Below, in pieces: positions 1-64,000 of a stretch of 64,000 bases of DNA. The position numbers and the translations under genes are program-made. The stretch is taken from NCBI GenBank assembly GCA_013215505.1, contig JABSQZ010000002.1:124001-188000 (forward strand). Direction: 5' to 3'. The notes beneath the pieces were generated by a model, which did no database searches, was not told the origin of the DNA, and saw only the letters and a list, made by a program, of their open reading frames with translations. Source of the DNA: Oceanospirillaceae bacterium (GTDB lineage: Bacteria; Pseudomonadota; Gammaproteobacteria; Pseudomonadales; Balneatricaceae). Within the stretch, counting starts at the first letter, position 1, and the number at the start of each line of letters is the position of its first letter.

Positions 1-468
1 AGCGTATAGAGAGGCGGCATCCACTACTGCTTTATAACCGGTCAGATTTGTTTGGCTAGAGAGGATATCCATGGATTGAGCGCGGCTAATACGGGGGATT
101 TTCTCCAGGGCGAAGCTGGTAATACCGGCCTGGGCGTAGGCGGCGATATCTTCTGGATGGCTGATGGCGGATAAGTGGGCAATTAAGATAGCCCCTTCTT
201 TAAGCAGGGCCAGTTCAGAGTCAGTAGTATCAATTATAGGACGTTGTACTTTGAAAATAACATCGGCGTCCAGATATAGTGCTTTGTTATCTTCGACAAT
301 GGTAGCACCGGCAGTTTGATAGTCCCGGTCAGTAAAGCTAGCCGCGAGGCCAGCGCCGCTCTCAACGACGACGGTATAACCCAGGGCGGTTAATTTTTTT
401 ACTACATCAGGTGAGCTGGCAACCCTTAGCTCTCCTGGACGCCGCTCCAGGGGAATGGCTATTTTCAT
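1..468 (-). CDS. pntA: NAD(P) transhydrogenase subunit alpha, N-terminal part (cut by window edge)
   Basis: Encodes the NAD(H)-binding domain I of the proton-translocating transhydrogenase, a membrane enzyme that drives NADPH formation from NADH using the proton gradient. About 156 N-terminal residues are present: the protein opens MKIAIPLERRPGELRVA and carries the family segments VESGAG and PRISRAQSMDILSSQ, close to E. coli PntA (from memory). The ATG at 468 follows a GGAGG at suitable spacing. The gene runs off the left edge, so pntB cannot be seen. It lies downstream of the dihydropyrimidinase gene on the same strand, separated by a 200-bp gap with a large palindrome, so it is probably its own transcription unit. 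NADPH supply could feed the F420 reductase in this window, but that link is inference. Confidence 0.93.
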   Translation of the reverse strand, partial: MKIAIPLERRPGELRVASSPDVVKKLTALGYTVVVESGAGLAASFTDRDYQTAGATIVEDNKALYLDADVIFKVQRPIIDTTDSELALLKEGAILIAHLSAISHPEDIAAYAQAGITSFALEKIPRISRAQSMDILSSQTNLTGYKAVVDAASLYA

Positions 469-531
469 TACAACCTCCATGTTGTACTCAACCGACACTT
501 TTGCGCTTGGGGGTTTAGCAGTCCCCATAAA

Positions 532-578
532 CAATATATGCTTAACTGTTTAAATAATAGTCAATTAAGCATATATTG
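532..578. promoter_or_regulatory. Perfect 14-bp inverted repeat upstream of pntA
   Basis: CAATATATGCTTAA at 532-545 is exactly inverted at 565-578 with a 19-bp AT-rich spacer. It sits 64 bp upstream of the pntA start and 90 bp past the dihydropyrimidinase stop. It has no GC-rich stem or T-run, so an operator fits better than a terminator. The regulator is unknown. Confidence 0.5.
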
Positions 579-670
579 CTGGTAAAAGAGTTAGGGAGCA
601 TGCGATTAAGTCCGGTGTCCTGGGTGCGGATTTGTTCGCATCTTTCTTAGTTGAGTCGCAGCATAACAGC

Positions 671-2128
<1,458 letters not shown>

Positions 2129-2182
2129 CTAAAACCTCGTCGTCGGCGATGAGGTATCGAGTTTAAACTTACTGATATTGTC

Positions 2183-2280
2183 CACTGCAGTGCAGTAGAC
2201 TGGCATTTGCAATAGGGCTGGCTGGCAGCTCTTAATACAGCCAGCTAGCGAAGTGCACCGGTAGTGTGACCACTACCGGT
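2183..2280. other. Hairpin cluster between transporter and dihydropyrimidinase genes
   Basis: The 186-bp spacer between the two minus-strand genes holds three inverted repeats: CACTGCAGTG (2183-2192), GCTGGCTG/CAGCCAGC (2217-2224 and 2238-2245), and a perfect 10-bp stem ACCGGTAGTG with a TGAC loop (2257-2280). None has a T-run on the minus strand. They may stabilise the upstream message or weaken read-through into the dihydropyrimidinase gene rather than act as a full terminator. Confidence 0.45.
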
Positions 2281-2299
2281 TTAACTCTGAACTAAGCGG

Positions 2300-3796
2300 T
2301 TACTGCTCGGTGGCTAGATTAGAATATTCAGCCTCTCTGCTGGCGACGAGGAAATAGATCAATGCGCCTAAGAATGAACCTGTGAACCAGCCGTACTGAT
2401 AGAACCAGCTCAGTGAACTAGTCATCAGTGCGAAGATGGTTAAGGCAACCGGCACTGCAAAAGCAATCATCCCGGCCATGTTGACCCCGGCATATATGCC
2501 ATCGGTTTTATACAGCTCGACTAAATTCAGTTTCTGTTTTTTGATGATAAAGTAATCAACCACCATGATGCCGGCGATAGGGCCCAGCAAGCTGGAGTAG
2601 CCGAGTAACCAATTGGTATACATAGCTTCAACACTGACATCAGATTCGATCATGCCGAGTTTCTTCAACAGCTCCCAACCCATCAACAATACACCGATGG
2701 CACCGGTAATCAGTACTCCACGGGTCTGGTTAATCTTAGAGGGCGCAATGTTTTGGAAATCATTGGTAGGCGAGACAATGTTCGCTGCAGTATTGGTGGA
2801 TAGAGTGGCGATAATAATCATGATCATGGCGATAATGACCCAGAAAGGGCTATCAATTTTACCAATCAAATTGATTGGGTCGGAGATAGTTTCACCGACT
2901 AAGCTAGTCGATGCTGCCGTCAGTATCACACCCAGTGCGGCGAAGAAAAACATAGTTACCGGCAAGCCAATAACTTGTCCGACAATCTGCGATTTCTGCG
3001 ATTTAACATAGCGACTGAAATCCGGGATATTCAGCGATAAAGTTGCCCAGAAACCTACCATGGCAGTCAGGCCGCCAAAGAAGTAACCCCAGAAAGAGGC
3101 ATCTGCGGGGCGATTCGCCGGAACAGCTAAAATCTCGGTCAGGGAAATTTGTGGCCAGGCCCACATCATCAAGCCAATGCTGACTGCCAGTAATAGAGGC
3201 GCAGCTACAGTCTCTAGTATCTTGATTGACTCTGAACCTCGGATGACGATCATTAAGTTAATCACCAGGAACATAAAGAAGCCGATTACTTCACCGGTAC
3301 CGCCTAAATTTTCCCAGCCCGGAAGTATCGCCGAAAATAAAATATGAATAGCGATGCCGCCAAACAATGTCTGAATGCCAAACCAGCCGCAGGCGACAAT
3401 CGCCCGGATGATACAGGGGATGTTAGAGCCGAATACGCCAAATGAGGAACGCAGTAACACCGGGAAGGGGATACCGTATTTAGTACCGGCAAAGGCGTTT
3501 AAGGTCAGTGGAATTAACACTATGATGTTAGCGACTAAAATAGTCAGTAAGGCCTCACCGACTGATAACCCAAAGTAGGCTGTCAGTACCCCACCTAGGG
3601 TATATGTGGGAACACAAATCGCCATTCCCACCCACAGAGCTGCAACGTTCCAGGTTCCCCAGGTGCGCTGCTTTATTTTAGTGGGGGCAATATCTTCGTT
3701 GTAATGGCTGCTATTGCTTAGATCAGTGCCGACTTCGAGTTCATAGAACTCGTCTACTTGTACTACAGTAGAGTTCGCTGATTGATTGTCACTCAT
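2300..3796 (-). CDS. NCS1 family nucleobase:cation symporter
   Basis: Inner-membrane importer of the purine/cytosine permease-like NCS1 family (uracil, allantoin, hydantoin and similar substrates, usually with Na+ or H+). The 498-residue protein has a polar N-terminus of about 45 residues and roughly twelve hydrophobic segments. NCS1-like stretches include FGVFGSNIPCIIRAIVACGW near the third helix, NIPDFSRYVKS after the sixth and NTAANIVSPTNDF further on. It lies between the beta-ureidopropionase gene (94 bp upstream) and the dihydropyrimidinase gene, so import of uracil, thymine or a hydantoin is the likely job. Exact substrate is not readable from the sequence. Confidence 0.9.
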   Translation of the reverse strand: MSDNQSANSTVVQVDEFYELEVGTDLSNSSHYNEDIAPTKIKQRTWGTWNVAALWVGMAICVPTYTLGGVLTAYFGLSVGEALLTILVANIIVLIPLTLNAFAGTKYGIPFPVLLRSSFGVFGSNIPCIIRAIVACGWFGIQTLFGGIAIHILFSAILPGWENLGGTGEVIGFFMFLVINLMIVIRGSESIKILETVAAPLLLAVSIGLMMWAWPQISLTEILAVPANRPADASFWGYFFGGLTAMVGFWATLSLNIPDFSRYVKSQKSQIVGQVIGLPVTMFFFAALGVILTAASTSLVGETISDPINLIGKIDSPFWVIIAMIMIIIATLSTNTAANIVSPTNDFQNIAPSKINQTRGVLITGAIGVLLMGWELLKKLGMIESDVSVEAMYTNWLLGYSSLLGPIAGIMVVDYFIIKKQKLNLVELYKTDGIYAGVNMAGMIAFAVPVALTIFALMTSSLSWFYQYGWFTGSFLGALIYFLVASREAEYSNLATEQ

Positions 3797-3890
3797 TTTA
3801 GTTACCCTTATTTAATTATTATTCTCAGAGAAGCCGGTGATCGGCAGAGCGTTAATTTGCCGTTCTCCAGGCCGGTTAAAAATTTCACCC

Positions 3891-4763
3891 TTAAGGTGCT
3901 AATAAGTCGTCATAAGTCTCAGGTCGGCGGTCCCTGAAGAACTGCCAGCCGGTACGGACTTCTTTGATCATATCTAAATCAATTTCATGGACTAACAACT
4001 CATCTTGATCGGCGCTGGCCTGCGCTTCAATCTGTCCCAGCGGGTTAACTATATAGCTGCTGCCATAAAACTCGCCCATTTGTGTATCCCAGGGCTGTTC
4101 CCTGCCGACTCGGTTGATAGCACCTATGAAAACGCCGTTGGCGGCTGCCGAAGCGGGTTGTTCCAGTTCCCACAGGTATTTGCTTTTACCCATGACGGTG
4201 GCAGAGGGATTAACTATATACTCGGCACCATTAAGGGCCAGTGCCCGCCAGCCCTCGGGGAAGTGGCGGTCGTAGCATATGTACACTCCCAACTTGCAAA
4301 ACTTAGTGTCGAACACCGGGTAACCTAAGTTACCGGGTTTAAAATAGAGCTTTTCCCAAAAGCCTGGCGCGGTATCGGGAATATGATTTTTGCGGTACTT
4401 CCCCAGGTAGCTGCCATCTGCATCTATCACAGCGGCGGTGTTGTAGTAGACCCCGGGTAAATCTTCTTCGTAGATAGGTACTACTATGACCATGTTGTGT
4501 TTTTTTGCGTAGCTTTGCATCAGCTGTACAGTGGGGCCTTCAGGGATTTTCTCGGCACTGGCATACCACTTCCTATCTTGGCTGGGGCAAAAATACGGGG
4601 TAGTAAAGACCTCCTGAAAACAGAGCACTTGCACTCCCTGTTCAGCCGCCTGCTCAATAAGAGGGATGTGTGCGGCTATCATCTGCTCTCTGATTGAATG
4701 GGTAGACTCTGAAGTTTCACCTTTCAGTGACATTTGGATCAGGCCACATTTCAGTTTGTTCAT
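3891..4763 (-). CDS. pydC: Beta-ureidopropionase (nitrilase-superfamily carbamoyl amidohydrolase)
   Basis: Hydrolyses N-carbamoyl-beta-alanine (or N-carbamoyl-beta-aminoisobutyrate) to the beta-amino acid, CO2 and ammonia; third step of reductive pyrimidine degradation. The Glu-Lys-Cys triad of the nitrilase superfamily is present: CFQEVF (E51), GKYRKNHIP (K125), YICYDRHFPEGW (C163). The C-terminal segment WQFFRDRRPETYDDL is typical of this subfamily. I place the start at the ATG at 4763 because AGAGG lies at correct spacing; an upstream in-frame ATG at 4796 lacks one. It is the first gene of the minus-strand set with the NCS1 transporter and dihydropyrimidinase. A RutR-like operator overlapping a possible -35 lies about 440 bp upstream. 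N-carbamoylputrescine amidase is a related alternative. Confidence 0.9.
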   Translation of the reverse strand: MNKLKCGLIQMSLKGETSESTHSIREQMIAAHIPLIEQAAEQGVQVLCFQEVFTTPYFCPSQDRKWYASAEKIPEGPTVQLMQSYAKKHNMVIVVPIYEEDLPGVYYNTAAVIDADGSYLGKYRKNHIPDTAPGFWEKLYFKPGNLGYPVFDTKFCKLGVYICYDRHFPEGWRALALNGAEYIVNPSATVMGKSKYLWELEQPASAAANGVFIGAINRVGREQPWDTQMGEFYGSSYIVNPLGQIEAQASADQDELLVHEIDLDMIKEVRTGWQFFRDRRPETYDDLLAP

Positions 4764-5202
4764 TGGGGTACCTCTGTTTGTCTCTAGTGATGTCAACGGC
4801 TGCAGCCTCTTGCAGACAGAGGTTTTAGCGGCTAGTTTTTCAGTGGCTGTCAGAGATTAAATTTGCGCTAATTTGTCTATAAATTCAACAGAATATGGAT
4901 GTCGGGCGCATATCGGTCACAGTAATCCGGGCAATCGCAAAATCTAACGAGCAATCACAACAGCAATGGGGATAAATTATCGAGGTTTTCGCAGTTGATA
5001 GCGCCGGCAAGTTGTTCTAAAAAACAGCGTTAGTGCAGTGGGTAGCTGCATTGAAAGCAGTGTGTAGTAGGTTCTGTAACTATGCTGCATAGCCATTGAG
5101 CATCTCCTGTTTTTGCAAGTTGCCGGCCCTGGTGGATAGCTTCATAGGTTGTGAGCTAAGTGTGCCGGGCAATTACAAAGAGTAATATTTTTTAGAATTA
5201 TT

Positions 5203-5223
5203 TTTTACCATTTGGTCAATATT
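5203..5223 (-). promoter_or_regulatory. RutR-type operator upstream of the pyd-type genes
   Basis: On the minus strand this reads AATATTGACCA-AA-TGGTAAAA. The 16-bp core (5204-5219) matches the RutR consensus TTGACCA-N2-TGGTCAA at 13 of 14 defined positions. TTGACC could also serve as a -35 element for transcription toward the beta-ureidopropionase gene. The same 21-bp pattern, different only in the two central bases, is found upstream of cofG (31202-31222). The rest of the 4764-5406 gap holds no gene I can support apart from the heptamer array. Confidence 0.75.
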
Positions 5224-5362
5224 AAGCTGAAAAGGAAAAGCAGTGCAAGAAAAAAATGTAAAATTTTTAACCAGTAAAAAATACCCATTTAATTCACCAA
5301 AGCCAAGCTCAACAATAAATTAATGATAAATTTAGCCCTAACTGCCCAACCAAAATCTCATG

Positions 5363-5400
5363 ACTTCCAACTTCCAACTTCCAACTTCCAACTTCCAACT
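5363..5400. repeat. Heptanucleotide array (ACTTCCA)5
   Basis: Five exact tandem copies of ACTTCCA plus a partial sixth, ending six bases before the LysR stop codon. Related arrays with the same ACTTCC core occur at 25404-25473 and, inverted, at 50283-50366. Confidence 0.9.
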
Positions 5401-5406
5401 GTTTTA

Positions 5407-6351
5407 TTATTTCTCCGTCTCCCAAGTGTCATCAAGCTGTTCAAGATAACTTTGTAACACTAAGTTAGTTCTGGAGCCCTTGCGACTGATGGCAGAAATT
5501 GGCGTCTTGAAATTAAGCTCTCTGGGTAGTATTGCGCGCAAAGTGCCCTGTAATAGCCAGCGCTCGGCAAAGTGGGTGGGCAAGTAGCCTATGTAGTGCC
5601 CGGTGAGGATCAAAAATGCAATTCCCTCGCGGTCGGTTGCGGTGGCGGTGCCTTTTAATCTCTGGTACATCGCTTTGATCTTGGCCGGTTGCGCGTAGGC
5701 CGGTAGTACTGCATCGCAACTCTCTATTTGCTCAGTGGATATATCACTGTCTTGCAACATAAATAGTGGATGCGAGCTGGAGCAGTACAGATTGGATTGC
5801 TCTTTGTACAGAGACAGGTATTGCAGACCGGGCAATTTTTTTAACACAGGTATAACCCCGGTGTGCAGCTTGCCGTCTAACACTCCCATCTCAATATCCC
5901 CGGGGGGGATCATACGAATATTTATTCTGACCTCGGGGCCGCGCTTCTTTAAATTGCTCAGTGCCTTAGTGATGATCATCTTCGGCATAGTCACTAAATT
6001 ATCGGTAATGCCGATGTTTAACTCCCCTTTGAGCTGGTGGTGAATACTGTTTACTTGAGTGCGGAAATCTTCCAGTGCGGTAAACAGCTGCAGAGTTGCC
6101 TGGTAGACCTCAATGCCTTGAGGAGTCATCGAGAAACCGCTGCGGCCGCGCTGACACAAGCGCAGCGACAATCGTTGCTCTAAATCGCTCATCGCAATAC
6201 TGATGGCGGCGCGAGAGATGTTCAGTTCGACTTCAGCGGTGGTAAAGCCACCACATTCCACTACCGCCTTATAGATCTTTAACAGTCGAATGTCAGTGTC
6301 AGCCAGGCGACCGGATAAACCACGTGGCCTGGAGCTGGTTGTGTTTTTCAT
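5407..6351 (-). CDS. LysR family transcriptional regulator
   Basis: A 314-residue LysR-type regulator: N-terminal winged helix-turn-helix at about residues 20-80 (TTAEVELNISRAAISIAMSDLE, split here as helix-turn-helix around ISRAAIS) and an effector domain starting near GELNIGITDN. It is transcribed divergently from the aminotransferase-mmsA pair with a 190-bp AT-rich shared promoter region, the standard arrangement for a LysR activator of the neighbouring genes. I infer control of beta-alanine or omega-amino acid catabolism. The intergenic region has two TTGTTAG copies (about 6369 and 6409) and a TTTTTAA/TTAAAAA inverted stretch that could be binding sites; the effector is unknown. Confidence 0.9.
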   Translation of the reverse strand: MKNTTSSRPRGLSGRLADTDIRLLKIYKAVVECGGFTTAEVELNISRAAISIAMSDLEQRLSLRLCQRGRSGFSMTPQGIEVYQATLQLFTALEDFRTQVNSIHHQLKGELNIGITDNLVTMPKMIITKALSNLKKRGPEVRINIRMIPPGDIEMGVLDGKLHTGVIPVLKKLPGLQYLSLYKEQSNLYCSSSHPLFMLQDSDISTEQIESCDAVLPAYAQPAKIKAMYQRLKGTATATDREGIAFLILTGHYIGYLPTHFAERWLLQGTLRAILPRELNFKTPISAISRKGSRTNLVLQSYLEQLDDTWETEK

Positions 6352-6541
6352 AGCAGAGCAACTTATTTGTTAGAATTATTGGTATCTTAAGCCCAATTTG
6401 TTAGGTAAGTAAATCCTTATCTAAGTATTAGTAATTTTAAATTTTTAAAAATTAAAAATGAGCGCAAACTGATTTTAATATCACTAAAACCAGAATATGC
6501 AGCCTGTTTGCTGCAATATTCGCACTATTGGGAGGAACCCC

Positions 6542-7885
6542 ATGTCTGAATTTGATTTGCAAAAGTCCGCTGGACTGTCTCGTCAAGAGCTGGAAGCGTA
6601 CTGGATGCCCTATACGGCAAACCGACAGTTTAAAGATGATCCGCGGATGATCGTTGAAGGTCAGGGCTGCTATTTAACCGATGCCAGGGGTCGTAAAATA
6701 TTTGACGGACTGTCTGGATTGTGGACTTGTGGTGCCGGTCACAGCAGAGTGGAGATTGCCGAGGCGGTGTCCAAGCAGCTGCGCCAGTTAGATTATGCCC
6801 CAGCTTTCCAGCACGGACATCCGAAGGCGTTTGAGTTAGCCAATAGAATTAAAGAATTTATGCCCAAGGGCTTAGATTACGTGTTTTTTACCGATTCTGG
6901 ATCAGAGGCCGCCGATACTTCACTGAAAATAGCGCGCGCCTATTGGCGCAAAAAAGGCGTGCCGACTAAAACTAAATTAATCGGCCGCTCTAAAGGTTAT
7001 CACGGGGTTAACTTTGGTGGCTTTAGCCTGGGTGGCATCGGAGGCAATCGCGCCATGTTTGGTCAGGGAGTCGACTGTGATCACCTGCCGCACACACTGC
7101 AGGCAGAAAATGCTTTTACTAAAGGCATGCCGCTGACAGGTGCAGAAAAAGCTGATGAACTATTAGAGCTGATCGCCCTGCACGATGCCTCTAACATTGC
7201 CGCAGTGATTATCGAGCCACTGGCAGGTTCCGCTGGGGTAATACCGCCTCCGGTTGGTTATTTACAAAGGCTCAGAGAAATCTGTGACCAGCACAACATC
7301 TTGTTGATTTTTGATGAAGTAATTACCGGCTTTGGCCGCATGGGCTCTAATACCGGCGCCGAAGAATTTGGCGTTACCCCGGATTTATTGAACGTTGCCA
7401 AGCAGCTTACCAATGGTGCAGTGCCTATGGGAGCGGTGGTAGCGACCAGTGAAATCTACCAGACCTTTATGGATAATGGCGGTGCCGAATACTTGGTAGA
7501 ATTGCCGCACGGTTATACTTATTCAGGGCACCCGGTGGCCTGTGCTGCAGCTCTGGCATCATTAGATATTTTAGAAAATGAGCAGCTTATTCCACGGGTA
7601 AAACAAATCAGCCCACTGTTTGAAGAGGCATTGCACAGCTTAAAGGGCACTCAATACATCACTGATATCCGCAACTACGGTTTAGCCGGTGCGTTGCAAA
7701 TTGAAGCTTACCCGGGTGAGCCGGCCAGAAGACCTTATGAAATAGCGATGAAACTTTGGGATAAGGGCTTTTATGTACGCTACGGCGGGGATACTATCCA
7801 GTTGGGTCTGCCGTTTATTGTCGAGCCCGAACAGATTGACAGTTTGATTAATGCAATTGGCGAATCTATCCAAGAGCTGAGTTAA
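6542..7885 (+). CDS. Omega-amino acid (beta-alanine)-pyruvate aminotransferase
   Basis: Class III PLP aminotransferase of 447 residues that moves the amino group of beta-alanine (or another omega-amino acid) to pyruvate, giving malonate semialdehyde and alanine. Seen: the opening SRQELEAYWMPYTANRQFK typical of this subfamily, PLP phosphate/ring segments TDSGSEAAD (118-125) and IFDEVITGFGR (256-266), and the Schiff-base lysine K287 in NVAKQLTNGAVPMG. I chose the ATG at 6542 because GGGAGG lies just upstream; the longer 6497 start has none. The next gene, 30 bp on, uses its product, so the pair completes the pyrimidine route from beta-alanine to acetyl-CoA. Putrescine or taurine could be alternative donors. 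Confidence 0.92.
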   Translation: MSEFDLQKSAGLSRQELEAYWMPYTANRQFKDDPRMIVEGQGCYLTDARGRKIFDGLSGLWTCGAGHSRVEIAEAVSKQLRQLDYAPAFQHGHPKAFELANRIKEFMPKGLDYVFFTDSGSEAADTSLKIARAYWRKKGVPTKTKLIGRSKGYHGVNFGGFSLGGIGGNRAMFGQGVDCDHLPHTLQAENAFTKGMPLTGAEKADELLELIALHDASNIAAVIIEPLAGSAGVIPPPVGYLQRLREICDQHNILLIFDEVITGFGRMGSNTGAEEFGVTPDLLNVAKQLTNGAVPMGAVVATSEIYQTFMDNGGAEYLVELPHGYTYSGHPVACAAALASLDILENEQLIPRVKQISPLFEEALHSLKGTQYITDIRNYGLAGALQIEAYPGEPARRPYEIAMKLWDKGFYVRYGGDTIQLGLPFIVEPEQIDSLINAIGESIQELS

Positions 7886-7915
7886 TACACATATTAAAGT
7901 AAGAGGTAGTTTTAC

Positions 7916-9406
7916 ATGAATACTATTGGACACATGATCAACGGCGAGATGCTCGACAATGCTGAGCGCACTCAGGACGTCTACAACCCATCTACAGGTG
8001 AGGTTAGCAAGCAAGTGGCTCTGGCCAGCCAGGAGACAGTTGAACAGGCGATAGCAGCGGCGCAAGCAGCTTTTCCGGCCTGGCGAAATACGCCTGTGGC
8101 GAAGCGCGCCCGGGTAATGTTTAAATTTAAGCAGTTGTTAGAAGAGAACGCGGAAAAAATCTGTGAACTGATTGGTGAAGAGCACGGAAAAATCTCTCAC
8201 GATGCGGCGGGAGAGCTACAGCGCGGCATCGAAAACGTCGAATATGCCTGTTATGCACCTGAGCTATTAAAAGGCGAGCACAGCAAAAACGTCGGCCCGA
8301 ATATTGATTCCTGGAGCGAGTTTCAGCCGCTGGGTGTCGTTGCCGGTATCACGCCGTTTAACTTCCCGGCAATGGTGCCACTGTGGATGTACCCAATGGC
8401 TATCGTCTGCGGCAACTGCTTTATACTAAAGCCCTCAGAACGCGATCCAAGTTCTACTATGTTTATCGCCCAGTTACTTATCGATGCAGGTCTGCCTCAG
8501 GGTGTAATGAACGTTGTTAACGGTGATAAAGTTGCAGTTGATACACTGTTACACGATGATCGAGTAATGGCTGTCAGCTTCGTTGGTTCGACACCAATCG
8601 CTGAGTATATCTATGCTACAGCCAGTGCCAACGGCAAGCGCTGTCAAGCACTAGGTGGTGCTAAGAACCACGCCATTATCATGCCGGATGCGGACATGGA
8701 TAATGCCGCACAGGCACTTATCGGCGCAGCCTTTGGCTCATCTGGCGAGCGCTGCATGGCTCTTTCATGTGTGGTTGCAGTAGGTGATCAGGCGGCCGAT
8801 CAGCTAATTGAAAAATTACAGACGGGTATGCAGTCGCTAAAAGTAGGTCCTTACAGTGATAGCAGCAACGACTTTGGTCCGCTGATCACTAAAGCGCACC
8901 TGCAGAAAGTGACAGGTTATATCGACAGCGCGGAAAGCGATGGCGCTACAGTGGTCGTTGATGGGCGTAACCCACAAGTTGAAGGTTATGAAGATGGCTA
9001 TTATGTCGGCGGTACTTTAATCGACAACGTCACTCCGGAAATGGTCAGCTACAAAGAGGAAATCTTTGGTCCGGTATTAGTCGTAGTACGTGTTGATACT
9101 ATGCAGCAAGCTATGGAGCTGATCGACAACCACGAGTATGGTAACGGTACTTGTATCTTCACCCGCGACGGTGAAGCGGCTCGCTACTTCAGCGATAACA
9201 TCAAAGTGGGCATGGTTGGGATCAACGTTCCTCTACCTGTTCCTGTTTCGTACCACAGCTTTGGTGGCTGGAAGCGTTCACTGTTTGGTGATCTGCATGC
9301 TTACGGTCCGGATTCAGTGCGTTTTTACACTAAGCGTAAGACTATTACTCAGCGCTGGCCTTCAGCGGGAGTACGTGAAGGGGCGCAGTTCGCTTTTCCT
9401 TCATAA
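7916..9406 (+). CDS. mmsA: CoA-acylating (methyl)malonate-semialdehyde dehydrogenase
   Basis: Oxidises malonate semialdehyde or methylmalonate semialdehyde with NAD+ and CoA to acetyl-CoA or propionyl-CoA with loss of CO2. The 496-residue protein has the aldehyde-dehydrogenase nucleotide fold (GITPFNFPAMVP 144-155, LKPSERDPS 171-179) and catalytic C280 in GSSGERCMALS. As in this subfamily the usual catalytic glutamate region is replaced by ALGGAKNHAIIMPD. Length and motifs match MmsA/IolA. It lies 30 bp after the aminotransferase. The two substrates would arise from uracil (via beta-alanine) and thymine (via beta-aminoisobutyrate), which fits the gene block. A 3' hairpin follows the stop. Confidence 0.95.
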   Translation: MNTIGHMINGEMLDNAERTQDVYNPSTGEVSKQVALASQETVEQAIAAAQAAFPAWRNTPVAKRARVMFKFKQLLEENAEKICELIGEEHGKISHDAAGELQRGIENVEYACYAPELLKGEHSKNVGPNIDSWSEFQPLGVVAGITPFNFPAMVPLWMYPMAIVCGNCFILKPSERDPSSTMFIAQLLIDAGLPQGVMNVVNGDKVAVDTLLHDDRVMAVSFVGSTPIAEYIYATASANGKRCQALGGAKNHAIIMPDADMDNAAQALIGAAFGSSGERCMALSCVVAVGDQAADQLIEKLQTGMQSLKVGPYSDSSNDFGPLITKAHLQKVTGYIDSAESDGATVVVDGRNPQVEGYEDGYYVGGTLIDNVTPEMVSYKEEIFGPVLVVVRVDTMQQAMELIDNHEYGNGTCIFTRDGEAARYFSDNIKVGMVGINVPLPVPVSYHSFGGWKRSLFGDLHAYGPDSVRFYTKRKTITQRWPSAGVREGAQFAFPS

Positions 9407-9419
9407 GTTATGAAAGGGT

Positions 9420-9449
9420 GCGAGCAAGTCGTTGCTGAGACTTGTTCGC
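9420..9449 (+). terminator. Stem-loop after mmsA
   Basis: GCGAGCAAGTC (9420-9430), loop GTTGCTGA, then GACTTGTTCGC (9439-9449): an 11-bp stem with one G-T pair, 14 bases past the mmsA stop. The following CCTTGTTG is only weakly T-rich, so termination strength is uncertain. Confidence 0.55.
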
Positions 9450-9637
9450 GCCTTGTTGCACTCGGGCAGAGTTGTCCGATTTGCGGTGCGGTACTCTGTC
9501 GTTCCGCAAAGGCAATTCTTTCACATCCATGTGCTTACTGCATTCGTAAATCTGTTTACTTAAGAGCCCTCCGTTCTGTGTTAAATGGCTGGCCGGTCAT
9601 CAGCGTCATCTCGACAATTGCTCCTTGTATTATTCTA

Positions 9638-10025
9638 GCTACCGCGCAGTGCGTTTACGCTTTCCTTATTCTTTGATCGATTAGCTTGTCGCAGTTGTCC
9701 ATTTCCTCTTTAATCAAAAGAACAATAAGTTGAAACTGATTTTTCTTTTATGGGTTAAAAATTCAAAGATTGAAGTGCAGTTTCGCCTGCGGCGAGTTCA
9801 TTTCTTTTAAATGGGACAAAAGAAACGGAACCAAAGAAAACTCCACCCTATATTGCCTAAAGACACCTCCGCTATTTGCTAAATTGCCGGCCGTTCATAG
9901 AGACATCCATGTCTCACTCACTCTTCGCGACATCCTGTCGCTCCGCATCGTCAATTTAACAAATAGCTACGGCGGCAATACCAAGGGGCGGTAGTTCCGT
10001 TTTAAAAGCGCAGCTTTTGGAGTTT
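9638..10025 (+). repeat. Dispersed structured repeat, type A copy 1
   Basis: A copy of the intergenic repeat family, modules in order: end module (AGCTACCGCGCAGTGCGTTTACGC at 9639, shown here split across 20+4), a TTTCTTTT/AAAAGAAA hairpin (about 9800-9824), a large stem GCTATTTGCTAAATTGCCG (9871-9889) with CGTCAATTTAACAAATAGC (9949-9967), an inner GCGAC-ATCCT-GTCGC hairpin, and AAAAGC-GCA-GCTTTT near 10002. Open reading frames here (9410-9676 and 9770-9994) are repeat-derived. From 10026 to 10432, before the binding-protein gene, I see only a lone TTGACCA half-site near 10090 inside short inverted repeats. Confidence 0.8.
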
Positions 10026-10432
10026 TATATATATCTTTGCACAAGCTTCGATGTATCTCAGGGCCAGATAGTGTAGTGGTACGGTTAGTTTGACCACTTT
10101 AACCGAAGCGAGTGGCTCTCTTCGGTTGATGTAGAAAAATATTGCTTTTACTGCTGTCTGGCTAAACTTCAAGGTATCCTACTTTTGTGTTTTTACTGGT
10201 GCTATCGGTATTTTATTAGGGGAATCAAGAGCTAATCTATTAGTAGAAACACTGGGTATCAATAGTAGGAAATACTGTTCAATCTTGCTGGTAACTGAAT
10301 CACTGTAAAGATCTTTCCAAAGTGAAATATTTCTGTACTTATTGTCACAAGAATGTAATATCTAGCCGCTACTCTGCAGTGAAATTTTTAAGACAAAAAC
10401 GAAAAAAATCGAATATTTAACTAGGAGCCCCA

Positions 10433-11500
10433 ATGAAAAAATTGAATACTTTATCTCTGGCTATTGTTCTTGCTAGTGGTCTAATTGCGACAAGTGCACA
10501 GGCAGCTGAAGAGCTGCGTTTACTGACTTGGGGTGGTTACGCTCCTAAGGAAGTGATTGATTTATTTGAAAAAGAAACTGGTATTATAGTAAAAGTTACT
10601 AAGTCAAATAACGAAGAAATGATTTCCAAGTTAAAAGCGACACGCGGTGCCGGCTTTGATTTAGCTCAGCCGAGTCAGGATCGGGTAGCCAGTGCGCAGA
10701 AAGCTTTTAAAATCTATAAGCCTATGGATTTAAGCAAAATCAATGACAGTCAGTTTATTGCATCCATGCTTGCGGCGACTAAAGGCCAGTCCACTGTTGA
10801 CGGCGAAGTATACGCAGTACCACACGTTTGGGGCTCAAGCGGATTAATTGTCAATCGCGCCACTTCAGCAGACATTACTGACTACACAGATCTTTGTAAG
10901 CCAGCCTATGCCGGAAAAGTAACTTATCGTTTGAAGCGTCCTACGCTGATTGCCTTCGCATTCGCTATGGGTGAAGATCCGTTTGCCGCCTATTCTGATG
11001 TTGAGAAGTACACGCAAATCATGGAAAAGGTCGGTGCGAAACTTACCGAATGTAAAGCTAACGTAAAAGCTTACTGGAGTGGTGGTGATGCACTGCTTAG
11101 CCTGATGCGTTCAGGTGAAACTACAGCGGCTATGGCATGGGATGCCGGCGGTTGGAAGTTGAACCGCGACAATGCCGATATCACTTTCGTGGCGCCAAAA
11201 TCAGGTGCACTAGGCTGGATCGATACTTTTGTACTTCCGCGTAAAACCAAGAATGAAGAAGGTGCATACAAGTGGATCAACTTCGTGATGCGTCCGGATA
11301 TTGCGGCTAAAATCACTGCAGCAGCCGGTAACTTTACCGCCTCTAAGGGATCTGATGATTTCGTAGATGCTAAAGCTAAAGCGCAATATCAAGAGAGTTT
11401 CTCCGCTAAAGACATCGATAACATCAAATGGTACCCACCAGTACCTGCTGGTCTAGAGAAAATTGAAGGCAAGATTCTCGACCGAGTTAAAGCTTCTTAA
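10433..11500 (+). CDS. PotD-like ABC transporter substrate-binding protein
   Basis: Periplasmic extracellular solute-binding protein family 1, 355 residues, with a Sec signal peptide (MKKLNTLSLAIVLASGLIATSAQA) cleaved near residue 24-25. The mature part opens EELRLLTWGGYAPKEVIDLFEKETG, the start seen in spermidine/putrescine-type binding proteins. It heads a four-gene importer with an ATPase and two permeases. AGGAG precedes the ATG. Ligand may be a polyamine or another cationic or amino compound; the gene sits after the omega-amino acid aminotransferase pair, so an amine feeding that pathway is plausible. A strong hairpin after the stop probably lets this gene be made in excess of the rest. 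Confidence 0.88.
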   Translation: MKKLNTLSLAIVLASGLIATSAQAAEELRLLTWGGYAPKEVIDLFEKETGIIVKVTKSNNEEMISKLKATRGAGFDLAQPSQDRVASAQKAFKIYKPMDLSKINDSQFIASMLAATKGQSTVDGEVYAVPHVWGSSGLIVNRATSADITDYTDLCKPAYAGKVTYRLKRPTLIAFAFAMGEDPFAAYSDVEKYTQIMEKVGAKLTECKANVKAYWSGGDALLSLMRSGETTAAMAWDAGGWKLNRDNADITFVAPKSGALGWIDTFVLPRKTKNEEGAYKWINFVMRPDIAAKITAAAGNFTASKGSDDFVDAKAKAQYQESFSAKDIDNIKWYPPVPAGLEKIEGKILDRVKAS

Positions 11501-11514
11501 TATCGCTCTCCTGT

Positions 11515-11540
11515 TCACGCTTTCCTCCCGGAAAGCGTGA
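11515..11540 (+). terminator. Perfect 11-bp hairpin between binding-protein and ATPase genes
   Basis: TCACGCTTTCC, loop TCCC, GGAAAGCGTGA, then TTTCAAA. It begins 14 bases after the binding-protein stop. Such hairpins commonly protect the upstream message and partly terminate it, giving more binding protein than transporter. A possible GTG start at 11537 lies inside the stem, which argues for the ATG at 11570 as the ATPase start. Confidence 0.65.
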
Positions 11541-11569
11541 TTTCAAACCTGCAAAGAAACCTCCCTATT

Positions 11570-12697
11570 ATGTCAAAAGAAACCACTATAGATTTAGCTT
11601 GTGAGAACATATGCAAGCACTTTTCAGATTTTACCGCCGTAGATAACATCTCATTTACTATCCCCAAAGGTTCATTTTTCTCAATACTCGGCCCCTCTGG
11701 CTGCGGTAAAACTACACTGCTGAGAATGTTAGCGGGGTTTGAACAGCCCTCCAGCGGAGATCTTCTGATAAAACAACAGTCTATGTTGGATGTACCACCG
11801 AATAAACGTCCGGTAAACATGGTGTTTCAACACCTGGCGCTGTTTCCGACCATGAATATTGAAGAAAATATTGGCTATGGTTTAAGGCGTCAATCGGTAC
11901 CTAAAAGCGAAATAGCAGAGCGAGTTGCTGCAGTGCTTGAGCGGGTAGGTTTAGCCGGTAGCGGTAAAAAGCGCGTCGAACAATTATCCGGAGGTCAGCG
12001 GCAACGTATCGCCCTGGCACGTTGTCTGGTATTAAACCCGACACTTTTACTCTTAGATGAACCTCTTGGAGCGCTGGATTTAAAGCTCCGCGAGCAGATG
12101 AAAATTGAGCTGAAATTACTGCAAAAAGAATTTGGCACCACCTTTGTATACATTACCCATGACCAGTCTGAAGCTCTAGTGATGAGTGATCAGATAGCAG
12201 TGATGAACAAGGGAAAATTTGAACAAGTGGGCACTCCACACCAGCTTTATTACCAGCCTGAGACAGCCTTTGTCGCAGGTTTTGTCGGTGACAGTAATCG
12301 CTGGCAGGGAACTGTAGAGTCGATAGCTAGTTCAACTGTGCTGGTCAATACTAATGATGGCTTGTCATTTAAAGCAAAAGTCATGGGCGATAAGGCCATA
12401 AGTGCGGGCAACTCGGTCGAAATATTTGTCCGCCCGGAAGCCATCAATGTCAGCCGTACAGTACCCTCAGAAGAGACTGATAATCAGCTTGTCTGTCAGG
12501 TGGAAACTATTCTTTTTGATGGGGCCAAGAGTCAGATTATAGCCGTAGAAAAAGAATCAGGCGGTAAGATTACCGTAACATTGCCGCAGACTTCTGATTT
12601 TGCCAATTTACAAAATTATGACACAATCTATCTCAATTGGTCAGCAGAGCAGACTTTGTGTTTTCTTGATAACGCCGAAAGCAACGGGGGCGTTTGA
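11570..12697 (+). CDS. PotA-like ABC transporter ATP-binding protein
   Basis: ATPase of the polyamine-type importer, 375 residues from the ATG at 11570. Walker A GPSGCGKTT (41-49), Q-loop VFQHLALFPTM (86-96), signature LSGGQRQR (139-146), Walker B LLLLDEPLGALD and the switch histidine in YITHDQSEAL are intact. The C-terminal 120 residues form the TOBE/OB region of the PotA/MalK class. Start choice is uncertain since neither candidate has a clear ribosome site; 11570 avoids the hairpin. It overlaps the next gene's possible TTG start by four bases. Confidence 0.9.
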   Translation: MSKETTIDLACENICKHFSDFTAVDNISFTIPKGSFFSILGPSGCGKTTLLRMLAGFEQPSSGDLLIKQQSMLDVPPNKRPVNMVFQHLALFPTMNIEENIGYGLRRQSVPKSEIAERVAAVLERVGLAGSGKKRVEQLSGGQRQRIALARCLVLNPTLLLLDEPLGALDLKLREQMKIELKLLQKEFGTTFVYITHDQSEALVMSDQIAVMNKGKFEQVGTPHQLYYQPETAFVAGFVGDSNRWQGTVESIASSTVLVNTNDGLSFKAKVMGDKAISAGNSVEIFVRPEAINVSRTVPSEETDNQLVCQVETILFDGAKSQIIAVEKESGGKITVTLPQTSDFANLQNYDTIYLNWSAEQTLCFLDNAESNGGV

Positions 12698-12702
12698 ATA
12701 TT

Positions 12703-13566
12703 ATGAGCAGCTTGCGCACTACTTCAACGTTTAAGTTGGGGATGTGGTTATTATTAGCCCCGTTATGTTTATGGTTAGTGCTATTAATAATTTTACCGCA
12801 TCTTGAGCTATTGGTCTTTTCCTTCACCGATCCGGAAAAGGATTCATTTACCTTTGGTTTTTATCAGGAGTTTTTCCTGGAACCGCTGTATTGGCGCACC
12901 TTTGTCCGCACTGCTGTGATGTCAATTATGGCGACGATATTGACACTACTGATCGCCTTTCCAGTGGCTTTCTACATTGCCAAAATGCTCAAAGGGCGCA
13001 GTAAAGGCATCGTCTTTGCGATGTGTCTGATTCCATTCTGGGTCAGTGAGTTGGTGCGTACCTTTGGCTGGATGATTCTGCTGCGTGAGTCCGGAGTCAT
13101 CAGTAACTTTTTGCAGTGGTCCGGTTTGTCCGATGGCCCAGTTGAATTGCTTTATACTGACGCGACTATCATGTTGGGCCTGGTGTATACCTCAATGCTG
13201 TTTATGGTGGTGCCGCTGGTCAGTACTCTGGATTCACTGGACGATAGTTACATCGAAGCTGGTTATGATCTGGGCGGGACTAACTGGAATGTTCTGCGTG
13301 AGATCGTTATTCCCCACGCCGTCCCCGGCATAGTCTCAGGTTGCATCATTGTCTTCATGTTATCTCTGGGTAACTACCTAACCCCTGTGCTATTGGGTGG
13401 TAAGGACAGCTTATGGTTTACCGAACAAATATATACGCAATTTATTACGCGTTTTAATTGGGAGCAGGGCAGTGCCTTTGGGTTATTGTTGTTACTGTTA
13501 TCTTCCCTGATCGTTTGGGCGGGGCTAAAAATCTCCGGTCAATCTTTTGCTAAAACCATGGGGTGA
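12703..13566 (+). CDS. PotB-like ABC transporter permease
   Basis: Inner-membrane permease of the polyamine-type importer, about 287 residues with six predicted transmembrane segments. The coupling-helix (EAA) region reads EAGYDLGGTNWNVLREIVIPH. The preferred ATG at 12703 lies just after the ATPase stop (12697). An in-frame TTG at 12694 is possible. Order ATPase, PotB-like, PotC-like is the standard pot operon layout. Confidence 0.9.
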   Translation: MSSLRTTSTFKLGMWLLLAPLCLWLVLLIILPHLELLVFSFTDPEKDSFTFGFYQEFFLEPLYWRTFVRTAVMSIMATILTLLIAFPVAFYIAKMLKGRSKGIVFAMCLIPFWVSELVRTFGWMILLRESGVISNFLQWSGLSDGPVELLYTDATIMLGLVYTSMLFMVVPLVSTLDSLDDSYIEAGYDLGGTNWNVLREIVIPHAVPGIVSGCIIVFMLSLGNYLTPVLLGGKDSLWFTEQIYTQFITRFNWEQGSAFGLLLLLLSSLIVWAGLKISGQSFAKTMG

Positions 13567-13569
13567 TAA

Positions 13570-14424
13570 ATGATACCTTCAATAAAACAAAGCAGTCGAT
13601 TTAACGCTATTTATCAGAGCTATCTGATAGCCTTTTTTATCTTTTTAGCCGCACCGTTAATCGTCGTTGCCGTCTTTTCCTTTAACGATAGCTTGTTCCC
13701 CTCTTTTCCATGGCAGGGGTTTACCACTGACTGGTTTTTCTCTTCCGAGGGAAACAAGATTGGAATATTTTTTGACTCTGATCTGTTAAACAGTATCTGG
13801 CTCAGTATAGGGATAGCGTTAGTGACAACGTTGTTAGCTATTACTGTGGCTTGTACCAACGCCTTTCTGTTTGAACGCTTCGATTTTCCGGGCAAAAGTT
13901 TTCTCTATATGTTGATGCTTTTACCGTTGGTAATACCCGGAGTGCTGTTGGGTGTTTCGATACTGGTGTTTAGCAGTGAGATTGCCAATTATCTTGAGGA
14001 CTACTGGTTTATCGATCTGGAGTTCTTACGCCCGGGTCTGACCTTAGTTGTCATTGGTCAGTTTGCTTTCATCACCACTATTTGCACTTTGATTATTTCT
14101 GCCAGATTAAAGAAATTTGATCGCTCTCTGGAAGAGGCCGCTCTAAATTTAGGGGCTTCACCGCTGATGGCGGTATTTACGGTGACAATGCCGTTTTTGA
14201 AACCGGCCATTATTGGAGCGGCGATTGTCAGTTTTCTGATGTCGTTTGAAAACTTCAATACCACATTTATGTTAGTGGGCTCGGACGCACCTTTAACGGT
14301 GGCAATGTTTGAGCGCTTGCGTGAGGGTAGTACGCCGGTGTTGAACGCTATCTCGCTGCTATTGATGTTAGGTTCTGGTGTATTGGCGATTATTAATATG
14401 ACGATGCAGAAGAAATCAGCATAG
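13570..14424 (+). CDS. PotC-like ABC transporter permease
   Basis: Second inner-membrane permease of the importer, 284 residues, six predicted transmembrane segments, EAA region EEAALNLGASPLMAVFTVTMP. It starts three bases after the previous stop, so the two permeases are co-translated or nearly so. It ends the operon; a structured repeat element begins 16 bases after its stop. Confidence 0.9.
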   Translation: MIPSIKQSSRFNAIYQSYLIAFFIFLAAPLIVVAVFSFNDSLFPSFPWQGFTTDWFFSSEGNKIGIFFDSDLLNSIWLSIGIALVTTLLAITVACTNAFLFERFDFPGKSFLYMLMLLPLVIPGVLLGVSILVFSSEIANYLEDYWFIDLEFLRPGLTLVVIGQFAFITTICTLIISARLKKFDRSLEEAALNLGASPLMAVFTVTMPFLKPAIIGAAIVSFLMSFENFNTTFMLVGSDAPLTVAMFERLREGSTPVLNAISLLLMLGSGVLAIINMTMQKKSA

Positions 14425-14440
14425 GGGTATAGTTAGTAAA

Positions 14441-14840
14441 AGTAGCTTATAAAGCAGAGCTTTATGAGCTACTGCGCAGTGCGATTGCGCCTTCACTCTT
14501 CTTTGCTCTATTAGCATGTCGCTGCTGTCTGGTATGCCTTTAGTCAAAAGAATAAAAATGAAATCACTTTTCTTTTATGCCCTAAAATCAAAAGATTAAA
14601 GAGGTTTCGACGTTGTCGACTTACTTTCTCTTTGCTTGCCCAAAGATAAAGTGAGCAAAGAGAAAAGGCACCCTATGCTGTCGACTACTCCTGCGTTTTT
14701 TATTAAATTGTCGGCCGCTCATCAGGGGCATCCTGCCCCATTCGCTCTACGCGACGTCCTGTCGCTCCGCTTCGTCAATTTAATAAAAATCTCCGGCGAC
14801 AACATAAGGGCTGGTAGCTCCGTTGTAAAAGCGCAGTTTC
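14441..14840 (+). repeat. Dispersed structured repeat, type B copy 1
   Basis: Starts with hairpin AGTAGCTTATAAAGC-AGA-GCTTTATGAGCTACT (14441-14473, one G-T pair), which resembles the end module of the repeat family and may terminate the importer operon. It continues with the TTTCGACGTTGTCGACTTAC box (14604), a TTCTCTTTGCTT/AAGCAAAGAGAA hairpin, a large stem (14696-14713 with CGTCAATTTAATAAAAA at 14773-14789), an inner GCGAC-GTCCT-GTCGC hairpin and the AAAGCGCAG end. The reading frame at 14636-14992 is repeat-derived. From 14841 to 15136 I see no further feature. Confidence 0.8.
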
Positions 14841-15136
14841 TGGAATTACTTGGATTTTATATATACAGCCTTGAATATAAATGCGCGGGGTATAACGACC
14901 TGAATGAGTCTGAAGGCAGTTCAATTGCGATTTGTCCTCTCCAATTAACTTTATCTACAAATAGTTTCACATTCTCTCCACATTTTAGTTAAAGCTTTAG
15001 CGTATATTGGTATCGGCTAGTTTGGATAATGGCAACCACTAAGGACGTTCTATGCTAGTCGATGTTAGTTACACTTTGCAGCATCGGGATGCTAGATTTA
15101 TACCCACTATGACTATTTTATTTTGAGATGTGTTTT

Positions 15137-16060
15137 ATGAAGAACTGTATTATTGCTGTGATGGTCCTGGCCTCAACACTGCTAAATTCAGCGAGTGCCT
15201 CAGAGCAGCTGACGGCTACTATTATTGGCTCTGGATCGCCGATTCACAACGAAAATAGAGCCAGCGCCAGTGTCTTGATTTCGCTGGGAGATACGCGGAT
15301 TTTGCTGGATATGGGTAACGGTGCTCAAGCTAATTTAGCCAAAGCGGGGGTTGATATTCGACAATTATCCGGTTTATTTTTCACTCATCATCACTTGGAT
15401 CACAATGAAGAGTTTGTGCCCTTTTTAATCCGCTCGTTAATGGGGCGGCATATGTTTACCATTGTCGGGCCACCCAACACCGTTAAACTTGCCGAGACCA
15501 ACCTGGATCTGTATGCCGATGATATTTCATATCGGCTGGGAAAAACCAAACGAAGCTTGGCTGATAGGCAGTCCGCTTTTACTGTCAGAGATATACGAGG
15601 AGGAGAATCCTTTACTGTTGAAGACATTCGTATATCGACAATTAAGGTTCCACACACCGCCTATGCTATTGCCTACCGATTCGATTATCAGGATCAATCC
15701 ATTGTAGTGACCGGTGACCTCACCTATGCAAAAGGCCTGTCAAAATTGGCTAAAAATGCCGATTTCATGATTATCGATTCTGGTGGCATGATAATGAAAG
15801 GTGGTCGAGGCAATAAACGCAACAAGAAAAATACTAATCGGGTTGTCGGTTCTGAGAAAAACAAAAAAAGATCGCGAACCAGAGCCCATCTAAATTTGGC
15901 AGAATCCAGCCTGATTGCCAGGCAGGCGAATGTTAAAAATTTGGTTTATACCCACTTTACCTCTGGTGTTATTGATAAAGAGGAAAGTCTGCAAGAAATC
16001 CGCAGGAATTACACTGCGAATGTAATTTTCGCAGAAGACTTAATGGTGCTAAAAAAATAG
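15137..16060 (+). CDS. Exported metallo-beta-lactamase-fold hydrolase
   Basis: MBL-fold protein of about 307 residues with a Sec signal peptide (MKNCIIAVMVLASTLLNSAS, cleavage near residue 22), hence probably periplasmic. The zinc motif is FFTHHHLDHN (H84, H86, D88, H89) with a later ligand aspartate in VTGDLTY. The fold opening TIIGSGSP and the layout resemble RNase Z-like/arylsulfatase-type hydrolases, but an exported enzyme would not process tRNA. The C-terminal third has a basic stretch (GGRGNKRNKKN and KNKKRSRTRAH) before HLNLAESSLIARQANVKN, which looks like an insertion in the fold. Start at 15137 gives a clean signal peptide. Substrate unknown. Confidence 0.8.
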   Translation: MKNCIIAVMVLASTLLNSASASEQLTATIIGSGSPIHNENRASASVLISLGDTRILLDMGNGAQANLAKAGVDIRQLSGLFFTHHHLDHNEEFVPFLIRSLMGRHMFTIVGPPNTVKLAETNLDLYADDISYRLGKTKRSLADRQSAFTVRDIRGGESFTVEDIRISTIKVPHTAYAIAYRFDYQDQSIVVTGDLTYAKGLSKLAKNADFMIIDSGGMIMKGGRGNKRNKKNTNRVVGSEKNKKRSRTRAHLNLAESSLIARQANVKNLVYTHFTSGVIDKEESLQEIRRNYTANVIFAEDLMVLKK

Positions 16061-16571
16061 ACAGTAGCAGGCTCTCAGCTTAAAACATCCTGTATAAATC
16101 TTTGTGCCGGATCTGATACCTTTATCAAGATACCTCTGCTGCTGCCTTTCTCTGGTGCTAGTCCAGGTATTCACTTTGCGTATTATGTAGAAGTGCAGTT
16201 TACCGGGAGCGTTAGGGAAATATTTTAAGATTTACTCTTTGAATTGCCAATTCCTGATAGCAACTCAGATTATCTGGTCAGATATTGGTCTTAAATCTCA
16301 AAGCGTGCCATCTAGCCATCCAGAATCATAAAATATACTGCTGTATTCTCCTTAAGGCGAACTAGATAGTAACAGCTGTTTGCTGATTACTAGTGGTTGC
16401 TTAAATCTATGGTTGATTTTAACTGAGTGTATGTTTTTGAAGTGATTGATTTAAAACAAAAAGTCAGTATGTTATGTTCTGTTGCGAATAATTGGAAAAA
16501 TCAGTTTATTGCTCAATCGCCTAAGTCCCATTGATTGGGTTAACTCAACAGCAATAAAAGAGGGTAGTAAC
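16061..16571. other. Intergenic stretch, no feature found
   Basis: About 510 bp of AT-leaning sequence between the MBL-fold gene and the GFA-like gene. I find no repeat-family module, strong hairpin or coding frame that I can support. Confidence 0.6.
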
Positions 16572-16973
16572 TTGGTAATAACTGGTGAGTGTTTTTGTGG
16601 TGAAGTGAAATACCGGATAGACGGCAAGCTTCACGATGCCCGGTCTTGTCATTGCTCGCGTTGCAGAAAAGCCTTTAGTTCACAGGCTTCAGCTTACGCA
16701 CTAGTGAAACCAGCAGAGTTTAGCTGGCAAGCGGGGGAGGGTTTACTGACTTCCTATGTGGGAAAACATGGGTTTGGTCTGCAATTTTGTAGTCAGTGTG
16801 GTTCTACCCTCACTGGCGTTTTTAATGCTCAGGTGCACGGGGTCACTCTTGGCTGTGTAAATGGGGATCCAGAGGTGGTACTAAGTCGACACATTTATGT
16901 GGGCTCTAAAGCATCCTGGGAGCTGATTGCAGAAGGTGTACCGCAATATAAAGAAGGGCCGCCAGAAGCCTAA
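16572..16973 (+). CDS. GFA/CENP-V domain zinc protein
   Basis: Small zinc-binding protein of the family that includes glutathione-dependent formaldehyde-activating enzyme. Cysteines are in the family pattern: GECFCGEVKY, then CHCSRCRKAFSS, then FCSQCGSTLTG. From a TTG at 16572, preceded by GAGGG at good spacing, it is 134 residues, the usual size; the in-frame ATG-like start at 16482 would add 30 residues unlike the family. No partner gene nearby points to a substrate, and most members have no known reaction. Confidence 0.8.
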   Translation: MVITGECFCGEVKYRIDGKLHDARSCHCSRCRKAFSSQASAYALVKPAEFSWQAGEGLLTSYVGKHGFGLQFCSQCGSTLTGVFNAQVHGVTLGCVNGDPEVVLSRHIYVGSKASWELIAEGVPQYKEGPPEA

Positions 16974-17028
16974 AAGCAGACTAGTAAAAGTCGCCAAGGT
17001 TAAAACATCAGCATAGGAAGATTAAACA

Positions 17029-17520
17029 TTGATCATAGAAATATTAAAACATACGCCTATATGGGTATTCGGCTTACTGGTGTTTTTGCTTATTCTAGGT
17101 CTGCAACAATCTAGAGACAGGACAGTAAAGAAATTTTTAATATTACCTTTACCCGTTGGCATGGTATTTTTATCCTATTTTGGGGTGTTTTCCAGTTTCG
17201 GATTGTCGCCAATATCGACAGGACTGTGGCTGGCCGCTCTTGTCAGTATTGCCTGTCTTTTTGCCAAATGTTTACCGCTAAAAGGTGTTGAGTTCAGTAC
17301 TGCAACTGCAAGGTTCAGCATTCCAGGAAGCTGGGTACCGTTGGTTCTTATGATGGCAATATTTTTTAGCAAATACCTTGTAGCTGTTTTGAATGCATTG
17401 CACCCATCCCTAACCATGAGTTCTGGGTTTATGATTTTATGCTGCCTAGTATATGGTGCATTGAGTGGTGTTTTTGTTGGCAGGACTGTAAGTATGTGGG
17501 GTAAAAAGAGATTAATCTAA
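17029..17520 (+). CDS. Small integral membrane protein, unknown function
   Basis: A 163-residue hydrophobic protein with about five predicted transmembrane segments (roughly 12-28, 38-58, 64-80, 98-118, 130-150). It resembles the DUF6622-type membrane proteins by general layout (opening with ILKHTPIWVFGLLVFLL), from memory and not verified. It starts at TTG 17029 with AGGAAG upstream. It follows the GFA-like gene by 55 bp on the same strand. No function can be given. Confidence 0.65.
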   Translation: MIIEILKHTPIWVFGLLVFLLILGLQQSRDRTVKKFLILPLPVGMVFLSYFGVFSSFGLSPISTGLWLAALVSIACLFAKCLPLKGVEFSTATARFSIPGSWVPLVLMMAIFFSKYLVAVLNALHPSLTMSSGFMILCCLVYGALSGVFVGRTVSMWGKKRLI

Positions 17521-17637
17521 CAGCATACATTGATCCGTTATCTGAGTTTATGCTCTGAATCTACATAGTATGTGTGCTATTTAGCTTGATGAGAAAAAGG
17601 TATAAACAATAATCAGTATTTATAGAGGGAGTTTAAT

Positions 17638-18334
17638 GTGCAAAGACAGTTAGTACTGAAGTCATTTAGCAATAAAGAAGCTTTGAAAATGGGGCTGAAA
17701 GTCGTCGACTTAGCCGAGCAAAAAGACTTGATAATAGGTGTGGAAATTAGCCGCTTAAATCAAACAATTTTCTTGTTTATCAATGACGGCTTACCCGCCG
17801 ATAAACATAACTGGATAAGACGAAAAGCCAATGTAGTCGAGGAACATACGAATGAGTCCGGTATCTTCTTTGCGAGCCATAAAACGATCAGATGTGAGGC
17901 AGTCAACGCAGCGTAATGACAAGTCCTTTCCAAGTTGGCTAACAAAGCAGATGATCGTTTTATGGCTCGCCCGTAGGGGCGTACAGAGCATACAGATTTC
18001 GTTGTTACCGACTTTCGACAGGCAACCAGCATGTCTGTAGTCGATGCCTAGATATCAGCATGCTCTGTATGCCAAAGGCGTACCAGACTTATTAGTATGT
18101 TCCTTAGCACTTTGAAGAGAGCTCACTGGCAGTGAAAGAGGATCTCGCTAAGGGCAATATGAGCTTAAAAAAGAAACTTTTGGCCTGGATGATACAGACT
18201 ATGTCGCCAGAGGTGGGTCTATACCTATCATGGTTGAGGATGCGGGGTTGATTGCAACTATAACAGTCACTGGTTTGCCCGATGTTGAAGATCATCAGTT
18301 GATTGTAGATGCACTGCGGGAATATTTTAATTAG
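17638..18334 (+). pseudogene. Broken UPF0303 / HbpS-like (heme-degrading domain) gene
   Basis: The 5' part encodes a UPF0303-type N-terminus (GTG start at 17638, GAGGGA upstream; segments NDGLPADKHNWIRRKANVVE). The frame is then interrupted by a 263-bp insert (17841-18103). Coding resumes after it: FEESSLAVKEDLAKGNMSLK, then, after a frame shift at the A-run near 18166-18171, ETFGLDDTDYVARGG and VTGLPDVEDHQLIVDALREYF up to TAG at 18332-18334. Joined, these give a protein of normal length (about 160 residues). So the gene carries both an insertion and a small indel and is inactive. Confidence 0.85.
17841..18103. mobile_element. MITE-like insert with 21-bp imperfect terminal inverted repeats
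   Basis: Left end GGAACATACGAATGAGTCCG+G (17841-17861) and right end CCAGACTTATTAGTATGTTC+C (18083-18103) are inverted copies at 18 of 21 positions. Inside are two more inverted pairs: GCGAGCCATAAAACGATCA (17872-17890) with its exact complement at 17952-17970, and TACAGAGCAT (17982-17991) with ATGCTCTGTA (18060-18069). There is no transposase frame. The boundaries agree with where the host UPF0303 reading frame breaks and resumes. I see no clear target duplication. No second copy is in the window. Confidence 0.75.
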
Positions 18335-18418
18335 TTGGCTGCACAGAAACCTGCTAAAAATTACTGTTGAATAGCCTACAAGAACCAGCAGAAAAATAAC
18401 AAAATCTTAGGGGACTAT

Positions 18419-18877
18419 ATGTTAGTACGATCTGCTACCCACAGTGACTTTGATCAGATCATGCACCTCTACAGGTAACTCCAGCCGCAAGATCCCGTAT
18501 TGAATGACGGTAGTGACGGGGCTGTTTTCGGGCAGATATTAGACAGTCAGTGGCTGGATATCTTTGTATTGGTGGGCTGTGATGGCCAGCTTATTTCTAG
18601 TTGTTACTTGAACATCATTCCAAATTTAACCAGATCAGCTTCTCCTTACGCAGTTATTGAGAACGTTATAACCGACAGGGCAGAGCGGGGAAAGGGATAT
18701 GCTCAGCGGGTGATGACAGATGCGCTGAATCACTGTTGGTCAGCTGGCTGTTATAAGGCAATGTTATTAACAGGGTCGAGTACGGAATCGACACATGCAT
18801 TTTATCGGGCATGTGGCTTTACTGGCGGTGAAAAAATTGGCTATATCGCGCGCCCCGCACAACCCAGTTTTACATAG
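18419..18877 (+). pseudogene. GNAT N-acetyltransferase with in-frame stop at codon 20
   Basis: From ATG 18419 (AGGGG upstream) the frame reads MLVRSATHSDFDQIMHLYR, then TAA (18476-18478), then LQPQDPVLNDGSDG and on to a complete GNAT domain: acetyl-CoA loop RAERGKGYAQRVM, and STESTHAFYRACGF near the end. The same frame continues across the stop, and family members usually have Q there (LYRQLQP), so a CAA-to-TAA change is the simplest reading. A shortened protein from an internal start near 18500 would lack the first strand and helix. Adjacent to another broken gene, so this patch seems to be decaying. Confidence 0.8.
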
Positions 18878-18897
18878 GATATTAGCAGTAGTCTGCC

Positions 18898-20700
18898 TTA
18901 AGAAAAGAAGTCCTGATCGTTTTCCATTTCCTGCTTCCAGAATTCAACGTTATTTTTACCTCGGCTTTTAACGTTATACATCGCCCGGTCGGCGTGCAGC
19001 AGTAAGGCATTTACGTCCGCTGCATCATCCGGATAGACCGATAGTCCGATGCTTAAAGTCAGTTGCGGGGTTTTTCCCGTCAGCGGCAATACCGGGTGTA
19101 CTTTAGAGAGAATAGTACTGGCTATATTCAGGCTCTCTTCCAGATCACTGACATTAGGTAGAATAACGATAAATTCATCGCCACCGATACGGGCGATTAT
19201 GTCGGCCTCACGGACGCATTCTTGTAACCCCAGGGCGAGGCCGCTCAACACTTTATCGCCCGTCTGATGGCCGTGAATATCGTTTACCGCTTTAAAATTA
19301 TCTAAGTTGATATGCATTAACACTAACTTAGTGTCTTCTATCTGGGCAATTTTTAACAGGCAAGCCAGATGATCCAGGGCATATTTACGGGTGTAGACTC
19401 CGGTCAGAACATCGTGACTAGACATGTGGTTCAGCTCTTGTTGCAGCTGCTGACGCTCTAGGGCATTGCGCTTGAAAACGACCATTGCCTCGGCCATTTT
19501 GCCCACTTCGTCGCGGCGCTTTCCGACGGAGATATCAACCTTCAGATCATTGCGGGAAAGCCGTTTCATGATATCGGTCATCGCCACTATTGGCCTGGAT
19601 ATATCTTTGGCCAGTAAATAGCCCAGCGTTGAGATCACAATGGCAATCAGTATCCCGCTGATAACCAGAAACCGGCTGATGGCGTAGACAGGTTGCAACA
19701 CTTCAGCCTCATCCACCTCCGCCAGTATCGCCCATTGCAGACCCAAAAAATCTATAGGGGCATAGGCGGAATAGACTCTGATGTCACGATAATCCTGGAT
19801 GATGTTAAACCCTGAGCGGCCCTGCAGCGCCTGATAGACAGACACTGTACTGACTTTAGTCGTTAATATACTGCGGTCTTGATAGAACCTTGAATTTGAG
19901 CGCATTAGCAGGTCGGAACCGACCAGGTAAGTTTCGCCACTTTCACCCATGCCCGCTGTCACTTGCATTATTGTATCTAACGGTTGGATCGGCAACTGAA
20001 AAATGACCGCTCCCAGGTAATGATTATCTTCAGAAAATACCGGCGCGCCAATAAAACTGGCGGCCGCCTGTTTACAAGTTGTATAAATACTGAAATCGGA
20101 CAGCTGTATTTTGGCCTCTGCAGGATGTTTGTTAACACTGCGAAATAGCTCGGCAATACCCGTATCTTTGAAGGGGCCCCGGTATAAATTGCTGGCGAAA
20201 TCCAACTCCTTGTTGACGCTATAGATAATATTGCCTAGAGGATCGACCAGGAAAAAGTCGCTGTAGGATGAGCCGGCAATCATATTGCTAAATATGGGAT
20301 GGTAGTGGCGGTGTTGATCAGTGTAATTACTGTCGTCTAAGGGACCTAAAAAAGAGCCTCTCTGGCCTTGATTATAGGGGTTGTTTTCTATGTATTGGCT
20401 CTGCAGGAGTTCTTTACTGTCCGGCTGCAACTGCTGCCAGCCACGGGATAAATCACCCAGTGAGCTGATGATCAACGGACTTTTGGCGTGGAACGAGACC
20501 TGCTGTTGAATGTTATCGAAGTATTGTTGCAGGGAAGATTTGCGCGACTCCAGCAGTGATATCAGCTTACTTTTGGCTGAGTCATGCATGCTGCTGGCAG
20601 TGTGAGTATATGCGATAACCCCGGTGGCTATGGCGGAGATCAAGGCGAGTGATATCATCACTAATGGGAGTTTTCGGGTAATCTTGGTATCTTTTAACAT
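18898..20700 (-). CDS. Membrane sensor diguanylate cyclase (dCache-HAMP-GGDEF)
   Basis: Makes cyclic di-GMP in response to an external signal. The 600-residue protein has an N-terminal transmembrane helix (about 12-32), a periplasmic double-Cache-like sensor (about 33-340), a second helix (about 345-367), a HAMP domain (about 368-420) and a C-terminal GGDEF domain. The active site IGGDEFIV begins near residue 505, and the inhibitory I-site READ is five residues before GGDEF, so product feedback is expected. It is convergent with the GNAT pseudogene and stands alone. The signal is unknown. Confidence 0.93.
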   Translation of the reverse strand: MLKDTKITRKLPLVMISLALISAIATGVIAYTHTASSMHDSAKSKLISLLESRKSSLQQYFDNIQQQVSFHAKSPLIISSLGDLSRGWQQLQPDSKELLQSQYIENNPYNQGQRGSFLGPLDDSNYTDQHRHYHPIFSNMIAGSSYSDFFLVDPLGNIIYSVNKELDFASNLYRGPFKDTGIAELFRSVNKHPAEAKIQLSDFSIYTTCKQAAASFIGAPVFSEDNHYLGAVIFQLPIQPLDTIMQVTAGMGESGETYLVGSDLLMRSNSRFYQDRSILTTKVSTVSVYQALQGRSGFNIIQDYRDIRVYSAYAPIDFLGLQWAILAEVDEAEVLQPVYAISRFLVISGILIAIVISTLGYLLAKDISRPIVAMTDIMKRLSRNDLKVDISVGKRRDEVGKMAEAMVVFKRNALERQQLQQELNHMSSHDVLTGVYTRKYALDHLACLLKIAQIEDTKLVLMHINLDNFKAVNDIHGHQTGDKVLSGLALGLQECVREADIIARIGGDEFIVILPNVSDLEESLNIASTILSKVHPVLPLTGKTPQLTLSIGLSVYPDDAADVNALLLHADRAMYNVKSRGKNNVEFWKQEMENDQDFFS

Positions 20701-20954
20701 TTAAAAGTTACTCTGATATAGGCGATATCCCGCACCTGTTGAATAAAGTAGTAATTTTAATGAGATTTTAAACAAACATCAATATGTACAGATTGTGAAC
20801 AGGATAATAATTCCCGGTTTGATCTAATAGCCTTTAAGTAATACGCAGATAATTGTTGTCAATTACCCAGGTAATGTTGGGTGTTTAATTGGATTTAAAA
20901 ATTAAAAGAATTTAGCTTATTTGTTTTTTATGATTTCAAATCAATAAATTAAAT

Positions 20955-21275
20955 AATTTTCGACGTTGTCGACTTACTTTCTCTTTGCTTGCCCAAAGAT
21001 AAAGTAAGCAAAGAGAAAAGGCACCCTATATTGTCGACTACTCCTACACTTTTCATTAAATTGACGGCCGCTCATCAGGGGCATCTCGATAATTGCTCCA
21101 TGCATTATTCTACCTCCTGCATCCATGCAGTCGCAGCCCCATTCGCTCTACGCGACGTCCTGTCGCTCCGCTTCGTCAATTTAATGAAAACCTCCGGCGA
21201 CAACATAAGGGGGCGGTAGCTCCGTTTTAAAAGCGCAGCTTTTGAGCTGCCACGCATTGCGTTTACGCTCCCTTA
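20955..21275 (+). repeat. Dispersed structured repeat, type B copy 2
   Basis: Contains the TTTCGACGTTGTCGACTTAC box (20958), the TTCTCTTTGCTT/AAGCAAAGAGAA hairpin, a perfect 17-bp stem TTTTCATTAAATTGACG (21050-21066) with CGTCAATTTAATGAAAA (21174-21190), the inner GCGAC-GTCCT-GTCGC hairpin and an AAAAGCGCAGCTTTT end (about 21229). Compared with copy 1 the stem shows compensating changes and the loop carries an extra 50 bp or so. Part of the 20701-21842 gap between the cyclase and glycerate kinase genes. Confidence 0.8.
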
Positions 21276-21332
21276 AGAGCTTCTTAGTTTGGGTGTCCAA
21301 GGTAATGTTGATTTGTAAAAGTATCTCAAATC

Positions 21333-21602
21333 GGCAGCGGGCTAAAACACCCCATGAGAGCGCCGCCGTAGCTGTTTGCTGAATTGGCGAAGCGAAGTGG
21401 AGGTACGACACGAAGAGTGAGTGGGAGGTACGACCATGGCGAACGCCCGTCAATTCAGTAAATAGCGGAGGAGTCTTTCGGTGATCTGGGGCGACCTTTT
21501 GCTTTGCTTACTTTCATTTTGGTCGCCAAAAGAAAGTAAGTCGACAAAGTCGAAAGCCTTTAAATTTTTTGACTTTAAACCTTAAAAAAGAAATCAGTTA
21601 AC
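21333..21602 (-). repeat. Dispersed structured repeat, type C, inverted
   Basis: Minus-strand copy of a third subfamily: boundary GGCAGCGGGCTAAAA (21333-21347), a stem around TATTTACTGAATTGACG / CGCCAATTCAGCAAACA, a CTTACTTTC/GAAAGTAAG hairpin and outer edge AACCTTAAAAAAGAAATCAG shared with the type B copy at 58811. It faces the type B copy just upstream, giving a convergent pair. The remainder of the gap up to 21842 shows nothing else. Confidence 0.75.
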
Positions 21603-21842
21603 GGTATTTTAAGATGTTAATGCCTGCATCTAATAGTGATCAAAAAACCTGTTAATAAAAGAGTATCTCTAGTTTCACAAAACTCTATACACATTCAAGA
21701 GTTGCAATACAGATCCGTCGTACAGCGACAATACAAAACTTATTAACCTGTTACTTTAACTTATAGTCAAAATACTGCAGCTAACCCTGTAGTATCTGCA
21801 TAAAAAAGTAGCAGCGTAAAAACCAGTCGTTTGGAGAAACTA

Positions 21843-22985
21843 ATGAAAATTGTTATTGCCCCTGATTCATTTAAAGAAAGCTTATCGGCACAGGGGGTGG
21901 CGGCTGCTATCCAGGCTGGCATGCAGTGCGTATTAAAAGATGCAGAGTATATACTGTTGCCGGTAGCCGATGGCGGCGAGGGCACAACAGATGCGTTGGT
22001 GGCAGCTACTAATGGCAGTTTCCAGCAGCTGCTGGCGACCGGGCCGCTAAGCAACAAACTGATGGCCACCTGGGGGCTACTTGGCAACAGTAACAGTGCG
22101 GTGATTGAAACTGCCGCCGCTTCCGGTCTAGATTTAGTCCCCTCTGAACAGCGCAACCCGCTGGTGGCGACCAGCTATGGCACCGGAGAGCTGATCATGG
22201 CAGCGCTGGAGCATGGTGTTGAGCATATTATCTTGGGCCTGGGCGGCAGTGCTACCAACGATGGCGGGGTGGGACTACTACAGGCACTGGGGGCAAAATT
22301 CTTGGATGCCAGCGGTAATAATATTAGTGTCGGTGGTGCCGGGCTTGCAGAATTGGCCAGTATCGACCTTGGTGCTCTGGATCCGCGCTTAGCGCAAGTG
22401 CGCTTTGAAGTTGCCTGCGATGTAGACAATCCGCTGACCGGTGAGCGCGGTGCCTCGGCGATTTTTGGTCCGCAAAAGGGCGCAGATGCGCAGATGGTTG
22501 TACAGTTAGATCAGAACTTGGCACACTTTGCCGCCGTCTTGCTCAGAGATACTGGTATAGATATCAGCACAGCGCCTGGCTCGGGTGCCGCGGGCGGAAT
22601 CGGGGCGGCGATGCTGCTGATGGCACAGGTGGAGTTGAAATCAGGGGTCGATATCGTGCTGGATGCGGTGCAGTTCGAGTCTCATCTTCAAGGTGCTGAT
22701 TTAGTCATCACCGGTGAGGGGCAAATCGATGGGCAGACCGCCAGCGGTAAAACGCCAGTTGGGGTGGCGCGCAGAGCTAAGCACAAAGGTGTGCCAGTGA
22801 TTGCCGTTGCCGGCAGCCTGACAGCTGAGGCGGATAATGTGCGCAGTGCCGGTATCGATGCGATCTTTAGCGTGGTACCTGGGGTAACTGACCTGCCGAG
22901 CGCACTGCGAAATGCCAGTGACAACTTAACTAAAACGGCCGCCAACATCGCCAGAATCTGGCAGTTGGCAGCCAACAGTAAATAA
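21843..22985 (+). CDS. Glycerate kinase (GarK/GlxK family)
   Basis: Phosphorylates D-glycerate with ATP; this family usually gives 2-phosphoglycerate. The 380-residue protein opens MKIVIAPDSFKESLSA and carries PVADGGEGTTDAL, GLGGSATNDGGVGLLQALGA, GPQKGA and VITGEGQIDGQTASGKTPVG, all family signatures. The ATG at 21843 follows GGAG. It ends four bases from the stop of the convergent M20 amidase gene, the last gene of the F420 operon. Phosphoglycerate is both a central metabolite and, in some F420 makers, the source of the side chain, so the placement is suggestive; the two units share no promoter. Confidence 0.93.
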   Translation: MKIVIAPDSFKESLSAQGVAAAIQAGMQCVLKDAEYILLPVADGGEGTTDALVAATNGSFQQLLATGPLSNKLMATWGLLGNSNSAVIETAAASGLDLVPSEQRNPLVATSYGTGELIMAALEHGVEHIILGLGGSATNDGGVGLLQALGAKFLDASGNNISVGGAGLAELASIDLGALDPRLAQVRFEVACDVDNPLTGERGASAIFGPQKGADAQMVVQLDQNLAHFAAVLLRDTGIDISTAPGSGAAGGIGAAMLLMAQVELKSGVDIVLDAVQFESHLQGADLVITGEGQIDGQTASGKTPVGVARRAKHKGVPVIAVAGSLTAEADNVRSAGIDAIFSVVPGVTDLPSALRNASDNLTKTAANIARIWQLAANSK

Positions 22986-22989
22986 GCGC

Positions 22990-24225
22990 TTAATTTGCCT
23001 GTAGCATTACCGCCTGAATTAACACATTGCAGCCGGCTTCCAGGTCTTTGGGGTCGGCATTTTCCGCTTCATTGTGACTGATACCATTTTCGCAGGGTAC
23101 AAACACCATAGCGGTGGGCGCGACCCGAGAGATATAACAGGCATCGTGACCGGCACCACTGACGATGTCGCGATGGCTGTAGCCTAAGTTTTGCGCCGCC
23201 TCGCGCACTGAATCGACACAGGACTTGTCAAAGGGTACAGGGGGCGAGTACCAAATCTCTTTAAACTCTAGTTGCAACCCCATCTGGGTGCTCAACTGAT
23301 CGGCGTACTCGCGCAGCTGTGCATCCATCTTCGACAGCACTGCATCATCCGGGTGTCTGAAGTCAATTGTAAAGAAAACTTCCCCGGGGATGACGTTTCT
23401 GGAGTTGGGGAAAACTTGCAGTAAGCCGACAGTGGCGCAGGCCAGTGGCGCATTACTTAAGCCAATTTGATTGACCTTATCGACGATGCGGGCGGCGCCT
23501 AGCAGCGCATCCTTACGTATCGGCATTGGGGTCGGCCCGGCATGTGCCTCCTGACCCGTTAAGGTCAGCTCATACCATCTCTGCCCCTGAGCATCAGTCA
23601 CTACACCTATGGTTTTTTCTTCATTCTCCAGTATCGGCCCCTGTTCTATATGCGCTTCAAAGAACGCTTTAAAGGCACGGTTGCCAACCTCTAACAAACC
23701 GTCGTAACCGATACGCTGTAGCTCTTCACCCATCGTTTTTCCATCCAGGTCAGCGCGACTCAGACCGTATTCTAAATCGAACACCCCGGCAAAAACGCCG
23801 GAGGCGACCATCGCTGGTGGAAAGCGTGAACCCTCTTCGTTGGTCCAGACAGTCGCCTCGATAGGGTGTAATGTCTGGATGTTGTTATCGTTCAGTGAGC
23901 GTATCACCTCCAACCCGCAGAGCACTCCGTAGATGCCATCAAATCTGCCGCCGGTGGGCTGGGTATCTAAATGGCTGCCCATTACTACTGGGGGCAATTG
24001 GTTGTCTTGTCCCGGGCGGCGGGCAAAGATGTTACCCATTTTATCGACACTGACAGTACAGCCAGCGTCTTCACACCAGGAGACAAACAAGTCCCGTCCC
24101 TGTTTATCCAGATCGGTCAGTGCCAGGCGGCAGACCCCACCTTTAGTAGTGGCGCCGATTTTAGCCATCTGCATCAAGCTATCCCAGAGCCGCTCGCCGT
24201 TTATTGTTATATTCTTCATTTCCAT
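22990..24225 (-). CDS. M20-family Zn carbamoyl amidase (hydantoinase/carbamoylase type)
   Basis: Metal-dependent hydrolase of N-carbamoyl amino acids (N-carbamoyl-L-amino acid hydrolase, allantoate amidohydrolase or M20-type beta-ureidopropionase). In 411 residues it shows the di-metal motifs GSHLDTQPTGGRFDGIYG (about 82-99), TNEEGSRF (about 128-135), HIEQGP (about 193-198) and SGAGHDACYISRVAPTAMVF near the C-terminus. The ATG at 24225 has AGGAAG upstream. It is the last gene of the F420 operon, 27 bp after the LLM oxidoreductase gene. A second, unrelated carbamoyl amidase (nitrilase fold) is encoded at 3891-4763. The pair may act on different ureides. Confidence 0.9.
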   Translation of the reverse strand: MEMKNITINGERLWDSLMQMAKIGATTKGGVCRLALTDLDKQGRDLFVSWCEDAGCTVSVDKMGNIFARRPGQDNQLPPVVMGSHLDTQPTGGRFDGIYGVLCGLEVIRSLNDNNIQTLHPIEATVWTNEEGSRFPPAMVASGVFAGVFDLEYGLSRADLDGKTMGEELQRIGYDGLLEVGNRAFKAFFEAHIEQGPILENEEKTIGVVTDAQGQRWYELTLTGQEAHAGPTPMPIRKDALLGAARIVDKVNQIGLSNAPLACATVGLLQVFPNSRNVIPGEVFFTIDFRHPDDAVLSKMDAQLREYADQLSTQMGLQLEFKEIWYSPPVPFDKSCVDSVREAAQNLGYSHRDIVSGAGHDACYISRVAPTAMVFVPCENGISHNEAENADPKDLEAGCNVLIQAVMLQAN

Positions 24226-24252
24226 ATCTTCCTTTGCAAGTTCAGCAGTGGC

Positions 24253-25254
24253 TTATCTAAAAGCCGGAATGATCTCTTTCGCATATGCGGCGATAATTTC
24301 TTCCTCTTCACCACTGTCCAGATAGATATTAAACTGGGTAGTACCTACCGCCTCTAATTCTTGGATTTTAGCAATGTGCTGATCTGCTTCGCCGAGCACG
24401 CTGAAGCTGTCGATGATATCGTCAGTGATGAAATCCAGGTACGGATTGTCACTCTGGCCGTGTTTCGAATAGTCGTAGCCTTTACGCTGCTCTATATAGT
24501 TAGTCAGACTCTCGGGCACTAAGCCGGAGTGGGCACCGTATTTTTCGACGATATCGGCGACGTGGTTACCGACCATGGCCGGGAACCAGCGGGTGGCATC
24601 GCGACACTTCGCCATGTCGCCCATATAGGCTGGCGCTGAGGCGATTATCTGATAATCGGACATGTCTCTGCCGGCCGCTTCGCCGGCAGTGAGCGCCTGT
24701 TGGGCAAACCATTGCACCAGTGAGGGATCGGCAATCTGCAAGATAACCCCATCGCCTACTTCGCCGGCTGTCTTTAATGCTTTCGGACCGTAGGCACCGA
24801 TATACATAGGCAGCTCATAACCGACTGCCCAGGGCAGCTTAACGGGCTCGGGGCTCTCGCCGTACTGCACTTCTTCACCGCGGACCATGGCTTTTACTTT
24901 AGTGGTAAATTCAGCCACTCTGGCTAAGTTGGCGGGCTTTTTACCCATCACCCGCATGGCGCTGTCGCCACGGCCCAGACCCACTACAAAACGACCCTCG
25001 CTCTGCAGTGCCAGGCTGGCAAATAAACTGGCGGCTACCGACCAATCTCTGGAGTTAGGATTGGTGACACAGGGGCCAAATTTCATCTTGCTGGTGTGTT
25101 CCATGCACATCGCAATCGCCGGGTAACACTCACGCCATAAAATATGTGAATCGTAAAACCAACAGTGAGAAAACCCTGCTTCTTCAGCCTGTTTAACCAG
25201 TTTACGGGCGCGATTAGGCTGTACGAAGCCTTTAAAAGTGATGCCAAAATCCAT
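24253..25254 (-). CDS. F420-type luciferase-like (LLM) oxidoreductase
   Basis: Flavin-superfamily TIM-barrel protein of 333 residues in the class that binds coenzyme F420 or FMN. It opens MDFGITFKGFVQPNRARKLV; core segments include VVGLGRGDSAMRVMGKKPA and MYIGAYGPKALKTAGEVGDG, typical of F420-dependent members; it resembles the CPS_4043-type family (from memory). A good AAGGAG precedes the ATG. It follows the F420 biosynthesis and F420-reductase genes in one minus-strand run and precedes a carbamoyl amidase gene. I infer that it uses F420H2 to reduce a cyclic ureide, most likely uracil/thymine, the one step of the pathway with no classical enzyme here. RutA-like monooxygenation is the main alternative. 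Confidence 0.85.
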   Translation of the reverse strand: MDFGITFKGFVQPNRARKLVKQAEEAGFSHCWFYDSHILWRECYPAIAMCMEHTSKMKFGPCVTNPNSRDWSVAASLFASLALQSEGRFVVGLGRGDSAMRVMGKKPANLARVAEFTTKVKAMVRGEEVQYGESPEPVKLPWAVGYELPMYIGAYGPKALKTAGEVGDGVILQIADPSLVQWFAQQALTAGEAAGRDMSDYQIIASAPAYMGDMAKCRDATRWFPAMVGNHVADIVEKYGAHSGLVPESLTNYIEQRKGYDYSKHGQSDNPYLDFITDDIIDSFSVLGEADQHIAKIQELEAVGTTQFNIYLDSGEEEEIIAAYAKEIIPAFR

Positions 25255-25403
25255 AACTTACTCCTTTTAATTCCGCAGTCTTCAGTGATCGGCAAAGCCT
25301 GTTAGTCACTGGGGTCTGTGGATGCATAGTGAGGAGTTATCAAAACAAGCTGCAAGCTGCTCTGTTAACTCCGAGACAAATTTTTGTTGTTATTTTTGCT
25401 ACA

Positions 25404-25473
25404 ACTTCCTACTTCCTACTTCCTACTTCCTACTTCCGACTTCCGACTTCCGACTTCCGACTTCCGACTTCCG
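25404..25473. repeat. Heptanucleotide array (ACTTCCT)4(ACTTCCG)6
   Basis: Ten tandem heptamers, four ACTTCCT then six ACTTCCG, ending two bases before the F420 reductase stop codon (TTA at 25476-25478 on the plus strand). The switch of the seventh base halfway suggests growth by slippage. It lies in the 221-bp spacer inside the F420 operon. Confidence 0.92.
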
Positions 25474-25475
25474 CC

Positions 25476-26144
25476 TTACGTTCCTGGCGCCCAGATCTTG
25501 ATGCCGGCATGAGAAAAGGGCACCTTTTTCGAGATGTTCAATCTGATCAGCATCGGGGTAATAGCCTCGACGCAGCGGGCGTTAACTGCGGGGCCGACGT
25601 TATAGGCGGTGACAGATAAGTGCTGTAATAATTCAATCACTGAGTTTTTTGCCTCCAGAGAGTTGCCGCAGACTAGAATGTCGCAGTTAATCGGCTGGTC
25701 CAGTTTGTTTAAAGTGGCTGCCGAGACATTGTGCAGTGCGCCTACTACTGGAATTTCTGCCCCGAGTATTGCCTGGGCAGCTTCTGTAGCGGAGCCCTCA
25801 ATTGGCATCTGTACCGCTTTCGGGTCGCCTTCTGCCAGAGGTACTACAATGTCGATCAAAATTTTGCCAGCCAGAGCGGGCTTGATGGCTTCCAGGGTAT
25901 TGTTGTGGGCGCTGTAGGGAACGGCCAGAATCACCATTTCCCCGGCACTGTCGATCGCCTGCAGGTTATCCCCGCCGCTGATCTGGCCCTTAGCTCCCGC
26001 TATTTGCTGATTTAATTGCTGTGCGATATCCATTGCTCGCTGGCTATCTCTTGAGCCTATAACTACATCGACTCCGGCGCGCGCAAAACGCAGTGCCAAA
26101 CCTTTTCCCTGGGGGCCGGTGCCGCCGAGAATTGCTATTTTCAT
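25476..26144 (-). CDS. npdG: F420:NADP(H) oxidoreductase
   Basis: Transfers hydride between NADPH and F420; in aerobic bacteria it makes F420H2. The 222-residue protein has the N-terminal nucleotide fold [18 protein letters not shown] (8-25) with GSRD (31-34) for NADP, then VILAVPY-type and [11 protein letters not shown] segments and the C-terminal dimer part, as in NpdG/Fno. GAGGAT lies before the ATG. It stands between cofE (22 bp upstream) and the LLM oxidoreductase gene, linking cofactor synthesis to use. NADPH could come from the transhydrogenase at the window start (inference). Confidence 0.92.
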
Positions 26145-26166
26145 TATTCTAATCCTCTGTCACTTT

Positions 26167-27030
26167 TTAACATTTAAATAAATCTTCACGGCTGGGCCTG
26201 ATAAGGTCACGGGCGCTACTATTAGTTGGGCTCCAATCAACCCCCCGAAAAATCAGTACCGGTCTTTTTCCCTCTTTGCTCATCAGCAGCCCGGATGCGG
26301 CTGCCAGCTCATCAGCCAGCGCCGGTACTGTCACTTTAAGCTCGCGACCATAAGCGTCACGCTCACCCGCCATATCCACTTGACTGGGGACATTGGCCAG
26401 GCCTATAGCGACATTTACTAAGCCCATTCGCCAGGGGCGACCAAAAGTATCAGTGATTACTACTCCTAAGCGCTTACCGCTGGCTCGCTCCAATTGGCTG
26501 CAGATCTGCCGGGCGCTGGCATCGGGATCTAGCGGCAGTAAAATGACGTGGTTGGGGCTATCTACATTCGATTCATCGACCGCGGCATTGGCGCAGATAA
26601 AGCCCAGGCGATGTTCGGCAATAATCAGACCCTCTTCCTGCTCTGGCCTTTTGCTGGCCCTGACAATACGTTTCGATTCGCTTAATACCACTTCTACTTT
26701 GGCGGGATTTTTATTCAGTTGCTCGGCCAGCTCCAGGGCTTTAGCCGAGGGCACAACTTTACTCAAATCGACAATCTGCCCCTCCGCTTTAGAGACGACT
26801 TTGTGCGCTATAACTAAAATATCGCCATCTTCGAATTGCAGCTCAAGTGCCTGCATGGCCCGCTGGATTTGCAGTGCCAGATCATCTCCCGGCACTATAT
26901 CGGGGATTCCAGTCACCGCCATCATTCCCACTTGCGGCACTGGTTGCGCTTTTTTCACAGCCGTAATGTCAGCAATTGGCTGGTCTGCTACAGCAGCGTT
27001 AGCGTTTAGAGTATTAATGATATTATTCAT
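26167..27030 (-). CDS. cofE: Coenzyme F420-0:L-glutamate ligase
   Basis: Adds glutamate residues to F420-0 with GTP. The 287-residue protein contains the CofE segments GIPDIVPGDDL, DGDILVIAHKVVSKAEGQIV, LGFICANAAVDESNVD, GVVITDTFGRPWRMGLVNVAIG and ERDAYGRELKVTVPALADELA. It lacks the C-terminal nitroreductase-like domain of mycobacterial FbiB, so it is the stand-alone type. Its ATG overlaps the cofC stop in ATGA (27027-27030), showing translational coupling. The N-terminal 30 residues before PQVGMMAVTGIP are longer than usual. Confidence 0.95.
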   Translation of the reverse strand: MNNIINTLNANAAVADQPIADITAVKKAQPVPQVGMMAVTGIPDIVPGDDLALQIQRAMQALELQFEDGDILVIAHKVVSKAEGQIVDLSKVVPSAKALELAEQLNKNPAKVEVVLSESKRIVRASKRPEQEEGLIIAEHRLGFICANAAVDESNVDSPNHVILLPLDPDASARQICSQLERASGKRLGVVITDTFGRPWRMGLVNVAIGLANVPSQVDMAGERDAYGRELKVTVPALADELAAASGLLMSKEGKRPVLIFRGVDWSPTNSSARDLIRPSREDLFKC

Positions 27031-27707
27031 ACAGCTAGGTCCTTGTGCACTGAGCTATTCAACACTTTTGGGTAGTGTAAATAACTGCTCTGGGTATTGT
27101 TTTTTAATTGCGCAACTAAGCGACTGCCAAGGCGTTGCAGATCACTGGGATTATCCAAATCCAGGGCCAGTTTGTCTAAATTGATGAACTGGCGGGCAAC
27201 TTTCGCCCGTTTGGCACTCTGGTAATGACTGCCACTGGAGTTCGCGCCGTAGCTGAAGGGGATAACATTGGGAGGTGTGCTTATCAAAGCGTTAGTGCCA
27301 CCATCCACTGCTGGGCAGATAACCACCGAGGGGGTTTCCCTGGGGCAGTTAAGTAACAGTGAAAATTCGGCGACATCCAGAGTCACAATGTCTGCCGGCA
27401 GTACCAGTTGGCTGCTGTAATTTAGTGTCATACACTCTGCTGCAGCACAGCTTAGAGCGTTGTTTAAACCTTTAGCTGAGGATTCCAGTAATACCTGGCA
27501 ACCATAATCTGTGGCGATGGCAGCGATAGATTTCGCCGGAGTCACTACTAAAATGGCAACTTGGGGAAAGTGTCGGTTGAGGAAGGTCAGAGTGTTTTGG
27601 AACAGATTCAACGCCAGACTCTGTCGTTCAGTATTATCCAAAACACAGCTGAGTCGCGATTTTGACTGACGGGGATCTTTCATCGGGATTACAATGCACA
27701 AGCTCAT
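27027..27707 (-). CDS. cofC: Phospholactate/phosphoenolpyruvate/phosphoglycerate guanylyltransferase
   Basis: Activates the three-carbon phospho-acid of F420 with GTP (2-phospholactate, PEP or 3-phosphoglycerate depending on lineage). The 226-residue nucleotidyltransferase shows CIVIPMKDPRQSKSRL at its N-terminus, LVLPADIVTL in the middle and GTNALISTPPNVIPFSYG later, matching CofC/FbiD. It overlaps cofD and cofE by ATGA at both ends. Substrate preference cannot be read with confidence from the sequence. Confidence 0.93.
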   Translation of the reverse strand: MSLCIVIPMKDPRQSKSRLSCVLDNTERQSLALNLFQNTLTFLNRHFPQVAILVVTPAKSIAAIATDYGCQVLLESSAKGLNNALSCAAAECMTLNYSSQLVLPADIVTLDVAEFSLLLNCPRETPSVVICPAVDGGTNALISTPPNVIPFSYGANSSGSHYQSAKRAKVARQFINLDKLALDLDNPSDLQRLGSRLVAQLKNNTQSSYLHYPKVLNSSVHKDLAV

Positions 27708-28711
27708 CTGCTCACCTGTTTTGTAGCGACGCTATTAATTGAGCTAATTTCCTGAGGAAGACCATTGCCGGGATTTTGCTGCTGATAATAATCCAGTAAT
27801 TCTTCAGCCAGTCGTACTTTATCGCCTCGCTCTGGCATCAGCGTGTCAGTGCAGGCAACTTGCATGCCCAGCGCCCGGATAGCATCACAGTACTGTTGGT
27901 CAGCGCTATCGATCACCAGCAGATCTAGCAGCGACTGATAGCATTGGGCCACGCCCAGTGCATCACTGCTAAAACCCAGTGAGCGGAGCATTTTATCGGC
28001 GGGGCCCTTGACCGTTTTGCCGGCAATAATAGGCGAGACCGCCATTTTAAAAGCACTGCTATTATCAATGGCGCTGCGTATACCGGGGATCGCCAGAATA
28101 GCGCCGATACTGACAATGGGGTTAGAGGGCGCAAATATAATCAGATCCGCCGCCGCTATTGCCGCCAGCGTCTCAGGGGTGGCGTTGGCCTGCTCTGCGC
28201 CCTGAAACTCTACCGCAGTGATTTCAGGCTGACACTGGTAGCGGACAAAGTAGCTCTGAAAATCCAACCAGCCGCGATCGGTGTTCAGTCTGGTTGGCAC
28301 ATTGTCATCCGTGGCTAACAGCAGCGGCACTTTAAGACCAAATTTAGCGGCAATGTCGGCGGCGATAACGCTGGGGCGTAGCCCTTTTTTGCGTTGTTCA
28401 GTGCGATAGATGTGGGTGGCAAAGTCCTGATCACCTAAATACATCCAGGTATCGACCCCCAGTAGCGCCAGTGCATCTAAGGTGTGATTGCTCTCATCTT
28501 TTAGTCCCCAGCCCTTAGTGCGGTCGATTCGCTCAGTCAAAGTGTAAGTAAGAGTGTCGATATCTGGTGAAACCCACAGGCCGTGAATTTCCTGATCATC
28601 GCCAATGTTACCGATAATACTCAGCCCTTCGCCGCAGCGGCTGTGCATTAACCCTTCAGCCATCTTGGCCCCACCGACACCGCCCGCTAACAATACTATG
28701 GATAAACTCAT
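27704..28711 (-). CDS. cofD: Phospho-acid transferase of F420 biosynthesis (CofD/FbiA)
   Basis: Joins the guanylylated three-carbon unit to the deazaflavin Fo to give F420-0 or dehydro-F420-0. About 335 residues from the ATG at 28711: glycine-rich start VLLAGGVGGAKMAEGLM, GDDQEIHGLWVSPDIDTL, GDQDFATHIYRTEQ, and FAPSNPIVSIGAILAIPGI, all CofD signatures. The preferred start overlaps the cofH stop (ATGA, 28708-28711); an in-frame ATG six codons upstream would lie deeper in cofH. Coupled to cofC downstream. Confidence 0.95.
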   Translation of the reverse strand: MSLSIVLLAGGVGGAKMAEGLMHSRCGEGLSIIGNIGDDQEIHGLWVSPDIDTLTYTLTERIDRTKGWGLKDESNHTLDALALLGVDTWMYLGDQDFATHIYRTEQRKKGLRPSVIAADIAAKFGLKVPLLLATDDNVPTRLNTDRGWLDFQSYFVRYQCQPEITAVEFQGAEQANATPETLAAIAAADLIIFAPSNPIVSIGAILAIPGIRSAIDNSSAFKMAVSPIIAGKTVKGPADKMLRSLGFSSDALGVAQCYQSLLDLLVIDSADQQYCDAIRALGMQVACTDTLMPERGDKVRLAEELLDYYQQQNPGNGLPQEISSINSVATKQVSR

Positions 28712-29958
28712 GTCAGGGCTCCGCTGCAACTGGCAATTAAATTCACAGATTGACGGTCGGGGTAGCTCTGTAATTTTGTGTACAAAGTATCGCGGCGATA
28801 GGCAGAAAGGCCGCTGTTTTGAATCATTGTCACCATGTCAGCAGGGAGTATTTCCTCGCCGTGGATACCGCCAGAGGACCGGGTGATCGTCTCGTCCATT
28901 AAAGTACCGCCCAGATCGTTGGCACCGGCACGTAACATTTGCTGGGCGTAGTTGGGGCCGAGCTTGACCCAGGAGGCCTGTATATTGTCAATCCAGCCGT
29001 TGAGCATAATCCGCGAAACCGCGTGCATTAAAATATTTTCATCGGCAGTGGGCCCTGGGCGTACATTCAACTTAAGCTTTTTTCGGTCGGTATACAGCGG
29101 TGACTCGTAGTGGACAAACCCCAGCGGCACAAACTCAGTGAAGCCGCGATGCTGTTTTTGCATCTCTCGCAATAGGGCTATATGCGCGGCCCAGTGATGC
29201 GGGGCGTCGATGTGGCCATACATGATGGTCGAGGTAGTAGGTAAACCCAATTGATGGGCTGCAGAGATGATCTCGACCCACTGCGCGGTGGTCAGTTTAT
29301 CGCGGGTTAGTTGCTTGCGTATCTCTACATCTAATATTTCCGCGGCAGTGCCTGGCATTGAGCCCAGGCCATGCTCCATTAAATCGGCGATAAAATCTTT
29401 GTAGCTCATGTTACTGTTTTTGGCGCCAAACATAATTTCGAAGGGAGAAAAGGCATGAATATGCATTTGTGGCACTTGTTTTTTAATGCTCTGCAATATT
29501 TTGCGGTAGTGATCCGCCGGTAAATCCGGGTGCAAGCCTCCCTGAATGCAAACCTCAGTGGCACCTCTGTCCCAAGCCTGCTGAGCTCTTTTGGCGATTT
29601 CTTGCATAGATAGCAGTTGTGCATCGGTGTCGTTCTTGCCCTTGGAAAAGCCGCAGAATTTACAACCCATGTAACAGATGTTGGTGAAGTTAATATTACG
29701 GGTAATGACAAAACTGGCGCTGTCACCGACAGTGCGCTGGCGAATGATATCGGCACATTGCGCGATGGCGGCTACGTCGTTACCACTACTGGAAAACAGC
29801 GCTGTTCCCTCCTGTTCGGTGATTTCTTCACCGCACAGAGCTCGCTGTAAAATAGTGGCTATAGGTTTGCTGACTGCAACTAGATCCAGGCTAGCGTTAA
29901 TAGCAGTTGGATGATTAGCAATTTGGCTGTGACGGACTTGGCTATTCAAAGTAAACAT
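28708..29958 (-). CDS. cofH: Fo synthase subunit 2 (radical SAM)
   Basis: With CofG makes the deazaflavin Fo from tyrosine and the flavin precursor 5-amino-6-ribitylamino-uracil. At 416 residues it has the radical-SAM cysteines CYMGCKFC (C95, C99, C102) followed by GFSKGKND, and CIQGGLHPD, HAFSPFE, LGSMPGTAAEIL and TTSTIMYGH, as in CofH. The first ATG (29958) follows GAGG directly, so the ribosome site is tight; an in-frame TTG three codons on is an alternative. A 53-bp gap separates it from cofG. Its stop overlaps the cofD start. Confidence 0.95.
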   Translation of the reverse strand: MFTLNSQVRHSQIANHPTAINASLDLVAVSKPIATILQRALCGEEITEQEGTALFSSSGNDVAAIAQCADIIRQRTVGDSASFVITRNINFTNICYMGCKFCGFSKGKNDTDAQLLSMQEIAKRAQQAWDRGATEVCIQGGLHPDLPADHYRKILQSIKKQVPQMHIHAFSPFEIMFGAKNSNMSYKDFIADLMEHGLGSMPGTAAEILDVEIRKQLTRDKLTTAQWVEIISAAHQLGLPTTSTIMYGHIDAPHHWAAHIALLREMQKQHRGFTEFVPLGFVHYESPLYTDRKKLKLNVRPGPTADENILMHAVSRIMLNGWIDNIQASWVKLGPNYAQQMLRAGANDLGGTLMDETITRSSGGIHGEEILPADMVTMIQNSGLSAYRRDTLYTKLQSYPDRQSVNLIASCSGALT

Positions 29959-30011
29959 CCTCTGTCAAAACTGATTGTTATTGTTAGATTTGTTGCGTTG
30001 TTACTTCTAAG

Positions 30012-31139
30012 TTAGAGGCATTGCACAGCAGCTAGGCCATCAGCTCTGGCGATGCTGTCGAGGCGCGTGGCAATACTTGCGGCGAAATAACGCTGCGGTG
30101 ATTTTTGGTATTTGGGGTAAACCGCCAGCCGCTCGCGCAGCTGGTAGCCACAATCACTACTGGCTTGTGCCAGCTGAGAAATCTGTGGCCAGGCCCGCTC
30201 CGGATTAATATGATCGATGGTCAGCGGAGAGATACCGCCAAAATCATTGATTCCGCTGTTCAGGTAAGCACGGTAACGCTGTTGTAAATTTGGCGGAGCC
30301 TGCAAACTGATACTGGGATCTAAGATCAATCTGGCGACTGCCAGGGTGCGCAACATATCATCCAAATCCGGCTCGGCGGCATTGGCCATCGCCGTGTCTT
30401 CCTTGGCGCAAAAATTTTGCACTATCACTTCCTGGATATGACCGTACTGCTGATGGATTTCATTGATGGCGATTAAGCTGTCGACGCGCTCTTGCCAGTT
30501 TTCTCCGATGCCGATTAAGATACCAGTGGTGAAAGGTATATCTAGTTGTCCGGCGCGCTCTAAAGTACGCAGCCGCTGTTTGGGCACTTTATCGGGACAG
30601 GCGTAATGGACATTGCCCTTGAGCAGCAGCCGTGGCGAGATGTTCTCTAGCATCATACCCATGCTGGCGCTGACCGGTTTTAATTGGCGCATTTCTTGTA
30701 GCGATAAAGTACCTGCATTGACGTGCGGTAACATGTCACTGTGTTCAATGACTTGCTGACACATCTGCTCTAAGTAATCGGTCATCGAGGCGTAGCCCAT
30801 CAATTCCAATCTGGCGCGAACTTGTGGGTAGCGTCGCTCAGGTTTTTCTCCGAGACTGAACAGCACTTCTTTACAGCCTAACTGCTGGCCTTCTGCAACT
30901 ACTTTCAGTACTTGCTCGGGGGTCATAATGTAAGCTTGAGGAGAATCCGGGTGTTTAACAAAAGTGCAGTAGCTGCAAGTGTCGCGGCACATGTTAGTGA
31001 GAGGCACAAACACTTTGCGCGAATAAGTCACGGTTTTACCCCAGTGTTGCTCGCGCCATTGACTGGCCTGGGCACAGAGCTGTTGCAGCTCATCACCCGA
31101 TACTTTGCCTGCGGCTATTGCCTGTGCTCTAGATATCAT
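30012..31139 (-). CDS. cofG: Fo synthase subunit 1 (radical SAM)
   Basis: Radical-SAM partner of CofH in Fo formation; 375 residues with cluster cysteines CRDTCSYC (C51, C55, C58), then TFVKHP, LFSLGEKPE, LPHVNAGTLS, SMGMMLENISPRL and TTGILIGIGE, as in CofG. GGAGAAG lies upstream of the ATG. First gene of the operon cofG-cofH-cofD-cofC-cofE-npdG-LLM-amidase. Two RutR-like boxes lie 64-110 bp upstream of the start. Separate CofG and CofH differ from the fused FbiC of actinobacteria. Confidence 0.95.
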   Translation of the reverse strand: MISRAQAIAAGKVSGDELQQLCAQASQWREQHWGKTVTYSRKVFVPLTNMCRDTCSYCTFVKHPDSPQAYIMTPEQVLKVVAEGQQLGCKEVLFSLGEKPERRYPQVRARLELMGYASMTDYLEQMCQQVIEHSDMLPHVNAGTLSLQEMRQLKPVSASMGMMLENISPRLLLKGNVHYACPDKVPKQRLRTLERAGQLDIPFTTGILIGIGENWQERVDSLIAINEIHQQYGHIQEVIVQNFCAKEDTAMANAAEPDLDDMLRTLAVARLILDPSISLQAPPNLQQRYRAYLNSGINDFGGISPLTIDHINPERAWPQISQLAQASSDCGYQLRERLAVYPKYQKSPQRYFAASIATRLDSIARADGLAAVQCL

Positions 31140-31201
31140 GCCAACTTCTCCAACAATTTTATTTTTTTATTAGTTGTTTGGAACTGTAGTAGATCAAAAA
31201 G

Positions 31202-31249
31202 TTTTACCAAGTGGTCAATATTTTAGCTAGTTGTTTAGTAATTGGTCAA
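31202..31249 (-). promoter_or_regulatory. Tandem RutR-type operators upstream of cofG
   Basis: Box 1 (core 31203-31218) reads AATATTGACCA-CT-TGGTAAAA on the minus strand, 13 of 14 defined positions of TTGACCA-N2-TGGTCAA and identical outside N2 to the box upstream of the pyd-type genes. Box 2 (31234-31249) has one perfect half TTGACCA and a degenerate partner. Centres are 31 bp apart, about three helical turns. TTGACC of box 1 could act as -35 for cofG. Repression lifted by uracil/thymine is inferred from RutR of E. coli. Confidence 0.75.
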
Positions 31250-31385
31250 TAGTTAATTTGCATTAAAAATTAACAGTTATAGATCAGTATGTTATTGATG
31301 AATTGCGTTGTTGCTGGCCTCTGTCGGAGTACTTTGCGGGATGATTTTTACGGCAGAATCTTCAGCATCGGCTGCGTGACCCGGC

Positions 31386-31410
31386 AAAAAAAAGCGGCCA
31401 ATAGGCCGCC
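31386..31410 (-). terminator. Rho-independent terminator after the amino-acid binding-protein gene
   Basis: On the minus strand: GGCGGCC-TATT-GGCCGC followed by eight T. It starts about 20 bases after the binding-protein stop at 31431. Confidence 0.92.
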
Positions 31411-31430
31411 GAAGGAGTGTCTAGAGACTG

Positions 31431-32453
31431 CTATCGAAGTGGTGGCGAATACTGAATCCCGCCATTTGTCCACAGCGCGTTGATACCGCGATCCAGTTGC
31501 AGGGGTGTGCTCTTACCCAAATTTCGCTCAAAAGATTCGCCGTAATTACCCACTTGTTTGATGATATCGTAAGCCCACTTTTGCTTCAGGCCTAACATAA
31601 CCCCGAGCTTCGACTGGTTCACTCCCAACAGGGCTTGAGCTCGCGGGTCTTTAGTATTAGTAGCGCGTTGATCGAGGTTCTGCGAGGTGATGTTCATCTC
31701 CTCCGCGGCGATCATCACATTGAAACTCCATTTAACGATATCTAACCACTGGTCATCGCCGTGGCGCACTACTGGTCCCAATGGCTCCTTGGAGATTATT
31801 TCTGGTAAGAAAAAGTGCTCTTGAGGGTTTGCAAACCTGGAGCGTCGGGCCGCTAGGGCCGAGCTGTCGGCGGTATAGGCATCGCAGCGTCCCAACAGGT
31901 AATTCTGGTGGGCCTCATTGGCGGTGCCTACCGGTACAGATTCGAAGGTCATTTGCCGAGAGTGGAAGTATTCGGCTAAATTGATCTCTGTGGTGGTGCT
32001 GGTCTCATAGCAGATAGAGGCGCCATTTAACCCCTTTGCCGAATTAATGCCCAAACTGTTTGGCACCATGAACCCCTGTCCGTCGTAGTAATTGATCCCG
32101 GCATAGTTAACCCCCAGGCTAGTGTCGCGGGAGTAAGTCCAAGTGGTGGTCCGCGATAACAAATCAATTTTACCGCTGGTTAAGACTTCAAAGCGCTCTT
32201 TAGCTGACAGGGGGAAATATTTAACTTTGTCGGCGTCGCCAAAAACTGCGGCAGCGACTGCGCGGCAGATATCCACATCAAAACCTACCCATTTACCCTG
32301 TGCATCTTTTTTCGAGAAACCGGCGATATCAGGTTTGACGCCGCAGTTCAAAACACCGCGCTGGATCACTTCTTCTAAGGTAGTAGCAAAGATCTGGCTG
32401 GCATACAGAGCACTGATGCTGAATGCTATTGGGATGAGAAGTTTCATTTTCAA
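31431..32453 (-). CDS. Amino-acid ABC transporter substrate-binding protein (AapJ-like), orphan
   Basis: Periplasmic family-3 solute-binding protein, 340 residues, Sec signal peptide MKMKLLIPIAFSISALYASQ ending near ATTLEEV. Family segments: RGVLNCGVKPDIAGFS, GFDVDICRAVAAAVFGD, LTSGKIDLLSRTTTWTYSRD, and DAYTADSSALAARRS, like general L-amino-acid binding protein AapJ. No permease or ATPase gene is adjacent, so it may serve a distant importer. It has its own terminator. The RutR boxes downstream face away from it. The 32454-32857 gap upstream shows no supported feature beyond an ordinary promoter-sized AT-rich region. Confidence 0.9.
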   Translation of the reverse strand: MKMKLLIPIAFSISALYASQIFATTLEEVIQRGVLNCGVKPDIAGFSKKDAQGKWVGFDVDICRAVAAAVFGDADKVKYFPLSAKERFEVLTSGKIDLLSRTTTWTYSRDTSLGVNYAGINYYDGQGFMVPNSLGINSAKGLNGASICYETSTTTEINLAEYFHSRQMTFESVPVGTANEAHQNYLLGRCDAYTADSSALAARRSRFANPQEHFFLPEIISKEPLGPVVRHGDDQWLDIVKWSFNVMIAAEEMNITSQNLDQRATNTKDPRAQALLGVNQSKLGVMLGLKQKWAYDIIKQVGNYGESFERNLGKSTPLQLDRGINALWTNGGIQYSPPLR

Positions 32454-32857
32454 AAATTCCTATAGGCAAAATATATCATCGGCGAAAGGTCGAATTATTA
32501 ACTTGCTAATTATAGTTATTTTCAGCGGGGTGAACTGAATATTGCCTTATAGGAGAACAGATTGTAACAATTTTTCACAAATTAGGAATAAACCTAAGCT
32601 TACTAAAACACTGTTATAAATAGCCCAGCAGGGGAGGCTTTGGGTAAAAAAGAAGAGTTTAAAAAGAACGGGTATAGTTATCCGATACCTAGAAATATGA
32701 GAGTAAGCTGCTTATTTTTTGGGGGCGCTGAGTCACATAATTCTTAGTTTTTCCAAGGGAGATTATTGAGAATAGTGTTAGCTCTTCAGACTAAAGTTAG
32801 CTTTTATTTTAGGGTCAAAGACAGCACCAAAGGGATTAGCCGTTGTCCGCAATAAAG

Positions 32858-33493
32858 TTACTTTATCCCCAACCCTTTAATCACTAACCTGGTTAAAAAA
32901 TCACCGGCAGCGGCGAAATCTTCATCTTGCAGTTGGCTTTTTCCCAGCGCTAACTCAATCTGAGAAGAAAAATCTGCATAAGTTTGAGTGGAGGCCCAAA
33001 TCATAAAAAACAGATGGTAGGGATCAACTGGATCCATCTTTCCCTCTTTAATCCAGGTTCGGATTAATTGCACATCGTCTTGCAGTTGCGGTAGTAAGTG
33101 GCTGGCAATGTATTCTTTTAAGCGTGGAGCACCATTGATAATTTCGTTAGCAAAAACCTTAGAACCATTGGGGTGGGTTTTAGAAATTTCGATCTTGCCC
33201 CTGATATAGCTGGAAATCATGGTTTTGGGATCATCGCCGCGCTGGGCCAGCAATGCCATTTTATCAATCCACAAGTTTAAAATGTTCTCTAGCACTTTTT
33301 GGTACAGCACTTCTTTTGAGGGAAAGTAATACAGTAAGTTCTGTTTAGTCAGTCCGGTTAACTCGGCAATGCTATTAATGGAGGCACCATGGAAGCCGTA
33401 TTGAGCAAAAACATCTTCAGCCGCGTTCAGAATACGTTGCTCAGTACGCTCTCTGGAAAGACGTTTTGGCTTAGATTGACTGTTCTTATCCAT
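32858..33493 (-). CDS. rutR: RutR-like TetR family regulator (pyrimidine-responsive)
   Basis: A 211-residue TetR-family protein, the same length as E. coli RutR (212). The DNA-binding domain (about 17-65) reads ILNAAEDVFAQYGFHGASIN then LTKQNLLYYFPSKEVLYQKV; the C-terminal half keeps the RutR pattern WIKEGKMDPVDPYHLFFMIW then ASTQTYADFSSQIE, where E. coli RutR binds uracil. Sites matching the RutR consensus lie upstream of cofG and the pyd-type genes, so it is the probable regulator of both. It is monocistronic; no box precedes its own gene, so autoregulation is not evident. Assignment rests on my recall of RutR sequence. Confidence 0.85.
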   Translation of the reverse strand: MDKNSQSKPKRLSRERTEQRILNAAEDVFAQYGFHGASINSIAELTGLTKQNLLYYFPSKEVLYQKVLENILNLWIDKMALLAQRGDDPKTMISSYIRGKIEISKTHPNGSKVFANEIINGAPRLKEYIASHLLPQLQDDVQLIRTWIKEGKMDPVDPYHLFFMIWASTQTYADFSSQIELALGKSQLQDEDFAAAGDFLTRLVIKGLGIK

Positions 33494-33663
33494 ACAAAAA
33501 TACCATGAGTGCTTAAAAAGAAGCCGGATGTTATCACATCCAGTGGCAGACTTAATAATTTATGCCAATCTCATTAACGGCTAACGGGAGTGGTATATAG
33601 TGGTGTTGATTAAAGACAGTATCGGTAAAAATGGCCAATGGCAATTGGACGAAGTAACATTTA

Positions 33664-33690
33664 TACGCTGCTGTCAGGAACAGCAGCGTA
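33664..33690 (-). terminator. Stem-loop downstream of trpG
   Basis: TACGCTGCTGT-CAGGA-ACAGCAGCGTA, a perfect 11-bp stem 44 bases past the trpG stop. On the minus strand it is followed by TATAAATG, a weak T-run. It separates the trp unit from rutR. Confidence 0.7.
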
Positions 33691-33733
33691 GCAGAATTAA
33701 AAAGTTTGAGTGACTGCGATCGGTTGAATAGAT

Positions 33734-34381
33734 TTAGTTAAGTAAGAAGTTTTTTAGCAGTAATTTTCCGCCCTCAGTGGCAAAAGATTCAGGATGGTAT
33801 TGAATCCCCTCTATTGGATATTCGCAATGGCGAATACCCATAATTTCACTGCCTCGCTGTGCGCCCTGGTTGAAGTCATCGGCGCCCTGGGCATATTCAT
33901 CATCGACGATTGAGGTTATCTGCAGGCAATCGGGCAAGCTGGTTACATCCACCATCAGCGAGTGATAGCGCATAATTTCCAATGGCTGTGGCATATTCTG
34001 ATAAACCCCCTGGCCGTCGTGTACAACCGGTGATACTTTACCGTGCACCGGCACAGTGGCGTGGATGATAGAGGCACCGAAGCAGTGGGCAATACCCTGC
34101 ATACCCAGACACACCCCTAGGGTGGGAATAGTCTTGCCCAGTTCCGTGATCACTTGCGCGCAGACGCCAAAATAGGCCGGGTCTTCGGGGGTGCCGGGGC
34201 CGGGAGAGATAATAATGCGATCGGCTGCCAGCTCGGCAATCTGTTCAATATTCAGCGCATCGTTGCGTTTGACGATAACTTCAAAGCGCTGCCCTGACAG
34301 TTCTCTGGAGAGTATATCGCCGACATATTGATACAAGTTAAAGGTAAAGGAATCGTAGTTATCTATTATTAGTACCCGCAT
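33734..34381 (-). CDS. trpG: Anthranilate synthase component II (glutamine amidotransferase)
   Basis: Supplies ammonia from glutamine to TrpE. Class I amidotransferase of 215 residues: LIIDNYDSFTFNLYQYV at the N-terminus, oxyanion segment ISPGPGTPEDP (58-68), nucleophile C91 in LGVCLGMQGIAH, and the His-Glu pair in GIQYHPESFATEGG. The ATG overlaps the trpE stop as TAATG, so both are co-translated in equal amounts. A PabA role is possible since such subunits can be shared, but the trpR-trpE context favours tryptophan synthesis. Confidence 0.9.
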   Translation of the reverse strand: MRVLIIDNYDSFTFNLYQYVGDILSRELSGQRFEVIVKRNDALNIEQIAELAADRIIISPGPGTPEDPAYFGVCAQVITELGKTIPTLGVCLGMQGIAHCFGASIIHATVPVHGKVSPVVHDGQGVYQNMPQPLEIMRYHSLMVDVTSLPDCLQITSIVDDEYAQGADDFNQGAQRGSEIMGIRHCEYPIEGIQYHPESFATEGGKLLLKNFLLN

Positions 34382-35775
34382 TACTGGCCTTCCTCAAAAT
34401 AAGCTAGCACTTTGCGCATAGCGGATAATTTTCGTTGAATCTCTAAGTATTCATCGGCGGCCACAGAGTCGTAGACATTGCCGCCACTGGTTTGCGCATA
34501 GCCCTGCTCGCCGTTGATAAACAGGGTGCGAATCGGTATGGCAAAAGTGCAGTCGCCGTTGAAACTGAACTCGCCAATAGCACCGCCGTAGGGACCGCGA
34601 CCATCTGGTTCCAGGGCATCGATGATTTTCATCGCCTCCATCTTAGGTGCACCGGAGAGAGTGCCCGCCGGGAAGTTTGAAGCCAGCGCCGAGAACATGT
34701 CCTCGCCATCGGCGATAATGCCAAAAATCTCAGTGGAGATGTGCTGCACGTGTGAGTAGCGTTTAATCGACATCAAGTTGCGCACAGTAACAGTACCAAA
34801 TTTGGCTACCCGGCCGATATCGTTGCGGTGCAGATCGACCAGCATGTTGTGCTCGGCAATCTCTTTTGGATCGTTTAATAATGCCCTGGCCAGCTTAATA
34901 TCTTCGGCCTGATCGACGCCGCGTTTGGCAGTGCCGGCCAGTGGGAAAGTCTCCATTTCGCCATCGCTGAGACGGAACAGCAATTCCGGGGAGGCGCCGA
35001 TAATCTTCTGCTCGCCAAACTTCATGTAGTACATGTAGGGGGAGGGGTTGACCTCACGTAGTTTGGCGTAAATCTGGGTGCAATCCCCGCAGATCTTGTA
35101 GCGAGTTTTAAAGCCGACTTCGCTCTGGAAAATTCGCCCGTCGATAATGTCCTGCTTAACTTTTAATACCGCCTCTGCGTGCTGTTCACGGCTCATGCTA
35201 TCGCCCAGGCACTGAGTTTTAGTCTCGCCGTAATCACCCAACGGCAAGTGCAGCAGTGACTCGACTTCATCGAAGCGATTGTCTTGATAGTAGTAGTAAA
35301 AAATTTCACCGGTCATGTGATCGTAAACCAGTCCGTCGCGGTATACACCAAACTTAAACGGCTGGAATAAATCGCTGCCCTGGACCTTTAAACTAGGCTC
35401 AAAAAAGTTAACTGCATCGTAACCTAGATAGCCAACAATGCCACCGGCATAGCGTCTGGAGATAATGTCCTGCGGGACTATCTGACGCAGCGCGAAGTAC
35501 GGGTTGTCGCAGGGGAATTCATCTATTTGCCCGGTTTTGTTGTCTTCAATGCACAAGGTTTTATAGTCTTTGGCGAAGATAGTCTGCACCGGATCGAAGC
35601 CAATAATGTGGTGGCGCGAGACATAGCTCTCCTCGCCCAGAGATTCGAGGATAAAGCAGTTGTCGTATTTCTGCTCAATACTGCGAAACAACTGAAAGAA
35701 ATCAAAATCTTCAGTTAATTTCAAATAGGTCGGCTTGCCGGGAATTTCTATCTTCGGCAGTGGTTTTGCAATCAT
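34381..35775 (-). CDS. trpE: Anthranilate synthase component I
   Basis: Converts chorismate plus ammonia to anthranilate, the committed step to tryptophan. At 464 residues it is shorter than E. coli TrpE (about 520). Seen: the N-terminal FILES stretch equivalent to the tryptophan-binding LLES motif, IFQSEVGFK, GASPELLFRL, FPLAGTAKRG, DLHRNDIGRV, FPAGTLSGAPKMEAM, and GPYGGAIGEFSFNGD. The FILES element suggests feedback inhibition is kept. It starts two bases after trpR and shares its operator. The rest of the trp genes are not in this window. Confidence 0.9.
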   Translation of the reverse strand: MIAKPLPKIEIPGKPTYLKLTEDFDFFQLFRSIEQKYDNCFILESLGEESYVSRHHIIGFDPVQTIFAKDYKTLCIEDNKTGQIDEFPCDNPYFALRQIVPQDIISRRYAGGIVGYLGYDAVNFFEPSLKVQGSDLFQPFKFGVYRDGLVYDHMTGEIFYYYYQDNRFDEVESLLHLPLGDYGETKTQCLGDSMSREQHAEAVLKVKQDIIDGRIFQSEVGFKTRYKICGDCTQIYAKLREVNPSPYMYYMKFGEQKIIGASPELLFRLSDGEMETFPLAGTAKRGVDQAEDIKLARALLNDPKEIAEHNMLVDLHRNDIGRVAKFGTVTVRNLMSIKRYSHVQHISTEIFGIIADGEDMFSALASNFPAGTLSGAPKMEAMKIIDALEPDGRGPYGGAIGEFSFNGDCTFAIPIRTLFINGEQGYAQTSGGNVYDSVAADEYLEIQRKLSAMRKVLAYFEEGQ

Positions 35776-35777
35776 GG

Positions 35778-36068
35778 TTAACCTTTATGTCCTGTACGGC
35801 AGTGTAACAATTTTTGCTCTAAGCTGCGGTAGCTGTCGGTACGCATCGCCTTGGCGCCGCGAGTGACAGTGGCAATGCCCACTCCCAGGTTGGCAGAGAC
35901 TTCGCGCTGTGGCACATGCTCTTCCAATTGGTGGAATATCTGCAGGCGCTTATCGACATCTTCATGCTCTTTATCAGTGAGGATGATGTCCATTGCCGCC
36001 TGCATTTCGCTGGGGTCGCTGATGTCGCAGAGAAATTGTATGAGTTGTTTTCGATGTAATGTATTCAT
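35778..36068 (-). CDS. trpR: Trp operon repressor
   Basis: A 96-residue TrpR-family protein: LIQFLCDISDPSEMQAAMDI, then LTDKEHEDVDKRLQIFHQL, and the helix-turn-helix QREVSANLGVGIATVTRGAK. Binds operator DNA when tryptophan is bound. It leads a trpR-trpE-trpG operon, so repressor and first enzyme are made together. The operator palindrome covers its own start codon, giving autorepression. Having trpR fused into the trpEG operon differs from E. coli, where trpR is remote. Confidence 0.92.
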   Translation of the reverse strand: MNTLHRKQLIQFLCDISDPSEMQAAMDIILTDKEHEDVDKRLQIFHQLEEHVPQREVSANLGVGIATVTRGAKAMRTDSYRSLEQKLLHCRTGHKG

Positions 36069-36096
36069 GTACTAGTACGATAGTACATGAATACAT
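36059..36096. promoter_or_regulatory. 38-bp perfect palindrome with TrpR operator core, over the trpR start
   Basis: Arms of 16 bp (36059-36074 and 36081-36096) are exactly inverted around GTACGA. The centre GTACTA-GTACGA-TAGTAC resembles the TrpR consensus GTACTAGTTNNCTAGTAC. The trpR ATG (36066-36068) lies inside the left arm. It also lies 140 bp upstream of the divergent GMC gene and might affect it. Confidence 0.82.
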
Positions 36097-36234
36097 CTAG
36101 TACAAGAGTTATTTGTTGTGAGAGTGTGTGATTGTGAAACTTGATTGATCTACTTTTGAAAACCAATGCTGGCAACAACATCATTAAGCTGTAATATCTT
36201 GCTCAGAAAATCCGCAACCCTCGGAGTCACTGTG

Positions 36235-37548
36235 ATGCCTAAAACACTGCAAAGCTCGAATGCCAATCAAACCATCGATGCCATTGTCGTTGGCACAGGT
36301 CCTGGTGGGGCAACGGTGGCCAAAACATTGGCTGAGGCCGGGCAATCGGTGGTGATGTTGGAGTGGGGGGATGCAGCACCGCTGCGTGGTGAGCTGTTAC
36401 AGATGGCAAGAATTGCTGCTCTGCCGGGTAAAGGCGCTTTTGTGCATGCGGATTTGTCGTTGGTGTTGCGTGGTATTACCGCTGGCGGTAGCTCTGCGAT
36501 CAATTTTGCTACCATGATGGCCCCGCCTTTGCCGATGTTCGATCAATATGGCATTGACCTTCGCAGTCACGTCTTGGCGCTACGGGCACAAGTACCCATC
36601 AATACACTACCAGATTATCTGCTTGGTCCAATGGCAGCGCGTATTTATGCAGGTGCGCGCTCCGCAGGTTTGGACTGGCAAAAGCTTGAAAAATTTATTC
36701 ATATCGATAAATGTCGGGCGTCCTGTCATCGCTGTTCATATGGTTGTCCTTTTGACGCCAAATGGACTGCCCGTGAGTTTATTGATGCGGCTGTCAGCCA
36801 TGGCGGTGAAATGTTAACAGGTGCCAAAGTTGGGCGTGTTCTTCATCAAGATGGGCGGGCGCAGGGGGTTGAATATCAAAAAGACGGTGTCAGCCACAAG
36901 CTATATGCCGACAAGGTGGTGCTCGCTGCTGGTGGTATTGGTTCGCCACGTATTTTGCAAAATTCGGGTTTTGACCGGGCAGGACGCAATTATTTTGTTG
37001 ATCCGGTGATTGCTGTGATGGGCGCAGTAGATGACTTGAAAAGTGACAGTGCAGGTAAAGAAGTACCCATGGCGGCGGGTGTGCATTTGCCTGAGCAAGG
37101 TATTACGCTGTCTGATTTAACGTTGCCTGGGCCGATGTATCAAGCGTTTGCGGCTCAGGTGGGTCGTTTCGACAGGTTGTTGGCACATCAAAAAACGCTC
37201 AGTGTGATGGTGAAAATCAAAGATGATTTGGGCGGGACTATCGGCCCTAAATGGATTAACAAATCGCTCAGCAGCGATGACCGGGCGCGCTTGGATACTG
37301 GCACAGCCATGGCCAGGGATGTTCTTCAGGCGGCGGGGGCAAATAAAATTTTTCAGTCTCATCACTTTGCCGCTCATCCAGGTGGTGGTGCCAAGATTGG
37401 CGATTTGCTTGATGAGAACCTGCAAACTGATGTACGAGGGCTGTATGTTTGTGATGGTTCGGTGATCCCCGAGCCCTGGGGTATAGCGCCAAGTTTTACT
37501 TTGATGTGTCTTGGGCATCGATTGGGCGGGCATTTGGTTTCAGTATAG
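36235..37548 (+). CDS. GMC-type FAD oxidoreductase with a four-cysteine motif
   Basis: FAD-dependent dehydrogenase/oxidase of the glucose-methanol-choline superfamily, 437 residues from ATG 36235 (GGAG upstream). N-terminal dinucleotide fold DAIVVGTGPGGATVAKTLAE (about 17-36); C-terminal signatures FAAHPGGGAKIGDLL and GLYVCDGSVIPEPWGIAPSF. A central CRASCHRCSYGCPFDAKWT holds four cysteines, as seen in long-chain alcohol/sterol oxidase-like GMC members. No signal peptide. Codon choice leans to TTG for leucine more than its neighbours, so acquisition by transfer is possible. Divergent from trpR. Substrate unknown. Confidence 0.85.
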   Translation: MPKTLQSSNANQTIDAIVVGTGPGGATVAKTLAEAGQSVVMLEWGDAAPLRGELLQMARIAALPGKGAFVHADLSLVLRGITAGGSSAINFATMMAPPLPMFDQYGIDLRSHVLALRAQVPINTLPDYLLGPMAARIYAGARSAGLDWQKLEKFIHIDKCRASCHRCSYGCPFDAKWTAREFIDAAVSHGGEMLTGAKVGRVLHQDGRAQGVEYQKDGVSHKLYADKVVLAAGGIGSPRILQNSGFDRAGRNYFVDPVIAVMGAVDDLKSDSAGKEVPMAAGVHLPEQGITLSDLTLPGPMYQAFAAQVGRFDRLLAHQKTLSVMVKIKDDLGGTIGPKWINKSLSSDDRARLDTGTAMARDVLQAAGANKIFQSHHFAAHPGGGAKIGDLLDENLQTDVRGLYVCDGSVIPEPWGIAPSFTLMCLGHRLGGHLVSV

Positions 37549-37654
37549 CTGTCGTTCTCCCTATTAATGTTTTGAACCTGAGCGCAAGTAATGGCGAAAG
37601 TTGTGATTGTTAGTTTTTAAAATTGGCTGTCGCTGTCATGCTCGATTAAAACGA

Positions 37655-39373
37655 TCAAGGATTGACTTTGAATTGCTCGGTACGGCCCAGTAATTGTGTT
37701 GCCAGTACCGCCAGTTCTTCGCTGGTGGCTGAGAGTAGTTGAGAGCCATCGCCATTTTCCTTGGACATGCTACTGATGCCAGTAATATTTTCACTGATAT
37801 GAGCGGAGACCTCCTTCTGCTCTTTTGCCGCTAAGGCAATTTGCATATTCATATCTGAGATATCGCTGACGGTTTGCTGCACTTGATCCAATGCCCGGGT
37901 AACTTTTTCAGACTGCGACAATAGTTTCGACGATTGCTCTGAGCCTTCCTGCATCGCTTGAATTGACGAGTTGGCGCTGGATTGTAATCGCGATATCATC
38001 TGCTCGATTTCAGAGGCAGATTCCTGGGTACTTTTAGCTAGAGAGCGCACTTCATCGGCAACTACTGCAAAACCACGGCCCTGCTCACCGGCTCTGGCGG
38101 CTTCAATGGCGGCATTAAGGGCCAGTAAGTTGGTCTGATCGGCAATGCCTTTGATTACATCCAAAATACTATTGATATCTCTCGTTTCTAGTTCCAGTCG
38201 GCTGATGACGGTCATAGTATTGTTGAGCTGTTGGGACAGCTGCTTAATTCCATTGACAGTATCGTCCACCAATAGGCTGCCTTGACTGAGCTGGTTTTTA
38301 GCACTTAACGCCGAATCAGCGGCGGTGCTGGTGTTTCTCGCCACTTCATCGACGGCGGCGACCATTTCGGTGATGGCTGTGGCAACTTGCTGGGTACTTT
38401 GTGTTTGAGAAACAAGATTGATATTGGTCTGTTCGGTAACTCTGGCAAGATTTTGCGAGGATTCGGAAACGTGCTCTGCACCGCGCTGAATATCTTCAAT
38501 CAAGCGCTTGAGGTTGCTAACCATCTTGGTCATGGAAGCATAAACTCCAAGCTCCCGACCAGTATCGGGTAGCTGCATACTGAGATCCCCGTCGGCAATG
38601 CGTTGGGACAGTGTATTCATTGCCTTTGGCTCCAGCCCTATTTGACTCCAGATACTGCGAATGATGGCGTATGACATCAGCAGCCCGATACCGATGGAAA
38701 TAATCACGATGATGGACAATGTTTTAAGCCCGCTCTGCTCATGCAACTGTGCCTGGTGAGCGGCATCCTCAGTGAACTTGCCGATTTCATGCAGCAGCTC
38801 CTCGAGCTCTTTAGTCAGCTGATCGGCCTCCTGCTCAACTGTTACCATCATTATTTCCGCCTCGGCGGTGAGATGTTGTTTTATCAGGGTGAAAGCTTTG
38901 TGGCTATGCTGTTCAAATTCACTGTGCAGTACATCGATTGATTCCAGCACCTGCAACACGTGCCTGAACTCCTTTTCTTCAATTTTATTATGTGCCTGGT
39001 TAATTGCATTTTTGGCCTGTTCTTCTGAATCCCTGATTTCTTGATTGACCTTTAGACTGAGCTGATCAAAAGCATCGATCTCAGCTTTCAGGGCGTCGAC
39101 AGCATGGGAGTTGCCCGCCTCTGCCTGTTGGCTAAAGCGTAGCGCCCGTTCCAGGTGGATAGTTTGTTCCAATTGATGCTCGGTTATCGCAGTTATGCTA
39201 GCGGTTAACGGGATATCCTGATTGGCAATGCCATCCAACTCTTTGCCGATTTGGGTCATGGAATACACCGCGTAACTGGAGCACAACACCAACAATGTCA
39301 ATAACAGCAAGGAATTGCCGAGAATAAGTACACGAATAGAAAAACGATTGAATAGGCTGATAAATGCCGGCAT
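37655..39373 (-). CDS. Methyl-accepting chemotaxis protein
   Basis: A 572-residue chemoreceptor. N-terminal helix at about 12-36, a periplasmic helical-bundle sensor of about 180 residues rich in E, Q and H, a second membrane helix near 217-240, HAMP (about 241-295), and a cytoplasmic signalling domain with the conserved tip [20 protein letters not shown] then [22 protein letters not shown] precedes the ATG. No che genes are nearby. Ligand unknown; the sensor is the four-helix type. Confidence 0.93.
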
Positions 39374-39630
39374 GTGGGAGTCTCCTGAGCGGAATGCTCT
39401 GCAGAGAATTAAATCTCATCACTAAAGCCTAGGTCAGCTCGAGGGAGAGTCAAGCCAAATGCGCTGCTTTTCTTTCTACAGCCCCTTACTGCTGACAGAG
39501 ACTGTTACTCTTTTCTGTGTTTTAAAAGGCTTTTTGCAGCTCCGGAGAAATTCGGCGACGCTTTGTTAATGTTTTTGCTTTAGTGAGTGCCTGTATAGCT
39601 GCTGTTATTCAGTGGCCAAGAGGTTAGCTA

Positions 39631-40776
39631 CTAGGTGGGCTTTTTGAGTTTTTTACGCAACATTCGCCACACAGATCTAAACGGGAATAGCTGCTGCTTG
39701 TACATGCCATCGGGCACGTAATCGCCAACCACTCCGTACTCATCCGGCCACTGTGGCTGGGATTTTACCGCAGTACCCAACAGATAATCCAAAAAGGCGA
39801 AGTGCGCGGCATAATTGCGGTCAATAGCGGCCTCATCAGACGCATGATGCCAGTGGTGAAACTGCGGTGTGACAATGATGTATTTAAACCAGCCAAATTT
39901 TAACTGCACATTGGCGTGGTTAAACACAGCCTGTAGGCCGACAATAATCACGTACATATCGATGATTTCTTTGGAAAAGCCCAGTAAAAAAATCGGTGTC
40001 AGTACCAGCGAGCGAGTGACGATCAGCTCTAAAATATGCTGTCTTGAACCCGCCAGCCAATCCATGTGTTTAGCGCTGTGATGCACAGCGTGAAAGCGCC
40101 ACAGTACCGGCACTTCATGATAGAGGCGGTGCATGACATACTGGGCGATATCAGCCACTAAGACGATACTAAACAACTGCAGAAAAAAGGGCATGTCTGC
40201 GATAAAAGCTTGCAGGTCTTCATAGACAGCCCAGGCAAAAGTCTGGTGAATAAATACATTAGTGATTAATAAAACAATACCGACTAATAAGTGGTTTACA
40301 AAAAAATGGTTCAGGTCACCCTGCCACTGCGGGCGCAGTACCGCTTGAAATTTGCGGTGCGGGATCAATTTTTCAATCAAGATAAAAATCAGAGTAGAGC
40401 CAAGTAGATCTAAAATAAACCAGTCCATTCCCAAATAAAAAGTACTGTCCTCAAAATCTAATACTTCCACTTTGTGGCCGCCCAGTGCAATTGAGATAAT
40501 CACAAAAAACCAGGCAAAGGCACCGAGACGTTTGTTTCTGTTACGAACAAAATTTAGCAGCCCCAAACTTGCGGCAATCACCAAACAGACAAACAAAAGT
40601 TGGCGTAAGAAGTCGACGTTGTAGTTAGCTCTGAGTTCAGGTGTGGTCAAATACTGGGGGAAGTGGAAAGATAATACCCCCAGAAAACAAAGTACAGCAA
40701 GAAGACAGGCGATATAACCGCTGATAGCGCCCTCGCCAAATTGAAAACTCTTTGCCCTAAATATCTTGTTAAGCAT
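39631..40776 (-). CDS. Sterol desaturase / fatty acid hydroxylase family membrane protein
   Basis: Di-iron membrane hydroxylase, about 381 residues from the ATG at 40776 (AAAGGG upstream). Histidine motifs are HRLYH, HAVHHSAKH and HHWHH, with a further HANVQ, in the family order; six or more hydrophobic segments precede and surround them. Likely modifies a lipid in the inner membrane. No lipid genes adjoin. An upstream in-frame ATG at 40812 is less likely. Confidence 0.88.
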   Translation of the reverse strand: MLNKIFRAKSFQFGEGAISGYIACLLAVLCFLGVLSFHFPQYLTTPELRANYNVDFLRQLLFVCLVIAASLGLLNFVRNRNKRLGAFAWFFVIISIALGGHKVEVLDFEDSTFYLGMDWFILDLLGSTLIFILIEKLIPHRKFQAVLRPQWQGDLNHFFVNHLLVGIVLLITNVFIHQTFAWAVYEDLQAFIADMPFFLQLFSIVLVADIAQYVMHRLYHEVPVLWRFHAVHHSAKHMDWLAGSRQHILELIVTRSLVLTPIFLLGFSKEIIDMYVIIVGLQAVFNHANVQLKFGWFKYIIVTPQFHHWHHASDEAAIDRNYAAHFAFLDYLLGTAVKSQPQWPDEYGVVGDYVPDGMYKQQLFPFRSVWRMLRKKLKKPT

Positions 40777-41069
40777 TATTATCCCTTTAATAATGAATCT
40801 GTTGCGGCACATTGTAATCAGCTTTGCTCTGATTGCAATCCGGCATTACTGGCATTGGGAAAATCATCAGGATGGGTTTATCGGGTCATAATGCTAAAGG
40901 TAAGAATTAACAGGGTTGGCAACCCCGATAGCAGAACCTGAGATCGCCGAATACTGGCAACGGATCTCAGGCATCAGTAAAATTTTCTGGGTCGGGAGTC
41001 ATATTTTAACAGAGCTGGGGTCAAAGAATGAAACGAGGTCTTGCTTGTTACCTCTAAATACAAGGCAAG

Positions 41070-41084
41070 ATTTGATAATCAAAT
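41070..41084. other. Short palindrome after the thioredoxin-like gene
   Basis: ATTTGAT-A-ATCAAAT, next to a TCTTGC-TTGT/ACAAGGCAAGA inverted pair at about 41039-41070. It lies just past the stop at 41092 and may be part of a weak terminator. The rest of 40777-41091 shows nothing else. Confidence 0.35.
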
Positions 41085-41091
41085 ATTAGGG

Positions 41092-41637
41092 CTATTTCCA
41101 CTTGATGGAGCATCCTATACTTGGATGTTGGATGTCCGGAGCATATCCCGTTTTTGCTATTTGGCGCATTCCGTCGAGTAATTCAGTTTTCCGATGAATC
41201 GGGTCACCCATGATAGCATCATCAAGCCTGCCCCTGTATTGGAGTTCCCCGGCCCTATTAAATCCAAAAAAATCCGGTGTGCAAACAGCACCATACATTT
41301 GCGCAACTGATTGATCTTTATCAACCAGATAGGGGAATGTAAACCCGTGCTTAATAGCAAATTTTTTCATCATGTCAGGGCTGTCTTCGGCAACATATCT
41401 GTAGTCGTTAGAACTAATTGCAACTACATTAATACCCTCTGCCTGTAATAATTTTGCGTCATTCACTAACCTGTCAATAATTTTTAAGACATAGGGGCAG
41501 TGATTACAGATGAAGGCAATCAGTAGCCCACTCTCTGCTTGTAAGTCTGATAATTTATAGCTGTTCCCATCAGGATCCGACAACGTAAATGGCCTGGCAT
41601 TCCAACCTATTTGAGCTCTGGGTGTCTCTAATAACAT
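41092..41637 (-). CDS. Thioredoxin-fold protein (AhpC/TSA-like redoxin)
   Basis: A 181-residue cytoplasmic redoxin without signal peptide. The redox pair is in FICNHCPYV (C44, C47), a CxxC site like those of thioredoxin-family redoxins, with the peroxiredoxin-like framework SLSDPDG / VVAISSNDYRYV / FPYLVDKDQSVAQMYGAVCTPDFF. It follows the AhpD-like gene by 69 bp on the same strand; the two likely form a peroxide or electrophile-response unit under the divergent TetR gene. Confidence 0.88.
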   Translation of the reverse strand: MLLETPRAQIGWNARPFTLSDPDGNSYKLSDLQAESGLLIAFICNHCPYVLKIIDRLVNDAKLLQAEGINVVAISSNDYRYVAEDSPDMMKKFAIKHGFTFPYLVDKDQSVAQMYGAVCTPDFFGFNRAGELQYRGRLDDAIMGDPIHRKTELLDGMRQIAKTGYAPDIQHPSIGCSIKWK

Positions 41638-41706
41638 AGTTTAATTCTCTGGAAGGCAGCAATAATCTAACAATTCAGAATATTGCTGTTTAACTCATTG
41701 TCTGCT

Positions 41707-42270
41707 CTAAACTTTTGAATCAGTTGCCGACCATGCATCCGACTTAAAAACATCATCAAGAGGAGTGTCTATAAGGTGATTGGTGTATGTAGACATGACT
41801 TTAAGAGCAGTCCCAACAATGACTTCCAGTGCTGTCTGCTTGTTATATCCGACAGCAAACAATGCGTCCAAATCACTCTGCTCAACCCAGCCTCGGGATT
41901 CGTTGATCCTTACGGCAAACTGGTGCAGCGCTTCAAGTTTAGGATCTGCTATTTTTGTACCATTGCGTAAAGCTTCTAGAACGTCTTTAGGCACTCCGGC
42001 TCCCCTAGCGATAGTTGTGTGCGCGGCAACACAATATGTGCAGCCGTTCAAACGATTATTGGCGATCATGATAATTTGACGTTCGGTTTCAGACAGAGCT
42101 GTTTTGTTAAAGGTCTCAGCCAAAGACAAGTATCCCTCTAACAAAGCGGGTGCTTCAGCTTGCCCCGCATATAGGTTTGGTATGAAGCCATAGGTCTTTT
42201 TAGCACCTGCTAACAAAGGTTTGCTTTTAATTGGCGCTGTTTCTTCTGTGTGTAAGTTGAATTCAGTCAT
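41707..42270 (-). CDS. Carboxymuconolactone decarboxylase / AhpD-like peroxidase-related protein
   Basis: A 187-residue all-helical protein with the AhpD site NGCTYCVAAHTT (C77, C80, H84), so an alkylhydroperoxidase-type redox role is likely. It pairs with the thioredoxin-like gene and is divergent from a TetR gene with operator-like repeats between them. The reaction is not established by the sequence. Confidence 0.88.
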   Translation of the reverse strand: MTEFNLHTEETAPIKSKPLLAGAKKTYGFIPNLYAGQAEAPALLEGYLSLAETFNKTALSETERQIIMIANNRLNGCTYCVAAHTTIARGAGVPKDVLEALRNGTKIADPKLEALHQFAVRINESRGWVEQSDLDALFAVGYNKQTALEVIVGTALKVMSTYTNHLIDTPLDDVFKSDAWSATDSKV

Positions 42271-42300
42271 AGTGTTTATCTCTAAATGATTAAGTTACGA

Positions 42301-42353
42301 TATTGTTTGTACTGATTGGTTTAGACAATAAATTGTTTAAACTGATCGGTCAA
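42301..42353. promoter_or_regulatory. Two operator-like repeats between AhpD-like and tetR genes
   Basis: TATTGTTTGTACTGATTGGT (42301-42320) recurs as AATTGTTTAAACTGATCGGT (42331-42350), 30 bp apart. The second copy extends into the imperfect palindrome TTAAACTGATCGGTCAA. The spacing and position fit binding by the neighbouring TetR protein, repressing the minus-strand unit. Confidence 0.6.
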
Positions 42354-42560
42354 CATCTTTTTTGAAAATAACATTTTCTGAATATATTGAAAATATGACA
42401 TTTTTTTAGTAATTAGAGATAAATGATGGGTTTTTCGAAGATTGTGGGTGAAACGTTTCTGAAAAACTAACCGAATCATCAAAAATAAAACCCCTAAGTT
42501 TGTAATGATCAGTATTAACTAATACACTAGTGATCTAGCAGATCAGAATGTGGGAATATT

Positions 42561-43151
42561 ATGCCTTGGGAAAAATCGTTTGATGAACAAAATGCCATAG
42601 AGAAGGCGATGGAGGTTTTTTGGGAGAAGGGCTACGAGGCGACATCAATTGCGGACCTGATAGCAAGCACAGGAATAAATCGTGGCAGCCTCTACAATGC
42701 CTTCGGTGGTAAGCGGCAACTTTTCACCCAGTCATTATTGAAATATGACCTGGAAACACGAAAAGCTTTTCTTGCTGAATTGGAAGCGCTGGATAACCCG
42801 GTATTGGCTTTTAAAACTCTGTTCAATACGCTGGTTCAACAAGCCCAAAATGATACCCAGCCCAAAGGTTGTTTCTTAGTCAATACATCAATCGATATTG
42901 CATTTCATGACCAAGAGACTAAAAATATTGTGACTCAAGGTTTTACTGAATTTGAAGCATTTTTTCGTCGTGGTATCGAAGTATCTAAAGCGCGTGCAGA
43001 GATGCCAGCAACTCTTGACGCAGCTGCAACTGCTAAAACACTGTTGTCGTTAGTTGTAGCTATTCGTGTACTGGGACGAGGCATCTTTGATGAATCATCT
43101 CTACAGGTTATAGCTGATCAAGCGGAATATTTAACGTCACAAAAAGTATAA
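42561..43151 (+). CDS. TetR/AcrR family regulator
   Basis: A 196-residue TetR protein with helix-turn-helix at about 12-60 (AMEVFWEKGYEATSIADLIA then STGINRGSLYNAFGGKRQLF). It is divergent from the AhpD-like/thioredoxin-like pair and probably controls it. Subfamily layout is like regulators of reactive-electrophile genes (NemR/AcuR type), from memory. The effector is unknown. Confidence 0.88.
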   Translation: MPWEKSFDEQNAIEKAMEVFWEKGYEATSIADLIASTGINRGSLYNAFGGKRQLFTQSLLKYDLETRKAFLAELEALDNPVLAFKTLFNTLVQQAQNDTQPKGCFLVNTSIDIAFHDQETKNIVTQGFTEFEAFFRRGIEVSKARAEMPATLDAAATAKTLLSLVVAIRVLGRGIFDESSLQVIADQAEYLTSQKV

Positions 43152-43544
43152 GCTGTTTATTGCAGTTTCATACATTTTATTCTCCCTTCGAGGTAACAGT
43201 TTTACCTAAGGTTTATGGCCAGTCAGTTTAGAGCAATACAAGACGGTGACTCTATCTGTAAACCGTCATTTTCAGATCAGATAATTATCTAAAACATGCT
43301 GCGGTGGTACAAATGAGGCATGGCTATGGTCATAGTTATCAATCGTTTAATCTGTATTTGAAGATGATGTATAGAATTTTTAATTGCACAAAAATGCCAA
43401 ATGCAACTTGAATAGTACGCATATTAAATCATTACTGAAATAGCTTCTCTACAGGCCGAAAAATCCTCTATCAAGCATTAAAATTGAAACTGGAAATGAC
43501 ATTTCATCTATGTTTTATCTTGAGAGGTTTAAAGCCGGCGGATT

Positions 43545-43612
43545 TCAGGGCAGTTTCACCTGCGGCGAATTGATTTTTTTTAAATGGGACAAAACTTGCC
43601 CGAAGTTCGCTT
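43545..43612 (+). repeat. Fragment of type A dispersed repeat
   Basis: Holds only the 5' box: GGCAGTTTCACCTGCGGCGA followed by TTTTTTTTAAATGGGACAAA, clearly related to the starts of the type A copies. It lies in the 43152-43832 gap, where nothing else is supported. Confidence 0.7.
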
Positions 43613-43832
43613 ACTCTTACCTCGGTATTTTTCTGTAGTTAGGTTTTGTATTGGTTGTCCCATGCATTTGTTTGTCAGACCCAATCGTTACGTTTTTTAC
43701 CGCCTGTTAATGTGTAAAAAATGACCTTAGCAGCTGAATTTTAATGTTAATATAAATGTACTGAATATAACTAAAAATATGCCGGGTGGAACAGTTCTAC
43801 CAAATAAGATGTTGATTTAACAAGGATCAGAT

Positions 43833-44222
43833 GTGGCACAAATTAAAATATATGGCTTGCGAGAAAACCTCGCCCAGAGCCGGGAAGCTATATCCAGCGG
43901 TATCCATGAAGCGGTTATGTCCGCGCTTTCCTATCCACCCGAGAAAAAATTTCATAGATTTATCGCGCTCGATCAAGATGATTTTATCTACCCTGGTGAC
44001 CGATCAGAACGATATATCATCATTGAGCTATCAATGTTCGAAGGGCGTTCAGTTGCAGCAAAGAAAGCGCTTATTCGGGGCCTATATACTTGTATACAAG
44101 AGAGGGCCGGCATCGGTGCTGAAGATATTGAAATTACTATTTTTGAAACACCCAGGGAAAACTGGGGCATTAGAGGTCTGCCCGCAGATGAGCTGGCATT
44201 AGGGTACAAAGTTGAAGTATAA
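43833..44222 (+). CDS. Tautomerase family protein without N-terminal proline
   Basis: A 129-residue protein of the tautomerase superfamily, with SMFEGRSVAAKKALIRGLY, ITIFETPRENWGIRGLPADE as conserved blocks. It starts with GTG at 43833 and its second residue is Ala, so the usual catalytic Pro-1 is absent; related pseudomonad proteins also begin MAQ (from memory). It is 65 bp upstream of an isomerase of the same superfamily that does have Pro-1. Function unknown. Confidence 0.82.
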   Translation: MAQIKIYGLRENLAQSREAISSGIHEAVMSALSYPPEKKFHRFIALDQDDFIYPGDRSERYIIIELSMFEGRSVAAKKALIRGLYTCIQERAGIGAEDIEITIFETPRENWGIRGLPADELALGYKVEV

Positions 44223-44287
44223 ACATTTAAAAAGGCTAAGTTATGCTGCACACCTAAGTTGCGGCGTTATGTGCACAGGAGTAGTTA

Positions 44288-44623
44288 ATGCCACATTGTA
44301 TCATTGAGCATTCAGTCAGCATCGATAGTGATTTGTTAGTACCGCTGGTGTTTGCTGCGGTTTTAAAATCTGAGCTATTCGCAGCAGATGGAAGTGATAT
44401 AAAAGTAAGATCTACAGCCTTCACTAGTTACCAGATAGGTAATGATAAATCAGACTTTGCACATATTGTTTTAAAAATTCTCTCTGGACGCACCAGTGAG
44501 CAGAAACAGCAGTTGTCGAAAAGGGTATTAGCTCAGCTGGAAACGGCTAAATTACCAAATTGTTCAATAACCGTAGAAGTAGTAGATATGGACTCTGCTA
44601 GTTATTCAAAGCTTGTCAGCTGA
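44288..44623 (+). CDS. 5-carboxymethyl-2-hydroxymuconate isomerase-like protein
   Basis: A 111-residue member of the CHMI branch of the tautomerase superfamily: MPHCIIEHS with catalytic Pro-1, and RTSEQKQQLSKRVLAQLE later. The homoprotocatechuate pathway genes that normally surround hpaF are not here, so the true substrate may differ. Same strand as the preceding tautomerase-like gene. Confidence 0.85.
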   Translation: MPHCIIEHSVSIDSDLLVPLVFAAVLKSELFAADGSDIKVRSTAFTSYQIGNDKSDFAHIVLKILSGRTSEQKQQLSKRVLAQLETAKLPNCSITVEVVDMDSASYSKLVS

Positions 44624-44690
44624 ACATAATTAGTCTTTCGGCATGCCGGTTATGCGGGTGTGTTAAATTAAAGTAGAGGGGGAGGCCCCA

Positions 44691-44999
44691 GTGTCAAATA
44701 TAGGTCATGTTCAATATTTTAAAGGTGATAATCCAGGTGAGCTGAAGGCCGCTTGGGTGCATGCTGATTACGGACGGGGAACCGGTTTGGCTGTCGGGGA
44801 TGCAAATGCTAACTTCGCGGGTAATTACCAAATTCGGTATTTTGCTGAAAATGGCTCGTTAGTGGCAGAACTTGATTTAGAAATTATCAGCAATGGTCAT
44901 AGTTATGAATTAACTTGGAGTAAAGAGGGTGCTGTTACCAGCATTGGCATAGGTATGGAAAATTCTGAGGTACTATCGGCAGGCTACTATGATGTGTAA
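44691..44999 (+). CDS. Small conserved-looking protein, unknown
   Basis: A 102-residue protein starting at GTG 44691 with GGGGAGG just upstream. The sequence alternates in a beta-strand-like way with the pattern GNYQIRYFAENGS, LDLEIISNGHSYELTW and GIGMENSEVLSAGYYDV, suggesting a small beta-barrel or sandwich. No signal peptide or cysteines. It follows the two tautomerase-superfamily genes. I do not recognise the family. Confidence 0.65.
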   Translation: MSNIGHVQYFKGDNPGELKAAWVHADYGRGTGLAVGDANANFAGNYQIRYFAENGSLVAELDLEIISNGHSYELTWSKEGAVTSIGIGMENSEVLSAGYYDV

Positions 45000-45154
45000 T
45001 GACTGATTAAGCATTTCTTTAAATGAGCGATCCGCTTCTCAGCCAAACGCGACTGCTATTAAGACTACCAACAAATCAACTGTAGGTAGTCATTTTTATT
45101 AAGCTCAAAACCTGAAAATTTAAAGGTAAATATGCTGACTTGTTACTTTCAACA

Positions 45155-45646
45155 TTATGTCTTCACACGGATCAAGCCACCCTCAGGGGCTGATGCCTGT
45201 AGAATCTCCTGAATGCTTTCAAGGGTAGTGGCTTTATCCTCATCGGATAGATCGTTGCTGTAGTAAGTGTTGAGCATTTCATTCAATTGACTTAGCAGCT
45301 CTTCACTGATGTTCAGGCTTTGTGTTGTTCCCTGTCCACCCGCGGATGGAGGCGGTGGCCCCTTACCCTGGTTTGCTCCATGAATACCGGCCAATTCGCC
45401 GATACTTTGGGCATCGAAACCTGATTTTGCCATTGTTTCTGCCAATGAGCGACCCGGTTGAATACCTGCTTCAGCAAAGATCTCCACGATTGACAGTGCA
45501 TCTGCTTCTGTCATTGAATCAGGATCAAATTCCGTCAATGTTTCTGTCACCAGTTGCTGTTGTTGAGAAGTCAGTGGTCGATTTTGACCTGACTGCTGCG
45601 GCATTGAATTCTGCACCGGTGGCATGCCGGAAAAATTGCTGATCAT
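45155..45646 (-). CDS. Gln/Pro-rich small protein, unknown
   Basis: About 163 residues from ATG 45646 (AGGAGA upstream). The N-terminal third is rich in Q, P and S (PPVQNSMPQQSGQNRPLTSQQQQ), followed by a helical acidic part TEFDPDSMTEADALSIVEIF, a P/G linker (QGKGPPPPSAGGQGTTQ) and a C-terminal helical part ISEELLSQLNEMLNTYYSND. No signal peptide, membrane segment or cysteines. The acidic DPDSMTEADA stretch is loosely EF-hand-like but lacks the full loop. Stands alone. Confidence 0.65.
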   Translation of the reverse strand: MISNFSGMPPVQNSMPQQSGQNRPLTSQQQQLVTETLTEFDPDSMTEADALSIVEIFAEAGIQPGRSLAETMAKSGFDAQSIGELAGIHGANQGKGPPPPSAGGQGTTQSLNISEELLSQLNEMLNTYYSNDLSDEDKATTLESIQEILQASAPEGGLIRVKT

Positions 45647-45821
45647 GATAGAGTCTCCTAAGGTATTGGCATTATAAATACTGATTGGCACCAATGTACC
45701 TAAAAGTTTAGTTGAGAATGTGGAGCTAATGTGAAGTTATCAGCAAATCAGTAATTTGTTTGGGGAAGGGGGAGAAAAGACGCTAACCGATTGCTTTCTG
45801 AGGTTTTACAGTCAATAGTTT

Positions 45822-45962
45822 TAAGGGCAAGTTCGGCTTCGATGAGTTGGTTGCTTTTAACGGGGACAAAGCTTCAGTGTTCTGCTCGCGCCTCTTATTT
45901 AGGTCCTGTCAGCAAAAGAAACGCTAGAAAAATGGTCTTTGCCATCCATGGCTTATTGGTCA
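45822..45962 (+). repeat. Degenerate type A dispersed repeat
   Basis: Recognisable against the copy at 58298: GGGACAAAGCTTC, TGCTCGCGCC, GTCCTGTCAGCAAAAGAAAC and TTTGCCATCCATGGC occur in the same order, with many substitutions. An old, truncated copy. It fills most of the gap between the Q/P-rich gene and the FAD oxidoreductase gene. Confidence 0.7.
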
Positions 45963-46001
45963 AGAGCATCATAGTGACGCGCCATTTAAATTTAGATGTG
46001 A

Positions 46002-47297
46002 TTAAAAGCCCCATTTGTCTGCAAAACTGTGCCAGCGCAATAACGTAGGCATAAACCAGGGGTTGCCAGAATAGAGGGCCTGATCGGGGAAATCAAATTG
46101 ATCAAAGCAGGTTTCTCCTCCCTGGCCAAGCATCTTAAGGGCTATTTGATGGCCTAAATAGTTGGCTCGTGCTACTCCGGAGCCACAGTAACCCATAGCG
46201 TAGTACATACCGTTTTTAACACCTAAATGTGGAATGTGATCGAAACTGTAAGCCACTAACCCCGACCAGGCATGGGTAATTGTTGTCTGTTGTAACTGTG
46301 GGAAGAGCGCGCACATATTCTGGCGCAAAAAATGGTAGTACTCCTGTGGTTTGTCTCGATATGACAGTGCCCTTCCGCCGAACAGAAAGCGTTTGCCGTC
46401 CGGTGTGGGACGATAGTAAAACACCAGGCGATCAGTGCCCCCATGGGTACGCAAATTCGGAGAAATACGCTTCATCAGACTTGCAGACAGAGGTTCGGTG
46501 GCGATCATCGAAGAGCGGATAGGCAAAATGCGTTTTTTTAATTGCGCAGTGACATCACCAGTGTATCCGTTAGTGGCAATAAGAACCGTTGCTGCATTAA
46601 TTTTACGCTGCGCGAACTCTACTATAAAGCCTGCTGAGTTTTGGGTTATTTTCTCAACTTTGGCCTGAGCTACAAAGGTTACTCCCTGTTGTTGGCAAAG
46701 CTGAATCAGGCCTTTTACTAACTTAGCAGGGTGCAGTGAGGCATCCTTAGTGTAGACCACTCCACCGTGGTATTTAGTAGAGCCCACCTCTGCATACTGC
46801 TCCGATTTTTCAATGATTTTCACTGGGTAGTCTAGCTTTTCAGCCAGAGACTCGGCTTGTTGCGCTAAACTTTTAAAGTGAGCAGGTCGCAGCGCGCCAC
46901 GAAAACGTCCGCAGCGGTTTAAATCACAATCAATCTTTTCCGTTTCGATAAAATCTAATAGCCAGTCGAAACCTTTTAAACTTTCTTTTAATAAATCATC
47001 GGCAGCTTGCTGGCCAAATTTTTTGATTAAGCCTTGTATTCCCAATTTGTGAAAGCTCGGTCCCAGTAAACCTCCATTACGAGAACTAGCCCCGCTGGCA
47101 ATATCCTGAGCCTCTACAATAGTCACTGATTTTCCAGCACGCGCGAGTGTCAGTGCCGCTGATAAAGCGGTGAAACCTGAGCCGACAATGAGTACCTCAA
47201 CAGTGTCACAAAGCTGCTCCAATGCTGTGGTCTGGACCGTTAAATCCACATCGTCATGCCAGAAAGGCGTGTTAGAAAAATTAGCGTTGGTGTTCAT
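46002..47297 (-). CDS. FAD-dependent amine/amino-acid oxidoreductase (DAO family, PuuB-like)
   Basis: A 431-residue DAO-fold flavoenzyme: FAD-binding VLIVGSGFTALSAALTLARA (about 34-53), IASGASSRNGGLLGPS, and near the end HAWSGLVAYSFDHIPHLGV and YYAMGYCGSGVARANYLG, resembling gamma-glutamylputrescine oxidase and related enzymes. Likely oxidises a secondary or primary amine with release of ammonia or aldehyde. It is divergent from a LysR gene that probably controls it. Substrate not fixed; the polyamine-type importer elsewhere may be related. Confidence 0.88.
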   Translation of the reverse strand: MNTNANFSNTPFWHDDVDLTVQTTALEQLCDTVEVLIVGSGFTALSAALTLARAGKSVTIVEAQDIASGASSRNGGLLGPSFHKLGIQGLIKKFGQQAADDLLKESLKGFDWLLDFIETEKIDCDLNRCGRFRGALRPAHFKSLAQQAESLAEKLDYPVKIIEKSEQYAEVGSTKYHGGVVYTKDASLHPAKLVKGLIQLCQQQGVTFVAQAKVEKITQNSAGFIVEFAQRKINAATVLIATNGYTGDVTAQLKKRILPIRSSMIATEPLSASLMKRISPNLRTHGGTDRLVFYYRPTPDGKRFLFGGRALSYRDKPQEYYHFLRQNMCALFPQLQQTTITHAWSGLVAYSFDHIPHLGVKNGMYYAMGYCGSGVARANYLGHQIALKMLGQGGETCFDQFDFPDQALYSGNPWFMPTLLRWHSFADKWGF

Positions 47298-47452
47298 TTT
47301 AAGTACTCTGGTTGCTACCCGTGAGGCGTTTTTATGCGATTAAATTGATTATAGGGAATTGCCAGTGATAAAATATTGAATGTTTTTCATGAAATTATAA
47401 CTTTTGGTTATGTTTGGGCAGCGCTAACAGTTTGCAAAGTGTAAGGAGTGAA

Positions 47453-48370
47453 ATGAATATTAAGCAGTTGCGGCTTTTCCACGAGGTGATGGTTACCGGG
47501 AAAATATCCCAGGCGGCCGAGCGTTTGTGTTTTAGCCAGCCAGCAGCCAGTAAAATGCTCAATGCACTAGAGCAGGTAATAGGCTATCGATTGTTCTTTC
47601 GCGCTAATGGTCGTCTTAATCCAACCCCTGAAGCTATCTACTTACACCGCGAAACAATAGCGGTGTTGCAGGGAGTGACTCGTCTACGAGACAGCTTTGC
47701 AAAGGCAAAACATGGGCAATTGGGAAAATTAAAAATAGCCAGTATCTTCTCTCCCGCACACAGTCTGCTGCCAAAACTTGCCAGTGCTTACCTGAATGGA
47801 CACAGCGAATTGCAGTTGAGCCTGCAAGTGATGAACTCTGGTCAGGTTTGCCAGGGGGTTTCCTCCGGGCAGTTCGAGCTGGGTCTGATTGACAAGAGTT
47901 ACGCACAGGGCTGCTACGATGTGGTTGAATTCAGTTTACCTTGTTATTGCGCGATACACCGGGAGCATAAGGCAGCATCTGAGGAGGTACTATCCGCCAG
48001 TTCTATCGACAGTGAAGACTGGATTACCTTCAGTCCCGCCACCGATATCTATCAGGCGCTTAAGGCAAGCTATGCCGGAATTGGCAAAACCTTTAATCCG
48101 AGAATTGAAGTGAATGGCAGTTTGAATGCACTGGCCTTTGTCGAACAGCAATGTGGGGTCACTCTAATCGACGCTATCAACTTACAGCACATAAAGGCTC
48201 TGGAGCCGCGGGAAAATATAGTCTATAGACGCTTTGCCCCGCAAATTCACGAGCCTATCAAGCTGATCAGCGTTAATAACAAGCCGCTGTCGAAAGCCGC
48301 AATAGAGTTGAAACGGGCAATTATTGATGCGTTAACTCAACTGTGTGAGCACAGCGAATACAAAAAATGA
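47453..48370 (+). CDS. LysR family transcriptional regulator
   Basis: About 305 residues from ATG 47453 (AAGGAG upstream). N-terminal helix-turn-helix MNIKQLRLFHEVMVTGKISQ then AAERLCFSQPAASKMLNALE, effector domain from GKLKIASIFSP on. Divergent from the DAO-family oxidoreductase gene, the classical LysR arrangement. It resembles regulators of opine/amino-acid use by general layout only. Confidence 0.9.
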   Translation: MNIKQLRLFHEVMVTGKISQAAERLCFSQPAASKMLNALEQVIGYRLFFRANGRLNPTPEAIYLHRETIAVLQGVTRLRDSFAKAKHGQLGKLKIASIFSPAHSLLPKLASAYLNGHSELQLSLQVMNSGQVCQGVSSGQFELGLIDKSYAQGCYDVVEFSLPCYCAIHREHKAASEEVLSASSIDSEDWITFSPATDIYQALKASYAGIGKTFNPRIEVNGSLNALAFVEQQCGVTLIDAINLQHIKALEPRENIVYRRFAPQIHEPIKLISVNNKPLSKAAIELKRAIIDALTQLCEHSEYKK

Positions 48371-48508
48371 ATCTCAGTATCGAAAAACAAAGGGCTTACC
48401 AGAGTGCTAACATTTCTACTGGCCTGGTTCGCTATTGAAGCCTTAGTATTTTCTCATAGCTAAGGCTTGGTGTTTTAAGTGCTAAGTAATGGATAACAAA
48501 TCGGGGAT

Positions 48509-49132
48509 TTATTTAGCAGCATTCGCCATATAGACACTGCTGCCGATTAAGAAACTACCACCAGAGTAATCAAAATACTTCCTGGACTTAGTACTCTGGA
48601 AAGCTTTTCTGGCTCTTGAGGCAATCAGTGCGTAACCCGCTAAAATAACTCCGATGACAATGGCCGAGGTGATGATTAAGATCGAAAATTGTAACAGCGC
48701 ACTAGTTTCAGGATTCATGAACTGCGGTAGGAAGGCCATATAAAATATGATGGCTTTCGGATTTAATAGCGAGGCAAAAAATCCCGCCTTGAAACTACCC
48801 ATGCCCAGAAACTGTTTAGCTTCTTTGTCGCCCTCCGATGTTCTTTTCCTCGCAGCCAGAATTTGGCTGCAACCAAGGTAGGCCATATAGAGGACACCCA
48901 ACCATTTAAATATTGTAAATAGAGTTGCGGAAGCGGCCAGGATAGCACCAACTCCCACCAGAGAAAGTATCATTAGTGCAATACCACCCACTATGTCACC
49001 GAGTATGCACATTAGTGCAGCTGACATTCCCCGGGTGAGAGCCTGAGAGACAACCAGTAAAACACAAGGACCGGGAACAAGCGTTAGAACTGAACTTGCA
49101 ATAACAAAAGCCAACCAAACCTCAATAGACAT
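48509..49132 (-). CDS. LysE/RhtB family exporter
   Basis: Amino-acid or metabolite exporter of the inner membrane, about 207 residues with six hydrophobic segments from ATG 49132 (TTGGAG upstream). Signature LVPGPCVLLVVSQALTRGMS near the N-terminus and LLNPKAIIFYMAFLPQF in the middle. A longer frame to 49225 adds 31 residues unlike the family. The 49133-49440 spacer holds no other feature. Confidence 0.9.
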   Translation of the reverse strand: MSIEVWLAFVIASSVLTLVPGPCVLLVVSQALTRGMSAALMCILGDIVGGIALMILSLVGVGAILAASATLFTIFKWLGVLYMAYLGCSQILAARKRTSEGDKEAKQFLGMGSFKAGFFASLLNPKAIIFYMAFLPQFMNPETSALLQFSILIITSAIVIGVILAGYALIASRARKAFQSTKSRKYFDYSGGSFLIGSSVYMANAAK

Positions 49133-49440
49133 TAAAAACTCCAATATAGTAGAAACGTAGAATAGTTTTTCAAACGTTGTAATCACAGACTTAGTCTTTT
49201 CTTTTCCTGATAAAGAAACAGCCATAGAACTTGATCACGACTAATATTTTATATCTGCAGATGCGCGTTAAGTTTAAGAGATCCATGAAATAAGTATAAT
49301 TTGTTGATTAAAAATATCTAAATTTTTAGAATGCTATCTGCGAAACGCGCCTGGGTACTATATCGGGGTATGTTCTGAGTGCAACAGGCGCAGCGCAATA
49401 ATTTACTTTATATTTTGCTCGAGGGGCGATTAGCCTCCGA

Positions 49441-50082
49441 CTAATTAGCGGCGGTAAATCTCATTTGATGATGAGCCGGTGTCTCTCCTTCATCGAGTAG
49501 TACTACGGCAAAATCTTCCATGGAAATCTGCGAATTACCGGCGTCGTCGTACAGCAGCTCATCGCTTCCCAAACGGTAGTTACCCGTGCGTACACCAGGT
49601 ACTAACATTGCTGGTGGAGACAGGTAAGCCCAAGCTGTTTCTGTCACTTTTTCAACGGCCTGATGCTGTGCAAAACAGGCTGTTGCGATAGGCTTTACTG
49701 CATCTGGCAGGAAATTCTCGGCAGTTAACACTGTGGTGTCCGTCTGGCCAGGAATGCGCAGGCTCGCCGCCCCACCGACGACTAATACTCGCACATTTGA
49801 CTGGCCTGCACCTTCGAGTATCGATTGGGTAATAGGTACTAATAACTGCTCTTCACCACTGGGTGGTCGTACCGCGCTGATCACTAAATCGTACCCGGCA
49901 GTAAACTTGGCCACATCACTGGCGTCTTGTGCATCGCCGATAACCCCTTGTACTTGCGCAGGTAATTTTTCTAATTGTTCGACTTTGCGTACCACTGCAC
50001 TCACTTGATGGCCACGCGCCAATGCTTCATTCACTATACGACTACCAACATTTCCCGCTGCGCCAAAGATAATAACTTTCAT
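49441..50082 (-). CDS. NAD(P)-binding oxidoreductase (NmrA/YwnB-like)
   Basis: A 213-residue atypical short-chain dehydrogenase fold: VIIFGAAGNVGSRIVNEALA (3-22) binds NAD(P); LVISAVRPPSG and VLVVGGAASLRIPG follow. GAGGAAAC precedes the ATG. Two identical MarR-type operators lie upstream, so it is likely induced by a stress signal. Function in the cell unknown. Confidence 0.85.
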   Translation of the reverse strand: MKVIIFGAAGNVGSRIVNEALARGHQVSAVVRKVEQLEKLPAQVQGVIGDAQDASDVAKFTAGYDLVISAVRPPSGEEQLLVPITQSILEGAGQSNVRVLVVGGAASLRIPGQTDTTVLTAENFLPDAVKPIATACFAQHQAVEKVTETAWAYLSPPAMLVPGVRTGNYRLGSDELLYDDAGNSQISMEDFAVVLLDEGETPAHHQMRFTAAN

Positions 50083-50191
50083 GATGTTTCCTCTGTATAA
50101 ATTGAATTCGATTTGTTTAGCTACGTTACTTGATCGAATCAGGACCGGGTGAAAAAGCTTTTGCCTGTAGGTCGTTCTGACTTCGTGTAAC

Positions 50192-50235
50192 TATCTTGAC
50201 GTCAAGATACCATAATGTATCTTGACGTCAAGATA
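50192..50235. promoter_or_regulatory. Two identical MarR-type palindromes
   Basis: TATCTTGACGTCAAGATA occurs at 50192-50209 and again at 50218-50235, a 26-bp period, 110 bp upstream of the NAD(P)-binding oxidoreductase start. The TATCTTGA...TCAAGATA form is typical of MarR-family operators. No marR gene is in the window. Confidence 0.8.
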
Positions 50236-50282
50236 CTTTTGTTTTTATTCTTGGATGAGCGAAATAGATGAGGTTATTAGGT

Positions 50283-50366
50283 GTAAGTCGTAAGTCGTAA
50301 GTTGGAAGTTGGAAGTAGGAAGTAGGAAGTAGGAAGTAGGAAGTAGGAAGTAGGAAGTAGGAAGTA
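50283..50366. repeat. Heptanucleotide array (GTAAGTY/GGAAGTW)12
   Basis: Twelve tandem heptamers: GTAAGTC twice, GTAAGTT, GGAAGTT, then GGAAGTA eight times. On the other strand the last unit is TACTTCC, the same core as the ACTTCC arrays at 5363 and 25404. It sits in the gap before the TRAP gene, with nothing else supported between 50373 and 50553. Confidence 0.92.
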
Positions 50367-50553
50367 GGAAGGCGTGATGATGACAAAGCTGAGATGTCAT
50401 TACATCATTTTAGACCCTACCAAAAATCCCAATAGGCACGAATCCGATTGCTCAGCGGCCGATATAGGCTTACTGTTCTAAAATAATTATTTGTCTGCAA
50501 TGGCTACACACAGCCATATATTCATTTCACTTAAAAGGTAAAGAGGAGGGCTT

Positions 50554-51567
50554 ATGTATTTACTTAGGTTCTTGCTGATTTTTTACTTCTTATTTCATTT
50601 TTCCACTGCTAGCTTTGCTGCACCTATTGTCTGGAAAATCCAATCAAATAAACCTCAAGGTAGTTCTATGCTGCAGATCGAGCAGCAGATGATGAGTCAA
50701 ATCAAGCGGGAGAGTGAGGGGGCTTTAATATTCAAACTCAGGTCAGACAATGGTTTTGTCGAGCCGCGAGCTGCCTACAATGCGGTACGTACCGGCGAAA
50801 TAGATGCCATGCTGATGACCCCGTCATACTGGGCGGGAGCGGATCCGGTCTTTGCCATTATGGGAGACCTAGTCGCGGCATGGAATAGCCCGGCTCAATA
50901 TTTACGCTGGCTAGTTGAATTCCAGGGTATTCAATATCTAAACAGGGCTTATCATCGGGTAGGGCTAAAGTTACTGGGCTTTACAGTGTCACCGGCTGAG
51001 TCGTTGCTTTCGACAAAACCTATCGCCAACATAGATGATTTTAAGCGCTTAGTGATGCGTGCTCCCCCAGGAATGATCAGTGATTTTTTTCAATTACTAG
51101 GTGCCCGGCCAAGAAACATCGCCGGAGGTAAAGTACTGATGGCGCTACAGCAAGGACGCATTGATATGGCTGATTTTTCCGACTTAGCAGTCAACGATCA
51201 ATTAGGGGCTTATCGCTGGGCGAAACATACCAATTACCCAGGTTTTCACTCCATGCCGCTTTACGATTTTGTAGTACGTGAGAAATCCTGGAAGAAATTG
51301 AGTCAGCGACAGCAGCATATCGTTATGCATGCTGTTGAACGCTGGCAATCAGTCGCTTACAAAGTGAGTAGTAAGGAGTTAGAGCAGGCGAAAATAAGAG
51401 TGATCGGCCAGGGAGTCACACTGCATCATTGGAGTAAAGCTGAGCTGAAGCGGGCACGTCAACATGCAGTGAAAGTATGGGATAGACATGCCAACAAGAG
51501 CGATGCGGCCAAAGTGCTAATTAGTGATCTGAAACAGTGGTTAATCCGAGAGGGAAATATCGATTAA
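50554..51567 (+). CDS. TRAP transporter substrate-binding protein (DctP family), orphan
   Basis: A 337-residue periplasmic protein with a Sec signal peptide (FLLIFYFLFHFSTASFA near residues 5-22) and the DctP fold: IWKIQSNKPQ-like start VWKIQSNKPQGSSML, VEPRAAYNAVRTGEIDAM, FKRLVMRAPPGM and ALQQGRIDMADFSD. GAGGAGGG precedes the ATG. No dctQ/dctM genes lie next to it, so it either works with a distant TRAP membrane pair or as a sensor component. Ligand unknown, likely an organic acid. Confidence 0.88.
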   Translation: MYLLRFLLIFYFLFHFSTASFAAPIVWKIQSNKPQGSSMLQIEQQMMSQIKRESEGALIFKLRSDNGFVEPRAAYNAVRTGEIDAMLMTPSYWAGADPVFAIMGDLVAAWNSPAQYLRWLVEFQGIQYLNRAYHRVGLKLLGFTVSPAESLLSTKPIANIDDFKRLVMRAPPGMISDFFQLLGARPRNIAGGKVLMALQQGRIDMADFSDLAVNDQLGAYRWAKHTNYPGFHSMPLYDFVVREKSWKKLSQRQQHIVMHAVERWQSVAYKVSSKELEQAKIRVIGQGVTLHHWSKAELKRARQHAVKVWDRHANKSDAAKVLISDLKQWLIREGNID

Positions 51568-51737
51568 CCTTTGATCAGCAGAGGGGGCTCCTTAAAAGAG
51601 GTCATTGTTAGAAATCGCCTAACAATGACACTGTGAATTGCTGCGCTGGCAAATGCCAATAAGCTGTTAAGGCTAAAGTTTCAGGTTAATGAGTAAGACC
51701 TTCCCCCGAGAACGACGCTAATACGTTTTAACGGCTG

Positions 51738-52304
51738 TCATTGCTTGTTTATTACTACCAACTTGTTGTTTTCTACTGTCGCTGGCTGGTTGCCAGCATC
51801 AACGACACGTGACTCACCTTCAAGTATCAGCAGCGCTTTAGAGCCTTCGGCTAGCAGGCGCTTGGCATCATTGTTAGCGCGGATCATATCTGTGGTGGCT
51901 TCTCTGCGTTGTACTTTAGCATTTAGATCAGCCTTGGCATTGGCATCAGCAAGTGAGATTTTGGCCTTTAGAGCCGCTATTTTGGCTTCTGCTTCAGCGC
52001 GTTTTATCAGTATTTCCAATTCGCGATCTTGCAGTCGCTCAGTTTCGGCTACTGCCGCCTTATTGGAGGCTATTGCATTTCTGTGAGCTTTGGACACTGC
52101 TGCGCGTTTGGCCTTGGCAATCCCATTGGCCTTTGCCGTCCGGGCTTTACGAGCCTTTTCGGCATTGATTAAGCGTATCTTATCGGCCATCTCAGCCTGA
52201 ATAGCCTGTTCTGCTGCGACTAAATTACCCAGGCCATTGGTCTGGGCATGGACTGCTGTGAAACTGGAGAGTACTAGCATTAAACCTATAATTGACTTGT
52301 GCAT
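51738..52304 (-). CDS. Exported coiled-coil protein (YfgI/DUF5384-like)
   Basis: A 188-residue protein with Sec signal peptide MHKSIIGLMLVLSSFTAVHA, then a long Ala/Lys/Arg/Glu-rich helix (about residues 30-150) predicted to be coiled coil, and a short C-terminal beta tail. Its ATG overlaps the stop of the upstream lipoprotein gene (TAATG), so the two are co-translated. The pair resembles E. coli yfgH-yfgI (a glycine-zipper lipoprotein and a coiled-coil partner), from memory. Role unknown, perhaps envelope integrity. Confidence 0.75.
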   Translation of the reverse strand: MHKSIIGLMLVLSSFTAVHAQTNGLGNLVAAEQAIQAEMADKIRLINAEKARKARTAKANGIAKAKRAAVSKAHRNAIASNKAAVAETERLQDRELEILIKRAEAEAKIAALKAKISLADANAKADLNAKVQRREATTDMIRANNDAKRLLAEGSKALLILEGESRVVDAGNQPATVENNKLVVINKQ

Positions 52305-52927
52305 TACTTGTCACCTTTGTTACATGTTGCGTTAGGTTGAATACGTGTTTCGTTCTGCTTGGTTACCATAGAGACGGCTTGGCCTAATTTGAATTCACAC
52401 AAACTGCCGACCTGCACTGAAGTTACTAATTTTCCTTTATCTTGATAGGACAATTGCACCCCATCAACCAATTGGGTGTTACTGACTAAGCTGCCCATAG
52501 CGCCCCCGGCGACCGCACCAACCACTGTTGATTGGCCCTGGTGACGACCACTGTTTTGCGCGCCGATTACACCGCCCAAAACAGCGCCGAATACAGTGGC
52601 GGCCTTTTTGTTCTGGCTATTATCTACTTCAATTTGCGCTGCTGTTATGGCCAGTATGTTGACCAACTGAGTATCCACTTTTTGGTTGAGCTCAGCTGCT
52701 GTGTAGACGTTTGCCTTGTAGTTAGCACCACCCTGACAGCCGACCAGAGCCAGGCCAAAGGCTGCTAATACTATGGTTTTTTTGTTTAGGTTGATAGCGG
52801 TCCAACTACGTTTTTGACCGGGCTTGCGGTGCCCTGATACAGCTGGAATTTCTGACATGTGACTAGGAGAATAAGAACTGTTAGATAGAGTATTAGTGGG
52901 TGATTTTGCTGTTGCTGACGCTGTCAT
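52304..52927 (-). CDS. Glycine-zipper outer-membrane lipoprotein (YfgH-like)
   Basis: A lipoprotein with lipobox ALVGC (cysteine about residue 63 of the 207-residue frame), then a glycine-zipper segment FGAVLGGVIGAQNSGRHQG then STVVGAVAGGAMGSLVSN, the 17-kDa-antigen pattern. The 48 residues before the hydrophobic signal (TIVLAAFGLALVGC) are unusually long; the ATG at 52858 would shorten this to about 25, but no good ribosome site marks either. Co-translated with the coiled-coil gene downstream. Confidence 0.82.
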   Translation of the reverse strand: MTASATAKSPTNTLSNSSYSPSHMSEIPAVSGHRKPGQKRSWTAINLNKKTIVLAAFGLALVGCQGGANYKANVYTAAELNQKVDTQLVNILAITAAQIEVDNSQNKKAATVFGAVLGGVIGAQNSGRHQGQSTVVGAVAGGAMGSLVSNTQLVDGVQLSYQDKGKLVTSVQVGSLCEFKLGQAVSMVTKQNETRIQPNATCNKGDK

Positions 52928-53235
52928 ATTAGTTAGCTCTGCTTACTGCTATTAGTTAAGTTGGAGATTAATCAAGGAACAGTATTTTAGGAGACTCAGA
53001 TTCATCTAGCTGTGCATGTTGTGACAATAGATGTGCGAAGTGTGCCGAGTTGTTTTTGTGCAACTCGGGTGAGTATTGATTGAAGCGGGTCTTTACTTAT
53101 TCCTTAATTTCTAGGCTCTGGAGGCTGGTGTTTATTGCCCGATGAAGAATGAAGATGGCTAGTTTGAAGTAAATACATGTAGAAAAAATCAAAAGATTTA
53201 ACGGATTCCATTTTTAAGGTTAAAGGCAATTGATT

Positions 53236-53515
53236 TAAGTGCAGATTTCGCCTGCGGCGAGTTCATTTCTTTTAAATGGGACAAAAGAAACGGAACCAAA
53301 GCGCTCCTTGCCATCCATGGCACCGCTTAATACCGTTCGTCCTGAACATAAAAACCCCACCCTATATCGCCGAAAGATTCCTCCGCTATTTGCTAAATTG
53401 GCGGCCGTTCATAGGGACATCCATGTCCCACTCACTCTTCGCGACGTCCTGTCGCTCCGCTTCGCCAATTTAACAAATAGCTCCGACGGCAATACCAAGG
53501 GGGGGCGGTAGCTCC
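53236..53515 (+). repeat. Dispersed structured repeat, type A copy 2
   Basis: Same modules as copy 1: GTGCAGATTTCGCCTGCGGC at 53240, TTTCTTTT/AAAAGAAA hairpin, TTGCCATCCATGGCACCGCT, large stem GCTATTTGCTAAATTGGCG (53385-53403) with CGCCAATTTAACAAATAGC (53463-53481), inner GCGAC-GTCCT-GTCGC. It runs directly into a 65-bp tandem repeat of the end module. The reading frames here are repeat-derived. Confidence 0.85.
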
Positions 53516-53757
53516 GTTTTTAAAGCGCAGCTTTTGGAGCTACCGCGAAGTGCGTTTACGCTTTCTCTATTCTCTTCTCCGTTTTTAAAGCGCAGCTTTT
53601 GGAGCTACCGCGAAGTGCGTTTACGCTTTCTCTATTCTCTTCTTCGTTTTTAAAGCGCAGCTTTTGGAGCTACCGCGAAGTGCGTTTACGCTTTCTCTAT
53701 TCTCTTCTCCGTTTTTAAAGCGCAGCTTTTGGAGCTACCGCGAAGTGCGTTTACGCT
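53516..53757 (+). repeat. 65-bp tandem repeat, about 3.7 copies
   Basis: Units begin at 53516, 53581, 53646 and 53711, each GTTTTTAAAGCGCAGCTTTT-GGAGCTACCGCGAAGTGCG-TTTACGC then TTTCTCTATTCTCTTC. Copies are almost identical (one C/T change before unit 3). The unit is the end module of the dispersed repeat family, with an internal AAAGC-GCA-GCTTT hairpin. The last unit breaks off into unique sequence near 53757. Confidence 0.92.
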
Positions 53758-53940
53758 TGCCCAATTATTTTCGACGTAGATATTATATGTATGTTTGTTG
53801 TTTCCTCATTTAAAGGGGGCCATTTTTAGTGAAAAAACCAACAGTAATGGAGCTGTTGGTTATGAAAAATAGTTGTCGGTTATTGTTTTGCGTATTACTC
53901 TATAAGCATTTGAAAATAATGATTATATTAGAGGGTCTAC

Positions 53941-54876
53941 ATGGCATATCCCATTGAAAGGAAACTGGTGATCGCTGTTTCATCGAGTGCGTTATTTGAT
54001 CTGTCAGAATCTCATGCAATATTTGTAGAGAAAGGCCCTTATGCATATAAAGAATTTCAAAAAGAAAATCTAGATAAGGTGTTAGCTAAGGGTGTGGCTT
54101 TCCCCTTTATAAAAAGATTCTTGCAAATAAATCAGAGGTTCAAAGATCAAATGCCGGTGGAAGTAGTCTTGTTATCTAGGAACTCGGCAGAAACTGGTAG
54201 GCGAGTATTTCGTTCGATAAGACACTACAATCTTGATATATCTAGAGCTGCATTTATGGATGGGTGTTCGCCGTATGAATATGTACCCGCTTTCAATGCA
54301 TCTCTATTTCTCTCAGCAAACGAGGATGACGTGAAAAATGCGATAGATGCCGGGTACCCTGCTGGAGTTGTCCTGCCTAGTAATGTTGTCGATGATGAGG
54401 GTGATGATGAATTAAGGATTGCTTTCGACTTTGATGGCGTGATCGCAGATGATGAAGCTGAAGCTGTTTTTAAAGGCGGTAATTTACCTGATTTTCATAA
54501 CCATGAGATTAATAAGTCTATGATTCCCCACCAGCCTGGTCCCTTGGCTGACTTCTTTAAAAAGATATCATTTCTGCAAAAGTTTGAGGATAGGGAAATT
54601 ACCAAGGATAGGAGTCATAAACGAATAATTAGAACATCGATTGTAACCGCCAGAAATGCACCTGCTCACGAGCGTGTAATTACGACACTTGAGGATTGGG
54701 GAGTTAGTGCCAATGAGATATTCTTTTTGGGTGGTATGTCGAAAGATAGAATACTTTCAAGGCTGAAGCCTCACATATTTTTTGATGATCAGCTTAGTCA
54801 TTTAGTCTCTTCAACAGGAGATATCCCAATGGTACATATTCCTTTTGGCATAGCAAATAACGTAACTGATGAATAA
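53941..54876 (+). CDS. 5'-nucleotidase (cytosolic type 1-like)
   Basis: Dephosphorylates nucleoside monophosphates. The 311-residue protein begins PIERKLVIAVSSSALFDL and carries the HAD-type nucleophile motif RIAFDFDGVIADDEAE (about 161-176), later VTARNAPAHERVI and HIFFDDQLSHL, as in bacterial relatives of NT5C1. Cytoplasmic. It stands alone with its own promoter region (GAGGG upstream of the ATG). It could release nucleosides that feed the pyrimidine pathway, but there is no direct link in the sequence. Confidence 0.85.
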   Translation: MAYPIERKLVIAVSSSALFDLSESHAIFVEKGPYAYKEFQKENLDKVLAKGVAFPFIKRFLQINQRFKDQMPVEVVLLSRNSAETGRRVFRSIRHYNLDISRAAFMDGCSPYEYVPAFNASLFLSANEDDVKNAIDAGYPAGVVLPSNVVDDEGDDELRIAFDFDGVIADDEAEAVFKGGNLPDFHNHEINKSMIPHQPGPLADFFKKISFLQKFEDREITKDRSHKRIIRTSIVTARNAPAHERVITTLEDWGVSANEIFFLGGMSKDRILSRLKPHIFFDDQLSHLVSSTGDIPMVHIPFGIANNVTDE

Positions 54877-55099
54877 ACAATTCAGTCAAGTTAAGCCTCA
54901 TTATCAAAGGTTAAGTGTATGCTCCAGAATCAATGTGCGTTGGCTAATAATGCTATTTTTGGTGGGCTTAATCAGATGTTTCTATGATAAACGGGCGATA
55001 CAACTTTAAAGGGGAATAAAACTAAAATCGATAGAGTACCCTCACCACTGAGAGCGAAGGTTAGCTAGTACAAGGTGGTGAACTATATGCAGTAATAGA

Positions 55100-56002
55100 C
55101 TATAAATCGCGACGTTGTTTTTTTAATGCTCGCAGGGCATTTGAGAGGTGCGAATACATCATGTCAGCGGTTGCCTCCCTGTTTCCTTCGAGCAAGTTTT
55201 CGATGATGGCTAAGTGTTCATTGCACCATTTTTCAACCCGTATGATATCCGTATATGAATGATATTCCATCAATCGTCGCATTCTATTTTGCTGCTGAAT
55301 AGTACCTAACACGAAACCATTTCCGGACATTTTCGCTATCATCTCATGAAAGTCTGCATCCAATTCGAAAATCCAGGCTGCGGAGCAGTGGTCGCTACTA
55401 TGTAGCTGTTTAATAAGCTGCACATGAGCATCACGTGATTTAATCAGGGCCGAATTGTCGGGCTTAAACGATCCAAGGATTGGGATGTTAGGTTCGATCA
55501 ACAGCCGATACTCGTAACTCGCTGTTTGTGACTCTAAGTCGGTAATTGCTGGTAGGAAAGTCCATCCTCTACCCCGATTACGCTCAATCAGGCCTTCTAG
55601 TGAGATGCGTGTAAGCACTCGAAGCAGCACATGACGGTCGGCTTCATAGCGGTTCATCAACTCGATTTGTGTAACAAAATCAGGCAGTTCTCCAGCAAAT
55701 CTGTCCTTAACAATTTTAAGATAAAGAGCCTCTTCCATCGAGGAGGGGGCCTCTTGTTCGTCAATAATGATATTAGCAGCGTCGTCTGCTAGAAAGTAGC
55801 CATGATTAGCTCGGGCCTGGGCGGCCCCGCGCTCATGTAAAACCTGAAGCGCAGAGCGGATTGGAGACCGAGAAACTTGTAGCAGTTCAACCAAACTAGA
55901 TTCTGTCAGGTGATGCCCTTTCTTCCAGTCGTGTTTGCGCGCCAGGCTGAGTATCTGGTGCGCTAATGCGATCTTTTTTAAATATTTTCTGGAAGTAAGC
56001 AT
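55100..56002 (-). CDS. GntR-family regulator with apparent tandem winged-helix domains
   Basis: A 300-residue regulator. Residues about 10-72 form a GntR-type winged helix (LTESSLVELLQVSRSPIRSA then LQVLHERGAAQARANHGYFL). A second winged-helix-like stretch follows at about 92-155 (LYLKIVKDRFAGELPDFVTQ, then DRHVLLRVLTRISLEGLIER and GRGWTFLP). The C-terminal part is FCD-like with ELDADFHEMIAKMSGNGFV and HLAIIENLLEGNREATADMM. Usual GntR/FadR proteins are about 230-250 residues with one winged helix. Target genes unclear; the next gene upstream is 770 bp away. Confidence 0.82.
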   Translation of the reverse strand: MLTSRKYLKKIALAHQILSLARKHDWKKGHHLTESSLVELLQVSRSPIRSALQVLHERGAAQARANHGYFLADDAANIIIDEQEAPSSMEEALYLKIVKDRFAGELPDFVTQIELMNRYEADRHVLLRVLTRISLEGLIERNRGRGWTFLPAITDLESQTASYEYRLLIEPNIPILGSFKPDNSALIKSRDAHVQLIKQLHSSDHCSAAWIFELDADFHEMIAKMSGNGFVLGTIQQQNRMRRLMEYHSYTDIIRVEKWCNEHLAIIENLLEGNREATADMMYSHLSNALRALKKQRRDL

Positions 56003-56534
56003 AAATTGTCTGCTGTAGTGTGCATGTGTGAAAGTCGTCAGGAAACCGTTGATTAGTGACGCTGATTGTACTTAGACGCAGACTAGTTATACAAGAAGAG
56101 ATACAAAGAATACTCCTAATTAGGCTCAAATTACTTCCGAGGTACTCGAAGAGTAGGAAATGCCTATCCGATAATGTGACACAAGGGGGGGCTAAACTGC
56201 TGCAACTGAAGCTAATAATAATACTACTACAAGCGCTACTATCCAGCTCAGTAGGCTGATCTATTGTTCTGACATTGGTGCTAATGGCTGTTTTGAGCTT
56301 GTTACGGCCGAGTTTGTGAATCAAGCAGATTCACAGTGTCACTTGCCAAAATACCAAACATAATATCCAGTGGGTCTTATTTGCAACCCAGACAAGCTAA
56401 GTATTTGTTTAGGTAACATTATTGTGATTGCACAATTGTGATCAGTTAATACAATTTAAATTCCCCGTAGCTGATAAATTAAAACTGACCAGTAGCTTTA
56501 AGACATACCGATTATTTGCGCAAGAAGTAAGATC

Positions 56535-56705
56535 TTGAGCAGGGCCAGTGAGGAAATTTGGACACTCAGTGAATGTCCCTTTAGTCAAACAGGCATAGGT
56601 CAATTATTTGCTTGGACAGGCGGCACCAGCGGCCTGATTGAGAATGAATGCTCTATTGCATGGGTCTCTATCAAACATGAGAGTGTGACCACAGTAGTCC
56701 ATTGA
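56535..56705 (+). other. Short open frame, possible gene remnant
   Basis: A 56-codon frame from TTG 56535 (AAGAAG upstream) to TGA, reading LSRASEEIWTLSECPFSQ and FAWTGGTSGLIENECSIAW. I do not recognise it. It lies in the 56003-56772 gap, otherwise featureless apart from an antisense frame over the GntR start that I do not accept. Confidence 0.2.
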
Positions 56706-56772
56706 TACGTTAACCCTGCAGGAATGACGATCGCTGATCCCCATCTGAGCTCAGCGATTAGTCTTAATCAAC

Positions 56773-57978
56773 TCAGCTAAGTTTGTTACAAGCCTCTACC
56801 AGTAAGTTGCATGCTTCTTCCAACTCATTGTCAGCAATGGAATATGCGATCCGAAGATAGGGGGCAAGCCCGAATGCCGTTCCAGGAACCATCGCTAATC
56901 CCCCCTCATCCAAGAGAAAGTCCGCTGCATCAATATCTGATTCGATCACCTTACCCGAGGGTGTCTTGCATCCAATCATGCCTGTACAGTTGGCGTAGAG
57001 GTAGAATGTACCTTCAGTCTCATTACAGCTTAGACGACCGCCAGATTGTGCTATTGCATCCATGACTCGCGCCCGTCGTTTACGCAGTATCTGCATCCGA
57101 GGTGCTAAGAAGTCGGTTCCACCATCAAGAGCCGCTATGGCTGCAGCCTGGCTGATTGATGAAGGATTGCTGGTACTTTGGGACTGAAGAACTTCCAGTG
57201 CACGGATAAGCCATGCAGGCCCCCCTGCGAATCCAAGCCGCCACCCAGTCATAGAGTACACTTTGGAAACACCATTTATAGTCAGGGTGCGCTCATGCAG
57301 TCGTGAATCAACTGCTGCAATCGATTCATGAGAATGATCATAAGTGATGTGTTCATATATCTCGTCACTCATAACCAGCACGCGGGGGTAGTGGGCGAGC
57401 ACGTCAGCGAGTGCTCGCAGCTCTCTGGCTGTATAGACCGCACCGGTTGGATTATTCGGAGTATTCAGGACAATCCAAGTAGTTTTTTCTGTTAGTGTCG
57501 CCTCTAGAACCTGAGGAGTTAGTTTAAAGCAGCTATCCTCACCGCACTCGACAATCACGGGAACACCGCCCGCTAGATTGACAATGTCCGGATAGGAAAC
57601 CCAATATGGGGCAGGGATGATTACCTCATCTCCAGGTGATATTGTTGCCAGGAAGGCATTAAAGATTATCTGCTTGGCCCCTGAGCTCGCGATCACCTCA
57701 TCGCTCGCATAAACTAAATTATTTTCATCCTTAAACTTCCTAACAATGGCATCTTTTAACTCAATTGTGCCACCCACGTCCGTGTATTTAGTTTGACCGT
57801 TACAAATGGCCTGGATACCGGCAAGCTTGGCAGCTTCTGGAGTATCAAAATCTAGCTCACCTTCACCAAGATTGATGACCCGTTTACCTTCCTTTACCAG
57901 ATCACGCACTTTTCCGGAGATAGCACCGGTCGGCGATTCCTTGACTGCAGACATACGGGGTGCCAGTAAATTACTCAT
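56773..57978 (-). CDS. Class I/II PLP aminotransferase (aspartate aminotransferase-like)
   Basis: Moves amino groups between amino acids and keto acids. The 401-residue fold-type I enzyme has LNTPNNPTGAVY (171-182), SDEIYEHITYD (204-214), the PLP lysine K239 in INGVSKVYSMTGWRLGF and the C-terminal arginine region FGLAPYLRIAYSI. Subclass is like AspC/AatA of the Ib group. It stands alone on the minus strand; its relation to the phosphonate importer upstream is not clear from spacing (1.3 kb). Confidence 0.9.
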   Translation of the reverse strand: MSNLLAPRMSAVKESPTGAISGKVRDLVKEGKRVINLGEGELDFDTPEAAKLAGIQAICNGQTKYTDVGGTIELKDAIVRKFKDENNLVYASDEVIASSGAKQIIFNAFLATISPGDEVIIPAPYWVSYPDIVNLAGGVPVIVECGEDSCFKLTPQVLEATLTEKTTWIVLNTPNNPTGAVYTARELRALADVLAHYPRVLVMSDEIYEHITYDHSHESIAAVDSRLHERTLTINGVSKVYSMTGWRLGFAGGPAWLIRALEVLQSQSTSNPSSISQAAAIAALDGGTDFLAPRMQILRKRRARVMDAIAQSGGRLSCNETEGTFYLYANCTGMIGCKTPSGKVIESDIDAADFLLDEGGLAMVPGTAFGLAPYLRIAYSIADNELEEACNLLVEACNKLS

Positions 57979-58297
57979 GATATTTGATCCTTAGTAGATA
58001 TTGTTACTCTGCCTGCGAAGGATCACAGGCATGATTCATTATGATTGTACGTAATGTATCATTTTGTACAATCATAATAAAGTCAGGAATTATGAATTCA
58101 CTTCAAAAAAGTGAATAGGTGGTGATCTCACAATGGGGGGAAAGCGATTTTTTGTTATTTGCGCTCTGAAATTTAGTGGATTATCAGGGATTAATTTCCT
58201 GTTGCAGATTGAACTATTGTTTTTTCTGGGGGGGTTGGAGTATGAATTTAAAGCATTTAACTGATTTATTTTTTGGTGTATTAATTCAAAACATTAA

Positions 58298-58612
58298 AGT
58301 GCAGGTTTCGCCTGCGTCGAGTTCATTTCTTTTAAATGGGACAAAGCTTCCGCGTCCTGCTCACGCACCTTACTTACGTCCTGTAAGCAAAAGAAACGGA
58401 ACCAAAGCGCTCCTTGCCATCCATGGCACCGCTTAATACCGTTCGTCCTGAACATAAAAACTCCACCCGATACCGCCGAAAGACTCCTCCGCTATCTGCT
58501 AAATTGGCGGCCGTTCATAGAGACATCCATGTCTCACTCACTCTCCGCGACATCCTGTCGCTCCGCATCGCCAATTTAACAAATAGCTCCGGCGGCAATA
58601 TCAAGGGAATTG
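58298..58612 (+). repeat. Dispersed structured repeat, type A copy 3
   Basis: Modules as in copy 2 but with an extra 40-bp block (AAAGCTTCCGCGTCCTGCTC then ACGCACCTTACTTACGTCCT) after GGGAC. Stem GCTATCTGCTAAATTGGCG with CGCCAATTTAACAAATAGC, inner GCGAC-ATCCT-GTCGC. It faces the inverted type B copy at 58811. The spacer 58613-58810 shows nothing else. Confidence 0.85.
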
Positions 58613-58810
58613 GCGACTTCGCAGCTAAGTTTTGTTTAGTTGTTGTTTTCTATTTAAGTAACTGAAAACAAAATTAAATATTGGATTCTGATAATGATAG
58701 TTACTTCTATTGTCGGCTTAAACTCTATCCATTTGCTTATGCCGCTCATCACACAAATACAAGTTACGCCAATTCATCAAAAGGTAATTACTGACAAGTA
58801 AGCCAAAGTT

Positions 58811-59083
58811 GGCAGCGGGCTAAAAATACCCCCTTATGTTGTCGCCGGAGGTTTTTATTAAATTGACGAAGCGCAGCGACAGGACGTCGCGTAGAGCGAA
58901 TGGGGCAGGATGCCCCTGATGAGCGGCCGGCAATTTAATAAAAAACGTAGGAGTAGTCGACAGCATAGGGTGCCTTTTCTCTTTGCTTACTTTCTATTTG
59001 GGCAAGCAAAGAGAAAGTAAGTCGACAACGTCGAAATTAAATTAGTCTTTTGATTGTAAACCTTAAAAAAGAAATCAGTTAAA
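58811..59083 (-). repeat. Dispersed structured repeat, type B copy 3, inverted
   Basis: Minus-strand type B copy with inner boundary GGCAGCGGGCTAAAA (58811-58825), stem TTTTTATTAAATTGACG with CGGCAATTTAATAAAAA, AGTCGACAACGTCGAAA near 59020-59036 and outer edge AACCTTAAAAAAGAAATCAG. With the copy at 58298 it forms a convergent pair like that at 20955-21602. Confidence 0.85.
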
Positions 59084-59192
59084 GTTTTTTAACTACATTC
59101 CCTGTCACTACAAGCAATCATAACACCATATTCATTCAATACAGCGGTTGAACCGAGCGATAAACAGCCACTCATAACCCCTTTCTACAGAT

Positions 59193-59218
59193 AAAAAAAG
59201 GGCCGCAAATAGCGGCCC
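59193..59218 (-). terminator. Rho-independent terminator of the phosphonate importer operon
   Basis: On the minus strand GGGCCGC-TATTT-GCGGCCC followed by seven T, 24 bases past the last permease stop. Confidence 0.93.
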
Positions 59219-59241
59219 CTGATCACATCTGTAAGCTAAAA

Positions 59242-60039
59242 CTAGATAAGTCGTTTACGAATGTTAACGACCACCACCTCTGCTGCTACAACCACTGCAA
59301 AAATAGCCAACAACGACATCGCAACTTGCTGCCACTGAAACAGATTCATCGAATCGTTAAGTACCACGCCGATACCACCGGCGCCCACTAACCCAAGTAC
59401 TGCTGACTCCCGCACATTGATATCCCAACGGAATAACACAATACTGAAGAAAGCCGGCTTCACTTGCGGCCAGTAACCTTTCAACATCACCGCCCCCCAT
59501 GGGGCACCTGTGGCACGTAGTGCCTCGACAGAACCCATGTCGATTTCCTCCAGGGCCTCGGACAACAGCTTGCCGACAAAGCCCACCGAGCGGAAGGCAA
59601 TCGCCAGCACGCCGGCCAGCACGCCAGGTCCAAAGATGGCGACAAACAACAGCGCCCATACCAGCGAGTTCACCGAGCGCGAGGATACCAGAAAGAATCT
59701 GGCTATCCAGTGCGCCCAGGGTGAGGCTACTATGTTGGAAGCGTTCATCAGCGCCAGCGGAATAGAGAAAATCAAGGTAAATAAAGTACCTAATGTGGCA
59801 ATGTTTAAAGTCTCTATCATCGCATCGTGTACGGATATCGGATAGAAAGCAAAATCGATCGGCCACATCCTGGAAAATAAATCTACCATTTGCTCAGGAG
59901 CATCGAAGAAAAATTCCGGGATAATCTCTACAGTGCGTACTGACAGTACCAGGGCAACGATGAAGAACAAGTACACAGTGAAACGCGACAGCTTTTGTTT
60001 TAAGGTAAAACGCTGCCAGTGATGGTCTATTTTCTGCAT
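59242..60039 (-). CDS. phnE: Phosphonate-type ABC transporter permease (second PhnE)
   Basis: Inner-membrane permease, about 265 residues from ATG 60039 (AGGAGG upstream). Six hydrophobic segments and the coupling region EALRATGAPWGAVMLKGYWPQ followed by FRWDINVRESAVLGLVGAGG, the PhnE signature. Overlaps the stop of the first permease gene. Two different PhnE-type permeases next to one ATPase suggest a heterodimer. Confidence 0.92.
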   Translation of the reverse strand: MQKIDHHWQRFTLKQKLSRFTVYLFFIVALVLSVRTVEIIPEFFFDAPEQMVDLFSRMWPIDFAFYPISVHDAMIETLNIATLGTLFTLIFSIPLALMNASNIVASPWAHWIARFFLVSSRSVNSLVWALLFVAIFGPGVLAGVLAIAFRSVGFVGKLLSEALEEIDMGSVEALRATGAPWGAVMLKGYWPQVKPAFFSIVLFRWDINVRESAVLGLVGAGGIGVVLNDSMNLFQWQQVAMSLLAIFAVVVAAEVVVVNIRKRLI

Positions 60040-60836
60040 TAGAAGATCCTCCTGACCAAGGTAGATAAAAACTCCCAAAACAATATCAGGGCGATGATAG
60101 TGATTAAGATCGCCGCGACGAAGTCGTAGTCAAAACGCTGGAAGGCGGAAAATAGTGTGCCGCCCAAACCGCCTGCGCCGACGATACCGACCATAGTCGA
60201 GTTACGTAAGTTAGAGTCGAATTGATAAGTGGCAAAGCCGATAAAACGTGAGAAGACCTGTGGCATTACTGCGAAGAGAATCACGCTGACAAAACTGGCA
60301 CCGGTGGCGCGAATCGCCTCAACTTGCTTAAAAGAGATCTCCTCGATCGCCTCGGCAAACAGCTTGGCGATAAAGCCAATAGTGGCAATCACTAAAGTGA
60401 GTATCCCCGCCAGCGCGCCAAAGCCGACACTTTTTACAAACAGTATGGCGATGATAACCGGATGGAAAGAGCGGCACAGGGCAATAAACCCACGCACTGG
60501 AGTGCTGATCCAGTTCGGCATGAAATTGCGTGCGGCCAGTAAGCCAATAAACAGCGACAGGAAGATGCCGACCACACTGGAGATGACGGCTATCTCCAGG
60601 CTTTCAATCAGACCTTCTAGCAATAGCTCCCAGCGACTGAAATTAGGCGGGAACATACGACTGAGTAAATTATCCGCGTGCCCTAGCCCCGCTGTGAATC
60701 TGTCCCAGTCCAGGCCCATAGCATTGACAGAGTAGACCAGGTAGATAGCCGCGACTAACCACAGACCGCTGACCCACCAATTGCGCGGGAAAGGATTGTG
60801 TTGGGTGGACGCCGTTTGCTTGTTTAATCCAGCCAT
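60039..60836 (-). CDS. phnE: Phosphonate-type ABC transporter permease (first PhnE)
   Basis: Inner-membrane permease of 265 residues with six hydrophobic segments; coupling region [20 protein letters not shown] then [20 protein letters not shown]. The start lies inside the end of the ATPase frame (13-bp overlap) and its end overlaps the next permease. Forms the channel with the second PhnE. Confidence 0.92.
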
Positions 60837-61591
60837 GACTCCCCCCCGTAAATCTTTTTCAGATGCTCGTCGGTGATCCCCTCTGGGGCACCATCGTAGA
60901 CGATGTGTCCATTGGACATGCCGATAATGCGCTTGGCAAAACGTTGCGCCAATTTCACATCGTGCATATTGACCAGTGCCGGGATATTTTTTTCGCTGGC
61001 AAATTTTTCTAACAGCTCCATTATTTCCACGGCAGTTTTTGGATCCAGTGACGAGGTGGGCTCATCGGCGAGGATGATGCGCGGGTCTTGCATCACTGCT
61101 CTGGCAATGCCGACGCGCTGTCTCTGACCACCGGATAAACTATCGGCGCGCTTGTTGGCGTGTTCTTCCAGGCCAACAGCTGCCAACAGTTCATAGGCAT
61201 TGTTGATATCGCTCTGTAGGTAATTTCTACGCCAAGCCTGCCAGGAAGTCATGTAGCCCAGGCGTCCGCTGAGGACGTTTTCGATGACCGACAAGCGCTC
61301 GACCAGGTTGTACTCCTGAAAAACCATAGCCACCTGGCGGCGTAAATGGCGCAGCACTTTGCCACTGGCCAGACAGACATCTGAATTATCAAAGATTATC
61401 TGCCCTGCAGTGGGTTCAATTAAGCGATTGATACAGCGCAGTAGGGTACTTTTACCTGTGCCTGAGGGACCTATGATGGCGACTATCCCGGGGCTGTCTA
61501 TGCTGAAATCTACTCCCTTGAGGATAGGGTTTCCGGCGACGTATTCTTTCTTCAGCCCTTTAACTTCAAGGAACCTTTGTGCTGCTGACAT
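60824..61591 (-). CDS. phnC: Phosphonate-type ABC transporter ATP-binding protein
   Basis: Importer ATPase of about 255 residues from ATG 61591 (AGGAT upstream): Walker [10 protein letters not shown] (41-49), Q-loop [20 protein letters not shown], signature [14 protein letters not shown], Walker [13 protein letters not shown], switch [12 protein letters not shown]. These are PhnC-type. Shares an operon with the two permeases; the binding-protein gene is 278 bp upstream across a large palindrome. Confidence 0.94.
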
Positions 61592-61659
61592 AATATAAAT
61601 CCTGCGGTTAAGGGTCAGTCCATGACCTTGAGGCAATACATCCGGGATTGCCTGATGCA

Positions 61660-61736
61660 CCTTTTTACCTTAAAGCGACAGTGCCTGAAATTGGACAAAT
61701 GTGTCCATAATGGCACTGTTCCTTAGGGTAAAAAGG
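61660..61736. promoter_or_regulatory. 77-bp interrupted palindrome between phnD and phnC
   Basis: Three nested matched arms: CCTTTTTACC (61660-61669) with GGTAAAAAGG (61727-61736); ACAGTGCC (61678-61685) with GGCACTGT (61712-61719); TGGACA (61692-61697) with TGTCCA (61702-61707). As RNA it would form one long stem-loop after phnD; as DNA the core TGGACA-N4-TGTCCA resembles the GGACAC/GTGTCC sites near the sigma-54 promoter. Confidence 0.75.
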
Positions 61737-61869
61737 GGCAATATAGCGTGCTATGAAAATGACTGGTTGGGCAAAGACCTGCAGCGGGGTACTTTGTATA
61801 AGCAGTAGTGTGTTACAGATAACTACCGCTTATATTTTATTGCGCTACAGGCTCCTTGAGACGAGTGTC

Positions 61870-62931
61870 TTAGCTGCTAGCTTTTTGTGCTGCCGCTAGT
61901 GCTTTGGCGCGTTTTTTAGCCGCTTTAGCCGCGTCTTTTTCTGCCAATTTCTTTAGCCCTTTCTTAGTGTAAGCAGTACCTGTGGCGTGAGCGATATCGC
62001 GAATAACTGCCCAGTCTTGCTTGTAAGTTACAGGGTAAAAACGATCGGCGCCGCCGAAAGTTTTAGACATTTCAGCAGAGAAGCGGAATGTTGAAAAAGC
62101 TTCTTTGATTTTAGTCACTAGCTCAGGATTTAAATCATGCGCGTAACCAAAAGAGGAGGTTGGGAAGCGTGGGCTAGTGTAAATGATACGGAAATCATCG
62201 GCGCTGATCCGTCCGGCACTGGCCATACGGTTGAATACGTCAGAGGCAACCGGAGCCGCCTGGTAGTCACCGGATAGTACACCCATGATAGATTGATCGT
62301 GCTTACCCGAATACTTCACTGTGTAGTCTTTATCAGGTGTGATGCCCTCACTTGGGAAAAGTGCTCTCGGTGCCAAGTTACCTGAGTTAGACGAAGCGGA
62401 AGTGTGGGCAACTAACTTGCCTTTTAAGTCAGCCATGTTTTGAATTGAACTGTCTTTTCTGACGATAGTGATCAGGTTATAGCCCTGGAAACCTTCGGCA
62501 GTGCCTTTAACTGCTAGGGGTACAAAGCCACCTAAGTTAACTGCATAACCCGTAGGACCGGTTGAGAATCCAGCGATGTGTAGACGTCCTGAACGAATCG
62601 CCTCTACTTCAGCAGCATTGGAATGCACTGTGTAGTAAACAACTTTTTTGCCGGTAATATCGGTCAAATGCTGCTGGAAATCGGCAAATGCGTCTTTGTA
62701 AACAGCCGGATCTTCCACGGGAGTGTAAGTGAATACTAGAGTGCTGGGATCTCTCCACTTTGAAGAATCTTTAGGGCTATCAGCGACTAAATCTTGGTTT
62801 TCATCGCAGAACTTGTCATCTAACACGCCTCTGTTTGTGCATTCGGCAGCCTGAGCCATACCGGCAGTTAGTAAGATAGATCCCGACAGTAGTAGTCCCG
62901 GGAGTATTTTTGATAATTTAGACTTAATCAT
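61870..62931 (-). CDS. phnD: Phosphonate/phosphite-type ABC substrate-binding protein
   Basis: Periplasmic binding protein of 353 residues with Sec signal peptide (LPGLLLSGSILLTAGMAQA, cleavage near residue 28). PhnD segments: TLVFTYTPVEDPAVYKDAFA, HSNAAEVEAIRSGRLHIAGF, STGPTGYAVN, LVAHTSASSNSGNLAPRALF. The C-terminus is an Ala/Lys-rich tail (KDAAKAAKKRAKALAAAQK) that is longer than needed for the fold. No C-P lyase or phosphonatase gene is in view, so the ligand may be a phosphonate, phosphite or phosphate ester. It has a sigma-54 promoter. Confidence 0.92.
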   Translation of the reverse strand: MIKSKLSKILPGLLLSGSILLTAGMAQAAECTNRGVLDDKFCDENQDLVADSPKDSSKWRDPSTLVFTYTPVEDPAVYKDAFADFQQHLTDITGKKVVYYTVHSNAAEVEAIRSGRLHIAGFSTGPTGYAVNLGGFVPLAVKGTAEGFQGYNLITIVRKDSSIQNMADLKGKLVAHTSASSNSGNLAPRALFPSEGITPDKDYTVKYSGKHDQSIMGVLSGDYQAAPVASDVFNRMASAGRISADDFRIIYTSPRFPTSSFGYAHDLNPELVTKIKEAFSTFRFSAEMSKTFGGADRFYPVTYKQDWAVIRDIAHATGTAYTKKGLKKLAEKDAAKAAKKRAKALAAAQKASS

Positions 62932-63010
62932 TGTTACACCTTATTTTATTTTGTTGTAGGTCACAGTGGTTGTGCCAAAGTGCGAGTTGCTTAAACTCTA
63001 AGGCGGTAAC

Positions 63011-63026
63011 TGCAAGGCGAGTGCCA
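63011..63026 (-). promoter_or_regulatory. Sigma-54 promoter of phnD
   Basis: On the minus strand TGGCACTCGCCTTGCA: GG and GC spaced by ten, matching the -24/-12 consensus TGGCAC-N5-TTGCA. It lies 80 bp upstream of the phnD start and just downstream of a sigma-54 activator gene. Confidence 0.85.
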
Positions 63027-63090
63027 AGTATTAAAAATTAATATATATCAAACAGATAGAAATTTAATTTATTTTCCAAAATTCAATAAC

Positions 63091-63137
63091 GGACACTTTA
63101 GTCCATTACTGGTTTAGCTTTTTCTCAAAAGTGTCCA
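63091..63137. promoter_or_regulatory. Possible activator sites upstream of the sigma-54 promoter
   Basis: GGACACTTTAGTCC (63091-63104) and GTGTCCA (63131-63137) lie about 65-125 bp upstream of the -24 element, where sigma-54 activators bind. They share GGACA/TGTCC halves with the core of the palindrome at 61692-61707. Confidence 0.5.
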
Positions 63138-63143
63138 AAAATT

Positions 63144-64000
63144 TTATTTGAACACTTTTTTATCCAAATAGTGTTTTTTCATTTTTCGATACAAGGTCTT
63201 AGAGGTTATGTTCAGTAGTTCAGCCGCCTTGCTTACCTGGCCCTTGGCGGTCCGCAGTCCCTCTTCCAGCAGCTGTCGCTCAAACTGTTCCATGCGCATT
63301 TCGTAATCGACCGGGGATTGGCCAGCGGTGTTGGTGCTGTGCAGGTTATCTTCACTAATGCCCAGCACAAAGCGGTCCGCAGCATTCTTTAACTCTCTGA
63401 CATTGCCTGGCCAGGGCTTTTGCAGTAGCGCATTGATGATCTCTGGACTGAGTTCTGGCATCTCTGTGGCGTAGTGCTCACAGGCTCTGCTGGCATAATG
63501 CTGGAACAGTGGCAGTATGTCTTCAGGGCGCTCACTCAATTCCGGCAAGTAGATACTGGCGACATTCAGTCGATAAAAGAGGTCTTTACGAAATTCTCCG
63601 CTCTCCCCCAATTGCGCTAAATCGTCTTTGCTGGCGGCGATCACGGTCATTTTTACCGGGATAGGGGTGCTGCTGCCAACCCGTTCAATACTTCGCTCCT
63701 GCAATACCCGTAAAAATTTTATTTGCACCGATAGTGGCATCGACTCGATTTCATCGAGAAACAAAGTGCCGCCATTGGCCACTTCAATCTTGCCGATGTG
63801 GCGTTTATTGGCACCAGTAAAAGAGCCCGCCTCGTGACCAAATAACTCGCTCTCGATTAAACTCTCGCTCATGCCACCGCAGTTGATGGCGATAAAACGT
63901 TGGTCTCGTCGCTCACTGTATTGATGCAGGGCGCGGGCCACTATGTCTTTGCCACTGCCTGTGGCGCCGTAGATAATAGTGTCGACATTGCTCTTGGCCA
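63144..64000 (-). CDS. Sigma-54-dependent activator, C-terminal part (cut by window edge)
   Basis: AAA+ and DNA-binding domains of an NtrC-class activator; about 285 residues are in the window and the frame is open at the right edge. Seen: Walker A GATGSGKD, ELFGHEAGSFTGAN (a GSFTGA variant of the GAFTGA loop that contacts sigma-54), Walker B GGTLFLDEIE, arginine-finger region FRKDLFYRLNV, and a C-terminal Fis-type helix-turn-helix GQVSKAAELLNITSKTLYRK. The N-terminal sensor or receiver domain is outside. It sits directly upstream of phnD, with its sigma-54 promoter between, so it very likely activates the importer. Confidence 0.93.
   Translation of the reverse strand, partial: AKSNVDTIIYGATGSGKDIVARALHQYSERRDQRFIAINCGGMSESLIESELFGHEAGSFTGANKRHIGKIEVANGGTLFLDEIESMPLSVQIKFLRVLQERSIERVGSSTPIPVKMTVIAASKDDLAQLGESGEFRKDLFYRLNVASIYLPELSERPEDILPLFQHYASRACEHYATEMPELSPEIINALLQKPWPGNVRELKNAADRFVLGISEDNLHSTNTAGQSPVDYEMRMEQFERQLLEEGLRTAKGQVSKAAELLNITSKTLYRKMKKHYLDKKVFK

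Follow-up and report, generated by a model that had tools for sequence, protein, structure and literature searches.

Two described systems stand closest to the locus analyzed here. In the reductive route of pyrimidine degradation, the ring is first reduced by PreT-PreA/PydA, a dihydropyrimidine dehydrogenase that has a GltD-like partner and carries [4Fe-4S] clusters and a dihydroorotate-dehydrogenase-like FMN domain; uracil and thymine are expected to yield beta-alanine and beta-aminoisobutyrate. In the Rut pathway, the first enzyme is RutA, an FMN/oxygen monooxygenase, and the RutR box is described in the accessible literature as a palindrome of approximately 16 bp, the letters of which are not given there. 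The role of F420 in Proteobacteria is stated as an unanswered question in the accessible portion of a 2021 review, according to which there was at that time no experimental study of any F420-dependent enzyme from bacteria other than Actinobacteria and trace amounts of F420 had been reported for two Alphaproteobacteria (PMC8498797). No description of F420-dependent uracil or thymine reduction was found in the literature covered, which comprised mostly open-access and a few subscription papers.

We have analyzed a window of 64,000 nucleotides from an Oceanospirillaceae bacterium (contig JABSQZ010000002.1, positions 124,001 to 188,000); as judged from its genes and those of related genomes, some marine bacteria appear to use a small F420-powered enzyme instead of the usual flavin/iron-sulfur enzyme that starts uracil breakdown. 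Genes were called by comparing profile scores, in bits, with curated NCBIfam cut-offs, and by these scores all the components named in an earlier note on this DNA (transport, dihydropyrimidinase, amidases, aminotransferase, semialdehyde dehydrogenase, and a cof/npdG/LLM operon) are present. The operon lies at 22990-31139 on the minus strand, and its genes overlap or stand less than 55 bp apart, except that npdG and the LLM gene are separated by 221 bp. The genes are as follows.

671-2113, minus strand: dihydropyrimidinase (TIGR02033, 606 bits; cut-off 393)
2300-3796, minus strand: NCS1-family nucleobase:cation symporter (TIGR00800, 325 bits, under the cut-off of 353)
3891-4796, minus strand: carbon-nitrogen hydrolase, N-carbamoylputrescine-amidase-like, possible second ureidopropionase (TIGR03381, 253 bits, under the cut-off of 410)
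5407-6351, minus strand: LysR regulator, divergent from aptA (Pfam LysR domains)
6497-7885, plus strand: AptA omega-aminotransferase, proposed substrates beta-alanine and beta-aminoisobutyrate (NF052567, 717 bits; cut-off 500)
7916-9406, plus strand: CoA-acylating methylmalonate/malonate-semialdehyde dehydrogenase (TIGR01722, 681 bits; cut-off 449)
22990-24225, minus strand: M20 hydantoinase/carbamoylase-family amidase, proposed N-carbamoyl-beta-alanine amidohydrolase (beta-ureidopropionase) (TIGR01879, 437 bits; cut-off 204)
24253-25254, minus strand: TIGR03842-family LLM oxidoreductase, proposed F420H2-dependent dihydropyrimidine dehydrogenase (uracil/thymine reductase) (506.4 bits; cut-off 295.45)
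25476-26144, minus strand: NpdG, NADPH-dependent F420 reductase, proposed F420H2 supplier (TIGR01915, 199 bits; cut-off 150)
26167-27030, minus strand: CofE, F420-0:gamma-glutamyl ligase (TIGR01916, 263 bits; cut-off 181)
27027-27707, minus strand: CofC guanylyltransferase (TIGR03552, 149 bits; cut-off 105)
27704-28729, minus strand: CofD phospholactate transferase (TIGR01819, 288 bits; cut-off 257)
28708-29958, minus strand: CofH, FO synthase subunit (TIGR03551, 497 bits; cut-off 374)
30012-31139, minus strand: CofG, FO synthase subunit, first operon gene (TIGR03550, 470 bits; cut-off 213)
32858-33493, minus strand: RutR-like TetR regulator, proposed uracil/thymine-responsive repressor of both operons (TIGR03613, 197.4 bits, under the cut-off)

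The genes that mark a reductive pyrimidine pathway, for a dihydropyrimidinase (606 bits) and a ureidopropionase-type amidase (437 bits), are both in the window, and the former protein scored 797 bits against the D-hydantoinase/dihydropyrimidinase of PDB 5e5c. The evidence for F420 synthesis by the host is its complete set of cofGHDCE genes. The span first proposed for the system, 21843-33493, covers the operon and the regulator; its start takes in a glycerate kinase gene (21831-22985, plus strand) that accompanies the operon in only 2 of 80 LLM loci. A TrpE/TrpG-like pair and a solute-binding gene near the operon, conserved in none of the 80, were set aside. At the same loci, npdG is present in 74 and the M20 amidase in 65; cofG is present in 79 of the 80 LLM genomes.

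In the pathway that we propose, the NCS1 permease would import uracil or thymine, NpdG would reduce F420 to F420H2 with NADPH, and the TIGR03842 LLM protein would transfer a hydride from F420H2 to the pyrimidine C5=C6 bond, giving dihydrouracil or dihydrothymine and thus standing in for the flavin/iron-sulfur PreT-PreA dihydropyrimidine dehydrogenase. After ring opening by dihydropyrimidinase, the carbamoyl group would be taken off by the M20 amidase (or the carbon-nitrogen hydrolase); AptA would then deaminate beta-alanine or beta-aminoisobutyrate, and acetyl-CoA or propionyl-CoA would be formed by the semialdehyde dehydrogenase. The RutR-like repressor would sense the pyrimidine and control the F420/LLM and dihydropyrimidinase operons via RutR-box-like sites. 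We consider it highly probable that this is reductive pyrimidine degradation in which LLM and F420H2 are a nonorthologous replacement of dihydropyrimidine dehydrogenase. The basis of this reading is the gene content, complementarity with PreA, a common neighborhood, the palindromes, the uracil-contact residues of the regulator, and an F420-enzyme fold; from these we infer the LLM reaction itself, its direction, and its induction by uracil. Since F420 enzymes of the same fold include the dehydrogenases FGD and Adf, LLM might instead run in the opposite direction or act at another step, for example, by oxidizing an intermediate with F420. This is extremely improbable, because the later steps already have candidate enzymes in the window and ring reduction is the step that has none; furthermore, the bacterial NADPH:F420 enzyme runs mainly toward F420 reduction, as stated in the accessible part of the review (PMC8498797).

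The earlier note, which held that its proposal would fall if the genome also encoded, under the same control, a classical dihydropyrimidine dehydrogenase, called for a genome search, which was run with PreA and RutA. Neither was found: PreA model NF006183 (cut-off 335 bits), the one dihydropyrimidine dehydrogenase model searched, for which 2 of the 14 known genomes serving as a control were over the cut-off, gave no match at E ≤ 1e-40 in the window's genome (5.73 Mb, 98% complete), and RutA gave none at that threshold there and was found in 0 of the 116 genomes of the window's family.

Of 229 genomes sampled at the phylum level, only the window's own and one other contained TIGR03842, too few for a co-occurrence test; therefore, two families were used, and the exclusivity counts cover the window's family (116 genomes) and a second family (48 genomes). 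In the window's family, LLM and cofG co-occur in an identical set of 23 genomes, PreA exceeded its cut-off in 19 genomes, all without LLM, and the two were never over cut-off together. Among the 42 genomes with a window-type (type 1) dihydropyrimidinase, 22 have LLM, 19 have PreA, and 1 has neither; the last, G044, is a fragmented assembly (87% complete, 490 contigs) that carries a fragment of the dihydropyrimidinase. In the second family, dihydropyrimidinase and cofG occur in an identical 25 genomes, LLM occurs in 24, and PreA occurs in 0 of 48; in the genome with dihydropyrimidinase and cofG but no LLM (G360), the operon is cut by the contig start within cofC. The proposed survey thus bore out the co-occurrence of LLM, cof genes, and dihydropyrimidinase, complementary to PreA in one family and without any PreA in the other. 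The exceptions are G014 of the window's family, which has LLM and in which a type 1 dihydropyrimidinase was not found, and G055, which has LLM and a PreA-like protein of 219 bits, below the cut-off of 335, with no PreT or dihydropyrimidinase within the 18 kb examined. In addition, the annotation of one Paracoccus and of one Leisingera plasmid shows no dihydropyrimidinase within 10 kb of the LLM locus. The type threshold of 580 bits was picked after the scores were seen; however, identity to the window's protein splits the dihydropyrimidinases cleanly (68 to 98% versus 37 to 40%, 49 places), and identity-based typing moved one fragment, G044, to type 1. G081 and G104 were measured with the wider tree described below, G079, G082, and G098 were typed by score alone, and in the second family, identity was measured for L181 and L185 only (63%).

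It can be envisioned that F420 serves a separate redox task, such as detoxification, that LLM and the cof genes are merely coregulated, and that an unrecognized dehydrogenase reduces uracil. The search for F420 enzymes in the window's genome covered PF00296 alone, which has two members there, the second being MsnO8-like, and the known first enzymes searched for were PreA and RutA only, both of which leave some room for such an arrangement. The either/or distribution of LLM and PreA argues against it, as does the second family, in which no genome has PreA and the genomes with dihydropyrimidinase are those with cofG, and we consider it quite unlikely.

PreT-PreA occupies the genomic slot held elsewhere by LLM-cof, beside the dihydropyrimidinase, the M20 amidase, and a RutR-like regulator. 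When the dihydropyrimidinases of the window's family are placed on a tree (17 of 22 LLM rows and 14 of 19 PreA rows), a single LLM/PreA label change suffices, so that the split of 22 versus 19 represents one module swap, inherited or transferred; on this tree, the swap within the family is a single event and not many. A wider tree of hand-picked rows, which 26 of the 27 named LLM loci entered (L125 was under the length filter), needs two label changes, although one may suffice.

The LLM protein itself is a member of TIGR03842 (F420_CPS_4043), a hypothetical equivalog with no assigned function in the NCBIfam release of June 2026. The folds nearest to its predicted structure (pLDDT, 85) are F420 enzymes, with Z scores of 29 to 35 versus 25 for RutA; in this model, it is an LLM barrel closest to F420-dependent members, and F420 binding and turnover are predicted. 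That LLM is instead a flavin-dependent monooxygenase which, like RutA, attacks uracil by oxidation, the cof genes being adjacent for another reason, is very improbable: RutA (TIGR03612; cut-off, 498.3) is absent from the 19 NCBIfam families that LLM matches at E ≤ 0.001, the Z scores favor F420 enzymes, npdG is within the operon, and among the 116 genomes, the 23 with LLM are those with cofG. Assignment as Mer (TIGR03555) was rejected, at 142.1 bits versus a cut-off of 348.7 and with the catalytic Glu6 absent; across 40 LLM sequences, that position is Thr in 28 and Cys in 12, and it is Val in Streptomyces. Residues D97, Q173, and M227, which in Mer face the pterin, are retained in LLM, and an extra loop around residues 257 to 271 is conserved. 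Position 178 of the aligned Mer chain is Asn by count from the alignment; the accessible text of the Mer paper prints Gln178.

A RutR homologue had been placed near the operon, and a TetR protein of this kind is indeed encoded there; however, it scored below both RutR equivalog cut-offs (TIGR03613, 197.4 bits versus 368; NF011584, 187.2 bits versus 230) and is therefore named RutR-like. All five uracil-contact residues of RutR (W77, Y97, W167, Q171, and Q179) are present in it, and they are complete in 66 of 68 regulators at LLM loci, the other 2 having Leu for W77. With TTGACCANNTGGTCAA taken as the RutR-box consensus, a scan of the window at ≤3 mismatches gave 7 matches versus 3.05 expected, and 1 of 100 shuffles gave as many; only the two sites with one mismatch were relied on.

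5204-5219, no strand: RutR-box-like palindrome TTTACCATTTGGTCAA, approximately 410 bp before the CN-hydrolase/NCS1/dihydropyrimidinase genes; 1 mismatch to the consensus
31203-31218, no strand: RutR-box-like palindrome TTTACCAAGTGGTCAA, approximately 64 bp upstream of the cofG start; 1 mismatch to the consensus

The core ACCANNTGGT lies ≤300 bp upstream of cofG in 45 of 66 loci (21 leaders are without it) and ≤300 bp upstream of 2 of 34 dihydropyrimidinase starts and 2 of 44 NCS1 starts; sites with ≤2 mismatches within 350 bp precede 8 of 34 and 4 of 44 of these starts, respectively. By this strict pattern (≤2 mismatches), 29 of 66 cofG leaders have no site. The apparent absence of a RutR box in Marinomonas was due to the strict pattern, since ACCAAATGGT is found in 14 of 14 Marinomonas leaders, which were picked from those 29.

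The regulator also bears on whether LLM, although F420 dependent, reduces a different ring that dihydropyrimidinase-type enzymes can open; an unsaturated hydantoin and rings derived from purines are examples. Dihydropyrimidinases are also called D-hydantoinases, the M20 enzyme belongs to the hydantoinase/carbamoylase family, and the accessible part of one report proposes an F420-dependent luciferase-family reductase for yanthine in Chloroflexota (PMC12507026). Nevertheless, such a substrate is unlikely, given the uracil-contact residues kept in the regulator, the suitability of AptA and the semialdehyde dehydrogenase for beta-alanine and beta-aminoisobutyrate, and the alternative filling of the same slot by PreT-PreA. 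The earlier reading, from NADPH via F420H2 and LLM to dihydropyrimidine, is strongly supported at the level of comparison by the PreA complementarity and the cof co-occurrence, to which the RutR-box-like sites and the regulator residues add support.

Taken together, these comparisons of sequences suggest, with reasonable though not high confidence, that TIGR03842 proteins are dihydropyrimidine dehydrogenases dependent on F420H2, forming a new class of enzyme that in many marine Gammaproteobacteria has taken over from the iron-sulfur dehydrogenase and that works, as a distant second clade, in the Actinobacteria; that the whole proteobacterial F420 operon is a catabolic module regulated by uracil, F420 being made chiefly for pyrimidine breakdown in these Proteobacteria; and that the enzyme is related by descent to a pterin-site enzyme, its hydride being directed onto the pyrimidine ring. 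The retention of D97, Q173, and M227 and the loss of the methylene-activating glutamate suggest this ancestry. If this is true, a family that NCBIfam lists as hypothetical would gain a function, and a soluble, iron-sulfur-free enzyme would join the few known modes of attack on the pyrimidine ring. An F420-powered first step of uracil breakdown would also explain why these marine Proteobacteria make F420, which would be predicted to appear when uracil or thymine is present; such dependence might bear on the trace F420 of the two Alphaproteobacteria, as reported in the accessible part of the review (PMC8498797).

The LLM system is like PreT-PreA/PydA in its proposed reaction and its genomic slot; however, the proteins are unrelated, an LLM barrel with F420H2 taking the place of FMN and iron-sulfur domains, and our claim is that LLM works like PreT-PreA/PydA, not that it is a PreA-type protein. 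The Rut pathway likewise has a uracil-sensing TetR regulator with its box and an LLM-fold protein as its first enzyme, but RutA uses FMN and oxygen, unlike the proposed F420-dependent LLM. Mer, the F420-dependent methylene-H4MPT reductase, differs in having the catalytic Glu6 and lacking the 257-271 loop. The putative yanthine reductase of Chloroflexota, as described in the accessible part of the report, is likewise a luciferase-family F420 enzyme that replaces an iron-sulfur/flavin reductase before a ring-opening hydrolase; it differs in belonging to a purine (urate) pathway, beside SsnA, and the likeness is one of description, not of sequence (PMC12507026).

The earlier note's observation of an F420 operon with an LLM oxidoreductase and an amidase, accompanied by pyrimidine genes, is borne out by the gene content of the window, which holds two blocks:

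31139 down to 22990, minus strand: cofG-cofH-cofD-cofC-cofE-npdG-LLM-M20 run (F420 genes, NADPH:F420 reductase, one TIGR03842 LLM, one carbamoylase-type amidase)
671-9406: second block with dihydropyrimidinase, NCS1 permease, CN-hydrolase, LysR regulator, AptA and CoA-acylating methylmalonate-semialdehyde dehydrogenase

Together, we take these blocks to cover the steps of the reductive pathway from uracil and thymine to acetyl- and propionyl-CoA, minus ring reduction. The earlier note had left open a classical dehydrogenase elsewhere in the genome (5.73 Mb, 52 contigs, 98% complete); in a search of the whole genome, neither the PreA model nor RutA gave a match at E<=1e-40. Two PF00296 proteins are encoded, the LLM and an MsnO8-type protein on contig 3. 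Contig 8 (locus 108000-126000) encodes another member of the dihydropyrimidinase family, which shares 37% identity with the window protein and has no linked LLM or PreA within that locus; 14 further places of this second type measured in relatives were 37-40% identical to the window protein.

Several other genes of the window were also noted. A TrpE/PabB-like and TrpG/PabA-like pair (33734-35775, minus strand), below equivalog cut-offs among the matches listed, adjoins the RutR-like regulator gene, and a lone family-3 solute-binding protein gene (31431-32453, minus strand) lies between that gene and cofG; neither the pair nor the binding protein gene was present at any of 80 LLM loci (best 80 of 395). 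A polyamine-type ABC transporter (10433-14424, plus strand), its genes under curated Pot cut-offs among the matches listed, is next to aptA and the semialdehyde dehydrogenase gene. A 5'-nucleotidase (53941-54876, plus strand; PF06189, 422 bits) is possibly a supplier of nucleobases.

The earlier note had proposed surveying whether LLM, cof and dihydropyrimidinase genes co-occur, and in the window's family (116 genomes) they do: the LLM is found in 23 genomes, cofG in the same 23, and type-1 dihydropyrimidinase in 22 of them, none being seen in G014. Dihydropyrimidinase occurs in 47 genomes of this family, and its places split into two types by identity to the window protein (68-98% versus 37-40%; three genomes were typed by score alone). 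PreA was above the cut-off in 19 of the 116 genomes, with no overlap with the LLM genomes. Of the 42 genomes with type-1 dihydropyrimidinase, 22 have LLM, 19 have PreA, none has both and one, G044, has neither; G044 is 87% complete in 490 contigs, and its type-1 gene ends at a contig end. Fisher's exact test of LLM or PreA against type-1 dihydropyrimidinase, run on related genomes before G044 was reclassed as type 1, gave 1e-30. PreA matches under the cut-off were found in G055 and G056 (219 and 218 bits versus 335); G055 is also an LLM genome, and the 18 kb fetched with its PreA-like gene contain neither dihydropyrimidinase nor PreT.

A tree of dihydropyrimidinases that took in 17 of the 22 LLM rows and 14 of the 19 PreA rows could be explained by one label change (support 99/96); therefore, the LLM/PreA split corresponds to one swap within this family, and the predicted swap is a single event, inherited or transferred as a module. 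LLM and PreA both occur in genus g13, in different species. A broader tree, for which 38 rows were picked, including Alphaproteobacteria, Cellvibrionaceae, Marinomonas, Colwellia, Halomonas, Vibrio and Streptomyces, required two label changes, PreA-linked rows falling among those linked to LLM; its well-supported branches are still compatible with a single change.

In a second family (48 genomes, one genus), LLM was found in 24 genomes and dihydropyrimidinase and cofG in an identical set of 25, with PreA in none of the 48 at E<=1e-40. The sole cofG genome without LLM, G360, has a contig that begins inside cofC. Thus, 25 of the 48 carry the module with F420 genes and without PreA, and 23 carry none of the three.

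Neighborhoods were scanned by tblastn with window proteins at 80 named loci, each surrounding a close relative of the LLM (best 80 of 395); many of these loci are cut short by a contig end. NpdG and CofE were each found at 74 loci, CofD, CofH and CofC at 73, CofG at 66, the RutR-like regulator at 68, M20 at 65 and NCS1 at 47 (34 at >=45% identity), followed by dihydropyrimidinase (26), semialdehyde dehydrogenase (19), LysR (18), AptA (17) and CN-hydrolase (6). The remaining 19 window genes used as queries were found at 0 to 4 of these loci, and PreA and PreT at none. In 13 of the 14 genomes whose LLM locus has no cofG, the gene is elsewhere in the genome; in five (those of loci L099, L102, L138, L139 and L140), the match away from the LLM locus is part of an open reading frame 840-1094 aa long, which suggests a fused CofGH (FbiC-like) enzyme. 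At nine PreA loci, PreT-PreA was accompanied by dihydropyrimidinase (9/9), a RutR-like gene (7/9) and M20 (6/9); PreT-PreA occupies the same genomic slot as LLM/cof.

Streptomyces sp. BHT-5-2 carries on one strand, in succession, CN-hydrolase, a stretch resembling AptA (29% identity), an unassigned ORF, dihydropyrimidinase (554 bits) and TIGR03842 (590 bits). A cofGHDCE-npdG-LLM cassette with no annotated dihydropyrimidinase <=10 kb away is present in one Paracoccus and one Leisingera plasmid. On the Leisingera aquaemixtae plasmid, the cassette adjoins both NAD(P) transhydrogenase subunits, a possible source of NADPH for F420 reduction.

All five uracil-contact residues of E. coli RutR (PMC10891134) are present in the aligned RutR-like protein of the window, and they are retained in 66 of the 68 homologs at LLM loci and in all 7 at PreA loci. 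An assumed RutR box consensus gave two predicted sites in the window at <=2 mismatches, approximately 64 bp before cofG and approximately 410 bp before the operon ending in dihydropyrimidinase. Across 92 loci (1.70 Mb), which are related and whose counts are not independent, there were 122 such sites, three mononucleotide shuffles giving 5, 3 and 7, and 37 of 66 loci had one <=350 bp before cofG. Of 44 sites at <=1 mismatch, 41 lay <=450 bp before a pathway gene (zones that make up 6.6% of locus sequence); of the other three, two fell within pathway genes and one at another position. The core ACCANNTGGT was found <=300 bp upstream of cofG (45/66), M20 (13/71), the RutR-like gene (14/73) and PreT (3/9). 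It was rare before dihydropyrimidinase (2/34), NCS1 (2/44) and AptA (0/16), and before the inner genes it was found at 0/77 (LLM), 0/74 (NpdG), 0/74 (CofE), 0/66 (CofC), 0/73 (CofD) and 1/73 (CofH). From this distribution, the predicted site belongs most clearly with F420 synthesis and is found before PreT too in PreA species; for the dihydropyrimidinase operon, the window shows a clear putative association that does not hold generally.

The standard potential of F420 is given as -340 mV in PMC8498797, which describes the bacterial NADPH:F420 enzyme as acting mainly towards F420 reduction; electron flow from NADPH to F420H2 to dihydropyrimidine would therefore be a reasonable route. Co-occurrence, complementarity with PreA, neighborhood and regulation all favor the earlier note's reading, and on these comparative grounds we consider it likely that the LLM carries out F420-dependent pyrimidine reduction. 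In the excerpts covered of the literature on F420 with pyrimidine breakdown or on TIGR03842, which was open access with few subscription journals, the reaction was not reported. The nearest case there is the putative analogue for yanthine in Chloroflexota, as outlined in PMC12507026. The pyrimidine pathway is known and its variant here would be new; if confirmed, the LLM would represent a new enzyme class.
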